Made by a program: the position numbers and the translations under genes. Below the pieces are notes generated by a model, which was not told the DNA's origin, ran no database searches, and saw only the letters and a program-made list of their open reading frames with translations. Shown here piece after piece: positions 1 to 64,000 of a stretch of 64,000 nt of DNA (within the stretch, counting starts at the first letter, position 1; each line of letters starts with the position of its first letter). Where the stretch lies: assembly GCF_000317145.1 (NCBI RefSeq), contig NC_019697.1:1798001-1862000 (forward strand). Direction: 5' to 3'. The DNA comes from Chamaesiphon minutus PCC 6605. GTDB taxonomy: Bacteria; Cyanobacteriota; Cyanobacteriia; Cyanobacteriales; Chamaesiphonaceae.

Positions 1-26
1 TTGTTCACCTATTATTACTCAAAATC

Positions 27-374
27 ATGCGGACAGTAACAGCACGAGATTTAGCTTGTTTGGATGAGGTCGTTGTTAGTATTTTCCGGTTAATCGGTAA
101 TCATCGAAAGTTGAAAGTAATGTTCGGAGCTTCTAGCTTTGTTAAAGGATATTTTTATGACACAGATCGTCCAGGCGTACAATTCAATTTTCCTCGGAGC
201 AATCAAATTAACTGTTGTCAGATAGTTCTAAATCGGCAAACTGATGAGTACTGCCTTGTATTTCTAGATGTTAAAGATTCACAGTTTTTCGAGCGAGGTA
301 ACTACCAAAATCTTCCACTCGCAAATGTCCGCAGTGTGTTTGAAGAGGTAACTGGACTTTATCTGAGCTTCTAG
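27..374 (+). CDS. hypothetical protein, 115 aa
   Basis: I do not recognise this family. The protein is soluble-looking, with no signal peptide or membrane segment, and has a basic middle. There is no stop in frame between the window edge and the first ATG, so the true start could lie upstream; the ATG at 27 is the first one visible. A strong hairpin terminator follows the stop, so the gene ends its own transcription unit. Confidence 0.5.
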   Translation: MRTVTARDLACLDEVVVSIFRLIGNHRKLKVMFGASSFVKGYFYDTDRPGVQFNFPRSNQINCCQIVLNRQTDEYCLVFLDVKDSQFFERGNYQNLPLANVRSVFEEVTGLYLSF

Positions 375-390
375 CTTGAACTACTTTGAT

Positions 391-424
391 AAAGCCTTGT
401 CTAACTAAGTAGACAAGGCTTTTT
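391..424 (+). terminator. Rho-independent terminator
   Basis: Arms AAAGCCTTGTCT (391-402) and AGACAAGGCTTT (411-422) form a perfect 12-bp stem with an 8-nt loop, followed by a short T run. It lies 17 bp after the first gene's stop and before the next gene. Confidence 0.8.
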
Positions 425-449
425 AGTCCCTAATATCAATTTAATAATT

Positions 450-866
450 ATGACTAAAGATATTGATTGGCAAGTGTGTATCGGATTGCTGACTCGTTGT
501 TACCGCAATCTCAACACAGGAAATATGTCGTTAACCCAACAAATTAACAAGTCATGGATACTCATCGGGCACACCGATAATTTAGTGATTAAATATCCAC
601 GATTCTACGTTTCCGAACGCGGACGGCAACGGGTTTTAAAGGATAAATGTAAAAACGTACACGCATATTGTGAAGGTGTTTTAAGTAGCCCCAGCTTGCC
701 CACTCTTCCACCTCTAAAGGAAATACATTACTGTCCCTACTCTCAATCCTACTTTTCGTGGAAAGAGACAGGGACTCCAATTGTTAGAGCAGATTTGATT
801 ATTGTAATCGACAATCAGGTGCTTTGTACGACCGATGTTCGACAACCTCAGCTATCACTATTTTAA
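450..866 (+). CDS. hypothetical protein, 138 aa
   Basis: Unrecognised protein starting at an ATG 26 bp beyond the preceding terminator, so it probably has its own promoter in that short gap. The middle is rich in aromatic residues and prolines (HYCPYSQSYFSWKETG near residues 92-107), and the C-terminus ends in a short hydrophobic strand. No membrane helix or catalytic motif can be named. The antisense open frame at 589-780 is taken as a shadow. Confidence 0.5.
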   Translation: MTKDIDWQVCIGLLTRCYRNLNTGNMSLTQQINKSWILIGHTDNLVIKYPRFYVSERGRQRVLKDKCKNVHAYCEGVLSSPSLPTLPPLKEIHYCPYSQSYFSWKETGTPIVRADLIIVIDNQVLCTTDVRQPQLSLF

Positions 867-1043
867 CCGAATATATGTACAAATTTTACATCGGTTGGCA
901 TCAAATTAATGCTGGCAATAGCAGTACGAAGCACTTCGACAGGTGTTTAATCTCTGCCAATTATCCTGCTGTATAAATATTGCCAGTAATTATCGCTAAT
1001 TGCTGGCTTTTTGTGCCCATTTATTATCATACTCATCAAATTT

Positions 1044-2111
1044 ATGACTATTTCCAATATCGATGGACAATTAACTCTAGATTTCTCCGTTCCTGCCAAC
1101 TGTCCCCCACCCAATTCCAACTTAGCCGATAAGTTACAAAGGTTGGCGGAGGCGATGGACACAACGATTTCGTCCAAGCTAAGTCCTTCGATCTCCCACC
1201 AAAACATTACCGCCCGTCGCTCGCGCATTGCTGCACTTATGCGCGAAGATGGACGACGGCTCCAACTCATTCAGAGTTGGTTGATGGGACTTGCCATTCG
1301 ACATCGCGATGGTACCTGCCCTAGCCAGCTCTCCCAAATTAGCAATCGCAGGCATCTCGACTCCTTTGCTTCTATTTTTCATTGGCAAAAAGAAGGAGCA
1401 AAATCGCTCGAATATCTCTATACAGGATTCGATCGCGGTCATGAAATCGCTCAAAAGCTGGGAGCTGTCGGTATCCATAGTGCTAGCGCGGCTCTAGCAG
1501 CGGTCGAACTACTAGAAGGTTTGGGTAATCCTACTGCTCGACAACCCGATCCGATTGGCGAACGGGTCGATGCACTGCGACGAAAAGCGATCTATCAACA
1601 GGTGCCCGACTTCTACCCGACCCCAGGCGAGATCGTCGCTCGAATGCTGCAACTCGCTAACGTCCAGCCCCATCACCGCTGCCTCGACCCGGAGGGCGGA
1701 GCTGGCGATCTTTGCGTTGCGCTGCGGGACTTGGGAGTCGAAAACATCGATTGCTTCGAGCTGAACGCGGTTTTGGCTGAAGCTCTGACCCTGCTTGAAT
1801 TCCCCCTGCTGGGGCGAGACTTTCTTTCCGCTACCCCTCGCCCGATCTACGAGCGGATAATAATGAATCCGCCTTTTGGCGAAGATGCCCACATCGACCA
1901 TATTCGTCATGCTTACGATTGGTTGGCTCCTGATGGGGAGCTAGTGGCGGTGCTGCCATTGGAACATCCCAGTCGTATCAAAAAACGTCGCCAGTTTTCG
2001 GAGTGGCTTAATGAATTAGGAGCCGATCGTTACTCCAATCCTCCAAAAGCCTTTACCAAAGGCGATCGTTATTGTGCGGTAGAGACGCAGCTAATCCACA
2101 TTTGTCGTTGA
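1044..2111 (+). CDS. N6-adenine DNA methyltransferase-like protein
   Basis: The C-terminal half carries a class I SAM-dependent methyltransferase core: motif I as LDPEGGAGDL (about residues 213-222) and the adenine-methylase motif IV NPPFGEDAH (about 275-283), followed by a strand reading DGELVAVLP. The preceding YPTPGEIVARML segment is typical of plasmid and phage methylases that act without a partner nuclease. The N-terminal ~190 residues are alpha-helical and unassigned. I prefer the ATG at 1044 over the TTG at 1011. No restriction endonuclease is adjacent, so an orphan or anti-restriction role is the likelier inference. The next small gene follows after 6 bp. Confidence 0.8.
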   Translation: MTISNIDGQLTLDFSVPANCPPPNSNLADKLQRLAEAMDTTISSKLSPSISHQNITARRSRIAALMREDGRRLQLIQSWLMGLAIRHRDGTCPSQLSQISNRRHLDSFASIFHWQKEGAKSLEYLYTGFDRGHEIAQKLGAVGIHSASAALAAVELLEGLGNPTARQPDPIGERVDALRRKAIYQQVPDFYPTPGEIVARMLQLANVQPHHRCLDPEGGAGDLCVALRDLGVENIDCFELNAVLAEALTLLEFPLLGRDFLSATPRPIYERIIMNPPFGEDAHIDHIRHAYDWLAPDGELVAVLPLEHPSRIKKRRQFSEWLNELGADRYSNPPKAFTKGDRYCAVETQLIHICR

Positions 2112-2117
2112 GATATT

Positions 2118-2336
2118 ATGCAAAATCCTTTCCAGTACAAAACCAGATTTGGCTTATATCGAGCAACTATCCGCGCGATGGATGAACTATCTACAACGAA
2201 AAGAGCGTGGTGGATTCGTCAGGCTTTGTTTCATTGCGATCGAGAGTTTCCCGACTTCTCGGAGCAGTTAAGAGAATTGATTTACAGACCTGCAACCTTG
2301 GAAGATTTGACTCGCTCGAATGAAATAAAAAATTAA
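2118..2336 (+). CDS. small hypothetical protein, 72 aa
   Basis: Starts 6 bp after the methylase stop and is probably cotranscribed with it. Basic, helical protein with no recognisable domain. A terminator-like hairpin follows within 65 bp. Confidence 0.5.
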   Translation: MQNPFQYKTRFGLYRATIRAMDELSTTKRAWWIRQALFHCDREFPDFSEQLRELIYRPATLEDLTRSNEIKN

Positions 2337-2364
2337 TCCGCGAACAAATAGATCTATTCAGATA

Positions 2365-2403
2365 AAGCCAACCCGTACACCGCAAGTTTACTGGTTGGCT
2401 TCA
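2365..2403 (+). terminator. terminator-like hairpin
   Basis: Arms AAGCCAACC (2365-2373) and GGTTGGCTT (2393-2401) form a perfect 9-bp stem with a 19-nt loop. The T run is weak, so termination is an inference from its position between two genes. Confidence 0.5.
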
Positions 2404-2428
2404 TTCGTATATTAATTAAGATTGCACC

Positions 2429-2848
2429 ATGTATGCAGCAACAGCAACGATTTGTGTGGCGATAGAAAAGCTCAAGCAGTTTCCAGGAAGTATGGACGAT
2501 CCGTTATTAATTGAAGCCCGCTCCGAGCTAGAGATTGCTCGAAACCTCCTTGAAAGCCGCTGGCAAATTTGGAACTCTATCTATTGGCGGAGAGCTAATG
2601 CCGCCACTAAACGCAGCGTTAAAGCTAAACTAGAAGGGTTAGCTTTTGATGCTCTGGCTGGGGTAACTAACGCGGGAAGACTTCTCAATCGATATGTAGA
2701 TACCGTTGGCGTTCTTGATGAGAAGATATCACTTTGGAGCGAGATTATTCACTGCTTGCATAATGCTTATCGCTGGATTTCTGAAAGTTATTACTACGAT
2801 TGTTTGTGCAAACAGCTAAAATTGTCGATAGCTCTAGAGTCTAATTAG
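2429..2848 (+). CDS. hypothetical protein, 139 aa
   Basis: Unrecognised, almost entirely alpha-helical protein with many Ala, Leu and Glu, no membrane segment and no catalytic motif. It starts at an ATG 25 bp after a terminator-like hairpin. A second in-frame ATG 5 codons later is not used in this call but cannot be excluded. Confidence 0.5.
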   Translation: MYAATATICVAIEKLKQFPGSMDDPLLIEARSELEIARNLLESRWQIWNSIYWRRANAATKRSVKAKLEGLAFDALAGVTNAGRLLNRYVDTVGVLDEKISLWSEIIHCLHNAYRWISESYYYDCLCKQLKLSIALESN

Positions 2849-2879
2849 TTAGTATTTGTTCGAGCTGTAACTAATCCAT

Positions 2880-2926
2880 AAGCGGATTTAAAGGTAGCGC
2901 GAATCCGACCGCCTTGGTGGCGCGCT
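2880..2926. repeat. 47-bp dispersed repeat, copy A
   Basis: This segment (beginning AAGCGGATTTAAAGG) recurs in inverted orientation at 54411-54457 with two mismatches. It lies in the ~270-bp gap 2849-3120, which holds no credible gene; the antisense open frame across the gap looks like repeat-driven noise. Confidence 0.85.
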
Positions 2927-3120
2927 TCGCGATCGCCAGTAACTTGAAAACGGAGCCGATCCGCATCGGAGGTTTCGGCTGGCAAAAACCGCAGCCTCCC
3001 CGGACAGGGGCACGGGTTTAGTTGTCCTGATCTCCATAAACTTATATTTCGTAATGCTATAATTGATATAATCATTGCTTCAAAACTTGATAGTAATTAA
3101 TTGATGTAAGGAGAAATGAA

Positions 3121-3525
3121 ATGGGTTATAAATCAAAGCTGAAACAACTGAAGCGACAAAAGCAAAGTAATTCTAGTACTAATGATTGGGCAAAAGATCT
3201 GAATATTATCACTGTCGATGTGAATGATAATAATTGGCTATTTCGCTATGGCATCCCCTTTGATTCAAATGCCAAACTTATTCATCAAGGCAGTCTCGAT
3301 TCCTGTATTGATGCTGCCCGTAAAGAAATTCCTACTCTTCACCTAGAACAAAGAGAACAAATGCGGAAGCATTGCGGAGAATTTGGCATCCTTGAAGGTG
3401 GTGGTTGGCATATTATTTATAAGCCGTTATCCGAAAAAGATAACGAGCCGTGGGATCGAAAAGATGTCGATAAGCTCAACGCTGCGATTGCCTCCGTTAA
3501 TCCTAATTCTACAGATTTTAATTGA
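3121..3525 (+). CDS. hypothetical protein, 134 aa
   Basis: Preceded by a good ribosome-binding site (AAGGAG 8-10 bp upstream of the ATG), which fixes the start. The N-terminus is strongly basic (many Lys and Gln in residues 3-20), followed by a globular, aromatic-rich domain. No known domain is recognised. It stands alone between non-coding stretches. Confidence 0.6.
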   Translation: MGYKSKLKQLKRQKQSNSSTNDWAKDLNIITVDVNDNNWLFRYGIPFDSNAKLIHQGSLDSCIDAARKEIPTLHLEQREQMRKHCGEFGILEGGGWHIIYKPLSEKDNEPWDRKDVDKLNAAIASVNPNSTDFN

Positions 3526-3561
3526 ATAGTTGAGATTGCTGAACCCATGTCCCTGCGGGGC

Positions 3562-3658
3562 GGCTGGTTTTTGACTGTTGACGCGGACGACTGCCCTAAC
3601 TACGAAGGAAATCGCTAGTGTCCGCCTCAACCAGTCACCGCTTGCGCTAAAACCAGCT
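3562..3658. repeat. nested inverted repeat (MITE-like)
   Basis: The outer arms GCTGGTTTT (3563-3571) and AAAACCAGC (3649-3657) are perfect complements. The inner arms TTGACGCGGAC (3578-3588) and GTCCGCCTCAA (3620-3630) pair with one mismatch. The element lies just after a gene in a non-coding stretch and could be a small non-autonomous element or a large hairpin. Confidence 0.5.
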
Positions 3659-3764
3659 AGTAGTGTAGCTTTATGGGGTCGGTACAGATTTTTTTAGATC
3701 GGACATCAAAAAAAACAATTTCAATCTCAATTAAGCATTCTCACTAAGGTGTCTAAATTGACGC

Positions 3765-4187
3765 TTACTGATGCGATACATTAAACATAGCCGCTAGAAT
3801 CGTCAGCGACCAAGACATTGACAATAACGTCAACCCCGTCAAAACAATAATAGTTTTATTATTGCTTTTGACGACCTTTTGTAATTGCTCGATCGCTTGC
3901 TCATGTTCGGCAATCACCTTAGTTTGTGTAACACAAGCCTCTGATAATCTTTCGAGTAGATCGATACATCTTTCGGTTTGAGATTCCTTACTTTCATCTA
4001 ACTTCGATACTGCCTGATGAACGATCGAGATCATCTCGACTAGTTCATCCCTTGTCGGGTTAGAACTAAACCTGCGATTTTTCTCATTTGATACATCGTA
4101 GTCAGGATCTTTTTGACTCGACTCTAAGTATTCTCTAAGTTTATCTTCTGATATTTTGAATTCGTCTTTTGGCGAATTGTCTTCCAT
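3765..4187 (-). CDS. small coiled-coil protein with C-terminal membrane anchor
   Basis: 140-aa protein with three parts: an acidic N-terminus (many Asp, Glu, Ser), a long amphipathic helix around residues 55-105 that is likely a coiled coil, and a single hydrophobic segment near residues 113-133 (IIVLTGLTLLSMSWSLTILA). The layout suggests a tail-anchored or inner-membrane structural protein. Function is unknown. It is transcribed toward the neighbouring repeat, alone. Confidence 0.55.
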   Translation of the reverse strand: MEDNSPKDEFKISEDKLREYLESSQKDPDYDVSNEKNRRFSSNPTRDELVEMISIVHQAVSKLDESKESQTERCIDLLERLSEACVTQTKVIAEHEQAIEQLQKVVKSNNKTIIVLTGLTLLSMSWSLTILAAMFNVSHQ

Positions 4188-4552
4188 TTTAATTATTCAA
4201 AATTAAAGCTTGTCATTGAAAATAATCTCCGCAGCTATCAGCTCGCCCGTGTGAAATCGATAATTTCCCATCTACTTCGACAACATTAAAATCGCTCAAC
4301 GGTCTTGGTGAACTTCCACGGCAATGATATCTTACCCTGAAAGATTAGCTCGGTTTCTCTTGATTTGAAACTAGTTATCATTACATCGATAAACGATTCT
4401 ATTTATCGCTCTCTACTTGTTTTAATCTAAATCAAAGATCGAGACTTGAATTTAAAAATACTACAATTAATTGATTAGTAATCTTATAATCGAAAAGAGT
4501 GATGACTGAATTAGCCATCACACCAAAAAAGTATTTTCAATGACTATTATAG
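4188..4552. other. non-coding stretch
   Basis: 365 bp between two divergent genes with no credible open frame. It is AT-rich toward 4440-4540 and probably holds the promoters of both neighbours. I cannot place -10/-35 boxes with confidence. Confidence 0.4.
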
Positions 4553-4798
4553 ATGAAATTACGTGGCGATCGCGTACCTGGTAGGAGTGGTACTCTCTAT
4601 CAACGCACCAAGAAAAAGCGATTGAAAAATGGCAAGACAGTTGAATATCCTCTAGTTGAAGGAAAGCGCGATTTAGATAACATTTCGCATTGGTTTTGGC
4701 ATTATCAGATACTGAAAAGCTGCATGACTATTTGCATGATAACTTTGTCATTGTCTATGTATTCCACAACGAGTTTTGCCTTCAATCCGCAACATTAG
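4553..4798 (+). pseudogene. truncated small cyanobacterial plasmid-type protein
   Basis: The first ~50 residues (RVPGRSGTLYQ..., then YPLVEG.RD and HWFWHYQ) look like the start of a widespread small cyanobacterial protein that reads G-x-LY ... YPRV-x-G-x-RD ... HWxWxY. After the HWFWHY segment the frame becomes unlike the family, so the 3' part has probably been lost or shifted. It converges with the 3' end of the helicase gene. Assignment rests on memory of the pattern only. Confidence 0.4.
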
Positions 4799-4947
4799 AA
4801 AATCTACCAATGCTGGGGTCGAATTTAACCTTGCAAGTGCCCACACTTCCATTCCGATTCTTACTGACGATAATCTCCATCACCCCTGGTTCCAAACTAT
4901 CTGAATTGTAATATTCATCCCGATATAACAACAGTCCCAAAATTAAA
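4782..4947 (-). CDS. dnaB: DnaB-type replicative helicase, 3' exon
   Basis: This segment encodes the last 55 residues of a DnaB-family helicase (LILGLLLYRDEYYN, EIIVSKNRNG, KVKFDPSIGRFSN). It is separated from the rest by the group II intron at 4948-7518. Joining at 7519/4947 turns the split codon GA|T into Asp and gives EQD-MD-LILGLLLYR, as in intact DnaB proteins. The segment has no usable start of its own; the Met of the longer open frame lies inside the intron. Confidence 0.88.
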
Positions 4948-4950
4948 GTC

Positions 4951-5016
4951 AGTGAAGGTGTCACCACCCCCACTGCTCTCCAAAACCGTGCTTGCGCCTT
5001 TTAACGCACACGGCTC
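4951..5016 (-). ncRNA. group II intron domains V and VI
   Basis: Domain V is the complement of 4981-5016: GAGCCGTGTGCG pairs through a short loop with CGCAAGCACGGTTTTG. Domain VI follows, with AGTG..GGTG pairing to CACC..CACT around a GTGA loop at 4951-4974. These are the catalytic and branch-point parts of the ribozyme. Their position at the far 3' end sets the intron boundary. Confidence 0.8.
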
Positions 5017-5038
5017 CTCAGTAAAACGGTTGTTGTCA

Positions 5039-6856
5039 TCAATGCGTCATTACCAACATATCGTCTTGCCAGAACCAAGATTCAGGTTTAACTGGTGGCT
5101 TAGGCTCAACACTATTACAGTTGGATTTTGTGCCAGAACTGCCATCATTGACAGTTTTTGTGTCGTGACAATGCCGATGAAGTAATTGCCAATTTTCATA
5201 TTTATCCTTTCCACCTTTCGATTTAGGGATGATGTGGTCAACTTCTAGCGAATCTCCATCTTTGAAGTAGTTCTTGCAATGAGCACACTTTCCCTTTTGT
5301 GTTTTCAGTAGATTTCCCACTTTAGTAGACACTTCAGGATGTTTACCCATTCTTGAACTCCAATAAACCCAATCTCCGTCATAAGGTGAGGAATTGCCTT
5401 TAACTTTGACATGTCGTTTGATTTCAATCGAATCATGCCGCACTAACTTGATTAGGTTGTTTCCTTCTAGGGTCGCAAATAACCAATTATTATTGTTAAT
5501 ACTTTTAAAGTATTTATGGCGAATCCATTTCTTACCTTTATTTGGATGACGGTGACTACCCCATTTAAAAAGTTTAAGAAAGACCAAAGAATAAATTTTA
5601 CCGAAGACTTCCTTACTGTTGACTGTGCAGAAGTAATTACACCAACCTCTCACGATCGGATTGAGACTATTGATTAGCCGAGATTGGCTTAATCCTCTTC
5701 GCTTATTTATTTCTTCTTTTAGCTTTTTATAGTGTCTTTTTTGACTTTCTATACTGGGTCTGATAATAGTTTTATATCCCAATAACTTACCATTAGAGCT
5801 TTTTCCAGATGAATATTTTCCAACAGAAAATTGTCGGATGTTAAAGCCAAGGAAATTAAACCCTGCTTTTTCTCCATCTAAATCACTTAGACAGTGGGCA
5901 ATTCTAGTTTTACTGGGTTTTAATTCCAATCCAATGTCACTTAACCATTCTTCTACTTCTTTTTTACACTGATTAATAACTTTCAAATCTTCGTGAAGAA
6001 TAACAAAGTCATCAGCATATCTTACACAGCAAATCGATTTTAATTTATCCCTGACAGGCAATTGATTACCATTGGGACGCTTCATATCGAATTTTGGGGC
6101 TAATCCCATTATCAATTCCTCAAGTCCATGTAAGGCTATATTTGCCAAAAGTGGGCTAAGAACTCCACCTTGGGGGGTACCTTCATTTGTAGGGAACAGC
6201 TTCTTTCCATCCATGACACCAGCTTTTAGCCAAGCTCGGATTTGTTTCCGTAAGGTCGGGAAGGTATTTAGTTTTGATAGAAGTTTATTGTGGTTAATGC
6301 GGTCAAAACATTTACTGATGTCAGCATCTAAAACATACTTTGATTTTTTAGAAATTGACGAAAAGATTGCTTCAATTGCATCGTGACACGAACGTCCAGG
6401 GCGAAAGCCATAGCTATTTGGTTCAAATTTCGATTCCCATTCAGGTTCGAGAACCATTTTTACTACTGCTTGCAAGGCGCGGTCTTCCATTGTCGGTATG
6501 CCTAAAGGTCTTTCTTCGCTGGTTCCAGGTTTGGGAATCCAAACACGGCGCGTAGGTTTTGCTTTAGTACCCAGTTTGATTTTATCTACCAAGATGAGAC
6601 GTTGCTTTGGAGTTAGGGATTTGACCCCATCTACACCCGCCGTCTTCCGGCCTTGGTTATCCTGAGTTACACGACGAACCGCTAACAATCTTGCCGACCG
6701 TGAACTTATCAAAAGTTTCTGAAGTCTGCGAACTAACTTGACATTGCCACGATTAGACGCTTGGAAAATCCGCTTTTGTAACTTGAAAACTCTACGTTCT
6801 AGCTTGCGCCAGTTGATTTCGTTCCATCTATACATCGGACTAATTGCCGTGTTCAT
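5039..6856 (-). CDS. group II intron-encoded reverse transcriptase/maturase with HNH endonuclease
   Basis: Reverse-transcriptase blocks run in the usual order: QDNQGRKTAGVDGV, FRPGRSCHDA, GTPQGGVLSPLLAN and the catalytic RYADDFVIL. The maturase (X) domain carries the GWCNYF signature. At the C-terminus is an HNH domain with a zinc site (CAHCKNYFKDGD, VDHIIPKSKGG, LLHRHCHD). The protein aids splicing of its own intron and its retrohoming into new DNA targets. The frame stays open up to 7027, but family members start at MNTA..MYRWNEINWRKLER, so I use the ATG at 6856 (about 605 aa). All motifs appear intact, so the element may be active. Confidence 0.92.
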   Translation of the reverse strand: MNTAISPMYRWNEINWRKLERRVFKLQKRIFQASNRGNVKLVRRLQKLLISSRSARLLAVRRVTQDNQGRKTAGVDGVKSLTPKQRLILVDKIKLGTKAKPTRRVWIPKPGTSEERPLGIPTMEDRALQAVVKMVLEPEWESKFEPNSYGFRPGRSCHDAIEAIFSSISKKSKYVLDADISKCFDRINHNKLLSKLNTFPTLRKQIRAWLKAGVMDGKKLFPTNEGTPQGGVLSPLLANIALHGLEELIMGLAPKFDMKRPNGNQLPVRDKLKSICCVRYADDFVILHEDLKVINQCKKEVEEWLSDIGLELKPSKTRIAHCLSDLDGEKAGFNFLGFNIRQFSVGKYSSGKSSNGKLLGYKTIIRPSIESQKRHYKKLKEEINKRRGLSQSRLINSLNPIVRGWCNYFCTVNSKEVFGKIYSLVFLKLFKWGSHRHPNKGKKWIRHKYFKSINNNNWLFATLEGNNLIKLVRHDSIEIKRHVKVKGNSSPYDGDWVYWSSRMGKHPEVSTKVGNLLKTQKGKCAHCKNYFKDGDSLEVDHIIPKSKGGKDKYENWQLLHRHCHDTKTVNDGSSGTKSNCNSVEPKPPVKPESWFWQDDMLVMTH

Positions 6857-7518
6857 AGCATATTTATTACTACTTGTAGCTTTTCCTTCCGTGATACCGT
6901 GTGTACGTCTGCATATCCTGTCAATTACGACAGGCGTTAGCTTCTTACACAATCTCTCCCACCAGATACCTACAAAATTGCAGAGTTTACGTCTTAGCTG
7001 ACTGCTTGGAGTATTCGACCTCTCCAAGAGTAATCTGATGGATTACTTCGTTCCATACAACCATTGTTTTGTGACCTGTAGGATGACACCTTTTCATCGA
7101 GTTTTAGGGTAACGCATGGTATATAAGATGGAACCTTTATACCACCCTGTTCTACGCCCTTTTGGGACTCCCAGCGCATACAGCCTTATTTCGCTGGTTA
7201 CAGGTAACGATGATTCAGATAGTGTCTTAGCAATTGTTATCCATAGTCACCTACTCACAGGATACTAATTTAGGCTATTAGTATCTTTTTGCTTTTACCC
7301 CTGCTTTATAGATTGATGGCTAGTCTCTGCTATAAGGGATAGGTTTTCACTTCTGCGTCTGAAGGATAGGATTTGTGGGTTCTAGGGTACTTTCACTCAC
7401 CTATAAGGTTGTATAGTTATCATCGGTTGGGGATTAAAGTGCGAACTCAATCCGAAGGATTACCCAAACCAATGTCGCTCATCCCCTGATTGTTCAGTTT
7501 AGAGCGAACGAATCGCAC

Positions 7519-8669
7519 TCCATATCTTGCTCGATATCCCCCGAATCCTTAATGTCCGCCATTCCAGGACGCTTATTACTCTGACTCTCTACTCCACGGT
7601 TGATCTGAGCTAACGCCACAAAGGGGACATCAAACTCCTTCGCTATATCCTTAAACGCCCCAGAGAACTTACCCACAGCCTGCGCTCTATTCCCCGCTGA
7701 CCTGTCTCCCAACTTTTGAATATAGTCGAGGACAACCAATCCCAATTCACCTCGCTCATGGCGGATTTTTCGCAGTACCGAGCGGATTTTGGCGGGTGTC
7801 AGAGCAGAAGCAGGAGTATCATCAATGATGATAGGAAGTTCGCCCAATGTACCCAAAGCTTGTTTCAGGGTTTCATACTCATCCGCATAGATTGTATTGT
7901 GGATCAATCGATGTGAGTCAATCCCAGAGTGCATCGATAGCAACCGTTTTGTTAACTGTTCGCTCGACATCTCCGCACTGAAGAAGACTACTGGCTTATG
8001 TTGAGTAGTTGCAATATGATTCGTCAAATGACAAGCTAACCAAGTTTTACCCATACTCGCTCTAGCAGCAACAATGATTAGATCCTGCTTGATTAACCCA
8101 CCAATCAAAGTATCTAAATTACCCAATCCAGTAGGATATGCAGGTTCGCTTCCTTGTGAGATTTTGGTGACTACAGCAGCCAGACAATCACCAATAATTT
8201 TGGGTTTAAACTGGTCTTGTTTGTTTGTGGTTAGGTTAAATATCTTCTGTTCTGATTGGTCGAATACTGATTCTAGTTCTGTCGTTGTATCATGTCCTAA
8301 CTTCACCAGATCGTGACCTGCTGCGATTAGTTCGCGCCGTTTGTACTTATCAACCACCAATGATGCAAGGTGGTCGATATTAACGGCTGAAACTGTCCGC
8401 TCTAATAGCTGGATTAATTTAGCTTCACCGCCTACCTGTTTGAGTAGTTTGTGGTTAGATAACCATGTCTTTATGCTCAATAAGTCGGTGGGTTTGTCTT
8501 GATGGTAAAGATCTAAAGCTGCTCGGTAAATAGTAGAGTGAGCAGTAATATAGAAAACTTCAGGAGTTAGCAAGTCAATAACTCGACCCATAGCTGACGG
8601 ATCTAGCAGAATACCACCTAAGATATTCTCTTCTACTTCGATATTGTTGGGTAGAATGGGATCATTCAT
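7519..8669 (-). CDS. dnaB: DnaB-type replicative helicase, 5' exon
   Basis: Encodes the N-terminal domain (NIEVEENILGGILLDPSAM) and most of the RecA-like ATPase domain. Walker A reads ARASMGKTWLA (about residues 200-210), with FFSAEMSSEQL, Walker B LVVLDYIQ and ALAQINRGVE following. Unspliced, the frame runs 11 codons into the intron and stops at 7494. With the 3' exon at 4782-4947 the product is 438 aa, close to normal DnaB length. The start overlaps the stop of the tnpC-like gene by 8 bp, so it is translationally coupled to the upstream recombinase genes. It may act in plasmid or element replication. Confidence 0.9.
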
Positions 8670-9492
8670 CTTTCTGTTTGAAAATAGTACTGAGTTCTTG
8701 AAGTTTGTCGAAGCTGATTAATTCTTTAGTTGGTCTTTCGCTAGTTGTAACTATTTGATACTCCGGTTTAGCTGACTGTTGTGGGATTAGTTCTGGTTTA
8801 GTCCAACCTTCTCTAATAGCTTTGTTTAACCAGCCACCAGGATTAGGAATATCCTTCTTACTAAGTTGCTCTTTGAGTGCTGCTATTGCAGCTAAGACAG
8901 TCGATTCAGTAGCAGCTTTAATTGTCTTAGTTAGAGTCGGATTTAAACCGATATCTAGAGAATCTAGTTCGGATTGAATCTGTTCGTCAATCGTAGTTTT
9001 TCTCTTGCTTGATATTGGTGTTACCTTGCTATCTAGTTGTTCGCCTTTTAATTTGCCTTGGAGATCTTCGATAATCTGCTGCTGCCTTTCGACTTGCTCC
9101 TGGAGGTAATGGACTCGGTAGACTTGACCAGCAAGTGCTTCATTCTTACGCTTGAGTTCTTTATTTTCGTTCTCTAGTTGTTGACTTTTTTCCTTGAGAC
9201 GGGTAATGATTTTACCTGTAGAAGATGAGTTAGGTTGAGCAACTGGTGAAGTCGGGAATGACCGTTGTTTATTTCTAACTTCGGCTATGCGTTGCTTGAT
9301 CTCTGGATATTTGTAGAGATAAGATACACTGACATTAGCTTCCTTTGCGACGGTGGTAAAGTTAATCTTGCCATCAATCTTTTGTAAACGTTCGATAGCT
9401 TTAAAAACTCGACCTGCTGAATCCTCCTTACGGGCTGCTTGAACTTGTTGAAGATTATCGACTCTAGCTTGTTTGGTATCTGAATTGCTCAT
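8662..9492 (-). CDS. Tn554 TnpC-like coiled-coil protein
   Basis: 276 aa. The N-terminus has a short helix-turn-helix-like block (INFTTVAKEANVSVSYLYKYPEI, about residues 38-60), followed by a long heptad-type coiled coil near 90-145. This order matches the TnpC component of Tn554-type elements, which accompanies two tyrosine recombinases and influences transposition frequency and orientation. It overlaps the stop of the recombinase gene upstream by 4 bp and the helicase start downstream by 8 bp, so the three form one operon. Confidence 0.75.
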   Translation of the reverse strand: MSNSDTKQARVDNLQQVQAARKEDSAGRVFKAIERLQKIDGKINFTTVAKEANVSVSYLYKYPEIKQRIAEVRNKQRSFPTSPVAQPNSSSTGKIITRLKEKSQQLENENKELKRKNEALAGQVYRVHYLQEQVERQQQIIEDLQGKLKGEQLDSKVTPISSKRKTTIDEQIQSELDSLDIGLNPTLTKTIKAATESTVLAAIAALKEQLSKKDIPNPGGWLNKAIREGWTKPELIPQQSAKPEYQIVTTSERPTKELISFDKLQELSTIFKQKDE

Positions 9493-10943
9493 GCTGCCCC
9501 CTGTTGCAAACTAGCAATGATTTTGTCAAGTTGTTCTGCTTGTCTGCCGAATTGCTCGACCAGTACTTCCTGCCCTGCTGACATAGCTTTAATTAATTTT
9601 GCTCGAAGCTCGTTAAGTGTGTTGATGTATTGGGGGAGTTTTTCAATAGTAGCGACAAAGCACTCACAGGTATAACAAGCTCTAGATTTATGACAGTCTT
9701 GGTTAAGCGGTAGACCACAATAACCATAGATAGGTGTATTAACATGGGTTTGGGTTAGTTCGAGTTTGTGGGAAATGGGGGTTTCCCAAAAAGACTTAGG
9801 AAATGATTCATAGAGAATACGATGACCGTTACTGTTGACAAGTGCTTTCTGGATATGTCCAGCTTCCTTCTCCATCAGGTTGCAACTGACTTCGGTATAG
9901 TGGGTAGCAGTAGTAGCAAATTGTTTATGACCTGCCCAGGCACTAACTACTGCTAAATCGTGCCCTTGTGCGAATAGTTCGGTTAAGCGAGTGGATCTGA
10001 GTAATTTTGATTGAAATTTGGCTAACAGGCCATTTTCATCGCGGATATCGAGGATTGTAATTAGAGTGCGAATACCAACTGATAAGGGATGATTTGCATG
10101 AATTGGTAGAACTTTCATAACTGGTTCTAGTTGAGGTTGGGATACGTCAGTCTTTGATAAGTTGTGATAGTGACAAAATAGATAGTCCCATTCATCGCTC
10201 CAAAGGTTTTGAATATACTCCTGTTGATCTTGGACTACTTTAGCAATAGTTCTACTAATTGGTATTTCATGATGATCGTTGGTCTTTTTTCGATGCCAGA
10301 TTAATTTCCAATGTTGTCCTTCTCGAACTAGACAATCTCGTTTGAGCAAGGCTAGTTCTGAGGGACGCATAGCAGAAAAGTAACCTATCAACCACATTCG
10401 AGCAATCGAATCTGGTAATAAATGTAAATTCTGTTCGATTTGCTCCCTTACCTGGTCTGATATCGGGTCGGGATTATATTGATACTGTTTTGGATAGTCG
10501 GCATCGCGGATGATGTCTTGGTCGATATCAAACCAACCTTTAGTCGTTCCGATGGTGAATAATTTTCGCAATCCACTTAGTTTAAGTTTATTAACCTTCT
10601 GTCCTTGAACTAAATAATCAAGGATGAGGCTACGATTGATTTCATCAAAACTAGATATGTTTTCTCTAACTAAGTAGCGAGAGAAACGTCTGAGTGTAGA
10701 CAGATCTTGTTGAATTGTGCTTAAAGATCTGCCAGTCTTACAAAGATGTTTAACATATTTTTTGACTTCAACTTTAAACCAAACTAGATGAATATTAGCA
10801 AAGTTGGCTAGATGTATTCCTCGATCTCGGTCATCAAAATTAGGGTTAATCGTTCTCAAATCCCATTGCTCATCTTTCCAGTCAAATGATTTTATTGCTG
10901 AACTAGTGTTGTCGCTATAATGACTAACATTCACATTACTCAA
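9489..10943 (-). CDS. Tn554 TnpB-like tyrosine recombinase (possibly 5'-truncated)
   Basis: Tyrosine recombinase with an SAM-like N-terminal domain (about residues 45-140). The catalytic box I Arg is in SAMRPSELALLKRD. Box II reads LLRSTRLTEL, then AWAGHKQFATTATHY holds the second His and the nucleophile Tyr. A Lys sits where family members usually have the first catalytic His of H-x-x-R. The C-terminus has a Cys-rich patch (CGLPLNQDCHKSRACYTCEC). The frame stays open upstream of the ATG at 10943 to a TGA at 11079-11081 and encodes a Zn finger (CPKC...CKSC), so the native start was probably further 5' and has been lost. Confidence 0.82.
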   Translation of the reverse strand: MSNVNVSHYSDNTSSAIKSFDWKDEQWDLRTINPNFDDRDRGIHLANFANIHLVWFKVEVKKYVKHLCKTGRSLSTIQQDLSTLRRFSRYLVRENISSFDEINRSLILDYLVQGQKVNKLKLSGLRKLFTIGTTKGWFDIDQDIIRDADYPKQYQYNPDPISDQVREQIEQNLHLLPDSIARMWLIGYFSAMRPSELALLKRDCLVREGQHWKLIWHRKKTNDHHEIPISRTIAKVVQDQQEYIQNLWSDEWDYLFCHYHNLSKTDVSQPQLEPVMKVLPIHANHPLSVGIRTLITILDIRDENGLLAKFQSKLLRSTRLTELFAQGHDLAVVSAWAGHKQFATTATHYTEVSCNLMEKEAGHIQKALVNSNGHRILYESFPKSFWETPISHKLELTQTHVNTPIYGYCGLPLNQDCHKSRACYTCECFVATIEKLPQYINTLNELRAKLIKAMSAGQEVLVEQFGRQAEQLDKIIASLQQGAA

Positions 10944-11082
10944 AATCAGTGAGTCAAGTTGACGATGCTTGCAGCTTTTACATTGAAATCTCTTTTTACC
11001 AAACCTGATGCCAGTTAGATAAATATCTTCAGCTTGGCATTTAGGACAAATGAAGCCTCCAATTCGATGTGTTAAATGTCAA

Positions 11083-11090
11083 GTGTTTTG
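11083..11090 (+). repeat. target-site duplication of the ISL3 element, left
   Basis: GTGTTTTG directly abuts the left inverted repeat and is repeated at 12895-12902 after the right one. Eight bp is the usual ISL3 duplication length. Confidence 0.9.
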
Positions 11091-12894
11091 GGTTCTTCCG
11101 AGCTTTTGGTGAAAGTGGGCGATCGAGCTACGCCAACGATCGGGAAAAGAAGCATTGTTACAGATTCAGAAGAAACCGTTTGGTGAGTAAATCTAGTCCA
11201 GCACGTCCATACATCTGTCGCTTTAACATTTTCAAGCGATTATTCAAACCTTCGACTGGACCATTGCTCACGGTTGTCATCATACTGGCTTTAACAGCAG
11301 CATAGTCCTCAAACAAACCTTCAGCAAACTGGACAATGGGTTTGAGCGAACTTTTAACAGCCTTAAGCAACCAATCATCAAAAGCATCTGCTCGTTGCTC
11401 TCGCAGCAGTCGTAAAAACTCATCTGCTAGCTCAACGGCTAAGGCTAAGGTTGGATGCTGCGAGACGATCCTAGCGATGAGTTTGGTATCCTCTGCGTCT
11501 CGATGCTCCACCCGCTTCAAAATTAAAAAGGCAGCTCGACTTTTAGTTAATGGCTCAAGTTGAGGATCGATCGCTATCGGTAAACCGAGGGTAGGTTTCA
11601 CTCGGCTCGGTGGTAAGCCTTGAGCAGCTCTGACCGAACCCAGATAACGAGTTAGAGTGCGTTCGCTACCAGTGTATCCTTGCTGTTTTAATAAGACCAT
11701 CAGGACTTTTGGCTGGCGAATTTCTGCATTCCACCACTCTAGCAGTGACTGCTTGTAGGGTTCCAGTAAGCTTCGACCCGATCGGTCGTTCGTCGCAGCT
11801 ATTTCCGGCAAGTCAGGTGCGGCTAGATGGCGTTGGACGGTTCGCACGCTGACCCCAACCGCCTGAGCAATGGCAATCTGTGACCATTGCTGTTCGCTCA
11901 GCCGCTTGATTTTTTGTTGTTGTTGCACGCGCTGTTGATAGTTCGTTAGCTTTTGGACTTGGAGCTTGGCTGTGGTAGTCGGTCGAGCGGTTACAACCAC
12001 GACGGTTTCGTTAGGAACAAAAGTCTGCCGTTGCTGTTGTTCGATTGCTTTGAGTTCGTTGCTATAGCTGCTGAAGACTTTTTCTAGCGTTTCTTCCAGG
12101 TTTTGCACCAGATGAAATCTATCGGCTACTTGAATGGCTGCTGGTGCCCCTTTGTCCATTGCACTTTTGTAAGTTTTCGAGCGATCTCGCGAAAGTATTT
12201 CGACCCCAGGATGTTCTATCAACCAATTTGTTAAGGTTTCTGCTTTGCGGTCTGCTAATAGAGCGATCGGTTGGTTAAGTTCTAAATCAACTAAGATCGT
12301 ACCGTATCGCTCGCCTTTGCGAAAAGCAAAATCATCCACACCCATAATTCTAGGAATCTTAACTGCTGGTAGAGATAACTTCTTGAGGTGATTCAATAGC
12401 GTACTTCCGCAAGCTACAATACCGATGTGACCACACAGGCTAGCACCTGCTGCACCGCCCAGTGCTAATCCGATCGTCTGAATTTTTTGGCTTAATCTAC
12501 TGGTCTTTCTTGCCCACGGAGCGGTCACTTCCGGTATCCGCTCGGTGAAGATTCGCCGAATGCAATCGGTATTATCGCAGAAGAACTTACACACTTGCAT
12601 CACCAGAGTCAAACTGTAGTTGACACAGGGCAGGTCTGCTAATGTTCGTTCGTAACGGCTATGAATGCGTGTGGTTGGATTCGCACACACTGGGCACTGG
12701 ACTGATGCTTGGGTTGAGGAGACGTTTGCGGTAATGTGATACTCATCTGTGTCGATTTCCTCGTGTTCCAACCGCAGTAGTTGGAAACCTGGGAGTAGGC
12801 ATTTAAGAAATTGGGTCATATTCTCATGTTACTCACCGCCTCCGATCGTTGGCGTAGCTCGATCGCCCACTTTCACCAAAAGCTCGGAAGAACC
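11091..12894 (-). mobile_element. intact ISL3-family insertion sequence
   Basis: 1804-bp element with perfect 53-bp terminal inverted repeats (11091-11143 and 12842-12894, beginning GGTTCTTCCGAGC), one full-length transposase gene and an identical 8-bp GTGTTTTG duplication on both sides. The perfect ends and duplication indicate a recent insertion. It lies exactly where the IS21-family element's left end begins. Confidence 0.95.
11158..12819 (-). CDS. ISL3-family transposase
   Basis: 553 aa. The N-terminal zinc-binding region (CPVCANPTTRIHSRYERTLADLP, about residues 38-60) is followed by the DDE domain signature GVDDFAFRKGERYGTILVDL (about 150-170) and SRDRSKTYKSAMDKGAP. A helix-turn-helix insertion lies around residues 305-330. 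The C-terminus contains the ISL3 block SNGPVEGLNNRLKMLKRQMYG. Length is normal for the family and no frame break is seen, so the enzyme is probably functional. The stop lies 14 bp inside the left inverted repeat boundary. Confidence 0.93.
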   Translation of the reverse strand: MTQFLKCLLPGFQLLRLEHEEIDTDEYHITANVSSTQASVQCPVCANPTTRIHSRYERTLADLPCVNYSLTLVMQVCKFFCDNTDCIRRIFTERIPEVTAPWARKTSRLSQKIQTIGLALGGAAGASLCGHIGIVACGSTLLNHLKKLSLPAVKIPRIMGVDDFAFRKGERYGTILVDLELNQPIALLADRKAETLTNWLIEHPGVEILSRDRSKTYKSAMDKGAPAAIQVADRFHLVQNLEETLEKVFSSYSNELKAIEQQQRQTFVPNETVVVVTARPTTTAKLQVQKLTNYQQRVQQQQKIKRLSEQQWSQIAIAQAVGVSVRTVQRHLAAPDLPEIAATNDRSGRSLLEPYKQSLLEWWNAEIRQPKVLMVLLKQQGYTGSERTLTRYLGSVRAAQGLPPSRVKPTLGLPIAIDPQLEPLTKSRAAFLILKRVEHRDAEDTKLIARIVSQHPTLALAVELADEFLRLLREQRADAFDDWLLKAVKSSLKPIVQFAEGLFEDYAAVKASMMTTVSNGPVEGLNNRLKMLKRQMYGRAGLDLLTKRFLLNL

Positions 12895-13006
12895 GTGTTT
12901 TGACGTGTCGCGACAGGTTATTGTCAGGTAGGTGTCGCGAAAGCTGTCCTCAGATCGAAATGACAAGTAACGATCGGTGGCAACAGGGGCACAAAAAATA
13001 TAGTCG

Positions 13007-13834
13007 TTAGGAAGATTGAGAGTTGTTCAGGCGATCGTTAGCAGCCTGACGACGATAGCTATCAGACTTGATTTCAAAAATCGTGCCATGATGCACTAAT
13101 CGATCGACAGCAGCAACCGTCATCATCGAATCCACAAAGATTGAATCCCATTGGCTGAAAGGCTGATTGGCAGTAATTAGTAAACTTTTACGCTCATAAC
13201 GATGAGCGATTAATTCAAACAGTACTGAAGTTTCGGCCTCAGATTTTTTGACATAGCCCAGATCGTCAAGCACCAGCAGATCGTAGCGGTCGAGTTTCCT
13301 GAGTAAAGCGGGCAATTGTAATTGCAGCTTGGCATGTTGCAACTCCTGAACCAAAGCATTAGCAGCAAAGAACTTAGCTCGCTTACCCAACTCCACCATC
13401 TTGCGAGTCAATCCAGCAGCCAGATGAGTTTTACCCACTCCAGAAGGACCGAAAATCAGACAATTTCCAGCTCGTTCCAGCCAGGTGACATCTTCAGCCA
13501 ACTGCATCAAGGGAGCAGGATTGAAGTTGGGACAGTGAGTAAAATCAAAGTTGGAAAAACTTTTTGCGCTGGGAAGTTGAGCCTCGGTGAGTGCCCGTTG
13601 CAACCGGAGAGCGTTGCGGCGGTGTGTTTCTTGTTCGCATAATGCCAACAAGAATTTGGCATAAGACCATTGCTCTTGTATAGCTTGGTGTTCCAGAGAT
13701 TCCCAGTGGGCGAGCATGTGAGTTAATCGGAGCTGCTTGAGGTGGAGAATGAGGTGCTGGTGGGGACTGGGGGCTGTAGGGGGACTCGAACTTAGAGCTG
13801 TGGTCGGAGGCATTGGCATCAATGAGCTGGTCAT
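13007..13834 (-). CDS. istB: IS21-family helper ATPase IstB
   Basis: AAA+ transposition helper related to DnaC/DnaA. Walker A is FGPSGVGKTHLAAGL (about residues 128-142), Walker B is LLVLDDLGYV (about 188-197), and a sensor-type LLITANQPFSQW follows. It forms assemblies on target DNA and activates IstA. The N-terminus (residues 1-25) is unusually Pro/Ser/Thr-rich and lies in the long overlap with istA, so the native start might be the Met near residue 40. Confidence 0.9.
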   Translation of the reverse strand: MTSSLMPMPPTTALSSSPPTAPSPHQHLILHLKQLRLTHMLAHWESLEHQAIQEQWSYAKFLLALCEQETHRRNALRLQRALTEAQLPSAKSFSNFDFTHCPNFNPAPLMQLAEDVTWLERAGNCLIFGPSGVGKTHLAAGLTRKMVELGKRAKFFAANALVQELQHAKLQLQLPALLRKLDRYDLLVLDDLGYVKKSEAETSVLFELIAHRYERKSLLITANQPFSQWDSIFVDSMMTVAAVDRLVHHGTIFEIKSDSYRRQAANDRLNNSQSS

Positions 13835-15305
13835 AGCTGGAGAGATCGTGTTGTGTGACAGTCACTTGAGGAAAACTTTCAGGACAATCCTGACGAAAGT
13901 GCTGTTGAAGTTGCTTGAGCGTCAGGGTTTGAGCCTTGAGTTCTCGTTCGAGATAGTCGCAGACAGCCGCTTCCTGATTTTGGGTGGCGGCAATGTACAA
14001 AGCTTCGACTATCAACACCGCTGCTGTGTCTAAGTCGAACTGAGCGGTTAGTTCTAACCACCGTTCTCGAAACGCTGGAGTGGGTAATAACTCCTGTTGC
14101 CAGGTGCAGTAAATAAAGGCTCTTGGTTTGCGCCGCAAACCTTCAATTACGTGTCGGTAGTTAATGCACCGTCCCCGTCGCTTATCAGTTTGTGTGACTC
14201 GAATTCGGGGCAGCTCGACTACTAGTTGGGTGCCCAAATAGCCTAAAATTCGGTCGTGATAAAGATGTAACTCTAATTGCCGTCCAATCAATCGCGATGG
14301 CACTGTGTAAAGGACGCACCGAACCTCAACCGTGCTTCTGGTGCTGACGCAAGCAGTAAGGATTTCATAGTCAGGGATACGATATTTTGGTAAGGATTGA
14401 AGATGAAGTTTCTCCTGTTCGTATTTCTGTTGGCACTGCTGGTTGAGTTTGGCCACTGCGGCTTCAATCAACAACTGATATTCTTCCAGAGTGTCGAAAT
14501 CATTGCTACCACGCAGGTAAATCGCTTGTTTAATCCGATTTTTGAGATGACCGTGGGGCGATTCAATCGCACCATTTTCATGAGCAACACCTGTATTGTT
14601 GCGGGTCGGCTGCATCCGATAGTGGTCGCACAGTTCATCGTACAAGCGGGTTAGGGATTTATTTCCGCCCAGGTTCCGATAGGCTGCACTCAGGCTGTCG
14701 GTACGGTGTTGTTTGGGTACGCCACCACAGGCGGCTAGGGCATTCTGAAGTCCTTCAGCTAGGGCAATGAAGCTTTCCCCACCTTGGATGATTTGGGCAT
14801 ATTGCCAGCCGCTGTAAGCAAGTCGATAGTGATAAATCAAATGCTCGAATGACTTGCCAGCGATCGTTATCTCCATCCCTTTGAGTTGGGTAAAATCGGA
14901 GAGTCCCATCATGCCTGGTTCGTGACGTAGTTCAAACATCACTTCTGGACTCGGACCATGCAGCACTTTCCAGGTTTGGACTCGTCTTTGAATCGTTCTT
15001 AATACCTGGGGGTATTGTCCTGGATATTTATCCTGAAGATGCTCGAACAATGTCATCGGTTTGAGCTTGGGTTCTTGTTTGAGCATTGGCTCTAGTTCTT
15101 TGTCCCATACATCTCCCAATGGATCTTGGGTATTTTTACGCTCTGCTACTTTGCCCCGATTTGGTTGATGTTCTCCTGCTTCGATGCGTTGCCCCGTTCG
15201 CTCGGATATTTCAGCTACATAAGCTGCTTCGACTTGCTTCAAGCCGATTTCTCTTGCGTTCATATACGCTCTTTTCTGATATAAATGGATAGTTTTTCCA
15301 GACAC
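13545..15305 (-). CDS. istA: IS21-family transposase IstA
   Basis: DDE transposase with an N-terminal DNA-binding region and an rve-type core: SDFTQLKGMEI (first Asp), the HRTDSLSAAY block (second Asp) and AHENGAIESPHGHLKNRI (Glu). 586 aa is longer than usual for IstA. The last ~95 residues, Pro/Ser/Thr-rich and then unlike the family, overlap istB by 290 bp, which suggests that the native stop was lost or that a frameshift lets the frame run on. The catalytic core is complete. Confidence 0.9.
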   Translation of the reverse strand: MSGKTIHLYQKRAYMNAREIGLKQVEAAYVAEISERTGQRIEAGEHQPNRGKVAERKNTQDPLGDVWDKELEPMLKQEPKLKPMTLFEHLQDKYPGQYPQVLRTIQRRVQTWKVLHGPSPEVMFELRHEPGMMGLSDFTQLKGMEITIAGKSFEHLIYHYRLAYSGWQYAQIIQGGESFIALAEGLQNALAACGGVPKQHRTDSLSAAYRNLGGNKSLTRLYDELCDHYRMQPTRNNTGVAHENGAIESPHGHLKNRIKQAIYLRGSNDFDTLEEYQLLIEAAVAKLNQQCQQKYEQEKLHLQSLPKYRIPDYEILTACVSTRSTVEVRCVLYTVPSRLIGRQLELHLYHDRILGYLGTQLVVELPRIRVTQTDKRRGRCINYRHVIEGLRRKPRAFIYCTWQQELLPTPAFRERWLELTAQFDLDTAAVLIVEALYIAATQNQEAAVCDYLERELKAQTLTLKQLQQHFRQDCPESFPQVTVTQHDLSSYDQLIDANASDHSSKFESPYSPQSPPAPHSPPQAAPINSHARPLGISGTPSYTRAMVLCQILVGIMRTRNTPPQRSPVATGTHRGSTSQRKKFFQL

Positions 15306-15447
15306 TTGACTTTCTCTCTTCCTGGGGAGATTTTCTAGTGTCTTTCTTTTTGGCTGGCTTTGACTCTATTTTTGGTTCGGTCTTACTTGTCATACCGGAT
15401 TACTTCTTTTTGTCACCTACCCGCCAATACCCTGTCACGACCCGCCA

Positions 15448-16077
15448 TTAACAGTGTCGTCTAATACCCTTTCTCATGCCAGTACCGTTGAGCATGAGGA
15501 CGATAAGTTTGTCTCTGAGGCGATGACAGGCATCCACTAGCGTTGCTACTTGCTCGTCAGTCAAGCAACCTGGAAAGCTCTTCGGCTCCTTGAGCTTGAC
15601 TAGCTTCTGTCTGGTGGGTTTGCTCTTGGCGATACCCGTGAGCAATCCTCTGGTGCCAATCCCATAAGGCATGTGAAATCTATCGAACTGTTTGAAGTCT
15701 ACTCGACCGTTAGCGATGTGATATTCGTAAAAGCCTGTAATGGCAGTAATCGCTCGATTGACGGTCTTTTCAGACCGGATTGCCTGCACTGGTTGCATGG
15801 ATACGACTTTGGTTGTATCCCCAACTCTCAACCAGTACGCAAAATCTTCCACGTCAGTTAGGTTGATATTGCGCCAGTCTAGAGTTTTAAGTTCGAGAAA
15901 TTTCCACCAGAATTTGAGATCGTAAGCGTATGCCTCGACGGTATTAGGAGACTTACCAGTACTGAGGTATGTGAGATAGCGTTGGATGGGTTCGACTACC
16001 TCGTAGCGATCGTCGAGCATCAGCCAGACGATTTCATTGGTATGGGGGTCGATTCCTTTCTGAATGTTTAACTTCAT
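15448..16077 (-). pseudogene. Tn554 TnpA-like tyrosine recombinase, truncated by IS21
   Basis: N-terminal part of a phage-integrase-type recombinase: SAM-like domain (LSTGKSPNTVEAYAYDLKFW, about residues 35-54) and the start of the catalytic domain through LMLNGTGMRKG. The box I Arg is kept, but the His, second Arg and Tyr are lost where the IS21 end begins; the last five codons (IRRHC) run into the IS. It must be inactive. The ATG at 16077 matches family starts better than the ATG at 16119. Confidence 0.85.
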
Positions 16078-16194
16078 GGTGTAATCGTACCACAAAACAC
16101 GTTGTAGAAATAAAACCATGTAACTATCTATCTTTGACTTCTGTATAAGAAGAGGGTCGTTGTTGTTGTTGTCTAATTAATAATTCTTGTATGA

Positions 16195-16353
16195 GATAAC
16201 TGGCAACTGACTTGGAAGGACAGAGGAGATGATGGCAAATATCGAACTCAGATTGCTTCGGTGAAGCCAGCGCAGGTAGAGCAAGTCAAGGTATTAATCG
16301 CTGGAAATGTAGAAATAGAGACGATTCTAGCTTATTTGCGCGGTTCCATGTAA
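16195..16353 (+). pseudogene. 3' fragment of an unknown gene ending in the palindrome
   Basis: A 52-codon open stretch without a clear start (only a GTG at 16261) encodes WQLTWKDRGDDGKYRTQIAS and then VEQVKVLIAGNVEIETILAY, ending LRGSM-stop inside the first 22-bp palindrome. Its end also shows similarity to the flank of the palindrome at 38053, where the frame is broken. It looks like a gene tail captured or duplicated together with the palindrome. Confidence 0.45.
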
Positions 16354-16364
16354 TTACATGGAAC
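16343..16364. repeat. 22-bp perfect palindrome, copy 1
   Basis: Arms GTTCCATG and CATGGAAC around the core TAATTA. The 45 bp to its left match the 45 bp left of copy 3 (38008-38052) at most positions with no gaps. It lies between truncated tnpA and the defence island. Confidence 0.9.
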
Positions 16365-16494
16365 TTTGGTTAATGTCTTAACTTAGATGGAGAAACAATT
16401 TGAGCTTATTCGATCGATGTCGATTGGTTCCGATCTATTGGATGACATTAAGGGGCTAAGTTAGCTTTCAGTAATAGTTTCAGGCTTTATATCT

Positions 16495-16518
16495 GGTTCC
16501 ATGTAATTACATGGAACC
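16495..16518. repeat. palindrome, copy 2 (24 bp)
   Basis: Same 22 bp as copy 1, extended to 24 bp with GG/CC ends. It is 56 bp from the end of the UvrD-type gene of the island. The flanks do not match the other copies. Confidence 0.9.
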
Positions 16519-16573
16519 AAATAAATCGGAAAAATACTAAGGGTGCGGCTGACGTTGCTAATTTACTTACTTT

Positions 16574-18727
16574 TTAATGGTGGCTAGTCAGGTCTAAAAA
16601 ATTACTGGGATTGCCGAAGTAGCTGACAAAAACTTGTTTTTTCGCTCTAGTCGCGGCGACGTGTAGTAGGCAACGTTCGCCAGCAAGGAGCTTTTCTTTC
16701 GCAGATGGTTCGGAAGCTCGATCGATTAAGTTCTGAAGCGGCATCGTCCGCTCGTTGAGTCCAGGTAAAATTGTATAGTCGAACTGCAAGCCTTTAATCC
16801 GGTGCATTGTTGCTAACCTCAATCCTGCTTCTGCTGGGTTATCGGCTTGATGTCTGTGAATGCGTTTAGTGCGAATATTTAAGTTTTTAAGGGCTTGTTC
16901 GTATGTATCTAATAATTTATTCGTTCTGACAGCCAGACAAATAGATGATAGCCCCTGTTGTGCCTCGATCTTACCTAAAAGTTCTTGAAGATAAATAATT
17001 TCCTCTTCCAGTCGATTGAAACCTCGAACGATCGGGACTTCTCCATACATTAAAGAGCGATAATCTTTGGTAGAGTCCAACCCGCCATCTAGATCGTCGG
17101 CAGTTACGCCTGTTAAGATCGCGATCGCCCAAGCTCTGATTTCGTCAGTAGTGCGATAGTTGAGGCGGAGTTTTTTCGATCTACCTCGAATATCGATACC
17201 GCAACGGCTGAGTGTGGCAACTTTGCCGTAAATCCGCTGATGGGCATCGCCGACAATAAATAAGTCGTTGGGCTTACTTTCGCCGACAATCGATCGCAAC
17301 AGGGAGAATGCCGCATCACTTAAATCTTGAGCTTCATCGACAATTATTGCTTGATACGGTAGAGCTTCTGCGCCTTTAGTTGCCAAAATTTGCCTAGCAT
17401 CGTGCATCGCATCCTCTGGTTCGCGTTTGCCCCGTTCTTTTAACAAGTTGCGATATTCTTCAAAGACAACCCAAATCGCTTGTCGTTGTTGACGACTCAA
17501 TCTAGTGCCTCTGCCATTGCGCTTGGCAACTAGATAATCTTTGGCGACTTGACATCCTTGGGCTACGACAACATCTCGCCACTCTTCTTGGTAGAAACTC
17601 AGGGGTAGTCCTAGCTCCGTAGGTGCGATTTGATAGGCTTCCTCCCAGATTTGCTCTGTAGCGGCTTCATCGTAAATAACTGTGGTTTCTACTCCTTCTT
17701 GCTTGAGAAATTCTTCTACCCAAGCATGGATATTGATGACGCGAATTCGCTGCATAATCTCTTTCGAGCAGATCGAGCGGAGGTTAGCTTCGATATCGAC
17801 GGCTAAGTTTTTGGTAAATGTAGTGAGTAAAATCCGATCGCTTGGACGATTAAAGCGGTGTTGAGCCAGCCATTTAGCTCGATGGATAGCAACTACGGTT
17901 TTGCCCGTTCCCGCACCGCCCAGGACGCGCACGGAGCCACTGGCATCTCTTTCGACGAGGTTTCGTTGGGAGGGATGGAGGAATACTCGCCATTTGTCTA
18001 GTGGAGCTGCCAGCATCTCTTCAAGTTCGGCATCGTCGGTAATGACGATAAACCGACTGCGACTATCGACACGAGCGAGCGCGGCTTCTAAATCTTCGGG
18101 ATCGATTGGGGGTTGTTCCTTGGTTTTTTCTAGTTGGGCAAATACTTCGCCAATCGCGTAGCCCGCTGCCAACATAATTAGGGCATCACTGGCTTCGGTA
18201 GGTAGGTGGGGTAAAATTTGGTCTACATCTTCATCGGTGACTACTTGACGCAGTGCTGGTAAGAGAATATTGGGGACTCCTAGCCGCATCAAATCTCGAT
18301 CTTTGAGCGCGTTGAATTTACCGATAGTTTGGGTGACGTACTTTTCCTGAAGTCGATCGGTTGCCGCCTCTACTGCTTCGACATCCACGATCTGGAGGGC
18401 ACCAGAAACTTCATTGATGATACATCGCTTGCGAGTTGCCCACTGATAAGCTTCATCGTGTTTATCCGCCCAGAGGAGAATGTAAGTATTGCCCGTATCT
18501 GGTTTGAGAATAATTGCGCGATGGGCTTCATCGATGCGGATCGATCTCATTCGTTTGTCGCGACTATTGTGGATCGTTTCATAGTTTAATCCCGATCGCG
18601 CTGGAGCTTGTTTAAAGCGATTGATGACCTCTGACATTTTACCCTGAGCTTTCTTGGGTAGACGACTGTAAGCATCAAAAAATTCGTCTGAAATTGCTAA
18701 TCGGAGTTGATTTTCTAGCATCGTCAT
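16574..18727 (-). CDS. RelE-like domain fused to UvrD/Rep-type helicase
   Basis: 717 aa. Residues ~8-100 resemble a RelE/YoeB-type fold (FFDAYSRLPKKAQGKMSEVI, then RSIRIDEAHRAIIL and ILLWADKHDEAY). From ~265 it is a superfamily 1A helicase: Walker A GGAGTGKTVVAIHRA, Walker B IIVDEAQDLSD (~460), LRLNYRTTDEIRAWA, MHRIKGLQFDYTILPG and the C-terminal VAATRAKKQVFVSYFG. It probably unwinds or tracks along DNA in the island's defence activity. It lies 3 bp downstream of the 2148-aa helicase gene, so it is the last gene of that operon. No phospholipase-D DrmC gene is present, and this may take its place. Confidence 0.8.
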   Translation of the reverse strand: MTMLENQLRLAISDEFFDAYSRLPKKAQGKMSEVINRFKQAPARSGLNYETIHNSRDKRMRSIRIDEAHRAIILKPDTGNTYILLWADKHDEAYQWATRKRCIINEVSGALQIVDVEAVEAATDRLQEKYVTQTIGKFNALKDRDLMRLGVPNILLPALRQVVTDEDVDQILPHLPTEASDALIMLAAGYAIGEVFAQLEKTKEQPPIDPEDLEAALARVDSRSRFIVITDDAELEEMLAAPLDKWRVFLHPSQRNLVERDASGSVRVLGGAGTGKTVVAIHRAKWLAQHRFNRPSDRILLTTFTKNLAVDIEANLRSICSKEIMQRIRVINIHAWVEEFLKQEGVETTVIYDEAATEQIWEEAYQIAPTELGLPLSFYQEEWRDVVVAQGCQVAKDYLVAKRNGRGTRLSRQQRQAIWVVFEEYRNLLKERGKREPEDAMHDARQILATKGAEALPYQAIIVDEAQDLSDAAFSLLRSIVGESKPNDLFIVGDAHQRIYGKVATLSRCGIDIRGRSKKLRLNYRTTDEIRAWAIAILTGVTADDLDGGLDSTKDYRSLMYGEVPIVRGFNRLEEEIIYLQELLGKIEAQQGLSSICLAVRTNKLLDTYEQALKNLNIRTKRIHRHQADNPAEAGLRLATMHRIKGLQFDYTILPGLNERTMPLQNLIDRASEPSAKEKLLAGERCLLHVAATRAKKQVFVSYFGNPSNFLDLTSHH

Positions 18728-18730
18728 CTG

Positions 18731-21700
18731 TTATCTTGGCTGAGATAGTTTGCTGTAAATATCTGTCAATAGTTCTTGGTTGAGATCGTTTGTTTCATAG
18801 ACAATCCAACCAGATCGCTCGAACGCCGCTCGATCTTCTACGGTGAGGACGATCGCGATTTTGGCATCGAGCCAAGCTAATTCTGCCATGCCGATGACTA
18901 GTTGCCGTTCGCTGAGGAGTTCGTAGCCAGCTTCTGGTAATAGCCATCGTTCGGCTTCCATTCGATCGATCGCGTCGATTAATTCATCGGCTACCATTAA
19001 GCTCTTAATTTCCGCCCAAGTTGAAGTTTCTGGGGGTAAATCTGCCGAAGTAAAATCGACTACTAATGGTGGCACTATCCCAGATTGGTACATACTGGCT
19101 GTCAGCCAGTAGAAATGGGGGAGAAATTGATACAGATTGGCTAATCTCAACATTTCTACCCAGTTAGTATGGACTATTTCACCATCTGGATCGAGGTTTT
19201 CATCTGTCAAAATTAGCGTAACTAAACTGGCTGATAAATCGAGTTGTCGATGACGCTGAATATCGACACCAATCCAAACTTTTAATAGCGTTGAAACCTC
19301 GATCGCATTGGCGATATATTTGGATTCGCTAGACCAACTCTCGACCGCTTGAGTGCCCAGATAGTTGGCGATCTGTTGTTGCCAATGTGGTAAATTTTGC
19401 TGCGGATTTGCTTGTGCTGCCGTCCGCATTAATGCCCATTGCCCCCACTGTGATGCTTCGGGATGGGCGAGGTAAGCCATCAGCCAATCAAAGCTACTCA
19501 GGGATTCTAGCGGACGTAGATCTAGACATTTATATTGCTGATAAACAGCTTCTGCATTAGCTTTAAAACCAGGATTGAGGGCACAGTTTAAACCATCCCT
19601 ACTTTCACCTTGGCGAATACGATCTGGATCGATCTGAGCTTCGACATCATCCCAAGTAATTGACCAACACCAGTAGTTATTGGTGCGGACGATCGCCAAT
19701 CTTTGTTGAATATCTTTCTCTAATCGATCGCGGTGATATTCCCAACCGTCGGTAAAAATCGCGATCGGTTTACTCCCAGAACGACTGGATGCAGGGCGAA
19801 AGACGAAATCAGCTCTGGAGGGATAATTTACCCCTTCATTTTTGCCCAAGGAGACTTGCAGTTCGATTATCCATGCTGCTTCGCCGAGCTTGAGATAGTA
19901 ACCTGCTTTGCCGTTGATGATGTCTTGTTTGAGCAAGGGCGGTTCTTGCTGTCGATCGATGCCGCGATAGCGACGAATTGCTTCGATAAAACGGCGTTCT
20001 AATTCGCTTTCAAAATTGCTATTTACTCGAATTGCCGATAATCCTTGGGAATTTTCCTTTAGTTGCGGCCAGTGTTTGAGGATGGCAGCTAACTCGGAAA
20101 TCGCTGTTTGGCGGCTGGTTTCATCTAAATCGAAGCTGTTACGGTAGGCGAACAGACAGCGATAGCAGCCATCTTCGCAGGGACAAATGCGGATGTGTGC
20201 TAAGGCTTGTTGGAAGACATCGCGGAGTTTTTGGGGATCTCGCAGTAGTTGTTTGAGGTAGCCAGTCCCACCAGGTACGCTGTCATAGAGGTAGAGGAAA
20301 GATTTGCGCTGGTTGGAGTTGGTTTGGGGTTCCTCGGAGATCGTGACTTTGAGATGGTCGATCTGACCACCAAACTTGAGTTTTAAGCCCAGTTGGAGCG
20401 CGGCAATAAACGAGCTTTGTCCTTTGGTCGTCCAAAAAGTTTCATCGGGTAAGAGAAAGCGCATCGCTTCGGATTCAAACTCCCGATAGAGATAGAGGAC
20501 ATCTTGAATTTTTGCCAGATCGGGTTTATCGCGATATTTACAGGCAATGCTGTGTTCCTGGCTCTGGTTGGTAGGATTGCGCTTGAGTACCTTGCCACAA
20601 CCCGTGCAGATCTTAAACCCTCTGGTGTTAAAGTTTCGCCCGCCTAAAGTGACTTTTTCCCCAATGGGACTGGGTTCACCGAGGTTGATTTCCCGAAAGT
20701 TACAGCGGGAGATGTACTCGAAACCAAAGGGAAATTCTGGATCTGCGACTAAATAAGTCTGTTCGCGGTACTCTGGTTCGGAATCTACCAGCAGGGAACG
20801 CTGAAAGAAAGCGGCGTTGCGCTCTTCACTATCATCGCCAAACCGACTATCTCGATCGGCTGTAGTCGCGACAACTTGGCGCAATCGGAGCATCGATCGC
20901 AAGCGTCCGCTATCCGACCACATCCCGTCGCTACAGCGGGGGCAGGATTTAGCTTGAAATTCGGGACGGGTTCGCTGTAAGGCACAACTGCAATTACGAC
21001 ACATCCGCCACTCTTCGATCCCTGAAAGCTGTAAGTCAATTTGGTCGATGCGGACTTGCCGCCCCTCGGCATAAAAAGTGCTATTGGGGACTAATTCCCG
21101 AATGGCTAACGCGCCAGGGCGTTCGTAAGTGAGGGTGGAGGTTTCATATCGTTTGCCACTGGGATCTTGCTCTGTGTTAGTCTTGCGCCAAATAATCGAT
21201 CTGAGGGTGACTCCAGCTTCGGGAAAGGCGTAGTTAGGGAGTAAACCCTCGTCGGTGAGAAAGTTTAAGATCTGTTTGTTGTCGATCTCCTTAATTAGTT
21301 GGCGGAAGCTAGCTTTTTCAATTTCCAGCTCGCGGAGTTTGTCTGGATCTTGCTGTTGGAGGGCATCCGGCAATTCTTTGAATGCTTTGATTCTAGCGGT
21401 AATGGCTTTTGATTGATTCACCAATCGCTTGCGTTCGTTTTGGATACTTTGTAAGCGATCGATTATGCGCCAGCGTAAACCGCCACAATCTCGTTCGCCT
21501 TGCTCCATAAATTGTCGCAGATGACGGCGGCTATTTTCGGCCAATTCGGTATCAAATAGTCCCTCAAAATCGGCGACTAGTTGCGCTTGACGGGTGTGAA
21601 TATATTCCAGCCAGTTGTAGGGGAATCGTTGGGTATTGGCTTTTTCGAGATTGCTCAAGGCATCGCGCAAAGCTTTGGGAAAGTCCCCGACGGTAATCCC

Positions 21701-24700
21701 TGTCGCGACCCAGCGATCGAGACAAAATGCTGTCAGTTGTCGTTCTAAAATAGCTGAAGCATCTAGATAACAGCCTGCTGGGGTGACATTTCCGGCGATC
21801 ATTTCCTCCGGTTCGGCATAGAAATAGAGATCGTGGGGGCGCACATTGGCAATGGTACTAACTAAGGCATTCCCATCCCGTCGTCCCGCCCGCCCGACCC
21901 GCTGTTGGAAGTTGGCGGTACTAGGGGGGACGGAGCAAAGTAACACGGTGGATAAATCGCCGATATTAATCCCCATTTCGAGCGTGGAAGTCGCCGATAG
22001 TAAGTTGGGATCGCACCGACGTTGACCATTGATAAACCGTTCTTCTAATAACTCGCGGTTATCTCTAGCTAGGAGTCCGGTATGGTCGGCGGCAACAATC
22101 CGCAGCACTTCGCCGCTGTGATAGAGTTGGCGGTAGTATGCCAGTCCATTATTGGGATCGATCTGATAGCGACCATCGCAGCCTTTGGTCATGCAAGTCA
22201 TCTGCTGGAGCGAGTTCAACTCCACACTACTGGCGGTAAGTTGATGCCGACAGCGATCGCATACCAATACTTGTCCATCACTGTGTAAGTGTAAACCCGT
22301 CAGCGGAATTCCCCAAGCTTTGCCACCCTCTTGGAGGTTTTTCTCTTGAAGCAAGCCAACTTCACTCAGGATGGTGAGGGTGGTATGCAAGATGTCGATC
22401 GAGACTTCTTTGAGAATTAGCAGCGAGATATCTCTAAATACCCGCTCCGTCCAGTCTTCGCACCAACTAAACTGCTTCCCAGGCTTCATTACCTGCTCGA
22501 ACCGATCGGATTTGGCGGTCGCATTGACATAAAAAATCGGTGCCGGAATTCGGGGGCCGATCGGCGGCATATAGGTATACTTCTTCCAGAGGAAGGTATT
22601 GCCTCCAGAGGTGATGTAATTTTCGGTGGCGGGTTGCAAAATGCCCCCGCGCTGGCGGAGGTGATGGAGAATGCCGAGGATAAATTGGCGAATGCGATCG
22701 CCATCGACCGATCTCAATATTTCAATTTCATTGGTCAAGCGCAGATGCAGTGCGGCTACTCCTCGATCGATCGTGGCGGGGTCGAAAGAGACGCTACAAC
22801 TAGCACTGCGCTCCAGGGAGGGGCCGACAGCCGATCGATGTCCGAATTGTTGGACGATTTCCCAAGTCAGGCGTTCTGCGAGTAATTTGGGGAGGGTCGT
22901 CGATCGATCTAGTTCGAGTTTATCCCCTTTAATATAGTCATCCCATTCTCGCAGCCAGACTAGATCGGCGGGTAAAAAGGTGGCAATATAATCGGCAGTG
23001 GTGGTAAATTTTGACTGCCAATAGTTGGGAAAATCATCTACTAAAGTCTTCAAAGTCGGAAGCGTGGACGCATTTCTAATCGTGTGGGCGATCGCGGTAC
23101 GGAGGGTCGTCCGATAGGTACGCGCTCCATAGAAACCCGCACGATGGGCGGCATCCTGGACGGAATCGGAGAAGGTGAGCAGTTTTTTATCGTGATTGAA
23201 GGGGGTCGTGTACAATACCCCAATCATCGCGCTGGTGAGACTGGCCGCCTGTGCCCCTAAAATTGACAGACCGCTACTACTCTGACAGTAGGGACAGTCA
23301 TTGGTCGAAACCAGTTGTTTCTGTCCTTGGTGAGTATCATTTTTGGTATTGTCGGGAATTTCGACGGCGATTAAACCTTCGCTATTGCAGGACAGGCATT
23401 TGGTAGCAGTGGGTAGATTAATCCGAAAACAGTCTGGGCAAAATTTGGCTGCATCCAGTAGAGCCGATCTGCCTGGGGTAGTGGGAAATAAATAGGTAAC
23501 GAGGGGACTGCTGCTAAAGAAGGCACGATAGAAACTTTGAAGGTCATTTGATGCTAACTGGCGATCGCCTTGTCTGGGACGCAAACCCGCCCAGCCTGTA
23601 GCTCCACAATCGCGACAATGGACGATCGGTAAGGTTTTTTTCAGATGTGGGGGTGTGAGATCGCTCGAAAATAACAATTCTGGCTGGGTAGAAATCGAAC
23701 CAACCATCCGCCGTAGTTCGCGCAACCAAAATTGTACCCGCAATGTCACCCACGGCACGACGATTGAGCTACCGTCGGCTAAGTTAATTCTGCGCCGAGC
23801 GGTGGCTACCAGGCTCAGTAAGCTATCTAATAGCTGCTGTTGATAAATTAAATCCTTACTGGGGAGTGCGAGGCGTTTTTGGAGGACATCGGTGAGGAGT
23901 TCTGTGTAGGAGTAAGTTTTCTCTCCGACGGTTTTGAGGATGATTTGGACGATCGGCAGGGTGGAAATTTTCTCGCCCAGTTCGATACACCATTCTTCGC
24001 TCAGGGGCGCATCATCAGCGCATTCTAGCTCGATTGTTGGTTCTTCGTCATCTAGCCAGAGGTGTGCTTGTTGGCGGAGGTAAGCTCTCACCCCCATCCC
24101 TTCGCTCGGTAACAGCGGGGAATTGGGTGCGGGTAAGGGGAGGACATTTAACAGAGCATCAGTGAGGAATTCTGCCGCACTCAGGCGATCTTCTTGAACG
24201 ATCGCTAGGTCATCGAAGCTTTCTTGGAAAATTTGCCCAGCATATGCCAACATCTGGGTTTGGCTCTCGCTCCCGCCCAAGGTGGCGGACGTACCTACAC
24301 AGGCGAGATGTTGTTTTGGTGTCTGCAAGCGGTATTTGAGCCGTCGTACCAAGCAGGCGAGATCGGTACCTTGGGCACCATCAAAGGTGTGAAATTCGTC
24401 TACGACGAGATACCGGAAAGTTTCGGGTTGATTGAATGCCCACAATCCTTGGGTTTCGGGCTGGATTAAGAGATAATCCAGCATTTTATAGTTGGTGAGC
24501 AGGATGTCGGGGGGACTGCGGCGGAGGATGGATTTATCGGTAATTACCTGCTCTGGGGACATCATTGCGGTGGGACTATCTTCCTCGCCGCCGATATATA
24601 AACCCGCTGTCACGCGACCTTTGAGGCTGGGAGTGCGATCTATTAATTGGGCGATCCGTTTAGCTTGATCTGTCGCCAAGGCATTCATCGGATAGAGCAA

Positions 24701-25177
24701 GATCGCTTTAATCCCCTGCTTGCCAGCTTCTTGACGGCAATGTTCGAGTAGGGGGAGTAGAAAACATTCAGTTTTACCCGAACCCGTCCCTGTCGCCACG
24801 ATCGTCGATTGGTAGTAGGGGGGACTGAGCCGATTGAAGGCGCGTTCCTGGTGGAGGTGGGGACTAAATTGGAGGGGGATTTCGGGGAAATAATTGGCAC
24901 CTTTGGCACCGGAGCGAAAGGGTAAGCCGACGGAGACATACGGCCCGCGTCCGACGTTATCCGATTGGGCGATAAACCGCTCCATCAGGGTGTCAAACCC
25001 AGGACTGGTGCCGCGAAAGGTAGTGAGGAAATAATCTGAAACGCAGTCCCGCAATTGGTGAGCGACGATGGAGGGAATCATAGTGATCGCTCGGTAGATG
25101 TGGCGGAGGTGGTGAGCTTCATCGAGGGTATAGATTTTACTCGACGATCGCGGCTCGATGTTCGATGCAATTTTCAA
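18731..25177 (-). CDS. DISARM/Druantia-type giant helicase with DUF1998 and nuclease-like tail
   Basis: 2148 aa. A DEAD-type helicase lies at the N-terminus: Walker A ATGTGSGKTECFLLP (~128-135), VVDEFHTFDG (~260), GTSATLGG, and motif VI QRVGRAGRRDG (~1095). The middle has Zn-binding Cys pairs (CRDCGATGW, CPDCFR, CLSC, CPYC). A DUF1998 region follows near 1620-1690 (YDSVPGGTGYL, CEDGCYRCLFAYRNSFD). From ~1740 a PD-(D/E)xK-like segment appears (SRADFVFRP, IAIFTDGWEYHRDR). DISARM normally splits these roles into DrmA and DrmB; Druantia DruE joins helicase and DUF1998. The protein probably recognises or translocates on invading DNA. It is the largest gene in the window. Confidence 0.82.
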   Translation of the reverse strand: MKIASNIEPRSSSKIYTLDEAHHLRHIYRAITMIPSIVAHQLRDCVSDYFLTTFRGTSPGFDTLMERFIAQSDNVGRGPYVSVGLPFRSGAKGANYFPEIPLQFSPHLHQERAFNRLSPPYYQSTIVATGTGSGKTECFLLPLLEHCRQEAGKQGIKAILLYPMNALATDQAKRIAQLIDRTPSLKGRVTAGLYIGGEEDSPTAMMSPEQVITDKSILRRSPPDILLTNYKMLDYLLIQPETQGLWAFNQPETFRYLVVDEFHTFDGAQGTDLACLVRRLKYRLQTPKQHLACVGTSATLGGSESQTQMLAYAGQIFQESFDDLAIVQEDRLSAAEFLTDALLNVLPLPAPNSPLLPSEGMGVRAYLRQQAHLWLDDEEPTIELECADDAPLSEEWCIELGEKISTLPIVQIILKTVGEKTYSYTELLTDVLQKRLALPSKDLIYQQQLLDSLLSLVATARRRINLADGSSIVVPWVTLRVQFWLRELRRMVGSISTQPELLFSSDLTPPHLKKTLPIVHCRDCGATGWAGLRPRQGDRQLASNDLQSFYRAFFSSSPLVTYLFPTTPGRSALLDAAKFCPDCFRINLPTATKCLSCNSEGLIAVEIPDNTKNDTHQGQKQLVSTNDCPYCQSSSGLSILGAQAASLTSAMIGVLYTTPFNHDKKLLTFSDSVQDAAHRAGFYGARTYRTTLRTAIAHTIRNASTLPTLKTLVDDFPNYWQSKFTTTADYIATFLPADLVWLREWDDYIKGDKLELDRSTTLPKLLAERLTWEIVQQFGHRSAVGPSLERSASCSVSFDPATIDRGVAALHLRLTNEIEILRSVDGDRIRQFILGILHHLRQRGGILQPATENYITSGGNTFLWKKYTYMPPIGPRIPAPIFYVNATAKSDRFEQVMKPGKQFSWCEDWTERVFRDISLLILKEVSIDILHTTLTILSEVGLLQEKNLQEGGKAWGIPLTGLHLHSDGQVLVCDRCRHQLTASSVELNSLQQMTCMTKGCDGRYQIDPNNGLAYYRQLYHSGEVLRIVAADHTGLLARDNRELLEERFINGQRRCDPNLLSATSTLEMGINIGDLSTVLLCSVPPSTANFQQRVGRAGRRDGNALVSTIANVRPHDLYFYAEPEEMIAGNVTPAGCYLDASAILERQLTAFCLDRWVATGITVGDFPKALRDALSNLEKANTQRFPYNWLEYIHTRQAQLVADFEGLFDTELAENSRRHLRQFMEQGERDCGGLRWRIIDRLQSIQNERKRLVNQSKAITARIKAFKELPDALQQQDPDKLRELEIEKASFRQLIKEIDNKQILNFLTDEGLLPNYAFPEAGVTLRSIIWRKTNTEQDPSGKRYETSTLTYERPGALAIRELVPNSTFYAEGRQVRIDQIDLQLSGIEEWRMCRNCSCALQRTRPEFQAKSCPRCSDGMWSDSGRLRSMLRLRQVVATTADRDSRFGDDSEERNAAFFQRSLLVDSEPEYREQTYLVADPEFPFGFEYISRCNFREINLGEPSPIGEKVTLGGRNFNTRGFKICTGCGKVLKRNPTNQSQEHSIACKYRDKPDLAKIQDVLYLYREFESEAMRFLLPDETFWTTKGQSSFIAALQLGLKLKFGGQIDHLKVTISEEPQTNSNQRKSFLYLYDSVPGGTGYLKQLLRDPQKLRDVFQQALAHIRICPCEDGCYRCLFAYRNSFDLDETSRQTAISELAAILKHWPQLKENSQGLSAIRVNSNFESELERRFIEAIRRYRGIDRQQEPPLLKQDIINGKAGYYLKLGEAAWIIELQVSLGKNEGVNYPSRADFVFRPASSRSGSKPIAIFTDGWEYHRDRLEKDIQQRLAIVRTNNYWCWSITWDDVEAQIDPDRIRQGESRDGLNCALNPGFKANAEAVYQQYKCLDLRPLESLSSFDWLMAYLAHPEASQWGQWALMRTAAQANPQQNLPHWQQQIANYLGTQAVESWSSESKYIANAIEVSTLLKVWIGVDIQRHRQLDLSASLVTLILTDENLDPDGEIVHTNWVEMLRLANLYQFLPHFYWLTASMYQSGIVPPLVVDFTSADLPPETSTWAEIKSLMVADELIDAIDRMEAERWLLPEAGYELLSERQLVIGMAELAWLDAKIAIVLTVEDRAAFERSGWIVYETNDLNQELLTDIYSKLSQPR

Positions 25178-25401
25178 TCATAATACTACCTGGGGTGTAT
25201 GTTGGATTAAGCGGTTGAGACTAGTGCCTTAGTATTATATATAAAAATTTTCCATAGAAGTGGAGATACATCGCCTGAAGGATAGGCAAAACAACTATAG
25301 AGTTAGATCTCATGTACTGAAAACATCAGGGGTATTCGTTCAATTTCAACCATCGATTTGTGAGTCAGGGGTAAAATATCCAATTAACAATTTTAAAAAA
25401 T
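25178..25401. promoter_or_regulatory. divergent promoter region
   Basis: 224-bp gap between the leftward 2148-aa helicase gene and the rightward DUF262 operon. It is AT-rich around 25230-25260 (ATTATATATAAAAATTTT) and should hold both promoters. I cannot assign exact boxes or an operator. Confidence 0.4.
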
Positions 25402-26532
25402 ATGGTCGAAAATTTGAAGCCTGAAAAATTTAATGATGTTGTTGAAACTGACGACGATACACCTCAAGAATACAATACTGAAAATGCTGGCTTATATCCT
25501 TATGACCCAACAAAAATAGATATTGATATTAGGGAGAGTCCATATACTGTCTTTGAGTTAAAGAGAAGATGCGATCAGAAAAAGATAATTCTCGATCCTG
25601 AGTTTCAAAGAAATCCAAATGTATGGAATTTAAAGCAAAAAAGTAAATTTATCGAATCAATTATTCTTAATTTTCCTTTGCCTTATTGGTATGTAACGCA
25701 AACTAGAAATGGAGAATACATAGTTGTAGATGGATTGCAGCGAACTTTAGCCATCCGTGATTTCATGAATAACGAATTCAAATTAACTGGGCTAGAAGCT
25801 TTGTCACACTTAAATAATCTCAATTTTGAAGACTTGAAAAAATTACAGGGAGATTATGAAACTAGAATTGAAGATAAAAAAATTTCTTTGTATGTAATTC
25901 AACATTCTGCATCTTCAAAAGTTATATATGATATTTTTAACCGGGTAAATACTGGAGGTACAAAATTAGAAAGGCAGGAGATTAGAAACTGTATTTTTAC
26001 AGGAAAATCAACAAGATTATTGAAAAATATATCAGAACAAGAATATTTTAAGCAAGCAATTGATAGTGGCTTTTCTCCAAAAAGAATGAAAGATAGAGAG
26101 CTGATACTACGTTATCTTGCTTTTAGAATATGTGATGATTATCATGAGAATTACCAAGGAAACATGAATAATTTTCTTGAAGAAGCTATGCAAAAAATTA
26201 ACTTGATGTCAGACGAGAAAATAGATGAATTGACAAAGGACTTTGAACGAGTGATGAGATTAACTTATGATTTTTTTGAGAAAGAAAATTTTCGATTACC
26301 CCAAGATCACAACAGAGGAAAAGTTAATATGATTATGTTTGAATCTATTTCTTATTTTTTTTCAACACACAGAAATCAATTTTTAGAGCAAAACAAAGAA
26401 GCAATAAAACTGAATTTTGTAAACTTGAGACAAAATGAAGAATATGTTAATTCAATTAAACGAGTTAGAAACGATCGAGATATGGTTACTAGAAGATTTG
26501 ATTTAGCACAAGAAATTTTGGGAGATGTTTAA
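25402..26532 (+). CDS. DUF262 (GmrSD N-domain type) protein
   Basis: 376 aa. The DUF262 hallmark appears as LDPEFQRNPNVWNLKQKSKF (~60-79), then FIESIILNFPLPYWYV, and the catalytic-loop motif VVDGLQRTLAIRDFM (~108-122), with FNRVNTGGTKLERQEIRN after it. This ParB/Srx-like fold is found in GmrSD and other NTP-driven antiphage nucleases. The HNH-type C-terminal half of GmrSD is absent, so activity probably depends on the partner genes. It is markedly more AT-rich than its neighbours and lies 2 bp from the ATPase gene, so a transferred cassette is likely. Confidence 0.85.
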   Translation: MVENLKPEKFNDVVETDDDTPQEYNTENAGLYPYDPTKIDIDIRESPYTVFELKRRCDQKKIILDPEFQRNPNVWNLKQKSKFIESIILNFPLPYWYVTQTRNGEYIVVDGLQRTLAIRDFMNNEFKLTGLEALSHLNNLNFEDLKKLQGDYETRIEDKKISLYVIQHSASSKVIYDIFNRVNTGGTKLERQEIRNCIFTGKSTRLLKNISEQEYFKQAIDSGFSPKRMKDRELILRYLAFRICDDYHENYQGNMNNFLEEAMQKINLMSDEKIDELTKDFERVMRLTYDFFEKENFRLPQDHNRGKVNMIMFESISYFFSTHRNQFLEQNKEAIKLNFVNLRQNEEYVNSIKRVRNDRDMVTRRFDLAQEILGDV

Positions 26533-26534
26533 GG

Positions 26535-27776
26535 ATGTTAACTAAGATAGAATTACAAAATTTTAAGTGTTTTCAAGAGAAAACTGTTTTTCCATTGGGT
26601 CGGTTAACCTTGCTCACAGGTATTAATGGGCAAGGAAAATCTAGTTTGATTCAGTCTTTGTTGTTAATGAGACAATCAATTGAATATAACGATCGTACTA
26701 TTAAGTTAATTTTAAATGGAAACTGTCTTAATTTAGGCAGATTTAATGAAATTAGAAATACACATACATCAAGAGAAAAACCAATTGTTTTTAAGTATTT
26801 TCATAACAACGTAGTAAATTCAGATGACGGTGAAATAATTACAACACAAGGGAGTGCTGACTACTCTTTTGTCGAAGATATGAAAGATGATATGGTTGCG
26901 ACACTTAAATCAGTTGAAATTGAAGCGAATAGTAGTTGGCTATTAACAAACGATTCTAGAGCTTTTCACGAAAAGTTTGAATTCGACCAAGACGAGCAAG
27001 ATGACCAACTCTTACACTTTGTCCCTACCTATATTCAAATTCTAGAGAAAAAAATTGAGTATCAAAAATTATTAAATTTTTCGGCGATTCATTATATTTC
27101 TGCTGATAGATTAGGGCCTCAAGATTTTTATTTTAGATCGACTATTCCTAAATTTCCTAATGTTGGTTTAAAAGGAGAACTAACAGTTAATTTACTTTAC
27201 AGAATGAAAGATGAATTAATCGACGATAATTTATGTTTAGGTGCGGATGCGAAAACTTTAATCATCCAAACACAAGAATGGCTTAATAAAATATTTGATG
27301 GGGCAAAAGTTGAAGTTTTTGGTTCGCAAACAAACGTATTAGAATTAATGTTTAATAGTAGTTTGTCAAAGGATCGTTTCCGCCCTGCTAATATTGGTTT
27401 TGGATACCATTGTATCTTGCCTATTATTGTTTCTGGACTTATTGCTAAAGAGGGAGAAATTTTAATAGTAGAAAATCCTGAAGCACATTTACATCCTAAA
27501 GCTCAATCAGAACTCGCTAAATTTTTAGCTAAAATTAGTGCTTGTGGAATACAAGTATTTATAGAATCTCATAGCGATCATATTTTGAACGCATTGCGAA
27601 TTGCTGTTCTTGATAAGATTTTAATTCATGAAGAATTGAGTATCTTATATTTTTCTCAACACATCGACCAATCTGTGATTCAAATACCTCTTCATCCAGA
27701 TGGGAAGATTGAAGAATGGCCTGATGGATTCTTCGATCAAATGGATAAGGATTTTGAGCGTCTTTTTGAAATTTAA
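26535..27776 (+). CDS. AAA ATPase of RecF/OLD type (DUF3696-like)
   Basis: 413 aa. Starts KIELQNFKCFQE, the usual opening of SMC/RecF-like ATPases, then Walker A TLLTGINGQGKSSLIQSLL (~25-43). The C-terminal part has a signature-like NIGFGYHCILPIIVSGL, Walker B LIVENPEAHLHPKAQSELA (~312-330) and the His-switch segment FIESHSDHILNALRIAV. No TOPRIM domain is seen, unlike OLD nucleases. It is likely the energy-using sensor of the three-gene cassette, with DUF262 or the third protein as effector. AT-rich like its partners. Confidence 0.85.
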   Translation: MLTKIELQNFKCFQEKTVFPLGRLTLLTGINGQGKSSLIQSLLLMRQSIEYNDRTIKLILNGNCLNLGRFNEIRNTHTSREKPIVFKYFHNNVVNSDDGEIITTQGSADYSFVEDMKDDMVATLKSVEIEANSSWLLTNDSRAFHEKFEFDQDEQDDQLLHFVPTYIQILEKKIEYQKLLNFSAIHYISADRLGPQDFYFRSTIPKFPNVGLKGELTVNLLYRMKDELIDDNLCLGADAKTLIIQTQEWLNKIFDGAKVEVFGSQTNVLELMFNSSLSKDRFRPANIGFGYHCILPIIVSGLIAKEGEILIVENPEAHLHPKAQSELAKFLAKISACGIQVFIESHSDHILNALRIAVLDKILIHEELSILYFSQHIDQSVIQIPLHPDGKIEEWPDGFFDQMDKDFERLFEI

Positions 27777-27781
27777 AACAA

Positions 27782-28660
27782 ATGATTAAAGTTGAAATAT
27801 TTATTAATGAAATTTCTTTGAATGAACAATACAAAACCCAGGAGGAATTCGAGAATGCTCTAAAAATAATTAAAGATATTTTTGAATCAATCAATTCTAT
27901 TCAAAAAGAAAACATAAATCGAAAAATCTATTACACTAATGTACTTTGGGATTGCACTGTCATTAAAAATATTCTTTTTAAAGAAAGCTTTAATAAAATC
28001 AAGCAAAAAGATTTCAAAATAGCAATTAGAAATATTATGTTTAACAAAGTTAATCCAAAAGACTGGCAAGCAGAAAAAATTCATTTGGAACAAGACCATT
28101 TTGATTATTTCGATGGCAAAGATTACAAAGATGCAAAAAATACATCTCTAGCAGAAGCTACGGAAAGACAGCTAATTAATTCAGATTCAAAGTATTTATT
28201 AATTAATTTTATAGATTCTTCTTTCCAAGATTTACATCCTGAGATTCTAGAATGCAGCTATATCTCTGTTGCTAAAAATAATGAAATAACAATTCCAATT
28301 AAGTTAGATAGTGCTGACAAGAGAATTGGGTTAGAGAAATGGCTAGAGAAAAGCTGTCGATTGAGTAAATATAAGTACAACTATGAATCTGCTGTAAATC
28401 CACCTACAGATACTCAAACTATATTGAGAGATAATAATAAATTTGAGCGTACTCAATGTCAATATGATGGTAGGGCAATTTATAAAGAGAAAGAAACCGG
28501 GTACCTCTGGTATGTGGATAATCTACATTACGGAAAAGCTACCCATTTAGAAGTTTTTGATAAGACAGGAGATAATCATATTGGAGAATCAGATTTAGAG
28601 GGAAATATTGATAAAGCAAAATCTGATAATAAAAAAACTTTGAAAAATTCTAACATTTAA
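27782..28660 (+). CDS. unknown third protein of the DUF262/AAA cassette
   Basis: 292 aa, starting 5 bp after the ATPase gene, so clearly in the operon. Residues ~1-200 are charged and helical with no domain I can name. The last ~60 residues (QYDGRAIYKEKETGYLWYVD, then NLHYGKATHLEVFDKTGDNH and IGESDLEG) resemble short modules at the C-terminus of polymorphic toxins or their neighbours; I recall the pattern but cannot name the family. It could be the effector of the cassette. A weaker reading is a specificity or immunity factor. Confidence 0.6.
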   Translation: MIKVEIFINEISLNEQYKTQEEFENALKIIKDIFESINSIQKENINRKIYYTNVLWDCTVIKNILFKESFNKIKQKDFKIAIRNIMFNKVNPKDWQAEKIHLEQDHFDYFDGKDYKDAKNTSLAEATERQLINSDSKYLLINFIDSSFQDLHPEILECSYISVAKNNEITIPIKLDSADKRIGLEKWLEKSCRLSKYKYNYESAVNPPTDTQTILRDNNKFERTQCQYDGRAIYKEKETGYLWYVDNLHYGKATHLEVFDKTGDNHIGESDLEGNIDKAKSDNKKTLKNSNI

Positions 28661-28821
28661 TACAGTCTGAGGTTGAAACCGCTGCTAATGTTGCACAGCC
28701 TGCTGATGCGGGTTATAAGGCGAACGGATCTGATCGATCGAGACTAGCCGCTTGGGATGAAGATTTTCATGCTTTAGCGTGTGGTATAATTTTACTAATT
28801 TCCTTGCAATTGAGGTCGTAT

Positions 28822-29409
28822 ATGGTTGCAGCAAAAGAACATTCGCCTCGATTTACCCCCGAAGAATACTTTGCTTGGGAACAGCAGCAAGAAGTCAAGC
28901 ATGAGTACTTTGACGGTGAAGTCTTTGCGATGAGTGGTGGAACTCAAAATCATGGGCGTATTGCCGTTCGGCTCGTCTCTTTGCTCGATAATCATCTGGA
29001 CGATGGCAATTGTGCCGTGCTTAATTCAGATGTCAGGGTGAAGATTCAAGCAGCAGAAAAGTATGTTTACCCCGATGCAAGTGTGACATGCGATGAGCGA
29101 GATCGAGACACACCTCAATATGTTGCTTACCCGCGCCTGATAATCGAAGTACTATCGCCAAGCACCGAAGCTTACGATCGAGGGAAAAAATTCAAACTCT
29201 ATCAGCGATCGACTAGCTTAATTGAATACGTCCTAGTCAGTGTTGAAGAAATCGAAATTGAAGTATTCCGCAAGAACGAGCGGGGTAAGTGGGAAGTGAC
29301 CAATTACGCCGCTGGAGATAATGTAGAACTAGAAAGTATCGACCTCACCTTTGCAATCGATCGAGTCTATCGAGGCATCAGTTTTAACAATTCACAAATC
29401 ATCGAATAA
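28822..29409 (+). CDS. Uma2-family (DUF820) PD-(D/E)xK nuclease-like protein
   Basis: About 195 aa. Uma2 landmarks are visible: FTPEEYFAWEQQQEVKHEYFDGEV, NHGRIAVRL, the PDASVTCDERD strand and RLIIEVLSPSTEAYDRGKKF with the catalytic-type E-x-L. The family is greatly expanded in cyanobacteria, and individual roles are mostly unknown. The ATG at 28822 (MVAAKEHSPRF) matches family starts better than the TTG at 28804. Confidence 0.9.
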   Translation: MVAAKEHSPRFTPEEYFAWEQQQEVKHEYFDGEVFAMSGGTQNHGRIAVRLVSLLDNHLDDGNCAVLNSDVRVKIQAAEKYVYPDASVTCDERDRDTPQYVAYPRLIIEVLSPSTEAYDRGKKFKLYQRSTSLIEYVLVSVEEIEIEVFRKNERGKWEVTNYAAGDNVELESIDLTFAIDRVYRGISFNNSQIIE

Positions 29410-29438
29410 ATAAGTCCTTCGCTAACCTCTCTTCTGCC

Positions 29439-30149
29439 ATGTATCAGTACGAGTTACCCAGATACCTACCTACCGCCGACGAACTGCCAAATTCCGATGA
29501 TACTCCAGTGGATAACGAACTCCAAGAAATCATCCCCAACCTGCTCAAATCGATCTTACGAATGCTCTGGAAAGGTCGGATGGATTGGTTTTTTGGCATC
29601 GACATGGGGATCTATACCCATCCAGAACAACCCCCAATCGTCCCCGATGGCTTCTTGAGTCTGAATGTCGAACGCTCCTTCGACGAAAATTTACGCTTGA
29701 GTTACTTGCTCTGGGAGGAGGAGATCTCGCCGACTTTAGTATTAGAAGTGGTGTCTGCTAAACCAGGCGGTGAATACACTACCAAGCTCGATAAGTATGC
29801 CGAACTCGGCGTGCTTTACTACGTTATCTATAACCCCAAACGTCGCCGCAAATCTAAATTAGAGATTCATAAACTCATTCAAGGTAATTATGAATTGCAA
29901 AATGCCAATCCCCTATGGATGCCTGAAATTGGCTTGGGAATTGGCAGCGAACGCGCTGAATATGACGACTTAATGCGAGAGTGGCTGTATTGGTACGACG
30001 AGAACGACAACCGCTATCCTACCCCATACGAACAAATCGAACTCGAACGCCAACGTGCCAATGATGCCGATCGCTTAATCGAACAAGAACGCCAACGCGC
30101 CGATCGCCTTGCTGCTAAATTACGCGATCTGGGTATCGACCCTGATTAG
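29439..30149 (+). CDS. Uma2-family (DUF820) protein with C-terminal coiled coil
   Basis: 236 aa. The core includes PIVPDGFLSLNV, SPTLVLEVVSAKPGGEYTTK and KYAELGVLYYVIYNP, as in Uma2 nucleases. After ~200 an Arg/Glu-rich repeat (LERQRANDADRLIEQERQRA) forms a short coiled coil, common in cyanobacterial members. It lies 29 bp after another Uma2 gene on the same strand, and is convergent with the adenine methylase, whose stop is 19 bp away. Confidence 0.9.
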   Translation: MYQYELPRYLPTADELPNSDDTPVDNELQEIIPNLLKSILRMLWKGRMDWFFGIDMGIYTHPEQPPIVPDGFLSLNVERSFDENLRLSYLLWEEEISPTLVLEVVSAKPGGEYTTKLDKYAELGVLYYVIYNPKRRRKSKLEIHKLIQGNYELQNANPLWMPEIGLGIGSERAEYDDLMREWLYWYDENDNRYPTPYEQIELERQRANDADRLIEQERQRADRLAAKLRDLGIDPD

Positions 30150-30168
30150 AATCGATGTGTTGACATTT

Positions 30169-33100
30169 TCAACTGCTGAAGAACTCCCAGGCGGTGCGGT
30201 AGTCTGCTACTCTGTCGCATTTGTCAAAGGGTGCTTGGTAGCTAATCGTCCGTTGATACGCGCCTGTGGGAAGGGTATCGTCGGTGGTGGTAATTTCTAC
30301 CGTCCCCTCGGTCATATTTTGGACACATTCCCAGCCGATGGTTTGGGTTTTTTTGTTGCCTTTGCGGGGTAAGCCGACACCGACTAAGCCTTTACTGGTG
30401 GTGAAGACTATTCGCCCGTTTTGGTCGAAGTAGGTTTCCCGTTCGTATTGTTGCATGACGGGAAATTGGACGCGGTAGATGGTAATCAGTTCTTCTAGGG
30501 TTAAACCGAGTGCCATTGCCACTAATACGTCGATTTCGACTAATGCCTGACGGCGGCTGTAGTCGCTGCGGAGGGCGCAGTTACGCTGCCAGTTGGGGGT
30601 GAGGTGCGACCAAAATGTGTTGGGTAGGCGCGGATCTGGTTTGCTCCATTGGGTGTGAGCGAATTCGGGTTGCCAGCAGTCTTGCCAGAGTTCGGTGTAG
30701 TGAGTGGTGAGGCAATTTAGGGTGAGGGTGCGGATCGTAAGATTGCGATCGGTTTCTGGTAATGGTAATAATCTTAATATTGATTCGTATAAGTCAGATT
30801 TACCAGTAGTCTTGATGTAAAAGTCATAGACAATTGAGCTAGATAAACCAGTGAATTTAATTAGCTGCTCTGAATTTTTAAAAGTTGTTGAAATAACTGG
30901 ATGAACATGGGCAGATCCTTTGGGCGTTATCGCTCCAATAAAAGTTCTTTCTCCTGATTGACTTAATTGCCGACGAGCAACAAATCGATAAAAATCAGTT
31001 ACGGGATTTTTGTCACCCCAGGGGACTTTAGGAGTACGACGGCGGTACTCTGCGGGGTCGCAGTCGGAGACATAGTTGGTTCGGGGAAGATAGTCATCGG
31101 CGATGGTGTTGAGATCTATGACATCATATTGACTATTTTGAACACAAATATAGCGCGGGGTTTTGTTCAGTGGATTACCAACAAAGAAGTGTGGGCCAGA
31201 GAGAATTAGACTTTTTATTTCATTACTCTGTTCTTCCGCAATTGAAGATGGAAAAGTAGTTTGACGGCGAATGGTGTGGTCTTTTTTAACAGCATTGGTT
31301 TCGTCAAACATCACAGTTGCATAATATTCACCTTGTAAGTCGCCGAGGTGTTGTGGTTGTCGAGCAAATTTTTCTAATACGCTGACTAAGTTTTGGGTAT
31401 GAATGGCGGGAAGTCGAGCAGATTCTGGTGCTGTACCTGATTCGTCGTAGAGTTGGGCAAAGAGGGCAAGCGTATCTCGATCGACACTAATAATTCTGCT
31501 AGGATGTCCAGTGGTTTCCCATTTACCTTCAGCATTTTTAATCCCTGGGACTGTGAGAGTATTTTCTGCTTCAAAGGATTCATAAATTGTGCTGGTGCTG
31601 TAGAGATTGGCCATATGCACAAGACGAATAATATCAGGTTCTTGAATAAGTATTTTTTGATAGATATTGATGCTAAATTTCGCATGATGGTCTACATCTG
31701 AAAATAGAGTGAACTCATTAGCAAACTGGAAATGAGCTTTTAGATATTGATAGAGTGTTTCTCGAAGCACCCCACCTTTAGGGTCGTCATAAACTCCTTC
31801 AGGATGTAGAAACCCAATCACCCCTTCTGGCTTACAAAATTGCCAAGCTTGAGGTAAAAAGCACTTAAATACATTAGTCTGCATTCCCTTGAGTAAGGGG
31901 TAATTTTGTACCGCATTTAAAAAGTTCTGAGTTCCCGCCGCTTCCTCATACTCTCGCAAATAAGCAGTGTATAGACGCAGAAATTTAGTAAACACTACCT
32001 CTCGCTGGTTTGCCAAGTCACTAGCCGAAAGTTTCCGCAATACCACCAGCGGATCGTAATCGCCCAAAATTCCGCCTTCTTCCCACTCTATTTTCAACCA
32101 CGGGGGATTTCCCACCATTAAGTCAAAACCGCCCCGCTCTTGGAAAATATCAGCAAACTCTAACTCCCAATGAAAAAAGTGTTGTCTGTCAGTAACTTCT
32201 GCCACAATTCCCAACCGAGGATAAAAGCGTTTTAGCTTATCTAAATCGACAAAGCCGTAAGTTTTGAGAGCTAATTGTCCCTGCTCGGCGGATTGGGTTT
32301 CGGGAAATAGGGCTAATTGTTGAGAGCTAGGAACTAACATTTCGGTTTCCCCCAAGATTGCCCCCACTTCTTGAAGAAATTGTTCGCGGCTGGGTAATTC
32401 CTCTGCTCGATCGATCGGCCAAAACCACAAAGCACACCAGTAATCCATCACCAGTTTCAGTCGGCGATATTTACTGGCATTACTGACACCTTGAGAGAGC
32501 TTTTCTTGCTCGTAGATTTTATCTTTCATCGCCAGGGGCACGCCGCCCCGTAACGAGTTGTTCGGTTGTCCCCAAACTTGGAGATCGTCGGTGGTGCGTT
32601 CCTTGATTTTGGCGAGTTCTTGGGCATATTCATCCCAGATCTCGGCGATCTTTTTACTCAAAATTACTGCATAGTCAGCCTGCTCTGGCGTAAATCCAGT
32701 TTTGGCGAACTCTTTTTGCCAAGTAGTAATTTGTCCGATTGCTGTTGGTTCGAGGGATTTAATTACTTTATCGGTGTAATTTGCCATCGCCGGATCGCCT
32801 AGTAAGAAGTGAAATATCCCTTCCCCAGACTTTTGTGCGATGGGTGAAGATTCATGCCATTTTCCTAAACCTTTTTTATCTGCGAGAATCTGCTGTTTAG
32901 TATATACCTGTCGCCGTGCGCCGATGAGAGAGTTACCACAGTGAAGCTGCGTTCCAAACCACGGGATAAATATCTGTTTATCTTTATCGCCATAAATGCA
33001 GTTGAGCCATAATGAAACCTCGGCTAACTCCATCGCGATCGGGTTTTTATCGATGCCATAGACATTGCGATCGGCTAGCAGCATTTTCACCTTCTGCTTC

Positions 33101-34974
33101 TCGATGATAATATCCTCGTGGGGAATTTTCTCGCCAAGTTCCTGCTGTTTCCGTTCTAAATAAGCCTCGGCTAATTGATCTACCACTTCATTCAAAAATG
33201 CCGCACTGCCCATCGCTGGTTCGCAGATTGTAAGCTGGAGTATATCATCGGCTTTTTTGTCTTGCAGGAGTTCTTTGAGCGCGTATTTAACCAAACATTG
33301 AGTCAAAGATTGGGGCGTATAATAACTAGCACTTTTAGTGCGATCGCGTCCGGCTAATCGGAATAAAAACTTGCCCTTGGGATGTTGGCGATGTCTACCC
33401 GTTTTTGGATCGATGACTAATTCGGCTTTGGTAAATTCCGCCAATCGATCGACACTCACAAAATAACCAACTTCTAGATCGTTTCCTTCTCCCGTCGGTG
33501 CGGAATTCGTGCTTTCATCCTCTTCTTCATCTTCATCCTCTGCACTTTTCTTCTTATCCTTTTTAGCTGGCTGTACCTCATACAGATCCTCCTCCGCAAA
33601 GAAGGCTGATAGGCTCAGTAAGCCCTCATAAACCTCCCCAAGTTGGTTTACTCCCAATTGAGCGTAACTAATCCGCCCGCGCCGCCGTTTGCCCGCTGTT
33701 TGGGACAAAGACATCAATTCTAAAATCTCGCGCAGGACAGAATTTCGCAGCTTCACCCCATTTAACAACGACGTGCGATCGGGGTCGAATAGATGACTTT
33801 TGAGTTCGGGGAGCCGAAAAGTATCCACACCACCTTTAGCTAGTGCGGTAGGCGTTGCTAGACTCAACTGCGCGTGTCGAACTGGATAACCTTCCCAGAG
33901 CAGTTTGAATAGTTGGCGAATACAGTTATCGATGTAATAACCGCCCTCATCCTCTGGGGTGAGTAACTGACTCTGCTCCAAATCGCGCAAGCTCTCTAGA
34001 CTATAGCCCTCGCGATAGACATCCGCATTCAGCGGCGCGTAGCCCAATTCGGGACGCGCCTCGATGTAGAAAATAAATAGTAATCGATACACCCAGCGCA
34101 GACACTCAATTTTTAGCTGGTTGGGATCGGTGGTTTGTTCCCCCGCTGCTTGTTGTGCGTCGCTGGTAAATACCCGCTCTTTTTTGACATAACGGCGATA
34201 GTGTAACACCTCATTTCCCAATAACTCGATCGCTTCCCGCAGGGCAAATTTCAGATCGGCAGAAACACTATAGGTATGTTTATGACTATTTTCATCCAAC
34301 CTGTCGAGTAAAGCCGTCCCCTCACTCGGACAAGTATGTTCTCGATGCAATAAAGTCGCCGCCGCTAACAGGGCATTCGGGTCATTTTCACGGAATAATT
34401 CACCTAAATCAAACCGCAATAATCGCGATGAATTCCACTTGGCTCGATCGATTAAAGCAATACTATTTACACTGATCAAAATTACCCAACGCGGCGGTTC
34501 GGTAATGGTAAAGATCCGATCGTTGAGGATATCTTCTAATGTATCTGTCCCGATTTCTCCATCTGGAAACTGGACAGAATTAGCCAGGATACCCAGATTG
34601 TCCCCTGAATTTACGCCTTCTACTACCCATAATAGGGGCGTACCATTACTGCGGGTGACTTCTACCGCGATCGGCAGTAAGTAATCTTCATCTAAAACTT
34701 TAACTTGAGGCTGGTAACTATAGCCCAAAATCTCCAGTAACTTTTGACAAAAACCGTGCTGAAGTTCGAGCTTTTCACTGTCAGTAGAAATGCGTTCTAG
34801 TTTATCCTGAAGGCGGAAATATTCCGCTCTCAAACCAGCCAATAACCGATCGGGTGTTTTCTCAGTGTCGCTACCCCAATTTTTACTCAAGGTTTTTAAG
34901 TCTTGAGTCAATACCGCATCTAAATAGTAATCTGAATAAAATTCATTTTCGTTCGCAATTCCGACTAATGGCAC
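30169..34974 (-). CDS. DISARM DrmMI-like/Eco57I-type adenine DNA methyltransferase
   Basis: 1601 aa. Methylase motif I is LTICEPAMGSAAFLNEV (~580-600) and motif IV is VGNPPWLKIEW (~952-962), with VYGIDKNPIAMELAEVSLWL between them. The Asn-Pro-Pro-Trp motif indicates N6-adenine methylation. The N-terminal ~550 residues and the C-terminal target-recognition-like part are as in large type IIG/PglX/DrmMI proteins. An acidic linker rich in Glu/Asp and Lys lies at ~475-500. The start overlaps the end of the SNF2 helicase gene by 10 bp. It probably marks self DNA for the island's system. Naming it DrmMI is an inference from context. Confidence 0.82.
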   Translation of the reverse strand: MPLVGIANENEFYSDYYLDAVLTQDLKTLSKNWGSDTEKTPDRLLAGLRAEYFRLQDKLERISTDSEKLELQHGFCQKLLEILGYSYQPQVKVLDEDYLLPIAVEVTRSNGTPLLWVVEGVNSGDNLGILANSVQFPDGEIGTDTLEDILNDRIFTITEPPRWVILISVNSIALIDRAKWNSSRLLRFDLGELFRENDPNALLAAATLLHREHTCPSEGTALLDRLDENSHKHTYSVSADLKFALREAIELLGNEVLHYRRYVKKERVFTSDAQQAAGEQTTDPNQLKIECLRWVYRLLFIFYIEARPELGYAPLNADVYREGYSLESLRDLEQSQLLTPEDEGGYYIDNCIRQLFKLLWEGYPVRHAQLSLATPTALAKGGVDTFRLPELKSHLFDPDRTSLLNGVKLRNSVLREILELMSLSQTAGKRRRGRISYAQLGVNQLGEVYEGLLSLSAFFAEEDLYEVQPAKKDKKKSAEDEDEEEDESTNSAPTGEGNDLEVGYFVSVDRLAEFTKAELVIDPKTGRHRQHPKGKFLFRLAGRDRTKSASYYTPQSLTQCLVKYALKELLQDKKADDILQLTICEPAMGSAAFLNEVVDQLAEAYLERKQQELGEKIPHEDIIIEKQKVKMLLADRNVYGIDKNPIAMELAEVSLWLNCIYGDKDKQIFIPWFGTQLHCGNSLIGARRQVYTKQQILADKKGLGKWHESSPIAQKSGEGIFHFLLGDPAMANYTDKVIKSLEPTAIGQITTWQKEFAKTGFTPEQADYAVILSKKIAEIWDEYAQELAKIKERTTDDLQVWGQPNNSLRGGVPLAMKDKIYEQEKLSQGVSNASKYRRLKLVMDYWCALWFWPIDRAEELPSREQFLQEVGAILGETEMLVPSSQQLALFPETQSAEQGQLALKTYGFVDLDKLKRFYPRLGIVAEVTDRQHFFHWELEFADIFQERGGFDLMVGNPPWLKIEWEEGGILGDYDPLVVLRKLSASDLANQREVVFTKFLRLYTAYLREYEEAAGTQNFLNAVQNYPLLKGMQTNVFKCFLPQAWQFCKPEGVIGFLHPEGVYDDPKGGVLRETLYQYLKAHFQFANEFTLFSDVDHHAKFSINIYQKILIQEPDIIRLVHMANLYSTSTIYESFEAENTLTVPGIKNAEGKWETTGHPSRIISVDRDTLALFAQLYDESGTAPESARLPAIHTQNLVSVLEKFARQPQHLGDLQGEYYATVMFDETNAVKKDHTIRRQTTFPSSIAEEQSNEIKSLILSGPHFFVGNPLNKTPRYICVQNSQYDVIDLNTIADDYLPRTNYVSDCDPAEYRRRTPKVPWGDKNPVTDFYRFVARRQLSQSGERTFIGAITPKGSAHVHPVISTTFKNSEQLIKFTGLSSSIVYDFYIKTTGKSDLYESILRLLPLPETDRNLTIRTLTLNCLTTHYTELWQDCWQPEFAHTQWSKPDPRLPNTFWSHLTPNWQRNCALRSDYSRRQALVEIDVLVAMALGLTLEELITIYRVQFPVMQQYERETYFDQNGRIVFTTSKGLVGVGLPRKGNKKTQTIGWECVQNMTEGTVEITTTDDTLPTGAYQRTISYQAPFDKCDRVADYRTAWEFFSS

Positions 34975-37847
34975 GATCCAACCCCTCGCAATACAGCTAC
35001 CAGCTTTAGATAAGGATATTCCTCAATGGTCATCGAAAGATCGACCCAGTTCTCATAATCTTGGAATAAGCGATCGAGTCGTTGTTCTTCCTGGTGACGA
35101 CGTTGCTCTGTGGCTGTCGTGGGCGTATCCTGGTCGAATTTGAGTTGAAGCTGGCGGCTATGATTTCCCTTGAGTCGCGACAATCGATCGCGTTGTTCCT
35201 CTAATTGGGGTGTGAGTTGCTGCAAGAATTCAGCTCGTGCTTGGGTGAGATGGGCGATCGATTTCCTGACAGCCTCCGCCCTCAATCCTTCCAATTCCTT
35301 GACTAGCAGAGGATCTATTTCTCCTGGGTTGGGAATTTCCGTTTTACCCAGTCGGGTACGTTGCACGGTTGTATCGAGAGTTTCGATCCGATCGAATTTA
35401 CTCCCATTGAATACCACCCCCAACCAGCGATTCATCAAGGTTTTACCCCGCTGATTGGCAAAGCTTCCCCACAGGATAAATACCGATTCTCCCTCAGCCA
35501 AACCACTATTCAACTCGATCGCTGGAGCCTGATGTCGTCCGAATCGAAACAACCCCCGATCCTTGAGCCATTCGACGAGCGGATGTAAATCCCACAAATA
35601 TTGCTGCTGGGGAAAGCTAGTTTCCAGGCGACGCGCTTCTTCCCATGCTTGCATGATTGCGTTCGGTCGATCGTTGAGTTGTAATAGTTGTTTATCTGAC
35701 GGACGGATTTCCGGCGGTAGCCGTTGATAACGTCGCTCCAATTCTGCGGGTATTTGTAACTCGATCGATCTTTCGGCTGGTTGAATATTCAAATTGGGGA
35801 TGGGTGTCTCGAAGGCTCCAAGCGCAGTCGCCGCATAATCATAGGTAGAAGGATACAAACTCAAGCTTTTGCCCTGTTCGACCTTTGGCGAGGCTACCGT
35901 CTCTTGGGCGGCATTCAGGCTACCGTCATCGGGATTTTCAAACCAAGCAAAGATATCGAAATCTCCCCCTTTGGCTGCATTTGTTTCTAACTGCGCCGAA
36001 AACTCTGCCGCAGATAGCCCCGACTCGATCGATCGAGCGGTATATTCCTCCTCTGCTTGAGCGTCAAATACGCCCATAAATACCGAAGGATCGCCAATAT
36101 TTTTAATCGCTTGCTCGTCTTTATTTAACAACACTTTGATAATCCGTTCGACCTCATCCATCCGCTCTAATTGCGATCGCGTAAGCAAATAACGAATTTG
36201 AGGCGGTCTGGTTTGCCCATAGCGATCGATTCTGCCATTCCTTTGCTGGAGTGTCATCAACGACCACGGAATATCAAAGTGAATCAATTTATGACTGAGA
36301 TAATGTAAATTTAAACCTTCCGAAGCTACTTCCGTGGCGAGTAAAATCCGCACCTTAGAATTTTCTTGCCCGAACGCTTCGACCACCCGATTCTGGTCGG
36401 TATCTGGCATACTGCCGTCTAACACCTCGATCGCTTCTGGTTTGAGTTGGAGATCGATCGGCAACCGCTGTTTGAGCAATCTCAAGCTTTCTAATCTACT
36501 AGTAAAAATCACCAAACGGTCTTGGGGATCTTTGCCGTTCCACTTAAAATCTGTTTGAACTAATTGCAACAATCGCTGATATTTACTGAATTGCTCGATT
36601 GATACTTGCTCTAATATCTGCCCTAATTCCGTTAATTCATGTAGATCGGGTTCGGCACTATTTACATTACCCCGCAGCAGTTTTAATCGATTATTAACAG
36701 TTTCCAAACAAGCTGCCGGACTAGAAAGAAAAGACTTGAGCAGAGTAGTTTTAAATAACTGCTTACCCTTGCGATTGCCATCGATTCCGCCCAATTGGAG
36801 ATTTTCTAACGCCCTAAATACCCGTTCTTCTATCTCTGAGGCTTGAGCTTCTACCGATGCTACTTGCCGTTCGGGAATACTTAGTCGCAAATCTCGCAAC
36901 ACATCCTTCTTAAACCGCCGGACGTAAAGATCGCGAATGTCTTCCTTCGTATAATCTGACTCATCGGCGATCGCCGTCGGATCGAGCATATTCATCAAAC
37001 TAGCAAAACTCTCTGGACGACCATCATGGGGCGTAGCAGACAGCAGAATCAGCGTATCCGATCTGTTTGCCAACCGTTCGGCTAACTTCGCCCGTTGGGA
37101 GGCTCCTTGACCCCGTTTCGCGACATTATGCGCCTCATCGATGACGATAATATCCCAATGTGCCTGTTCTAAGTACACCCGATACTCCCGATCTTGCTTG
37201 AGCGTATCGATCGAGATAATCGTCCGATCGTAGTAGTGAAAGGGATTATGATTGCCAGGAATTTGGAGTCGAATCCGTTGAATCGTGCCAGAGTCCAATT
37301 TCACCAGCGGAATGGTGAACCGCACCCAGAATTCCTTCTGAAACTGCACCATCATCGATTTGTTGGTGACAACCAAAATCCGCTTGCCTCGATCGCGGCG
37401 AATTAGCTCCGACACCAAAATCCCGCATTCCAGTGTCTTCCCCAACCCCACGGCATCAGCAATCAAAATCCGCTGTCGAGGTGCCGCCAGAGACTTATAA
37501 GCAGGATAGAGTTGATAATCCATCACATCCATCGCCGCCTGTTGCCCCACATAGATTTTGCCGTCTTCCGGCACCGTTTGCCGCAGGTGGGACTCGATGA
37601 ACAGTAGACTATGGACGTAACCGTGAGAGCGATCGGCGACTAGATTAGTATGTTCTGGCTGAAGTACTTCTAAATCGGTTTCGAGTTCTTCAATGAACTG
37701 CACAGATCTACCCCGAATAAACTCCGATACTCCGATCGCTTCAATTACCCTGCCACCATCAGTAGAGCGGCTGGTAGACTTCACCAACCACTCCGCATCG
37801 CGACACAATATTCTGGCTCCAGGGGCAATCGAGCTTTGGATCGTCAT
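34965..37847 (-). CDS. DISARM DrmD-like SNF2 helicase
   Basis: 960 aa. Walker A is IADAVGLGKTLECGIL (~129-144), motif II IIVIDEAHNVA (DEAH at 237-240), motif III LLSATPHDGRP. The second RecA domain has RLVIFTSRLESL, ATEVASEGLNLHYL and QQRNGRIDRYGQTR. The opening GARILCRDAEWLV and GVSEF segment is characteristic of the SNF2-type proteins I associate with class 1 DISARM. First gene of the operon, followed by the methylase with a 10-bp overlap. It likely uses ATP to move along double-stranded DNA. Confidence 0.85.
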   Translation of the reverse strand: MTIQSSIAPGARILCRDAEWLVKSTSRSTDGGRVIEAIGVSEFIRGRSVQFIEELETDLEVLQPEHTNLVADRSHGYVHSLLFIESHLRQTVPEDGKIYVGQQAAMDVMDYQLYPAYKSLAAPRQRILIADAVGLGKTLECGILVSELIRRDRGKRILVVTNKSMMVQFQKEFWVRFTIPLVKLDSGTIQRIRLQIPGNHNPFHYYDRTIISIDTLKQDREYRVYLEQAHWDIIVIDEAHNVAKRGQGASQRAKLAERLANRSDTLILLSATPHDGRPESFASLMNMLDPTAIADESDYTKEDIRDLYVRRFKKDVLRDLRLSIPERQVASVEAQASEIEERVFRALENLQLGGIDGNRKGKQLFKTTLLKSFLSSPAACLETVNNRLKLLRGNVNSAEPDLHELTELGQILEQVSIEQFSKYQRLLQLVQTDFKWNGKDPQDRLVIFTSRLESLRLLKQRLPIDLQLKPEAIEVLDGSMPDTDQNRVVEAFGQENSKVRILLATEVASEGLNLHYLSHKLIHFDIPWSLMTLQQRNGRIDRYGQTRPPQIRYLLTRSQLERMDEVERIIKVLLNKDEQAIKNIGDPSVFMGVFDAQAEEEYTARSIESGLSAAEFSAQLETNAAKGGDFDIFAWFENPDDGSLNAAQETVASPKVEQGKSLSLYPSTYDYAATALGAFETPIPNLNIQPAERSIELQIPAELERRYQRLPPEIRPSDKQLLQLNDRPNAIMQAWEEARRLETSFPQQQYLWDLHPLVEWLKDRGLFRFGRHQAPAIELNSGLAEGESVFILWGSFANQRGKTLMNRWLGVVFNGSKFDRIETLDTTVQRTRLGKTEIPNPGEIDPLLVKELEGLRAEAVRKSIAHLTQARAEFLQQLTPQLEEQRDRLSRLKGNHSRQLQLKFDQDTPTTATEQRRHQEEQRLDRLFQDYENWVDLSMTIEEYPYLKLVAVLRGVGSCH

Positions 37848-38266
37848 TTTTAATTTGAGTACTGATTTTTCCGATCGTACCTCAATTATCTTGCTAACCT
37901 GAAGCTCTGGTTTATGTCTCGACGAGTATTTTTATGTATTCTTACTCCAAATTTCGGCAATGTGAGCCTCGATCTGAGATTGTCTCGCTCGATCTTGTGT
38001 AATTCGATCGCTGGAAATGTATGACTAGAGACAATTCTAGTTCACTTTTGCGGTTCCATGTAATTACATGGAACTTTTGCTTGTGCCTAAAACTCCTGTT
38101 CAGAAACAAGTTGGGATACATACAGGATAGGCTCGAAAACCTGCAAAACAGTCCTCAAAGGCTCATTCTCTGGTCATTGCTTTAAGGATCTTGATAAAAC
38201 CAGCTCTTTAGCCGATTGCATAGAGATCTAGACCATCTAGTCTAGAAGATAAATCAATATAATGTC
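37848..38266. other. non-coding stretch upstream of the DISARM-like operon
   Basis: 419 bp with no credible gene. It contains palindrome copy 3 at 38053-38074 and should hold the promoter of the drmD-like gene and that of the rightward 109-aa gene. The segment 38008-38052 matches the flank of palindrome copy 1. Confidence 0.6.
38053..38074. repeat. 22-bp perfect palindrome, copy 3
   Basis: Identical to copies at 16343 and 16496, with arms GTTCCATG and CATGGAAC and core TAATTA. It lies 205 bp before the first gene of the DISARM-like operon, on the far side of the island from the other two copies. Confidence 0.9.
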
Positions 38267-38596
38267 ATGTTTGGGAAACGCAAGCCGCAAGTCTTGCAAG
38301 AATTTAAGACTAACACTGGTTTCTACGCTCACATTTATATTATCTCTTATCTCCCGCCCTCTGATTGTTTTGAAGTTAGAGAAGAGATAAATCCCCAAGG
38401 AGCGATCGCCGATCCAATCGTGCTGCTAGAGGTAATTTTGCAATCATCCTCCAGACTTTATCGATGGCGGAGATCGGGTATTGTAGAGCAAGCTAAACTT
38501 GCCGATACAAGACGGCAGTGGGAACCAATCTTAGCACAGGTTTTTAGAGATATGAAAACAGAACTCGATCGAAAACTTCTAAACTGGAAGATTTGA
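38267..38596 (+). CDS. hypothetical protein, 109 aa
   Basis: Unrecognised small protein: a beta-rich N-terminal half and a basic, helical C-terminal half ending near KTELDRKLLNWKI. No membrane or catalytic motif. It starts at an ATG and is isolated from neighbours on both sides. Confidence 0.5.
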   Translation: MFGKRKPQVLQEFKTNTGFYAHIYIISYLPPSDCFEVREEINPQGAIADPIVLLEVILQSSSRLYRWRRSGIVEQAKLADTRRQWEPILAQVFRDMKTELDRKLLNWKI

Positions 38597-38739
38597 GTAT
38601 GTTAACCACGCTATCATAATCACTATTGAAAATAGGGAAGATATTGTATGTTCGAGATATAAAGTTCTTCTATCAAAAGTCGTATAATCAATTTCCTGAA
38701 CGACTTAAATTATGCATTTAATTTAATATTTGTTATAAT

Positions 38740-39318
38740 TTAATAATTTGCCGAGCCAGCCTTCTTAAAAGGCTGAGAATATAAATGCCAATTTTCTTTA
38801 TTAAATGGGGATCGCCACTTGTCGATTAAAGCTAATTCCATTGCCTGTCTTGCTTTTCTGTTAGTAGGAGTATCCCACCAGAATCCAATATTGACTGCTA
38901 CTTCTAGTTGATAATGATGATGGAGAGCTAGATAGTTAGCCGTATAATCTCGACAATAATGATTCATCCATCATTTCTTTGGTGTTTGCTGAGTTTCACC
39001 AACATATAATAGCAAAGGCTGCATTAAATCCACAACAAAATAGATGCAATTTGCTTGACCATCCTCAGATAATCGATAAAATTCAAACGGCTGATATAAT
39101 AAGCCAAATGGATCTACCCGATCTGGGTCGAACAAATTTGGTGATACTTCAAATAAACTTGTTTGTTGAGATGTAGGATTATTCCAAGTTTGTTGCTGGT
39201 AGGTGACGAGCCGCGATTTCCATTCTATCAGAAAATCTTTAGACATTAAAACTGGATAATTGGTTATTCTTCTTCCAACTTCGTTTTCTGCAAATAGAGA
39301 TAGCTGATTCTGTGTCAT
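38740..39318 (-). pseudogene. GIY-YIG-like protein gene with one in-frame stop
   Basis: Two open stretches (38974-39318 and 38740-38970) lie in the same frame and are separated only by a TGA at 38971-38973. Joined, they give ~192 residues. The first part ends IYFVVDLMQPLLLYVGETQ, and the second has NIGFWWDTPTNRKARQAMEL and KWRSPFNKENW, the pattern of a cyanobacterial GIY-YIG-like family that reads ...YVGET..., then FWWD and WRSPFNKENW. The stop falls where that family usually has basic residues. A single nonsense mutation is the simplest reading. Confidence 0.75.
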
Positions 39319-39552
39319 TTACTTAGTAAGTGTTATATTTTGACATTTCGATATTGTTTTACCTATCTACTAAAGCAGAAATCGTCTCTAAGTATCTCTC
39401 AAATTTTCTAGCAATAAATCTACCTGCTCCAATCAGCAACAGATCGCCATCGCGAATGTTGGCATAGCCTCTTATTCAGCCAGCTTATGTGTTGACTGTC
39501 GCCAGCAAGCTAATTGAGTCTGTAAGAGTAGCCGATACTATCTGAAGATCTG
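39319..39552. other. non-coding stretch
   Basis: 234 bp with no credible gene and no clear hairpin. It holds the promoter side of the GIY-YIG-like pseudogene. Confidence 0.4.
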
Positions 39553-39765
39553 CTAAAATCTCGCTTTCATTGTTGTAATCTGGATGCCAGATTTTTCCCA
39601 TTTCTTGAGAGAGTTGTCTGTCGCCCCACTCTGTTCGCGCATCATTTTTCTGCGTTCGAGCAGAGTAGTTTCGGAAGTCAGGAGCGGTAAGATTGCTCGA
39701 TCGGCTTGGTCGATCCGATTTTTGGCAGCATTCGATCGGTCGAGGTTGGTAGTTTCGAGGGACAT
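39553..39765 (-). CDS. small hypothetical protein, 70 aa
   Basis: Short, basic, helical protein with many Arg, Lys and Thr. No family recognised. Evidence for coding is only the open frame with an ATG, and an open frame runs on the other strand too, so it may be spurious. Confidence 0.3.
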   Translation of the reverse strand: MSLETTNLDRSNAAKNRIDQADRAILPLLTSETTLLERRKMMREQSGATDNSLKKWEKSGIQITTMKARF

Positions 39766-39874
39766 AAAGTTACACGAAGTATGGATTTCGACAGTTCAAG
39801 CACGAACCTTAGATATCTAATATTCTGTTGTGGACATTGTTCAGTTAGATCTGTGAGGCAAGATCGTCGAACCA

Positions 39875-40171
39875 TTATTCCGCAGAAGCCACTTCAGCCC
39901 TTGGTTTCTTCTCGAATACTTGGATATTTGGTTGTTCGAGGACAAAGCCGTTTGGTGTCATCGTCCCCAGTTGACCCGCAATCGCCGCCACCCACATCGT
40001 CCAATTCGCCTGGGCATCGGTCAGCTTCTTCCACATCTTTGGCTTGACCGTTACTGAAAAGATCCGTCCATTGCAATCTAATTCAAAATGCTGTAAACCG
40101 TTTTCGACAGTTTTGACTTCGGGTAGTTCGCTGATTTTGATGGTGAGTTCGAGCTTTCCTACAGTAGGCAT
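39875..40171 (-). CDS. conserved small cyanobacterial protein, 98 aa
   Basis: Beta-rich protein with KLELTIKISELPEVKTVENG, then FSVTVKPKMWKKLTDAQANW and a C-terminal NIQVFEKKPRAE. I recall near-identical small proteins in many cyanobacteria, some labelled fertility-inhibition (FinO)-like, but I cannot support an RNA-binding role from the sequence. Start at the ATG at 40171. It is divergent from the toxin-antitoxin operon. Confidence 0.7.
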   Translation of the reverse strand: MPTVGKLELTIKISELPEVKTVENGLQHFELDCNGRIFSVTVKPKMWKKLTDAQANWTMWVAAIAGQLGTMTPNGFVLEQPNIQVFEKKPRAEVASAE

Positions 40172-40238
40172 AGGTTTTCAATTGTGATGTCGCCTTTGCT
40201 ATTGTCTCACGATCGATTACCTCGCGGCTCGAAGAAAA

Positions 40239-40260
40239 GCGCGTCGTCTAGCGACGATCG
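40239..40260. repeat. 22-bp hairpin-type repeat, copy 1
   Basis: Contains CGTCG-TCTAG-CGACG and ends CGATCG. The same 22 bp with one mismatch recur at 41329-41350, so the two copies flank the toxin-antitoxin pair in direct orientation. Confidence 0.75.
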
Positions 40261-40285
40261 AGTTAAGTCTAGTGGGTCGAGCTGA

Positions 40286-40306
40286 ATGCCATTTGGCATA
40301 TATAAT
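40286..40306 (+). promoter_or_regulatory. probable autoregulated toxin-antitoxin promoter
   Basis: An inverted repeat ATGCCA-TT-TGGCAT (40286-40299) lies directly before a TATAAT box at 40301-40306, 32 bp upstream of the antitoxin ATG. A further TGGCA half-site follows at 40316. This layout suits repression by the antitoxin's DNA-binding domain. Confidence 0.55.
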
Positions 40307-40337
40307 TAAGACAGATGGCAAAAAAGTTGAAAAACCG

Positions 40338-40718
40338 ATGACAATTGCATCCGCAGCATCTAAAATCCTCGATCCCAACCCGCTCCGATATCAGACCCTA
40401 GAACAAACCGCCGAACGCTTTGGGCTAGACAGCAATCTCAGACAGCAGATTTTTGGGATATCGCCTCGAAATCAAGCCCGTCTGCGGAAGGACAATGGGG
40501 TCTTAAATCCGTTAATAGTCGATCGATTAAATAGATTTAACCGGATAACCCAGCAAGCAATTAACTTATTTGAAGACACTCACAGAGCGACTATTTGGCT
40601 GCAAACTCCTAAAAATAGTCTCTCAGGGATGACACCCCTGGCAGCTCTATCTACAGACGAAGGTGCAAAACTAGTCGAGGAAATTCTCTACCGTACCGAA
40701 TATGGGATTTACGGCTAG
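40338..40718 (+). CDS. Xre/ParS-type (MbcA-like) antitoxin
   Basis: About 126 aa from the ATG at 40338, preferred over the upstream GTG at 40272 because a TATAAT-like box lies between them. The N-terminal part is helix-turn-helix-like, and the C-terminal DUF2384 toxin-binding region reads AINLFEDTHRATIWLQTPKN, then SLSGMTPLAAL and GAKLVEEILYRTEYGIYG. This is the usual partner of RES-domain toxins. The stop TAG overlaps the toxin's GTG start by one base, giving tight coupling. Confidence 0.88.
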   Translation: MTIASAASKILDPNPLRYQTLEQTAERFGLDSNLRQQIFGISPRNQARLRKDNGVLNPLIVDRLNRFNRITQQAINLFEDTHRATIWLQTPKNSLSGMTPLAALSTDEGAKLVEEILYRTEYGIYG

Positions 40719-41176
40719 TGCGAATCTGGCGCATCACCGCAACCAAGCATATCGATACTGTCTTTTCTGGAGTCGGCGGACTTTATGCTAGCGGTCGGTG
40801 GCACCCGCAAGGCTATAAAATATCTTACACGTCCGAGAGTTTGGCATTGGCTAGCTTAGAGGTGTTTGTGCATAGCGAAACTACAGATATTCCACTTGCT
40901 TGCGTCAGTGCGATTATCCCCGATCGCACCCCCATATTGGAAGTTACCGATCTGCCCGTTAACTGGCAAGATGTTTCAGCTTATCCAGCTTTGCAAAAAA
41001 TCGGTCTTAACTGGCTCAAAGCGATGAAGTATCCGGTATTGAAGGTGCCTTCAGCGATAATACCTGTAGAGTATAACTACTTAATTAATCCCGAACACCC
41101 AGATCTAAAACTTCAAACAGAACAGGTGTTAACGTTCCAATTTGACAGTCGGATGTGGAAAAAAATTAACTTGTGA
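40718..41176 (+). CDS. RES-domain toxin (NAD+-depleting type)
   Basis: 152 aa with GTG start. The RES-family landmarks are visible: WRITATKH, the Arg-Gly-type strand GLYASGRWHPQGYKISYTSE with its Arg and Tyr, then SLALASLEVFVH with the conserved Glu, and the C-terminal FDSRMWK. RES toxins such as MbcT degrade NAD+. Pair of the preceding antitoxin. Normal length and no missing motif, so it is probably functional. Confidence 0.88.
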   Translation: MRIWRITATKHIDTVFSGVGGLYASGRWHPQGYKISYTSESLALASLEVFVHSETTDIPLACVSAIIPDRTPILEVTDLPVNWQDVSAYPALQKIGLNWLKAMKYPVLKVPSAIIPVEYNYLINPEHPDLKLQTEQVLTFQFDSRMWKKINL

Positions 41177-41328
41177 AAATCGGTCGAATAGCCGAAGCAA
41201 TCTAACTTGTATCGATCTTAAAATTAAGTTCCTCAAGCATCTTATTATAGATTAGATTCTTTATGTCCGAGCGAGATTAACCTAAAATTAGATTTCCGTG
41301 GGTAGCATTTTTGTGGCAACCGAAGCTT

Positions 41329-41350
41329 GCGCGTCGTCTAACGACGATCG
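41329..41350. repeat. 22-bp hairpin-type repeat, copy 2
   Basis: Same as 40239-40260 with one mismatch (TCTAACGACG versus TCTAGCGACG). It lies in the 365-bp gap 41177-41541 between the toxin and the NERD helicase gene, which otherwise holds no credible gene and presumably the helicase promoter. Confidence 0.75.
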
Positions 41351-41541
41351 GACATCCTACCGCTACCCTAATTCTTAATCCTTTCAAATTTAAGAAACTG
41401 TACACAGTTTGGATGTTAGAAAACTGCTTGCGGCAACAATAGACAACAATATATTCTGCTCGTCGATCTACTCCACCATAGAGATTATTTTGTGTCAATG
41501 GGTTAATATATATTGGCTTCCATAGTTATCTGTGTCTTTCA

Positions 41542-43431
41542 ATGGCGAAACTAATTCCGACTCTCAATAGCAGTCTATCAAGCATGACTGGTGGTGAAAA
41601 GAGAGTGGCACAGAGCCTAGAAGATAATTTAGATGATGATTATACGATTTGGTACGATGTAACCATTGGTAAAAAACAGCTTCGTCCCGATTTCACTATT
41701 TTCCATCCCCAGCGCGGATTACTCGTACTGGAAGTTAAAGATTGGAAACTCAACACGATCCAGTCGGCAGATCGGCAATCATTTGAGCTATTGACAGAAG
41801 GTAGGATTAAGAAAACTAAGAATCCGCTCGAACAAGCGCGGCGTTATGCTCTAGCGATTAATAATTTACTTTGCCAAGACAAAGATTTAGTCCAAACAGG
41901 TAAATATCACGGACAATTAATCTGTCCTTATAGTTATGGAGTCGTGCTAGCTAACATTACTCGTAAATCATTTCAAAGGAGCGATCTGAACACCATCCTT
42001 GATGAGCATTTAGTCATTTGCCAAGACGAAATTAAGCCCCAGGAGTCAATTGAGCTGCAACAAAGACTATGGGATATGTGCCCATATTCCTTCGGTCAAT
42101 CGGTAACGCACCACCAAGTAGATCGTATCCGCTGGCTGATGTTTCCCACTTGCCGCTTACCATCTGTACAGCTTTCGCTATTCTTGACAGAGCATCCGCT
42201 TTCTGATGCCGATCCCGATGCCGATCTAGATGTGCCTGTCACCGCTCAAGCAATCCCCGCAGACTTAATCCAAATCTTCGACCTCCAGCAAGAGACATTG
42301 GCTCGGAGCCTGGGTGATGGACATCGAGTGATTCATGGGGTTGCGGGATCTGGGAAAACCATGATTTTGATGTATCGTTGTAGCTATTTGGCTGCTCTCA
42401 ATCCCCAAAAACCTATTCTAGTCCTCTGTTTCAATGTCGCACTAGCCTCCCGCCTTAGACAGGCAATCGCTAGTGAAGATCTCGATAATATCGTTCACGT
42501 TCGCCACTTTCATCATTGGTGTGGCGATCTGCTCAAACGCTACCGTCTAGACCTACCCAAACAGTCAGATAATTACATCCAAGATCTCGAACGAGCGGTG
42601 CGGGATGCGATCGAGAAAGGTCAGATTCCAGCGTCAATGTACAGTAGTATCCTTATTGATGAGGGACACGACTTTGAACCAGAGTGGTTCGGAATGCTAA
42701 CCCATACTCTCGACGAACGGAAGTCGTTACTCCTACTCTATGATGATGCTCAAAATTTATATGGTCGCCAGCAGAATCGTAAGAAGTTCTCCTTCAAAAG
42801 TGTAGGGATCGAAGCCCAGGGGCGAACTTCGATCCTCAAGACAAATTATCGTAATACGATTGAGGTGCTGACTCTAGCTTCCGAATTCGCCAAAGATGTC
42901 ATGCAACCTAGCGAGTCTGCCGATGACGATACTCCAATTCTCATCAAGCCTTTGAGTGCGGGACGACACGGGCACCCACCGCAATTACTAAAATGTTTTA
43001 GCTTTCAAGACGAGGTGCAACAGGCAATCGCAATGGCGAAAGAGCTTCATGCTGAAGGTCAACCTTGGAATGAAATTGGCATTTTTCATGCACTGAGATT
43101 CATTGGTGAAGAAATTTATACTCAATTTCAAGCCGCCGATATCCCGATCGAGTGGTTAAATAAAGATGCAGCCAGTCGAGCGTATCAACCCAAACTCGAT
43201 AGTGTGAAAGTGATGACGATGCACTCATGCAAAGGGTTAGAGTTCTCTACTGTCATCATTCCAGGCATGGGCTATTTACCTAGTAAGTACGGTACTCCAG
43301 AGGATGATGCTCGGTTGCTCTATGTGGCAATGACTCGATCTACCGATCGATTGGTGATGAGCTATCATCAAGAGTCTGATTTTGTTCGGCGGTTGAGGCT
43401 TTCGATCGAGCATTCCAAACCTATCCATTAA
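41542..43431 (+). CDS. NERD nuclease-related domain fused to UvrD-type helicase
   Basis: 629 aa. The NERD domain is N-terminal: GGEKRVAQSL, WYDVTIGKKQLRPDFTIFHP and GLLVLEVKDWKL, keeping the D..E-x-K pattern (~52-75). The helicase domain follows: Walker A GVAGSGKTMILMY (~265), Walker B ILIDEGHDFEPEWF (~371), TNYRNTIEVL, MTMHSCKGLEFSTVIIPG (~558) and YVAMTRSTDRLVMSYH. NERD-helicases are widespread on plasmids and in defence islands, and their exact role is unclear. It ends 4 bp into the convergent reverse-transcriptase gene, so their 3' ends overlap. Confidence 0.88.
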   Translation: MAKLIPTLNSSLSSMTGGEKRVAQSLEDNLDDDYTIWYDVTIGKKQLRPDFTIFHPQRGLLVLEVKDWKLNTIQSADRQSFELLTEGRIKKTKNPLEQARRYALAINNLLCQDKDLVQTGKYHGQLICPYSYGVVLANITRKSFQRSDLNTILDEHLVICQDEIKPQESIELQQRLWDMCPYSFGQSVTHHQVDRIRWLMFPTCRLPSVQLSLFLTEHPLSDADPDADLDVPVTAQAIPADLIQIFDLQQETLARSLGDGHRVIHGVAGSGKTMILMYRCSYLAALNPQKPILVLCFNVALASRLRQAIASEDLDNIVHVRHFHHWCGDLLKRYRLDLPKQSDNYIQDLERAVRDAIEKGQIPASMYSSILIDEGHDFEPEWFGMLTHTLDERKSLLLLYDDAQNLYGRQQNRKKFSFKSVGIEAQGRTSILKTNYRNTIEVLTLASEFAKDVMQPSESADDDTPILIKPLSAGRHGHPPQLLKCFSFQDEVQQAIAMAKELHAEGQPWNEIGIFHALRFIGEEIYTQFQAADIPIEWLNKDAASRAYQPKLDSVKVMTMHSCKGLEFSTVIIPGMGYLPSKYGTPEDDARLLYVAMTRSTDRLVMSYHQESDFVRRLRLSIEHSKPIH

Positions 43432-44708
43432 TTATCCTGCTGTATTGCGGCATTGATTTTTTTCCAATGCCTACTAGTTTGACCCTTGATCTCAGCAGAA
43501 TTCATAATTTTACTGGCTCGATAAGCATACTTTATAAAATTACGTTTGCCCAAATGGGTGAATCTTTCGTACAAACTTCTGCGATAAATTATCTCCCCCC
43601 GATCGCTCTCTTTAGCAGCTTTTTTTGTGAAATAAATTGCTCTTTTCATTCTGCGATAGTATCTCGAAACTGTTTGAGATCTTATTAAACGTTTTTGACC
43701 ATCAAAAATAAAACCTAAATACTGTAATGGCTGTGTTTCTGGATGATAATATAAAAGTCCATTTTCTCTGATAAATTCAGACTTCTCGCTCTTGTCTTCA
43801 TTGATTGTCAGGTTACTCCCACTATTTTGAATCTCTTGATGAACTTTACGCATCGTTTTGTCAGATTGTTCTGGGTGACAAATCCATAGAATGTCATCAC
43901 AATACCTTCTATAAATACCACCAGTTTCTAAGGCATGATTTGACATTAAAATGTCAAATTCCCAGAGAAAAATATTAGATAATAATGCACTAATTGGAGA
44001 GCCTTGAGGGATTCCATGCTCAGTTGTATTAATTTTAATGCTGCTTTTAAGCTTACTTCTAAATTCTTGTGATGAGCAAATACGTCTTCTACTCTGTAAC
44101 TCTCTAAAATCTTTAATATTTAACTCTTGGCACACATCACTCATATTGATATATGAGTATTTGGTAATCGATTTATATACTTTGTAGTGATCTTTTGGCA
44201 ACTTTGAGTTATTTAAATCTAGTAATCGACACCATGAGAGCTTTAGTTTCTTATGATCTATGCAATCGAAAAATTTTGAAATGTCAAAAGTTAAGACAAT
44301 GCAGTGCTCTCTCTTTTCTACTTCATCGAATACATCTTTGGCAAAATCAATGTTTGATTTCCCTAAAGCACGATATGCTAAAACTGAAGAATTTAGATGT
44401 GTTTCTTTAATCCTTTCTTCATACCTCTTGTTCAGTAAATGTGTGTACCAAGAGTAAATATGAGAGTCGATGTGACTAGCATACATGATGGGACGATCTT
44501 TACTACTAACTTTTTTTAGCTCGCGTTTGTATTTCGGCGTACACTGAATTTTTCTTAAAAACGGCCAAAAAGAATGATTGATAATATTTTCAGGAGTTTC
44601 TACCTTACTTTTAGCATAATCTTTAGAAACTCTAAAATCAAAATGTGGATAACCTCGTGGTTTGTACCACTTGTTAAGAGGATCGGAATTATTTACACTT
44701 TTTTGCAC
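43428..44708 (-). CDS. antiphage reverse transcriptase, DRT2-like (YCDD type)
   Basis: 426 aa, GTG start. Reverse-transcriptase blocks: IVLTFDISKFFDCIDHKKL (first Asp, ~128-146), HGIPQGSPISALLSNIFLWEFD, and the catalytic RRYCDDILWI with YCDD in place of YADD. A C-terminal segment (RRMKRAIYFTKKAAK, HLGKRNFIKYAYRA) looks like the thumb. There is no maturase or HNH domain, so this is not an intron enzyme. The length and the YCDD box match what I recall of DRT2, which copies an upstream RNA by rolling-circle synthesis. The 290-nt structured leader supports this. DRT2 as opposed to another RT class is an inference. Confidence 0.75.
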   Translation of the reverse strand: MQKSVNNSDPLNKWYKPRGYPHFDFRVSKDYAKSKVETPENIINHSFWPFLRKIQCTPKYKRELKKVSSKDRPIMYASHIDSHIYSWYTHLLNKRYEERIKETHLNSSVLAYRALGKSNIDFAKDVFDEVEKREHCIVLTFDISKFFDCIDHKKLKLSWCRLLDLNNSKLPKDHYKVYKSITKYSYINMSDVCQELNIKDFRELQSRRRICSSQEFRSKLKSSIKINTTEHGIPQGSPISALLSNIFLWEFDILMSNHALETGGIYRRYCDDILWICHPEQSDKTMRKVHQEIQNSGSNLTINEDKSEKSEFIRENGLLYYHPETQPLQYLGFIFDGQKRLIRSQTVSRYYRRMKRAIYFTKKAAKESDRGEIIYRRSLYERFTHLGKRNFIKYAYRASKIMNSAEIKGQTSRHWKKINAAIQQDN

Positions 44709-44999
44709 GTATTTTCATAATAATTTAGCAGAGCTAGAGAGGAAGAATAGGGGCATCCTTAAATATCCTCTCAGCGCACGCTTACTCCCTTTTCAACATA
44801 ATAATAGACCCAGGAAAAACCAAGTTTTTTATTACTTTGCTTTTAATTAAGTGTCTAGTTCTTAAATGACAAAAGAGTGTTCCGTACCTTTCGATACGCC
44901 CCCTCTATAAACTATGTTATGAGTCTGTTTGGACATCTACTTGACACTGGAGTGGCTTTCGTGATAAACAGTGACCCCCATACAAATAAGGTGCATGGG
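44709..44999 (-). ncRNA. candidate DRT2-type template RNA upstream of the RT
   Basis: The 424-bp gap before the RT contains no protein gene on its strand. A plausible promoter is TAGATA-17 bp-TATTAA, with the -10 at 45006-45011 and a start near 44999, giving ~290 nt before the RT. Visible helices, read 5' to 3' on this strand, are CCCAT...ATGGG near the 5' end, CACTG...CAGTG, and a closing stem AGTGTC-(AAG)-TAG with CTA-GACACT (44937-44948 with 44850-44858) around a 78-nt loop. A 7-bp hairpin GAGAGGA/TCCTCTC (44766-44772 with 44737-44743) lies just before the RT. Confidence 0.45.
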
Positions 45000-45132
45000 C
45001 TAAAGTTAATATGCCCTAATTTGAAAGTTATCTAACATCAGACGACAAATATCAAGTGACTTTAAGCTGCCAATTGTTCAACATTCAACTCGGTATGCAT
45101 CTTTCTTGAAAGCTGTATGGATAGCTTCAATC

Positions 45133-45762
45133 TCAAAACAATTCTGGCAGCTTCCGATATTCTGCCAGAACTTTATCCAACGGCTCGATAAACACTTTGA
45201 TTATCTCTTGGACAGTGCTGCGCGTCTTTGGAGTCAACCGCGTAAAAGCCACCATTAACGAGCGATGTTTGCTCTGGTCTGGCAAGGTATAGACAAGGGT
45301 GGACATCTCTAACGGTTCGAGGACATCAATCCGCGTCCCATACTGGTACAACGTCCGCATCGTTTTAGTTGTCATGCCCGTGGCAAGCAGATCGTACCAT
45401 TGCTGCTGAGAAACACTCATCGGCATCAAAAACTGCACCTTGATGTTCTTTGCCAGCAATGGCTCTAATTCTTCGACCACTCGATCCGCTTCCCAAGCAT
45501 CGGTAGGAAGCGTTTGCCAGTAATAGGTATCTTCAAGCGATCGTACTCCTGATGAAACGAGATAATCGTTGAACTTCTCTGGCACTAAATCCGAGATGAC
45601 TACCGCACCTGTCTCATCCTCCAATAGCTCGTCAAGATCGGCGGTACCGCACAGTTCAAAATCGGCGGTAATCAGCTTGATATCGTATGACTTCATCAAA
45701 CTCTCGATCGCCTTGACACATAAATCCGTGTATCTGTTACAGGGGATTAGATGTAGCATCAA
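45133..45762 (-). CDS. unknown protein at the end of the partition operon, 209 aa
   Basis: No family recognised. It reads as an alpha/beta protein (IPCNRYTDLCVKAIESLMKS, then IKLITADFEL and GAVVISDLVP), with a basic-aromatic C-terminus. The start overlaps the ParA-like gene's stop by 4 bp, so it is translationally coupled and part of the segregation operon. It could be an adaptor or cargo-linking factor for the ATPase. The gene is followed by the DRT2-like leader. Confidence 0.65.
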   Translation of the reverse strand: MMLHLIPCNRYTDLCVKAIESLMKSYDIKLITADFELCGTADLDELLEDETGAVVISDLVPEKFNDYLVSSGVRSLEDTYYWQTLPTDAWEADRVVEELEPLLAKNIKVQFLMPMSVSQQQWYDLLATGMTTKTMRTLYQYGTRIDVLEPLEMSTLVYTLPDQSKHRSLMVAFTRLTPKTRSTVQEIIKVFIEPLDKVLAEYRKLPELF

Positions 45763-46682
45763 AAATATCCAGTATTTTTAACGGTCGCGAAACTGCGCTC
45801 TAACCAAGTTTTCAGGCGGTAGGCTACTCGCTGATTGATATCTGGAGCGGTGAGAATTTCACTGAATGTGAGGTTTTCTCTCTGGAGCCGGATCGATAAC
45901 TCTTCTGAAAGCACTACTTTATCGATGACTACTGCTTTTAGTTCTTTCTTGGCAATCATTTCATTGAGATCTGGATTGACTAAACCTAGCCTGTAGTTCT
46001 CCCACTCACTACTGCTACCAATCCCTTTATTGACGACCAGACAGTATTGTAGCTCTGGATATTTATACATGAAGTTTTCTAGTAAACTCAATGATTCATA
46101 AGACCCGTCGGATACCCAGAACAGCACAATTTGGATGGTGGTTGCCATTAAAGCAAGATCGGTTTCATCCAACCAATAACAAAGCCCTGACTGGGATTGA
46201 GATGGCAGCGAAATTATTGTATTGTCGCTTAACTCAACTACTTCAGAAAGCCTGTCTCGACTTTTAGTATCGTCGGGATTATTACTTAGTACTATCTGTT
46301 CCGAGAGCAATTTCTTGAGTCGAACTAGTGCATCTAATTGTCTACCTTCACTTCCTTCTATTGTCTCAAATAGTTGCTCCGCTCGAACATTGCTAGACGA
46401 CCACTGTTGGTATATATCCTTGAGATATGCTTTAGCAACGTTGGGAGTGGTTTTATCTAAGTCGAGGATAGTCGGGTCGCGATCTAACTGTAATAACAGC
46501 TCGATCAGAATGTATGTAAACCAAGTTTTGCCTACGCCCCCCTTCTCCCCACCCACAATGAATAGATGTTTGAGGATATTTGTATTGAGATCGACATGTG
46601 CCTCTAAATGTCCGTTAGATTCTGTAATTGCGGATGCTTCCATTTCTGGCTGTACCGTGGATTGTGCATTTGTTTCGCTCAT
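45759..46682 (-). CDS. ParA/MinD-type P-loop ATPase
   Basis: 307 aa. A deviant Walker A, GGEKGGVGKTWFTYILI (~43-59), follows a ~37-residue acidic N-terminal extension. Walker A' is ILDLDKTTPNV (~76-86). The usual ParA motif with D-x-P-P is not obvious; TIISLPSQSQSGLC may stand in its place. It lies 13 bp after the ParM-like gene. Finding ParA-like and actin-like ATPases in one operon is unusual, as partition loci normally use one or the other. It could position the plasmid, or serve mobilisation like TraL. Confidence 0.8.
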   Translation of the reverse strand: MSETNAQSTVQPEMEASAITESNGHLEAHVDLNTNILKHLFIVGGEKGGVGKTWFTYILIELLLQLDRDPTILDLDKTTPNVAKAYLKDIYQQWSSSNVRAEQLFETIEGSEGRQLDALVRLKKLLSEQIVLSNNPDDTKSRDRLSEVVELSDNTIISLPSQSQSGLCYWLDETDLALMATTIQIVLFWVSDGSYESLSLLENFMYKYPELQYCLVVNKGIGSSSEWENYRLGLVNPDLNEMIAKKELKAVVIDKVVLSEELSIRLQRENLTFSEILTAPDINQRVAYRLKTWLERSFATVKNTGYF

Positions 46683-46695
46683 TTACTTTCTCCTG

Positions 46696-47943
46696 TTAAG
46701 CAGTTTCTAAGTCTGACTTTAACCGTGAATTCACCCAATACCATAAACTGTAAATGTCAGCAAATCTCTCTTTGCTGACACTACTAAATCTAATACTTTC
46801 AGGAATATCTATTGCTAGATGAGTGTGTAGTTTTGTTAGACCATTTTTAATTATCTTTTTTTCTAAAAAGGATTTAAAATCTTCGTTTAAGTACTCTACC
46901 GTGCCACCACCCAACAAAATTAGATCGGATCTTGATGGCATCATTTCATTCAACCAATCTTTGACTCTAACTGAGTAGGCAATATTTTCCTTTTCAATTA
47001 CTGCAATCAGCATGTCTACTTCAGCTACTCGATCTTCACCTGAGTTTTTGAGTAAGGGATTAAATACTAACTCTGACTCGACCTGACATTCGGTGAGTTG
47101 GCAATCGAATAGCTCTAGTTCTCGCTTTAATCGATCCCGATGAGAGTAATCGAAACCGCTAAAATCTCGAAGACCCCGTTCGCGATCGTCGATCTGGCGA
47201 GTATATTTTGCTATTTGCTGTTTAAAGTAAGTGTAGTTAAATACTGGCTCGATGAGATCTTCAATCCGATATCCGGTCTTACCTGCAATCTCTTTGAGCA
47301 AATTATGGAAACCTAAGTCTGAAGTTTGAGAGCCATTGACCGACCCGTAGTTTGCCATGAAGATACTAGTGTTCCGAAATCCCACCATTACCACCGTAAT
47401 CGTGGCAATCTCTTTTAAATTTAACTCTTGCCCTAGCAATAATCCCATCCCTTCTGGAAAAGGAGATAAGCTCTTGAGCTTGGGCTTAATTCTACCCCTG
47501 GGAGTAACTAAATCCTTCACCGCAGCATTAATCCGAGCGGCGATCGTCTGCTTATGCTCCCACTCTGCCGGAGGTAAGACAAATGTTAGCGACAACTCAA
47601 ACCGCTCTGGTAGTTGAAACTTTTGGGCGAAGATACTAATTACCGCACAGGCTTTCTGGACGGCACTAGTAAACTTTAACGGCTTCACCTTTAAAGAGCT
47701 ATTAAATTTTGTTGTTGCTAAGTTGCCCAGCGCATAAGATTTCCCCTCAATTGTCACCCAACTTTGATGTTCGCTAAAGTCTGGATCGCAAGTCAACAAC
47801 GAATCATTCTCAACTTCCACACAATGAGGTGACATCGATAAAGTGATGCAATCTGATGGCGTACCGACGAGACTACCGATCGCTTTAGTTGCAGAGGCAC
47901 CAAAATCGACTGCCAACAACAAATGGGGTACTTTTTGCTTCAT
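46696..47943 (-). CDS. ParM/StbA-like actin-type partition ATPase
   Basis: 415 aa. The actin-fold phosphate-1 motif is LLLAVDFGASATKAIGSLVG (~8-27) and the adenosine motif is LILLGGGTVEYL (~343-354). A middle segment (TITVVMVGFRNTSIF) fits phosphate-2. Length is right for ParM/Alp-type plasmid actins, which form filaments that push plasmid copies apart. The gene follows the ParR-like gene after 48 bp and lies downstream of the 11-bp repeat array. Confidence 0.82.
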   Translation of the reverse strand: MKQKVPHLLLAVDFGASATKAIGSLVGTPSDCITLSMSPHCVEVENDSLLTCDPDFSEHQSWVTIEGKSYALGNLATTKFNSSLKVKPLKFTSAVQKACAVISIFAQKFQLPERFELSLTFVLPPAEWEHKQTIAARINAAVKDLVTPRGRIKPKLKSLSPFPEGMGLLLGQELNLKEIATITVVMVGFRNTSIFMANYGSVNGSQTSDLGFHNLLKEIAGKTGYRIEDLIEPVFNYTYFKQQIAKYTRQIDDRERGLRDFSGFDYSHRDRLKRELELFDCQLTECQVESELVFNPLLKNSGEDRVAEVDMLIAVIEKENIAYSVRVKDWLNEMMPSRSDLILLGGGTVEYLNEDFKSFLEKKIIKNGLTKLHTHLAIDIPESIRFSSVSKERFADIYSLWYWVNSRLKSDLETA

Positions 47944-47991
47944 GGTATGCTTTGCTCGTCCCCCGACCCTTGAGGGCAGGGCTAGTGAATG

Positions 47992-48480
47992 CTAGAAATT
48001 TAGGGGCAAAGAGTCAGGATCGTCACTGAAATCTTCAGGGATGTCATCTTTTGAGGTATTACGGCTAATCTCCTCATCTTCATTTCCTTCGGGTTCATGT
48101 ATTACCCTCATCCGTGATAACGGCTGTGTTCTTGGTTGTGGAGGACTTACTATGCTTTCAAATGTCATCGTTCCCAATCCAAATCTCATCAGAGACTGTG
48201 GTGTCAAATGAATTTTTCGTTTGATGCGATGATAGTCCACTATGTAGTTCATCTGTCTCCACAATGATTGTAGAGCCTCTAAAATGGCTAGCTCGACATC
48301 TTCATCTGTATTATTTGGATCTTCAGACAAAGCGTTCGCCCGAAAGTGGGCTTTAGCGGCTGCGAGTAATTGTCCCTTAACGTTCTTATTTGACTTGAGA
48401 TAGTTTGCCAGTAGCAGTTCGTCAGGATCGTTGTCTAGCAGATCTATCGTTAATAGCTTCTTAATCTTTTTGATCGTCAT
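47992..48480 (-). CDS. ParR-like partition adaptor, 162 aa
   Basis: The N-terminal ~55 residues (KLLTIDLLDNDPDELLLANY, LKSNKNVKGQLLAAAKAHF) fit the ribbon-helix-helix pattern of ParR/StbB proteins: a short strand, an Asp-Pro turn, helix, Ser/Asn loop, helix. The C-terminal tail is acidic and disordered (many Asp and Glu after residue 125), as in ParR, where the tail binds the actin filament. The gene sits between the 11-bp repeats and the ParM-like gene. Order repeats-ParR-ParM differs from R1, where ParM comes first. Confidence 0.65.
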   Translation of the reverse strand: MTIKKIKKLLTIDLLDNDPDELLLANYLKSNKNVKGQLLAAAKAHFRANALSEDPNNTDEDVELAILEALQSLWRQMNYIVDYHRIKRKIHLTPQSLMRFGLGTMTFESIVSPPQPRTQPLSRMRVIHEPEGNEDEEISRNTSKDDIPEDFSDDPDSLPLNF

Positions 48481-48590
48481 ACTTTATCGATCGCTACCCG
48501 TTCAAGCATTCATTTCAGTCTAACAGTTTCTAACTTGTATTGCGATCGTCGGGGATCTATTCCTGCATTATGTGTTGAATTTCCTGGCAT

Positions 48591-48788
48591 TTAAACATGA
48601 GTTAAACCTGGGTCAAACCTGGGTTAAACCTGGGTCAAACCTGGGTCGAACACGAGTCGAACACGAGTCGAACACGAGTCGAACACGAGTCGAACACGAG
48701 TCGAACCTAAATTAAACATGAGTCAAACCTGGGTTCAACCTGGGTTCAACCTGGGTCAGACCTGGGTTCAACCTGGGTCAAAAATGAT
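48591..48788. repeat. array of 17-18 direct 11-bp repeats (probable parC-type centromere)
   Basis: Seventeen uninterrupted 11-bp units run from 48591 to 48777, with a decayed eighteenth to 48788. Two unit types occur: TYAAACCTGGG or TTCAACCTGGG (outer blocks) and TCGAACACGAG (units 6-10, five identical copies). Unit 11 is a hybrid and units 1 and 12 read TTAAACATGAG. The period equals about one DNA turn and equals that of the R1 parC repeats bound by ParR. The array starts 110 bp before the ParR-like start codon. Replication iterons are the alternative. Confidence 0.9.
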
Positions 48789-48925
48789 AGATAAATAGTT
48801 ACTGCTCAAATTGATGTCCCATGCTCGATATTTCTAGTATTAATATAAGGATTTGGATTAGTATCGATATCAAAGCACATTACTTACCCGCCAATAGCGC
48901 AGCTATTTTGGCTAATCTCACACCT

Positions 48926-49004
48926 AGCCAGCTATGTGTATCGTCTGACGACTCGTTAAGTCTATCGACTTAACAACACACAGCATGGCTGGGGAGTTCC
49001 CCAG
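48926..49004. other. candidate oriT with nested inverted repeats
   Basis: AGCCA..GCTATGTGT (from 48926) pairs imperfectly with ACACACAGCATGGCT (to 48990). Inside is a perfect hairpin TTAAGTC-TATC-GACTTAA (48956-48973), and directly after is CTGGGGA-GT-TCCCCAG (48989-49004). It lies between the centromere-like array and mobC-relaxase, where oriT is expected. The nick site is not identified. Confidence 0.5.
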
Positions 49005-49172
49005 ACCCTCATCCCTAGTTCTATCATTACTTAATATTTTCTAGCACAAACATTAGCTTTTTAAATTCTGTATTTTTGTGTTTTATTACTGTAACTTCTA
49101 TGTTGACGATTGAAACTTGCGTGTATTGCGTGGGTATCTGCTAACTCGATTCTTAACTACGAATTGTGCTAT

Positions 49173-49568
49173 ATGGGTAAGAGCAAGCAAATTAAGAACA
49201 ACCGGATTACTCTACGATTTATTAACGATCTATTTGACGAGATCGCTGTACAGGCAGAAGCTTGTAACTCAACCGCCACGGTATACCTTCAGAACTTAAT
49301 CGATCGTGTCCTGCGCTCTACTCCTACTCCACTAACTCTAGTAACTCACCGCGACCGCGATTTGGAACTCTATCGCGCCTACTTACTGTGGCACCAAGAG
49401 TTACGATCTCAAGGTAACAACCTCAATCAGATTACCAAAGCGATTCATGCGGCAAATCTAGACGATCGAATGGTCGATCCTACCAATTGTTTGCGAGTGT
49501 TATCGAGCATCGCTAAAGCCAATCAGGAAATTGCTGCCGCCATTGCTAAATTGGAGCAATCGCTTTGA
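49173..49568 (+). CDS. MobC-like relaxosome accessory protein
   Basis: 131 aa from the ATG at 49173; the TTG at 49110 would add 21 poorly matching residues. N-terminal ribbon-helix-helix-like basic region (KSKQIKNNRITLRFINDLFD) and the C-terminal block ELRSQGNNLNQITKAIHAAN, typical of MobC/MbeC proteins that bind oriT and help the relaxase. The stop overlaps the relaxase TTG start, so the pair is translationally coupled. Confidence 0.85.
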   Translation: MGKSKQIKNNRITLRFINDLFDEIAVQAEACNSTATVYLQNLIDRVLRSTPTPLTLVTHRDRDLELYRAYLLWHQELRSQGNNLNQITKAIHAANLDDRMVDPTNCLRVLSSIAKANQEIAAAIAKLEQSL

Positions 49569-51406
49569 TTAGCAACATTACCAAAGGGTCGAATTTTGGC
49601 GGGTTGCTGCGCTATTTACTACACGAATCAAAGCAACCCCAGATCGTCGCGCCCTATATGTTGGCTGATAACGCGAGCGATTTGGCGATCGAGTTCGATC
49701 GAATTGCCAGTCTGCGGCCCACGACTCAATTACCCGTCCGGCATATCTCGCTGTCCTTTGCACCCGCCGATGATGGCAAGGTATCGGATTCAGATAAAGA
49801 AGCGATCGTCGTGCGGGTAGTTGCCGAAATGGGGTACGAAGATTGTCAATTTATCGGTATCGCCCACCACCGCGACGACCCAGGACATGACTTACCACAC
49901 GACCACGAACATCTACATATCGTTGTGAATGCCGTCAATGTTCATGGGGAGAGAGTTTCTGATAGTTGGGACAGGTTCAGGATTCAACCGATTCTGCGGG
50001 AGATCGAGCGCGACTTTGGCTTGCAGCCCGTCAAAAACTCTTGGGAACTAGATCGGGATAGATCTGCTCAAGCCAAGCCACAAGTCTCGACCGACTTGAA
50101 GCAACAAGTCGATCGATCCTTAGAGGACTGCCCCAATCTAGAGACTTGGCTGATGCGCTTGCAGGAGTCCCAAATCGATGTCCGATTTGCCCTGAGAAAA
50201 GATAATAAGATCAATGGCATTACTTATCTTCAAGATGGTAAAGCCTATAAGGGCAGCGACATTGGGGCAAGTTGGAGTGCGATCGAGCAACGAGTTCCCA
50301 TAGTCCCCGACAACCTTCCCCTCATCAGGGCGGCTAATGCCAAAAGCCAGGAGCATCGGATCGATTTAGGCGAGATCGACCGACAGAACTTCAATCGGGC
50401 AGCGGTGATGGCAAATGCAACCTTAAAGGGGCGCGAACGGGTCAAAACCGGACGACTCGACATCAAACGCGATGGTGACACTCTGACGGCTTACCGGATG
50501 CGTCCACATCGCCAAATCTTGAAAGCGATCGAGACACAAGGGGGATGGGAACCTGTGGGTTTTCCAAATATCGATCGTGTAGATCTCAATTTATTGACGA
50601 AACTATCTGGCGATCGAGACGCGTCAGTCTACATATCAGAAGAGAAGGATCTGACAATCGACCGTAAACCCCCAACAATTGAAGTGTCCCCGACCGCCGC
50701 TGCTGTACCGAAGCGCGACCGGATTGAGGCGGAAATCGACCTTTACCCATCGATAGTCGAACGCCAGGAGCAATCAGACCAGACATCGACGGCATTGCCA
50801 GTACAGCGACCTTCGATTTTCCATGCGGAGATTAAGTTCGATATTGAGGCAATTACCAAGACTATCCATCAAAACTTTGCCGATACCCAAGAGCGGATAC
50901 GGCAAAGTGGGAGCAACTATTCACAAAGGCTCGATCGGACTTTTGGAACGTTAATGTCTGGCGAACCGCCCCAACCCCAAGGACGAGTCGAGACTGTGAA
51001 TGACACCCAGCAATTTGTGGACAATGGGATCGAGCGACTGCCAGAGCTAGCACAGTCAAACAGTACCCCCGTAACTTTGAAGCAAATCATCGACCTGAAG
51101 AACTACTATAAAAAGTCCCACGAAGGACGCGCCAAGACGGAGAGCGTCGATGCCCAAGAAAAGTTTGACATCTATAAGTTTCAAATATCTCAGCATGGTA
51201 AAGCGGTAACGGGCGATCCGAATCTCAAGCTGACAAATAAGTTTTTTAAGACCTTCGAGTCCGATCGGGTGATGCTCTCAACCACAGATCGAGCTAACTT
51301 AGGTGCGGCTTCGGCGTTTGCGAACGAACAGGCACAGATCGCTCTTGAAATCGCCCAAGCATCATTGCTCGAAACCAAACAGCGCAGCCGTGGATTTTCG
51401 AGGTGA
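49565..51406 (+). CDS. relaxase/mobilisation nuclease (MobP/VirD2-like)
   Basis: 613 aa, TTG start overlapping the mobC stop. The N-terminal relaxase domain has the catalytic-Tyr region (GLLRYLLHESKQ, ~12-23), FDRIASLRP, HISLSFAPADDGKV and the metal-binding His cluster HDLPHDHEHLHIVVNAV (~108-124). A repeated Arg/Asp-rich linker region follows, then a helical C-terminus from ~450. It nicks at oriT and pilots the strand in conjugation. No VirB/VirD4 transfer genes are in the window, so it marks a mobilisable unit rather than a self-transmissible one. Appears complete. Confidence 0.88.
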   Translation: MISNITKGSNFGGLLRYLLHESKQPQIVAPYMLADNASDLAIEFDRIASLRPTTQLPVRHISLSFAPADDGKVSDSDKEAIVVRVVAEMGYEDCQFIGIAHHRDDPGHDLPHDHEHLHIVVNAVNVHGERVSDSWDRFRIQPILREIERDFGLQPVKNSWELDRDRSAQAKPQVSTDLKQQVDRSLEDCPNLETWLMRLQESQIDVRFALRKDNKINGITYLQDGKAYKGSDIGASWSAIEQRVPIVPDNLPLIRAANAKSQEHRIDLGEIDRQNFNRAAVMANATLKGRERVKTGRLDIKRDGDTLTAYRMRPHRQILKAIETQGGWEPVGFPNIDRVDLNLLTKLSGDRDASVYISEEKDLTIDRKPPTIEVSPTAAAVPKRDRIEAEIDLYPSIVERQEQSDQTSTALPVQRPSIFHAEIKFDIEAITKTIHQNFADTQERIRQSGSNYSQRLDRTFGTLMSGEPPQPQGRVETVNDTQQFVDNGIERLPELAQSNSTPVTLKQIIDLKNYYKKSHEGRAKTESVDAQEKFDIYKFQISQHGKAVTGDPNLKLTNKFFKTFESDRVMLSTTDRANLGAASAFANEQAQIALEIAQASLLETKQRSRGFSR

Positions 51407-52179
51407 TTTGTTGAAAATGATATAATTAGTGTACACAAGCGATCGTCAACATTGAGTAATATGAATGTAAAATCGGCGGCTCATGGTATCGTTTCTAAGT
51501 CGAATATTTGTGAAGTTGGAATTAACGAAGAAGAGTTCTCAGCCAATGTTATTGAAAGTCCGAAAATAAATGGATTGTACTTAGGTTGGATACGCAAAGA
51601 CACTCACAGATGGGAGCCTCTAGCTAAATTAACGATTGTTGAAGGCGGATATACAGCTCACTATACTAGCAACCATGAGGAAATATCAGCCCTGTATCCC
51701 GGATATAAGGATCTCTTGATCTGGTCGGAGCTAAATGTTGTAAATAGAGATTTTCCACATATTTTTCGGAATAGAATGCCCCTATTGCGAAATGACGTAA
51801 AAAAGCATTGTGAATTTCTGAAAATAGATTATCCCCAGATCGATAAAATTGCCTATGCTAGTCGATACGGAGGAAGAATTTGTGGCGACCAGTTCAGTAT
51901 TTGTCCGTCGATCGAACCCGATGCAGATGATAACTATACTTTCTACTGCACTTTAAATGGTGTAGAGCAAAGAGAAGAACCCAAACAAATTTGGCGACAA
52001 ATCAAAGATCGATTGGGAAAATTTCAGCTATTTAAAAATAGAGATGAATTTTACATAGAATTTGAAGGTACGATCCTCGGACATCTTGAAAGCTATTTCG
52101 GACTCATTGAAGGTGAAATAGCCAAGATTGAAATTGTCAACTTTTCCGATCCTGACAACTGGCAGGGATATGGAATACT

Positions 52180-61076: not shown

Positions 61077-61745
61077 TTAATTTAGGGTAATTTGGCAAAC
61101 GAGGTTTTTGGTGCCTTTCGTCTGCACTGCGGCTTTTTTGACGCAAGCCCGTACCGAGCGATTGCCCGATTTAAAAGTTTGATACAGCAATTTGCCATCG
61201 GGAGTCGCCAGCCATTCGAGGATCGCCCCGTCCCCCGCTCTAGCTTGTCTTAATTGGTTGGGAAACAATACGAAGAAGGCAATTAGGACACCTATTGTCA
61301 GCCCGACAGAGACTCCGATCGAGCCTCCGATCGCTCCAAACACCCATTTATGTAATCGACTCACTCCCGATTGCCCGATCAAGCGTTTGGTGGCAGTATC
61401 GATCGTTTTGGCGGCTTCGGCAGATCGCGCTTGCCCTTGGTCTTGCTGCTGGTAGAGGATTTTAATCATTGCCTCATCCCGCTTGTCCTGTTTTAACTGA
61501 ATTTGTTCGACCGTATCATCAAGCAGCTTGGGCATGGCAACTGCAATACTGTCGAGCGATCCCGCGATTCTAGCTGCGTGAGCGTAAGTCCCCGCAACCT
61601 CCAAGGCTTCATCGTTTAGCCCCATCCCGCGCAGAGCAGCAAGTTTGTGGGCGACAGTCTGAAACTCATCCGGCTTAACTTGCGCTCTTAACTTCTCGAT
61701 CGCTTGTGGCTGGTCGTTATTTTCGGTTCGGTTTACCTTTACCAT
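61077..61745 (-). CDS. membrane-anchored hypothetical protein, 222 aa
   Basis: Helical N-terminal half with Ala/Leu/Asp-rich repeats (~30-120), then one strong membrane helix with a Gly-zipper pattern (AIGGSIGVSVGLTIGVLIAF, ~138-157). The C-terminal part may be outside, with two Cys residues that could form a disulfide. No family recognised by name; the architecture is common in cyanobacterial plasmid operons. Its start overlaps the end of the frameshifted gene upstream. Confidence 0.65.
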   Translation of the reverse strand: MVKVNRTENNDQPQAIEKLRAQVKPDEFQTVAHKLAALRGMGLNDEALEVAGTYAHAARIAGSLDSIAVAMPKLLDDTVEQIQLKQDKRDEAMIKILYQQQDQGQARSAEAAKTIDTATKRLIGQSGVSRLHKWVFGAIGGSIGVSVGLTIGVLIAFFVLFPNQLRQARAGDGAILEWLATPDGKLLYQTFKSGNRSVRACVKKAAVQTKGTKNLVCQITLN

Positions 61746-62018
61746 TTTTAACTTGAATAACTTGAGGTATTACGTTAACTTGTTCGCTAATTTTCTCTAC
61801 TTGTTGCGGCTTAATATCGGGTTTATCTTTGTAAAACTCGTAATAAGCTGCTACTTTTGGATTTCTATATACACTGATGCTTCAATTACTCCAATCGTTG
61901 CCAGGTTTGGAGGATTATTGGCTTGTTTTATGTAGTAATCTGCCTCTGCTGGACTCAATTTTTTGACTGAAACAATCTTAATATTGCCAGCCTTTACACT
62001 TGCTTTTGCCTCTTTCAT
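61717..62018 (-). pseudogene. frameshifted hypothetical gene
   Basis: The ATG at 62018 (MKEAKASVKAGNIKIVSVKK) gives 55 codons to a TAG at 61851. The other frame continues NPKVAAYYEFYKDKPDIKPQ and then QVEKISEQVNVIPQ to a TAA at 61717. The shift lies at TATATA; removing one TA gives SVYRNPKVAAYYEF. So one ~98-residue protein was probably broken by a 2-bp slippage. The joined product is a small charged protein of unknown function. Confidence 0.6.
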
Positions 62019-62054
62019 CAACGGAGCATAAACTCCTATAGGGAAATATAAATG

Positions 62055-62399
62055 TTAATCATTATTAGTGTTAGTATCTGGTGGTGAATCAACTGGATCG
62101 AAGCAATCGGTTGACTGAGCGGAGTTTTTAGGACAAGTATTCTTGAGTAGATTGGCTACTGCTTTTGGGGTGACTCCGACTTTTTTGGCAGCCTGGGCGA
62201 AATTCATCCCTTGATTTTGACATTCTATGATTCGATCGATCTCTGGTGGTGTCAGCCGACGATCTTCATATATAGTCCCAGCTAATTCCGAAAAAGATTT
62301 TTGACATTTCTCACAAATATAACGTTGGTATTTCTGCTTTCCTCTTTTAGTTTTACCTCGTTTGTAAATTTTGGAATGACCACAATACATACAGTGCAT
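62055..62399 (-). CDS. Zn-ribbon and helix-turn-helix protein (InsA-like)
   Basis: 114 aa. Two Cys pairs, CMYCGHSKIYKRGKTKRGKQ (~3-22) and ICEKCQKSFSE (~28-38), make an InsA/IS1-type zinc ribbon. A helix-turn-helix follows (NFAQAAKKVGVTPKAVANLL, ~66-85), then a disordered tail. It resembles the DNA-binding half of IS1-type transposases, but no catalytic half follows, so it may be a domesticated regulator. Confidence 0.7.
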   Translation of the reverse strand: MHCMYCGHSKIYKRGKTKRGKQKYQRYICEKCQKSFSELAGTIYEDRRLTPPEIDRIIECQNQGMNFAQAAKKVGVTPKAVANLLKNTCPKNSAQSTDCFDPVDSPPDTNTNND

Positions 62400-62404
62400 A
62401 ATGA

Positions 62405-63913
62405 TTAATTACTATTGGGAATTGGGGCGTAGGCATCGAGGTGACGGTCTGGTAAGAATTTACGACTGCCGGAACTCGCTGGATCGGCTTTATCGACGAG
62501 CATGTTACGAATTTCATGGATTTTCTTCTTGTCGCGTTTATACATTGAATTAAACGCTAATGTCGTCTTAATCAGATCGTCGATCGTCACCGTTAAACTC
62601 TTACGTTCGCGGTGAACTCTGGCGATCGTATCTTGAGCGACTTGCTGAATTTCTGCGCCGATAAATTCAATGGAGCTATCGGCGAGGTGTTGCCACTCTT
62701 GCGGAGAGAAGACCGAATCGTCTTCATTGGCAAACCGTTTATCGTAACGTTTGAGAAATAGTCTAAATAGCTCTATGCGCTGTCCCTCATCGGGCGAATC
62801 GATAAAGAATATTCGATCGAATCTCCCCGAACGGGTCATTTCAATCGGCACTTCTGCCATCCGATTGAGGGTACCAATGACGAATACTTTGGCGAGTTTG
62901 TCGTTGAGCCAAGTCAAGAATGTTGCCAGAATCCGTCGATCGATTCCCGCTCCAAATAATTTCTCGATCTCATCGACAAACAGAATGCAGGGGGCGCAGC
63001 TTTCAATGGTAGTTAGTAGTTTGGGTAAAGCCAATCCTCCACCTTCGATAACGTAATCGATGCTCAAGGCGAACAGTGGATAACCTAAGATGGCTGAGAT
63101 CGCGCGAGCTGAAAAGGTCTTTCCCGTTCCTGGTACTCCCGCCAGCATTACCCCTTTCGGGTAGGGTAAACCGATGGCTTCGGCGGCGGAACTGAGCCTG
63201 TACTGTAAATCTTCGATCCACCTCACTAACAGGTCTAAGCCGCCAATTTCGATGTGCTGGGGTGGTGGTTCGTAGCGGATACCCTTGAGTGCCAAACGTT
63301 TCGATCGAAATTGTTCGACTTGAGCGTAAGGATCGCGGAGGGGGTCGATCTTCCGCAAGCAGCCTTCTAAATCCGCGTGGGATAAACCCATCGACAACCG
63401 GATTAAGCGATCGTCTTGGGGTAAGGCATACTTCCCTAGTAACGCGTATATCTCTGACCCACTGGGCAACTCGACGATTCGTTCGGAGACTAAAAACCCT
63501 AAAGCGGAGGGAATCGGGGTTAAATCGGTTTGAAGTATGTATATACGTGTGGGTCGCTCGAATTCTTTGAAGTAGAGCGATCTCAATCGGTCGTAGACGA
63601 TCTGTTGCTCCATCTGCTCTAAACAAGCTAGGGCACTCAGATAATCTACCCAAACTTGCATACTACTATTTGTACTCGCCGAATCTATAGGTTGAATTAG
63701 CCTGTCTAGATTGCTCAGTGGCTCCAAACTACTGGCAACTGTCCAAGTGGGCAACTTGCCAATTCCTAACCGGAGCGGCACCGCTGGCTCGTCGATGGGG
63801 TCGCAGCGCAGGACGATAATTTCAAGTTGATGTGTTTCACATGCCAACACTTTTGGTTTGACTCCGTTGTTGCGTGGGTGATTCTGGCTTGTTCTGTTTT
63901 TGCTGTGCGGCAA
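62405..63913 (-). CDS. Ycf46-like AAA ATPase
   Basis: About 480-502 aa. Walker A is MLAGVPGTGKTFSARAIS (~248-265), Walker B CILFVDEIEKLFG (~303-315), with sensor 1 FVIGTLNRM and the Arg-finger region RSGRFDRIFFIDSPDEGQR. The N-terminal ~200 residues lack motifs, as in Ycf46. The TTG at 63913 overlaps the upstream gene by 77 bp; the GTG at 63850 would cut this to 14 bp and is a plausible true start. Function on a plasmid is unknown. Ycf46 proteins are linked to CO2-responsive and photosynthetic regulation in some cyanobacteria. Confidence 0.85.
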   Translation of the reverse strand: MPHSKNRTSQNHPRNNGVKPKVLACETHQLEIIVLRCDPIDEPAVPLRLGIGKLPTWTVASSLEPLSNLDRLIQPIDSASTNSSMQVWVDYLSALACLEQMEQQIVYDRLRSLYFKEFERPTRIYILQTDLTPIPSALGFLVSERIVELPSGSEIYALLGKYALPQDDRLIRLSMGLSHADLEGCLRKIDPLRDPYAQVEQFRSKRLALKGIRYEPPPQHIEIGGLDLLVRWIEDLQYRLSSAAEAIGLPYPKGVMLAGVPGTGKTFSARAISAILGYPLFALSIDYVIEGGGLALPKLLTTIESCAPCILFVDEIEKLFGAGIDRRILATFLTWLNDKLAKVFVIGTLNRMAEVPIEMTRSGRFDRIFFIDSPDEGQRIELFRLFLKRYDKRFANEDDSVFSPQEWQHLADSSIEFIGAEIQQVAQDTIARVHRERKSLTVTIDDLIKTTLAFNSMYKRDKKKIHEIRNMLVDKADPASSGSRKFLPDRHLDAYAPIPNSN

Positions 63914-64000
63914 TCCGCGATTGTTCGGCAGCCAACGTATTAGCCGCCTCTAAGTTGGCTCGATCTGCGGGTGCTAACTCGACCGCATCCGATTGGAAGG
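63837..64000 (-). CDS. 3' end of an Ala/Gln-rich protein (partial)
   Basis: The frame is open from the window edge to a TGA at 63837-63839 and encodes AVELAPADRANLEAANTLAA, then a Gln/Lys/Ser-rich end. Only the C-terminal ~54 residues are visible. The stop overlaps the alternate start of the AAA ATPase gene. No domain can be named. Confidence 0.45.
   Translation of the reverse strand, partial: FQSDAVELAPADRANLEAANTLAAEQSRIAAQQKQNKPESPTQQRSQTKSVGM

What the first reader, a model, noticed from the sequence alone, without database searches (positions are those of the whole stretch)
43428..44999. Probable DRT2 reverse transcriptase with a structured leader that may be a rolling-circle template
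The RT has a YCDD catalytic box, 426 residues and a ~290-nt leader with promoter-like boxes and several helices. A 9-bp closing stem (AGTGTC-TAG with CTA-GACACT) encloses exactly 78 nt (44859-44936), a multiple of three. The cDNA-sense (plus) strand has no stop from 44859 to 45032 (58 codons). Known DRT2 systems copy such a template repeatedly to create a long repetitive gene. A cyanobacterial version with a different unit would be new. The stop-free run alone could be chance, and extending the unit through the whole stem would bring a TAG into frame.
Basis: partly seen in the sequence, partly recalled or inferred. Interest (0 to 1): 0.88.

Follow-up and report, generated by a model that had tools for sequence, protein, structure and literature searches.

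The report
Cyanobacterial DRT2 with a short template
A cyanobacterium carries an antiviral enzyme that probably copies a 57-letter piece of its own small RNA over and over into a long repetitive gene; it resembles a system known from gut bacteria, but the repeat is about half as long and a different short sequence guides the jump from one copy to the next.

Summary
The RT at 43428-44708 (-) is a genuine DRT2 (519 bits, cut-off 390). In the window A is GTTTAT (44964-44969) and A' GTTTAT (44907-44912), so the unit is 57 nt (44913-44969): a multiple of three, cyclically stop-free, encoding YVMSLFGHLLDTGVAFVIN. Joining units creates TTGACA-N18-TAAACT, absent from the linear leader; none of five rival units does so. 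Relatives give 60, 75 and 75 nt. Of 13 DRT2 leaders, 9 pass four tests at 7 nt from the hairpin (0.14 expected). The two Calothrix RTs are 94% identical but their templates only 53%, with length, frame and matching A/A' kept. Published units are 111-129 nt with ACA ends. Against: L055 lacks the promoter; 9 of 10 further leaders fail the rule; the whole-leader fold does not show the hairpin; no cDNA data. A new variant of DRT2.

The parts
43428..44708 (-). DRT2 reverse transcriptase, 426 aa, YCDD, GTG start
   Evidence: NCBIfam Drt2 519 bits (cut-off 390); PADLOC Drt2 4.6e-155; solved DRT2 structures about 4e-98 over residues 7-418
44726..45000 (-). predicted ncRNA (about 275 nt): 5' handle, template, 3' domain; both ends inferred from conservation, not mapped
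   Evidence: alignment of four cyanobacterial leaders; coordinates
44977..44999 (-). 5' handle hairpin CCCATGCA/TGTATGGG
   Evidence: 8 pairs, 32 of 32 cells paired over 4 leaders, 3 pairs changed on both sides; formed in the local fold but not in the minimum-energy fold of the whole leader
44964..44969 (-). alignment motif A, GTTTAT, 7 nt after the handle; 5' end of the template RNA
44913..44969 (-). predicted 57-nt template unit, read as cDNA on the + strand: YVMSLFGHLLDTGVAFVIN
   Evidence: multiple of 3, cyclically open, junction promoter
44907..44912 (-). second copy A', GTTTAT, where the cDNA end is predicted to re-anneal
44941..44946 (+). TTGACA, -35-like box of the joined cDNA; the -10-like TAAACT is 44965-44969 plus the T at 44913 of the next unit, spacer 18, TG extension
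   Evidence: no such site in the linear leader
44961..44963 (+). in-frame GTG 8 nt after GGAG (44949-44952), a possible Neo start; in-frame ATG also at 44919-44921
   Evidence: read directly from the sequence of the unit; inference
   Evidence: alignment A2
44733..44775 (-). 3' hairpin (GCTGAGAGG...CCTCTCTAGC) of the conserved 3' block AGCGTGCGCT-hairpin-TAGCTCTGCTA
   Evidence: conserved block; 30 of 32 cells paired, not above shuffles, both unpaired cells in the window row

Best explanation
A DRT2 antiphage system in a cyanobacterium. Shown by sequence: a DRT2 RT; a leader with a conserved 5' handle; GTTTAT 7 nt after the handle and again 57 nt further on; a 57-nt cyclic unit with one open cDNA-sense frame; a promoter-like site that appears only when units are joined. 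Inferred from the studied DRT2: the RT copies the leader RNA from A' to A and stops near the handle; the cDNA end, complementary to GTTTAT, lets go of A and re-anneals to A', so each round adds 57 nt; after second-strand synthesis each junction acts as a promoter for an endless mRNA encoding a 19-aa hydrophobic repeat (Neo), whose translation stops the growth of the infected cell.
For: RT identity and one clade with the three relatives, support 100/98. A/A' repeats give units of 57, 60, 75 and 75 nt, 4 of 4 multiples of three and cyclically open; MAFFT placed both copies in register without being told. Junction promoter in 3 of 4, none in five rival window units, 2 of 2 in the E. coli controls. 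At 7 nt from the handle 9 of 13 leaders pass four tests at once, 0.14 expected; the window passes in 1 of 400 shuffles, and in 0 of 3000 if 6 matching bases are required. Hairpins found automatically: the window has one, and it gives only the 57-nt unit. Calothrix pair: RT 396 of 421 residues identical, template plus A' 43 of 81 bases, no indel, the same two changes in A and A'.
Against: L055 has no junction promoter. The -10 in the window is 4 of 6 with spacer 18, not the published 17. 9 of 10 further leaders fail the rule and the single pass looks like chance; L047 and L046 fail at 7 nt. L044 has a second, weaker candidate of 63 nt. The minimum-energy fold of the whole window leader does not contain the handle. 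An open frame alone is expected in 55-74% of shuffled units. The window's Neo repeat is not significantly similar to any Neo compared (p 0.07-0.78). No RNA, cDNA or phage data.
Confidence: 0.8

Rival explanations
1. One reading: the template is the 78 nt (44859-44936) closed by the AGTGTC-TAG/CTA-GACACT stem.
For: The arms exist, 78 is a multiple of three and the unit is open when joined.
Against: The 3' arm lies in a stretch absent from the three relatives; the arms do not pair with each other in the best fold; no junction promoter.
Confidence: 0.04
2. A working rolling-circle DRT2 whose template has other limits in the window, for example because of the extra stretch in its leader (102 or 105 nt with 4-nt repeats).
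For: The window leader is longer than its relatives'; 102- and 105-nt units with 4-nt repeats are multiples of three and open.
Against: No junction promoter in these; the 105-nt repeat does not begin at the 7-nt position, and the 102-nt one is a 4-nt match.
Confidence: 0.08
3. A DRT2 that makes repetitive cDNA by the same jump but acts through the DNA, not through a translated Neo protein.
For: PMC11100668 (section 10, read) reports that Neo was hard to annotate in more divergent DRT2 clades and suggests other mechanisms; L055 lacks a junction promoter; peptide-level selection in the Calothrix pair is only suggested (p 0.045 or 0.17).
Against: Multiple of three, open frame and junction promoter all hold in the window.
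Confidence: 0.07

Closest known systems
Klebsiella pneumoniae DRT2 / neo (PMC12039810: main text and one methods section read, Discussion passage seen; PMC11100668: sections 7 and 10 and part of the figure legends read)
   Same: RT family; upstream ncRNA of about 280 nt with 5' handle; matching motifs at the two template ends; unit a multiple of three and stop-free on the cDNA strand; promoter formed across the junction; template the least conserved part.
   Different: Published units 111-129 nt (120 in K. pneumoniae) with ACA at both ends; here 57 nt (relatives 60 and 75) with GTTTAT (relatives GTTT, TTACTTAT, ATTCA). The SL2 stem could not be identified. RT about 40% identical to the E. coli/Klebsiella kind.
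DRT10 (PMC12632851: abstract and section 8 read)
   Different: DRT10 repeats are 9 nt in the main example and protein-primed; here the RT is DRT2 and the unit is open with a junction promoter.
E. coli chromosomal DRT2 (L061, L062; positive controls)
   Same: Handle, 7-nt gap (after moving the L061 handle end by one base), matching ends, multiple of three, open frame, junction promoter.
   Different: 117-nt units, ACA motif, promoter 11 and 12 of 12 with spacer 17.

Membership tests
DRT2 (UG2) family | RT over the curated family cut-off | tested here: met
   519.3 bits, cut-off 390; PADLOC Drt2
DRT2 (UG2) family | YCDD catalytic motif, single RT domain without added domains | tested here: met
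   sequence; only RVT_1 in Pfam
DRT2 (UG2) family | structured ncRNA directly upstream, with 5' handle and 3' domain | tested here: met
   handle covariation, conserved 3' block; transcription not tested, and the whole-leader fold does not show the handle
DRT2 (UG2) family | pseudoknot in the 3' domain | not tested
   -
DRT2 (UG2) family | unit a multiple of three with a stop-free cDNA-sense frame across the junction | tested here: met
   57 nt, one open frame; weak alone
DRT2 (UG2) family | -35/-10 promoter formed across the repeat junction | tested here: met
   TTGACA-18-TAAACT, 10 of 12; spacer 18 instead of the published 17
DRT2 (UG2) family | tandem-repeat cDNA on infection | not testable with these tools
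   -
DRT2 (UG2) family | Neo protein toxic or growth-arresting | not testable with these tools
   only hydropathy computed: GRAVY 1.26, six non-cyanobacterial Neo units 0.66-0.82
K. pneumoniae-type neo subgroup of DRT2 | ACA-1 and ACA-2 at the template ends | tested here: not met
   the 7-nt position holds GTTTAT, matched by GTTTAT
K. pneumoniae-type neo subgroup of DRT2 | unit of 111-129 nt | tested here: not met
   57 nt predicted; a 120-nt CACT unit has stops in every cDNA-sense frame
K. pneumoniae-type neo subgroup of DRT2 | SL2 stem pairing the letters before A with A' | tested here: inconclusive
   no such pairing seen by eye in the alignment; no formal test
DRT10 | A-B-A' template with an RT of the DRT10 family | tested here: not met
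   A-B-A' present, but the RT is DRT2

The most novel reading that the evidence does not exclude
The ACA motif is only one form of a more general DRT2 rule: the RT stops a fixed 7 nt short of the 5' handle, whatever sequence stands there becomes the alignment motif A, and it only has to be matched by an A' downstream. Template length, sequence and motif can then change together, giving cyanobacterial systems with units of 57-75 nt and Neo repeats of 19-25 aa, about half the known size, possibly with a different way of harming the cell.
Probability: 0.55. Interest if true: 0.72.

Novelty: new variant of a known kind. Interest (0 to 1): 0.62.

Why it matters
Published work left open how DRT2 picks its template ends although ACA also occurs inside the template (PMC12039810, Discussion passage), and why Neo could not be annotated in divergent clades (PMC11100668 section 10). 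A fixed distance from the handle plus a free, matched A/A' pair would help with both and gives direct tests: swap A and A' together, or move the handle by one nucleotide. It would let the repetitive gene be predicted from genome sequence in DRT2s that lack ACA, and it makes 19 aa a candidate for the shortest working Neo repeat.

Tried and rejected

A likeness of the window Neo to E. coli Neo (VMSLFGHLL, VMSIVHLL) looked attractive but is not significant (p 0.19 and 0.30). Conservation of the peptide between the two Calothrix templates is only suggestive (p 0.045 or 0.17 by two nulls).

Searches for more close relatives gave little. The one genome-contig scan found a single 24% identical RT. 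Viral-contig scans gave none or weak partial matches (5 loci, 3). Genome searches of 195, 386, 388, 388, 42 and 20 genomes, which overlap, gave a close DRT2 only in the window's genome and G587; eight genomes of one other family (f47) carry 36-50% identical ones. The 20-genome search had no positive in its set and shows nothing by itself.

The 7-nt rule was tried on ten more leaders (RTs 29-38% identical to the window's, overlapping in identity with the first set): 1 of 10 passed, with a 3-nt match, probably chance. The handles of some may have been missed, since the search asked for 7 pairs or more. The rule is not claimed for all DRT2. An earlier scan for a 5-of-6 promoter pair plus matching ends gave at least one candidate in 10 of 14 non-window leaders; several of those are doubtful.

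In one search the shuffle figures for L044 and L045 were computed on gapped alignment rows by mistake (a name clash) and are not used; serve instead. The first tree held two rows read in a wrong frame (L033, L034); it was rebuilt without them, and group support rose from 86/99 to 100/98. The 3' hairpin count does not exceed its shuffles (186 of 500 as high) and is not used as covariation evidence.
Full report
The RT. The ORF at 43428-44708 (-) encodes 426 aa with YCDD. It scores 519 bits with NCBIfam Drt2 (cut-off 390), matches PADLOC Drt2 at 4.6e-155 and solved DRT2 structures (9lje, 9c0i and others; that they are the K. pneumoniae protein is recalled) at about 4e-98 over residues 7-418. RVT_1 is its only Pfam match.

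Relatives. tblastn found 19 plasmid records at E 1e-30 or better, the best two being Calothrix plasmids (L044, L045; 52-53% identity). Genome searches found one more (L055 in G587, 52%; 2 of 388 genomes with the window's own). In 388 genomes of the window's order only its own genome matched. In a tree of 17 RTs the four form one group, support 100/98, in 100% of 200 bootstrap trees (it replaces). Two E. coli DRT2s served as positive controls (L061, L062; L062 matches 9c0i at 1e-170).

Leader anatomy. The four cyanobacterial leaders (A2) share a 5' handle hairpin: 8 pairs, 32 of 32 cells paired, three pairs changed on both sides; 17 of 500 shuffles reach this and slid versions pair 12-69% of cells. 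They also share a 3' block, AGCGTGCGCT-hairpin-TAGCTCTGCTA or close to it. Folding supports this only in part: the handle forms in the local fold of the window and in the fold of L055, but not in the minimum-energy folds of the whole window and L044 leaders.

Template ends. In the published system ACA stands at both ends of the template, the unit is the distance between the copies, and the cDNA end moves from one to the other (PMC11100668 section 7; PMC12039810 main text). In the four cyanobacterial leaders a direct repeat sits just after the handle and again before a conserved GG-rich element: GTTTAT (window, 57 nt apart), GTTT (L055, 60), TTACTTAT (L044, 75), ATTCA (L045, 75). All four distances are multiples of three and all four units have a stop-free cDNA-sense frame when joined head to tail. 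MAFFT, not told of this, put both copies in register. The repeat by itself is moderate evidence (window p 0.027, L044 0.014, L055 and L045 0.44; Fisher 0.014) and openness by itself is weak.

Junction promoter. With fixed criteria (at least 4 of 6 per box, 9 of 12 in all, spacer 16-18, A and T at the key -10 positions) the joined window unit makes TTGACA-18-TAAACT with a TG extension; L044 makes TTGTCA-17-AATAAT, L045 TTGCTA-17-TACAAT, L055 none. Shuffled units make such a site in 8.2% (window), 11.1% (L044), 13.5% (L045) and 2.5% (L055). Five rival window units make none; the E. coli controls make 11 and 12 of 12. The linear window leader has none on either strand.

A fixed distance. Counted from the last pair of the handle, A begins 7 nt downstream in the window, L055, L044 (its ACTTAT core; the full repeat starts 2 nt earlier), L045 and E. 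coli L062. Over 13 leaders, four tests at once (match of 3 or more, multiple of 3, open frame, junction promoter) are passed by 9 at spacing 7. At the other 24 spacings 0-7 pass; the high counts (7 at 8 nt, 5 at 9 and at 10, 4 at 6) adjoin 7, as expected for motifs longer than 3 nt. Shuffles predict 0.14 passes of 13; the window passes in 1 of 400 shuffles, and in 0 of 3000 when six matching bases are required. Spacing 7 was chosen after seeing the data, and the 13 include close pairs (L044/L045, L051/L052, L061/L062), so these figures are not formal probabilities. Handle ends were placed by eye; in local folds the last paired base is the same in 4 of 13, further outer pairs or another fold being predicted in the rest. 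With stems found automatically (7 pairs or more) 8 of 13 pass: L061 gained, L051 and L052 lost; the window has one such stem and it gives only the 57-nt unit. Misses at 7 nt: L055 (no promoter), L047 (passes at 9-10), L046 (4-nt match 145 nt away), L061 by eye. Of ten further leaders 1 passed, probably by chance.

Evolution of the template. The two Calothrix systems share 396 of 421 RT residues, 1195 of 1266 RT bases, 28 of 31 handle bases and 46 of 52 plus 56 of 60 scaffold bases, but 43 of 81 across template plus A' (Fisher 3e-10). There is no indel, and A and A' carry the same two changes. The template was also the least conserved part in the published set. Peptide-level selection is only suggested.

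Mechanism. Shown: sequence anatomy and its conservation. Inferred from the studied DRT2: RNA binding, priming, jumping from A to A', second strand, transcription from junctions, Neo translation and growth arrest. In the joined unit GGAG stands 8 nt before an in-frame GTG, and an in-frame ATG lies just after the junction (read). The repeat is hydrophobic (GRAVY 1.26; six non-cyanobacterial Neo units 0.66-0.82; other cyanobacterial ones 0.12-1.03).

What is new. The papers I read give 111-129-nt units with ACA ends for 42 near relatives of K. pneumoniae DRT2 and say that Neo annotation was difficult in divergent clades. 'DRT2' with 'cyanobacteria' returned one paper, seen as a listing and unrelated by title and abstract; (listings) showed no study of cyanobacterial DRT2 or of units this short. 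PMC12596737 was seen in one passage only. The final journal version of PMC11100668 and all supplements were out of reach, so a mention there cannot be excluded. DRT10 uses the same A-B-A' logic for 9-nt repeats (PMC12632851 section 8).

Verdict. DRT2 identity is firm; a 57-nt template is likely (0.8). cDNA sequencing would decide.

Noticed in passing
window 41542-43431 (+): NERD-UvrD helicase-like protein (PADLOC C3a187, 1.2e-183) convergent with the RT gene, the two overlapping by 4 nt at their ends.
   Followed up: partly
window 16574-37847: Defence-island content by PADLOC: GajB-like helicase 16574-18727, DruE-like 18731-25177, Nsn A/B/C 25402-28660, type IIG restriction-methylase 30169-34974, DrmD-like helicase 34965-37847.
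   Followed up: partly
window 40272-41176 (+): Xre-like antitoxin and RES-domain toxin pair.
   Followed up: no
window 45759-51406: Plasmid-like genes beside the DRT2 on a 6.28-Mb contig: a weak ParA/CbiA-like ATPase at 45759-46682 and a MobA/VirD2-type relaxase at 49565-51406; perhaps an integrated mobilizable element.
   Followed up: no
window 4942-7027 (-): Group II intron (Rfam RF00029) with an RT-maturase-HNH ORF.
   Followed up: no
L053, L054 (phage records), L048, L051, L052: DRT2 leaders with predicted units of 132, 135, 138, 129 and 129 nt and motifs other than ACA (GTAT, GTAT, ATGT, GTT, GTT), all with a junction promoter.
   Followed up: partly
L046 (Nitratidesulfovibrio plasmid): Perfect junction promoter (12 of 12, spacer 17) with a 4-nt ACTG match at 7 nt, but the distance is 145 nt, not a multiple of three; a 144-nt alternative uses TTGA. 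Unexplained.
   Followed up: partly
L033-L043 (one family, f47, of about 2-Mb genomes in the same phylum): DRT2-like RTs, 36-50% identical in matched stretches, in 8 of 386 genomes, several apparently split or interrupted; the one leader tested with the rule (L035) does not fit it.
   Followed up: partly
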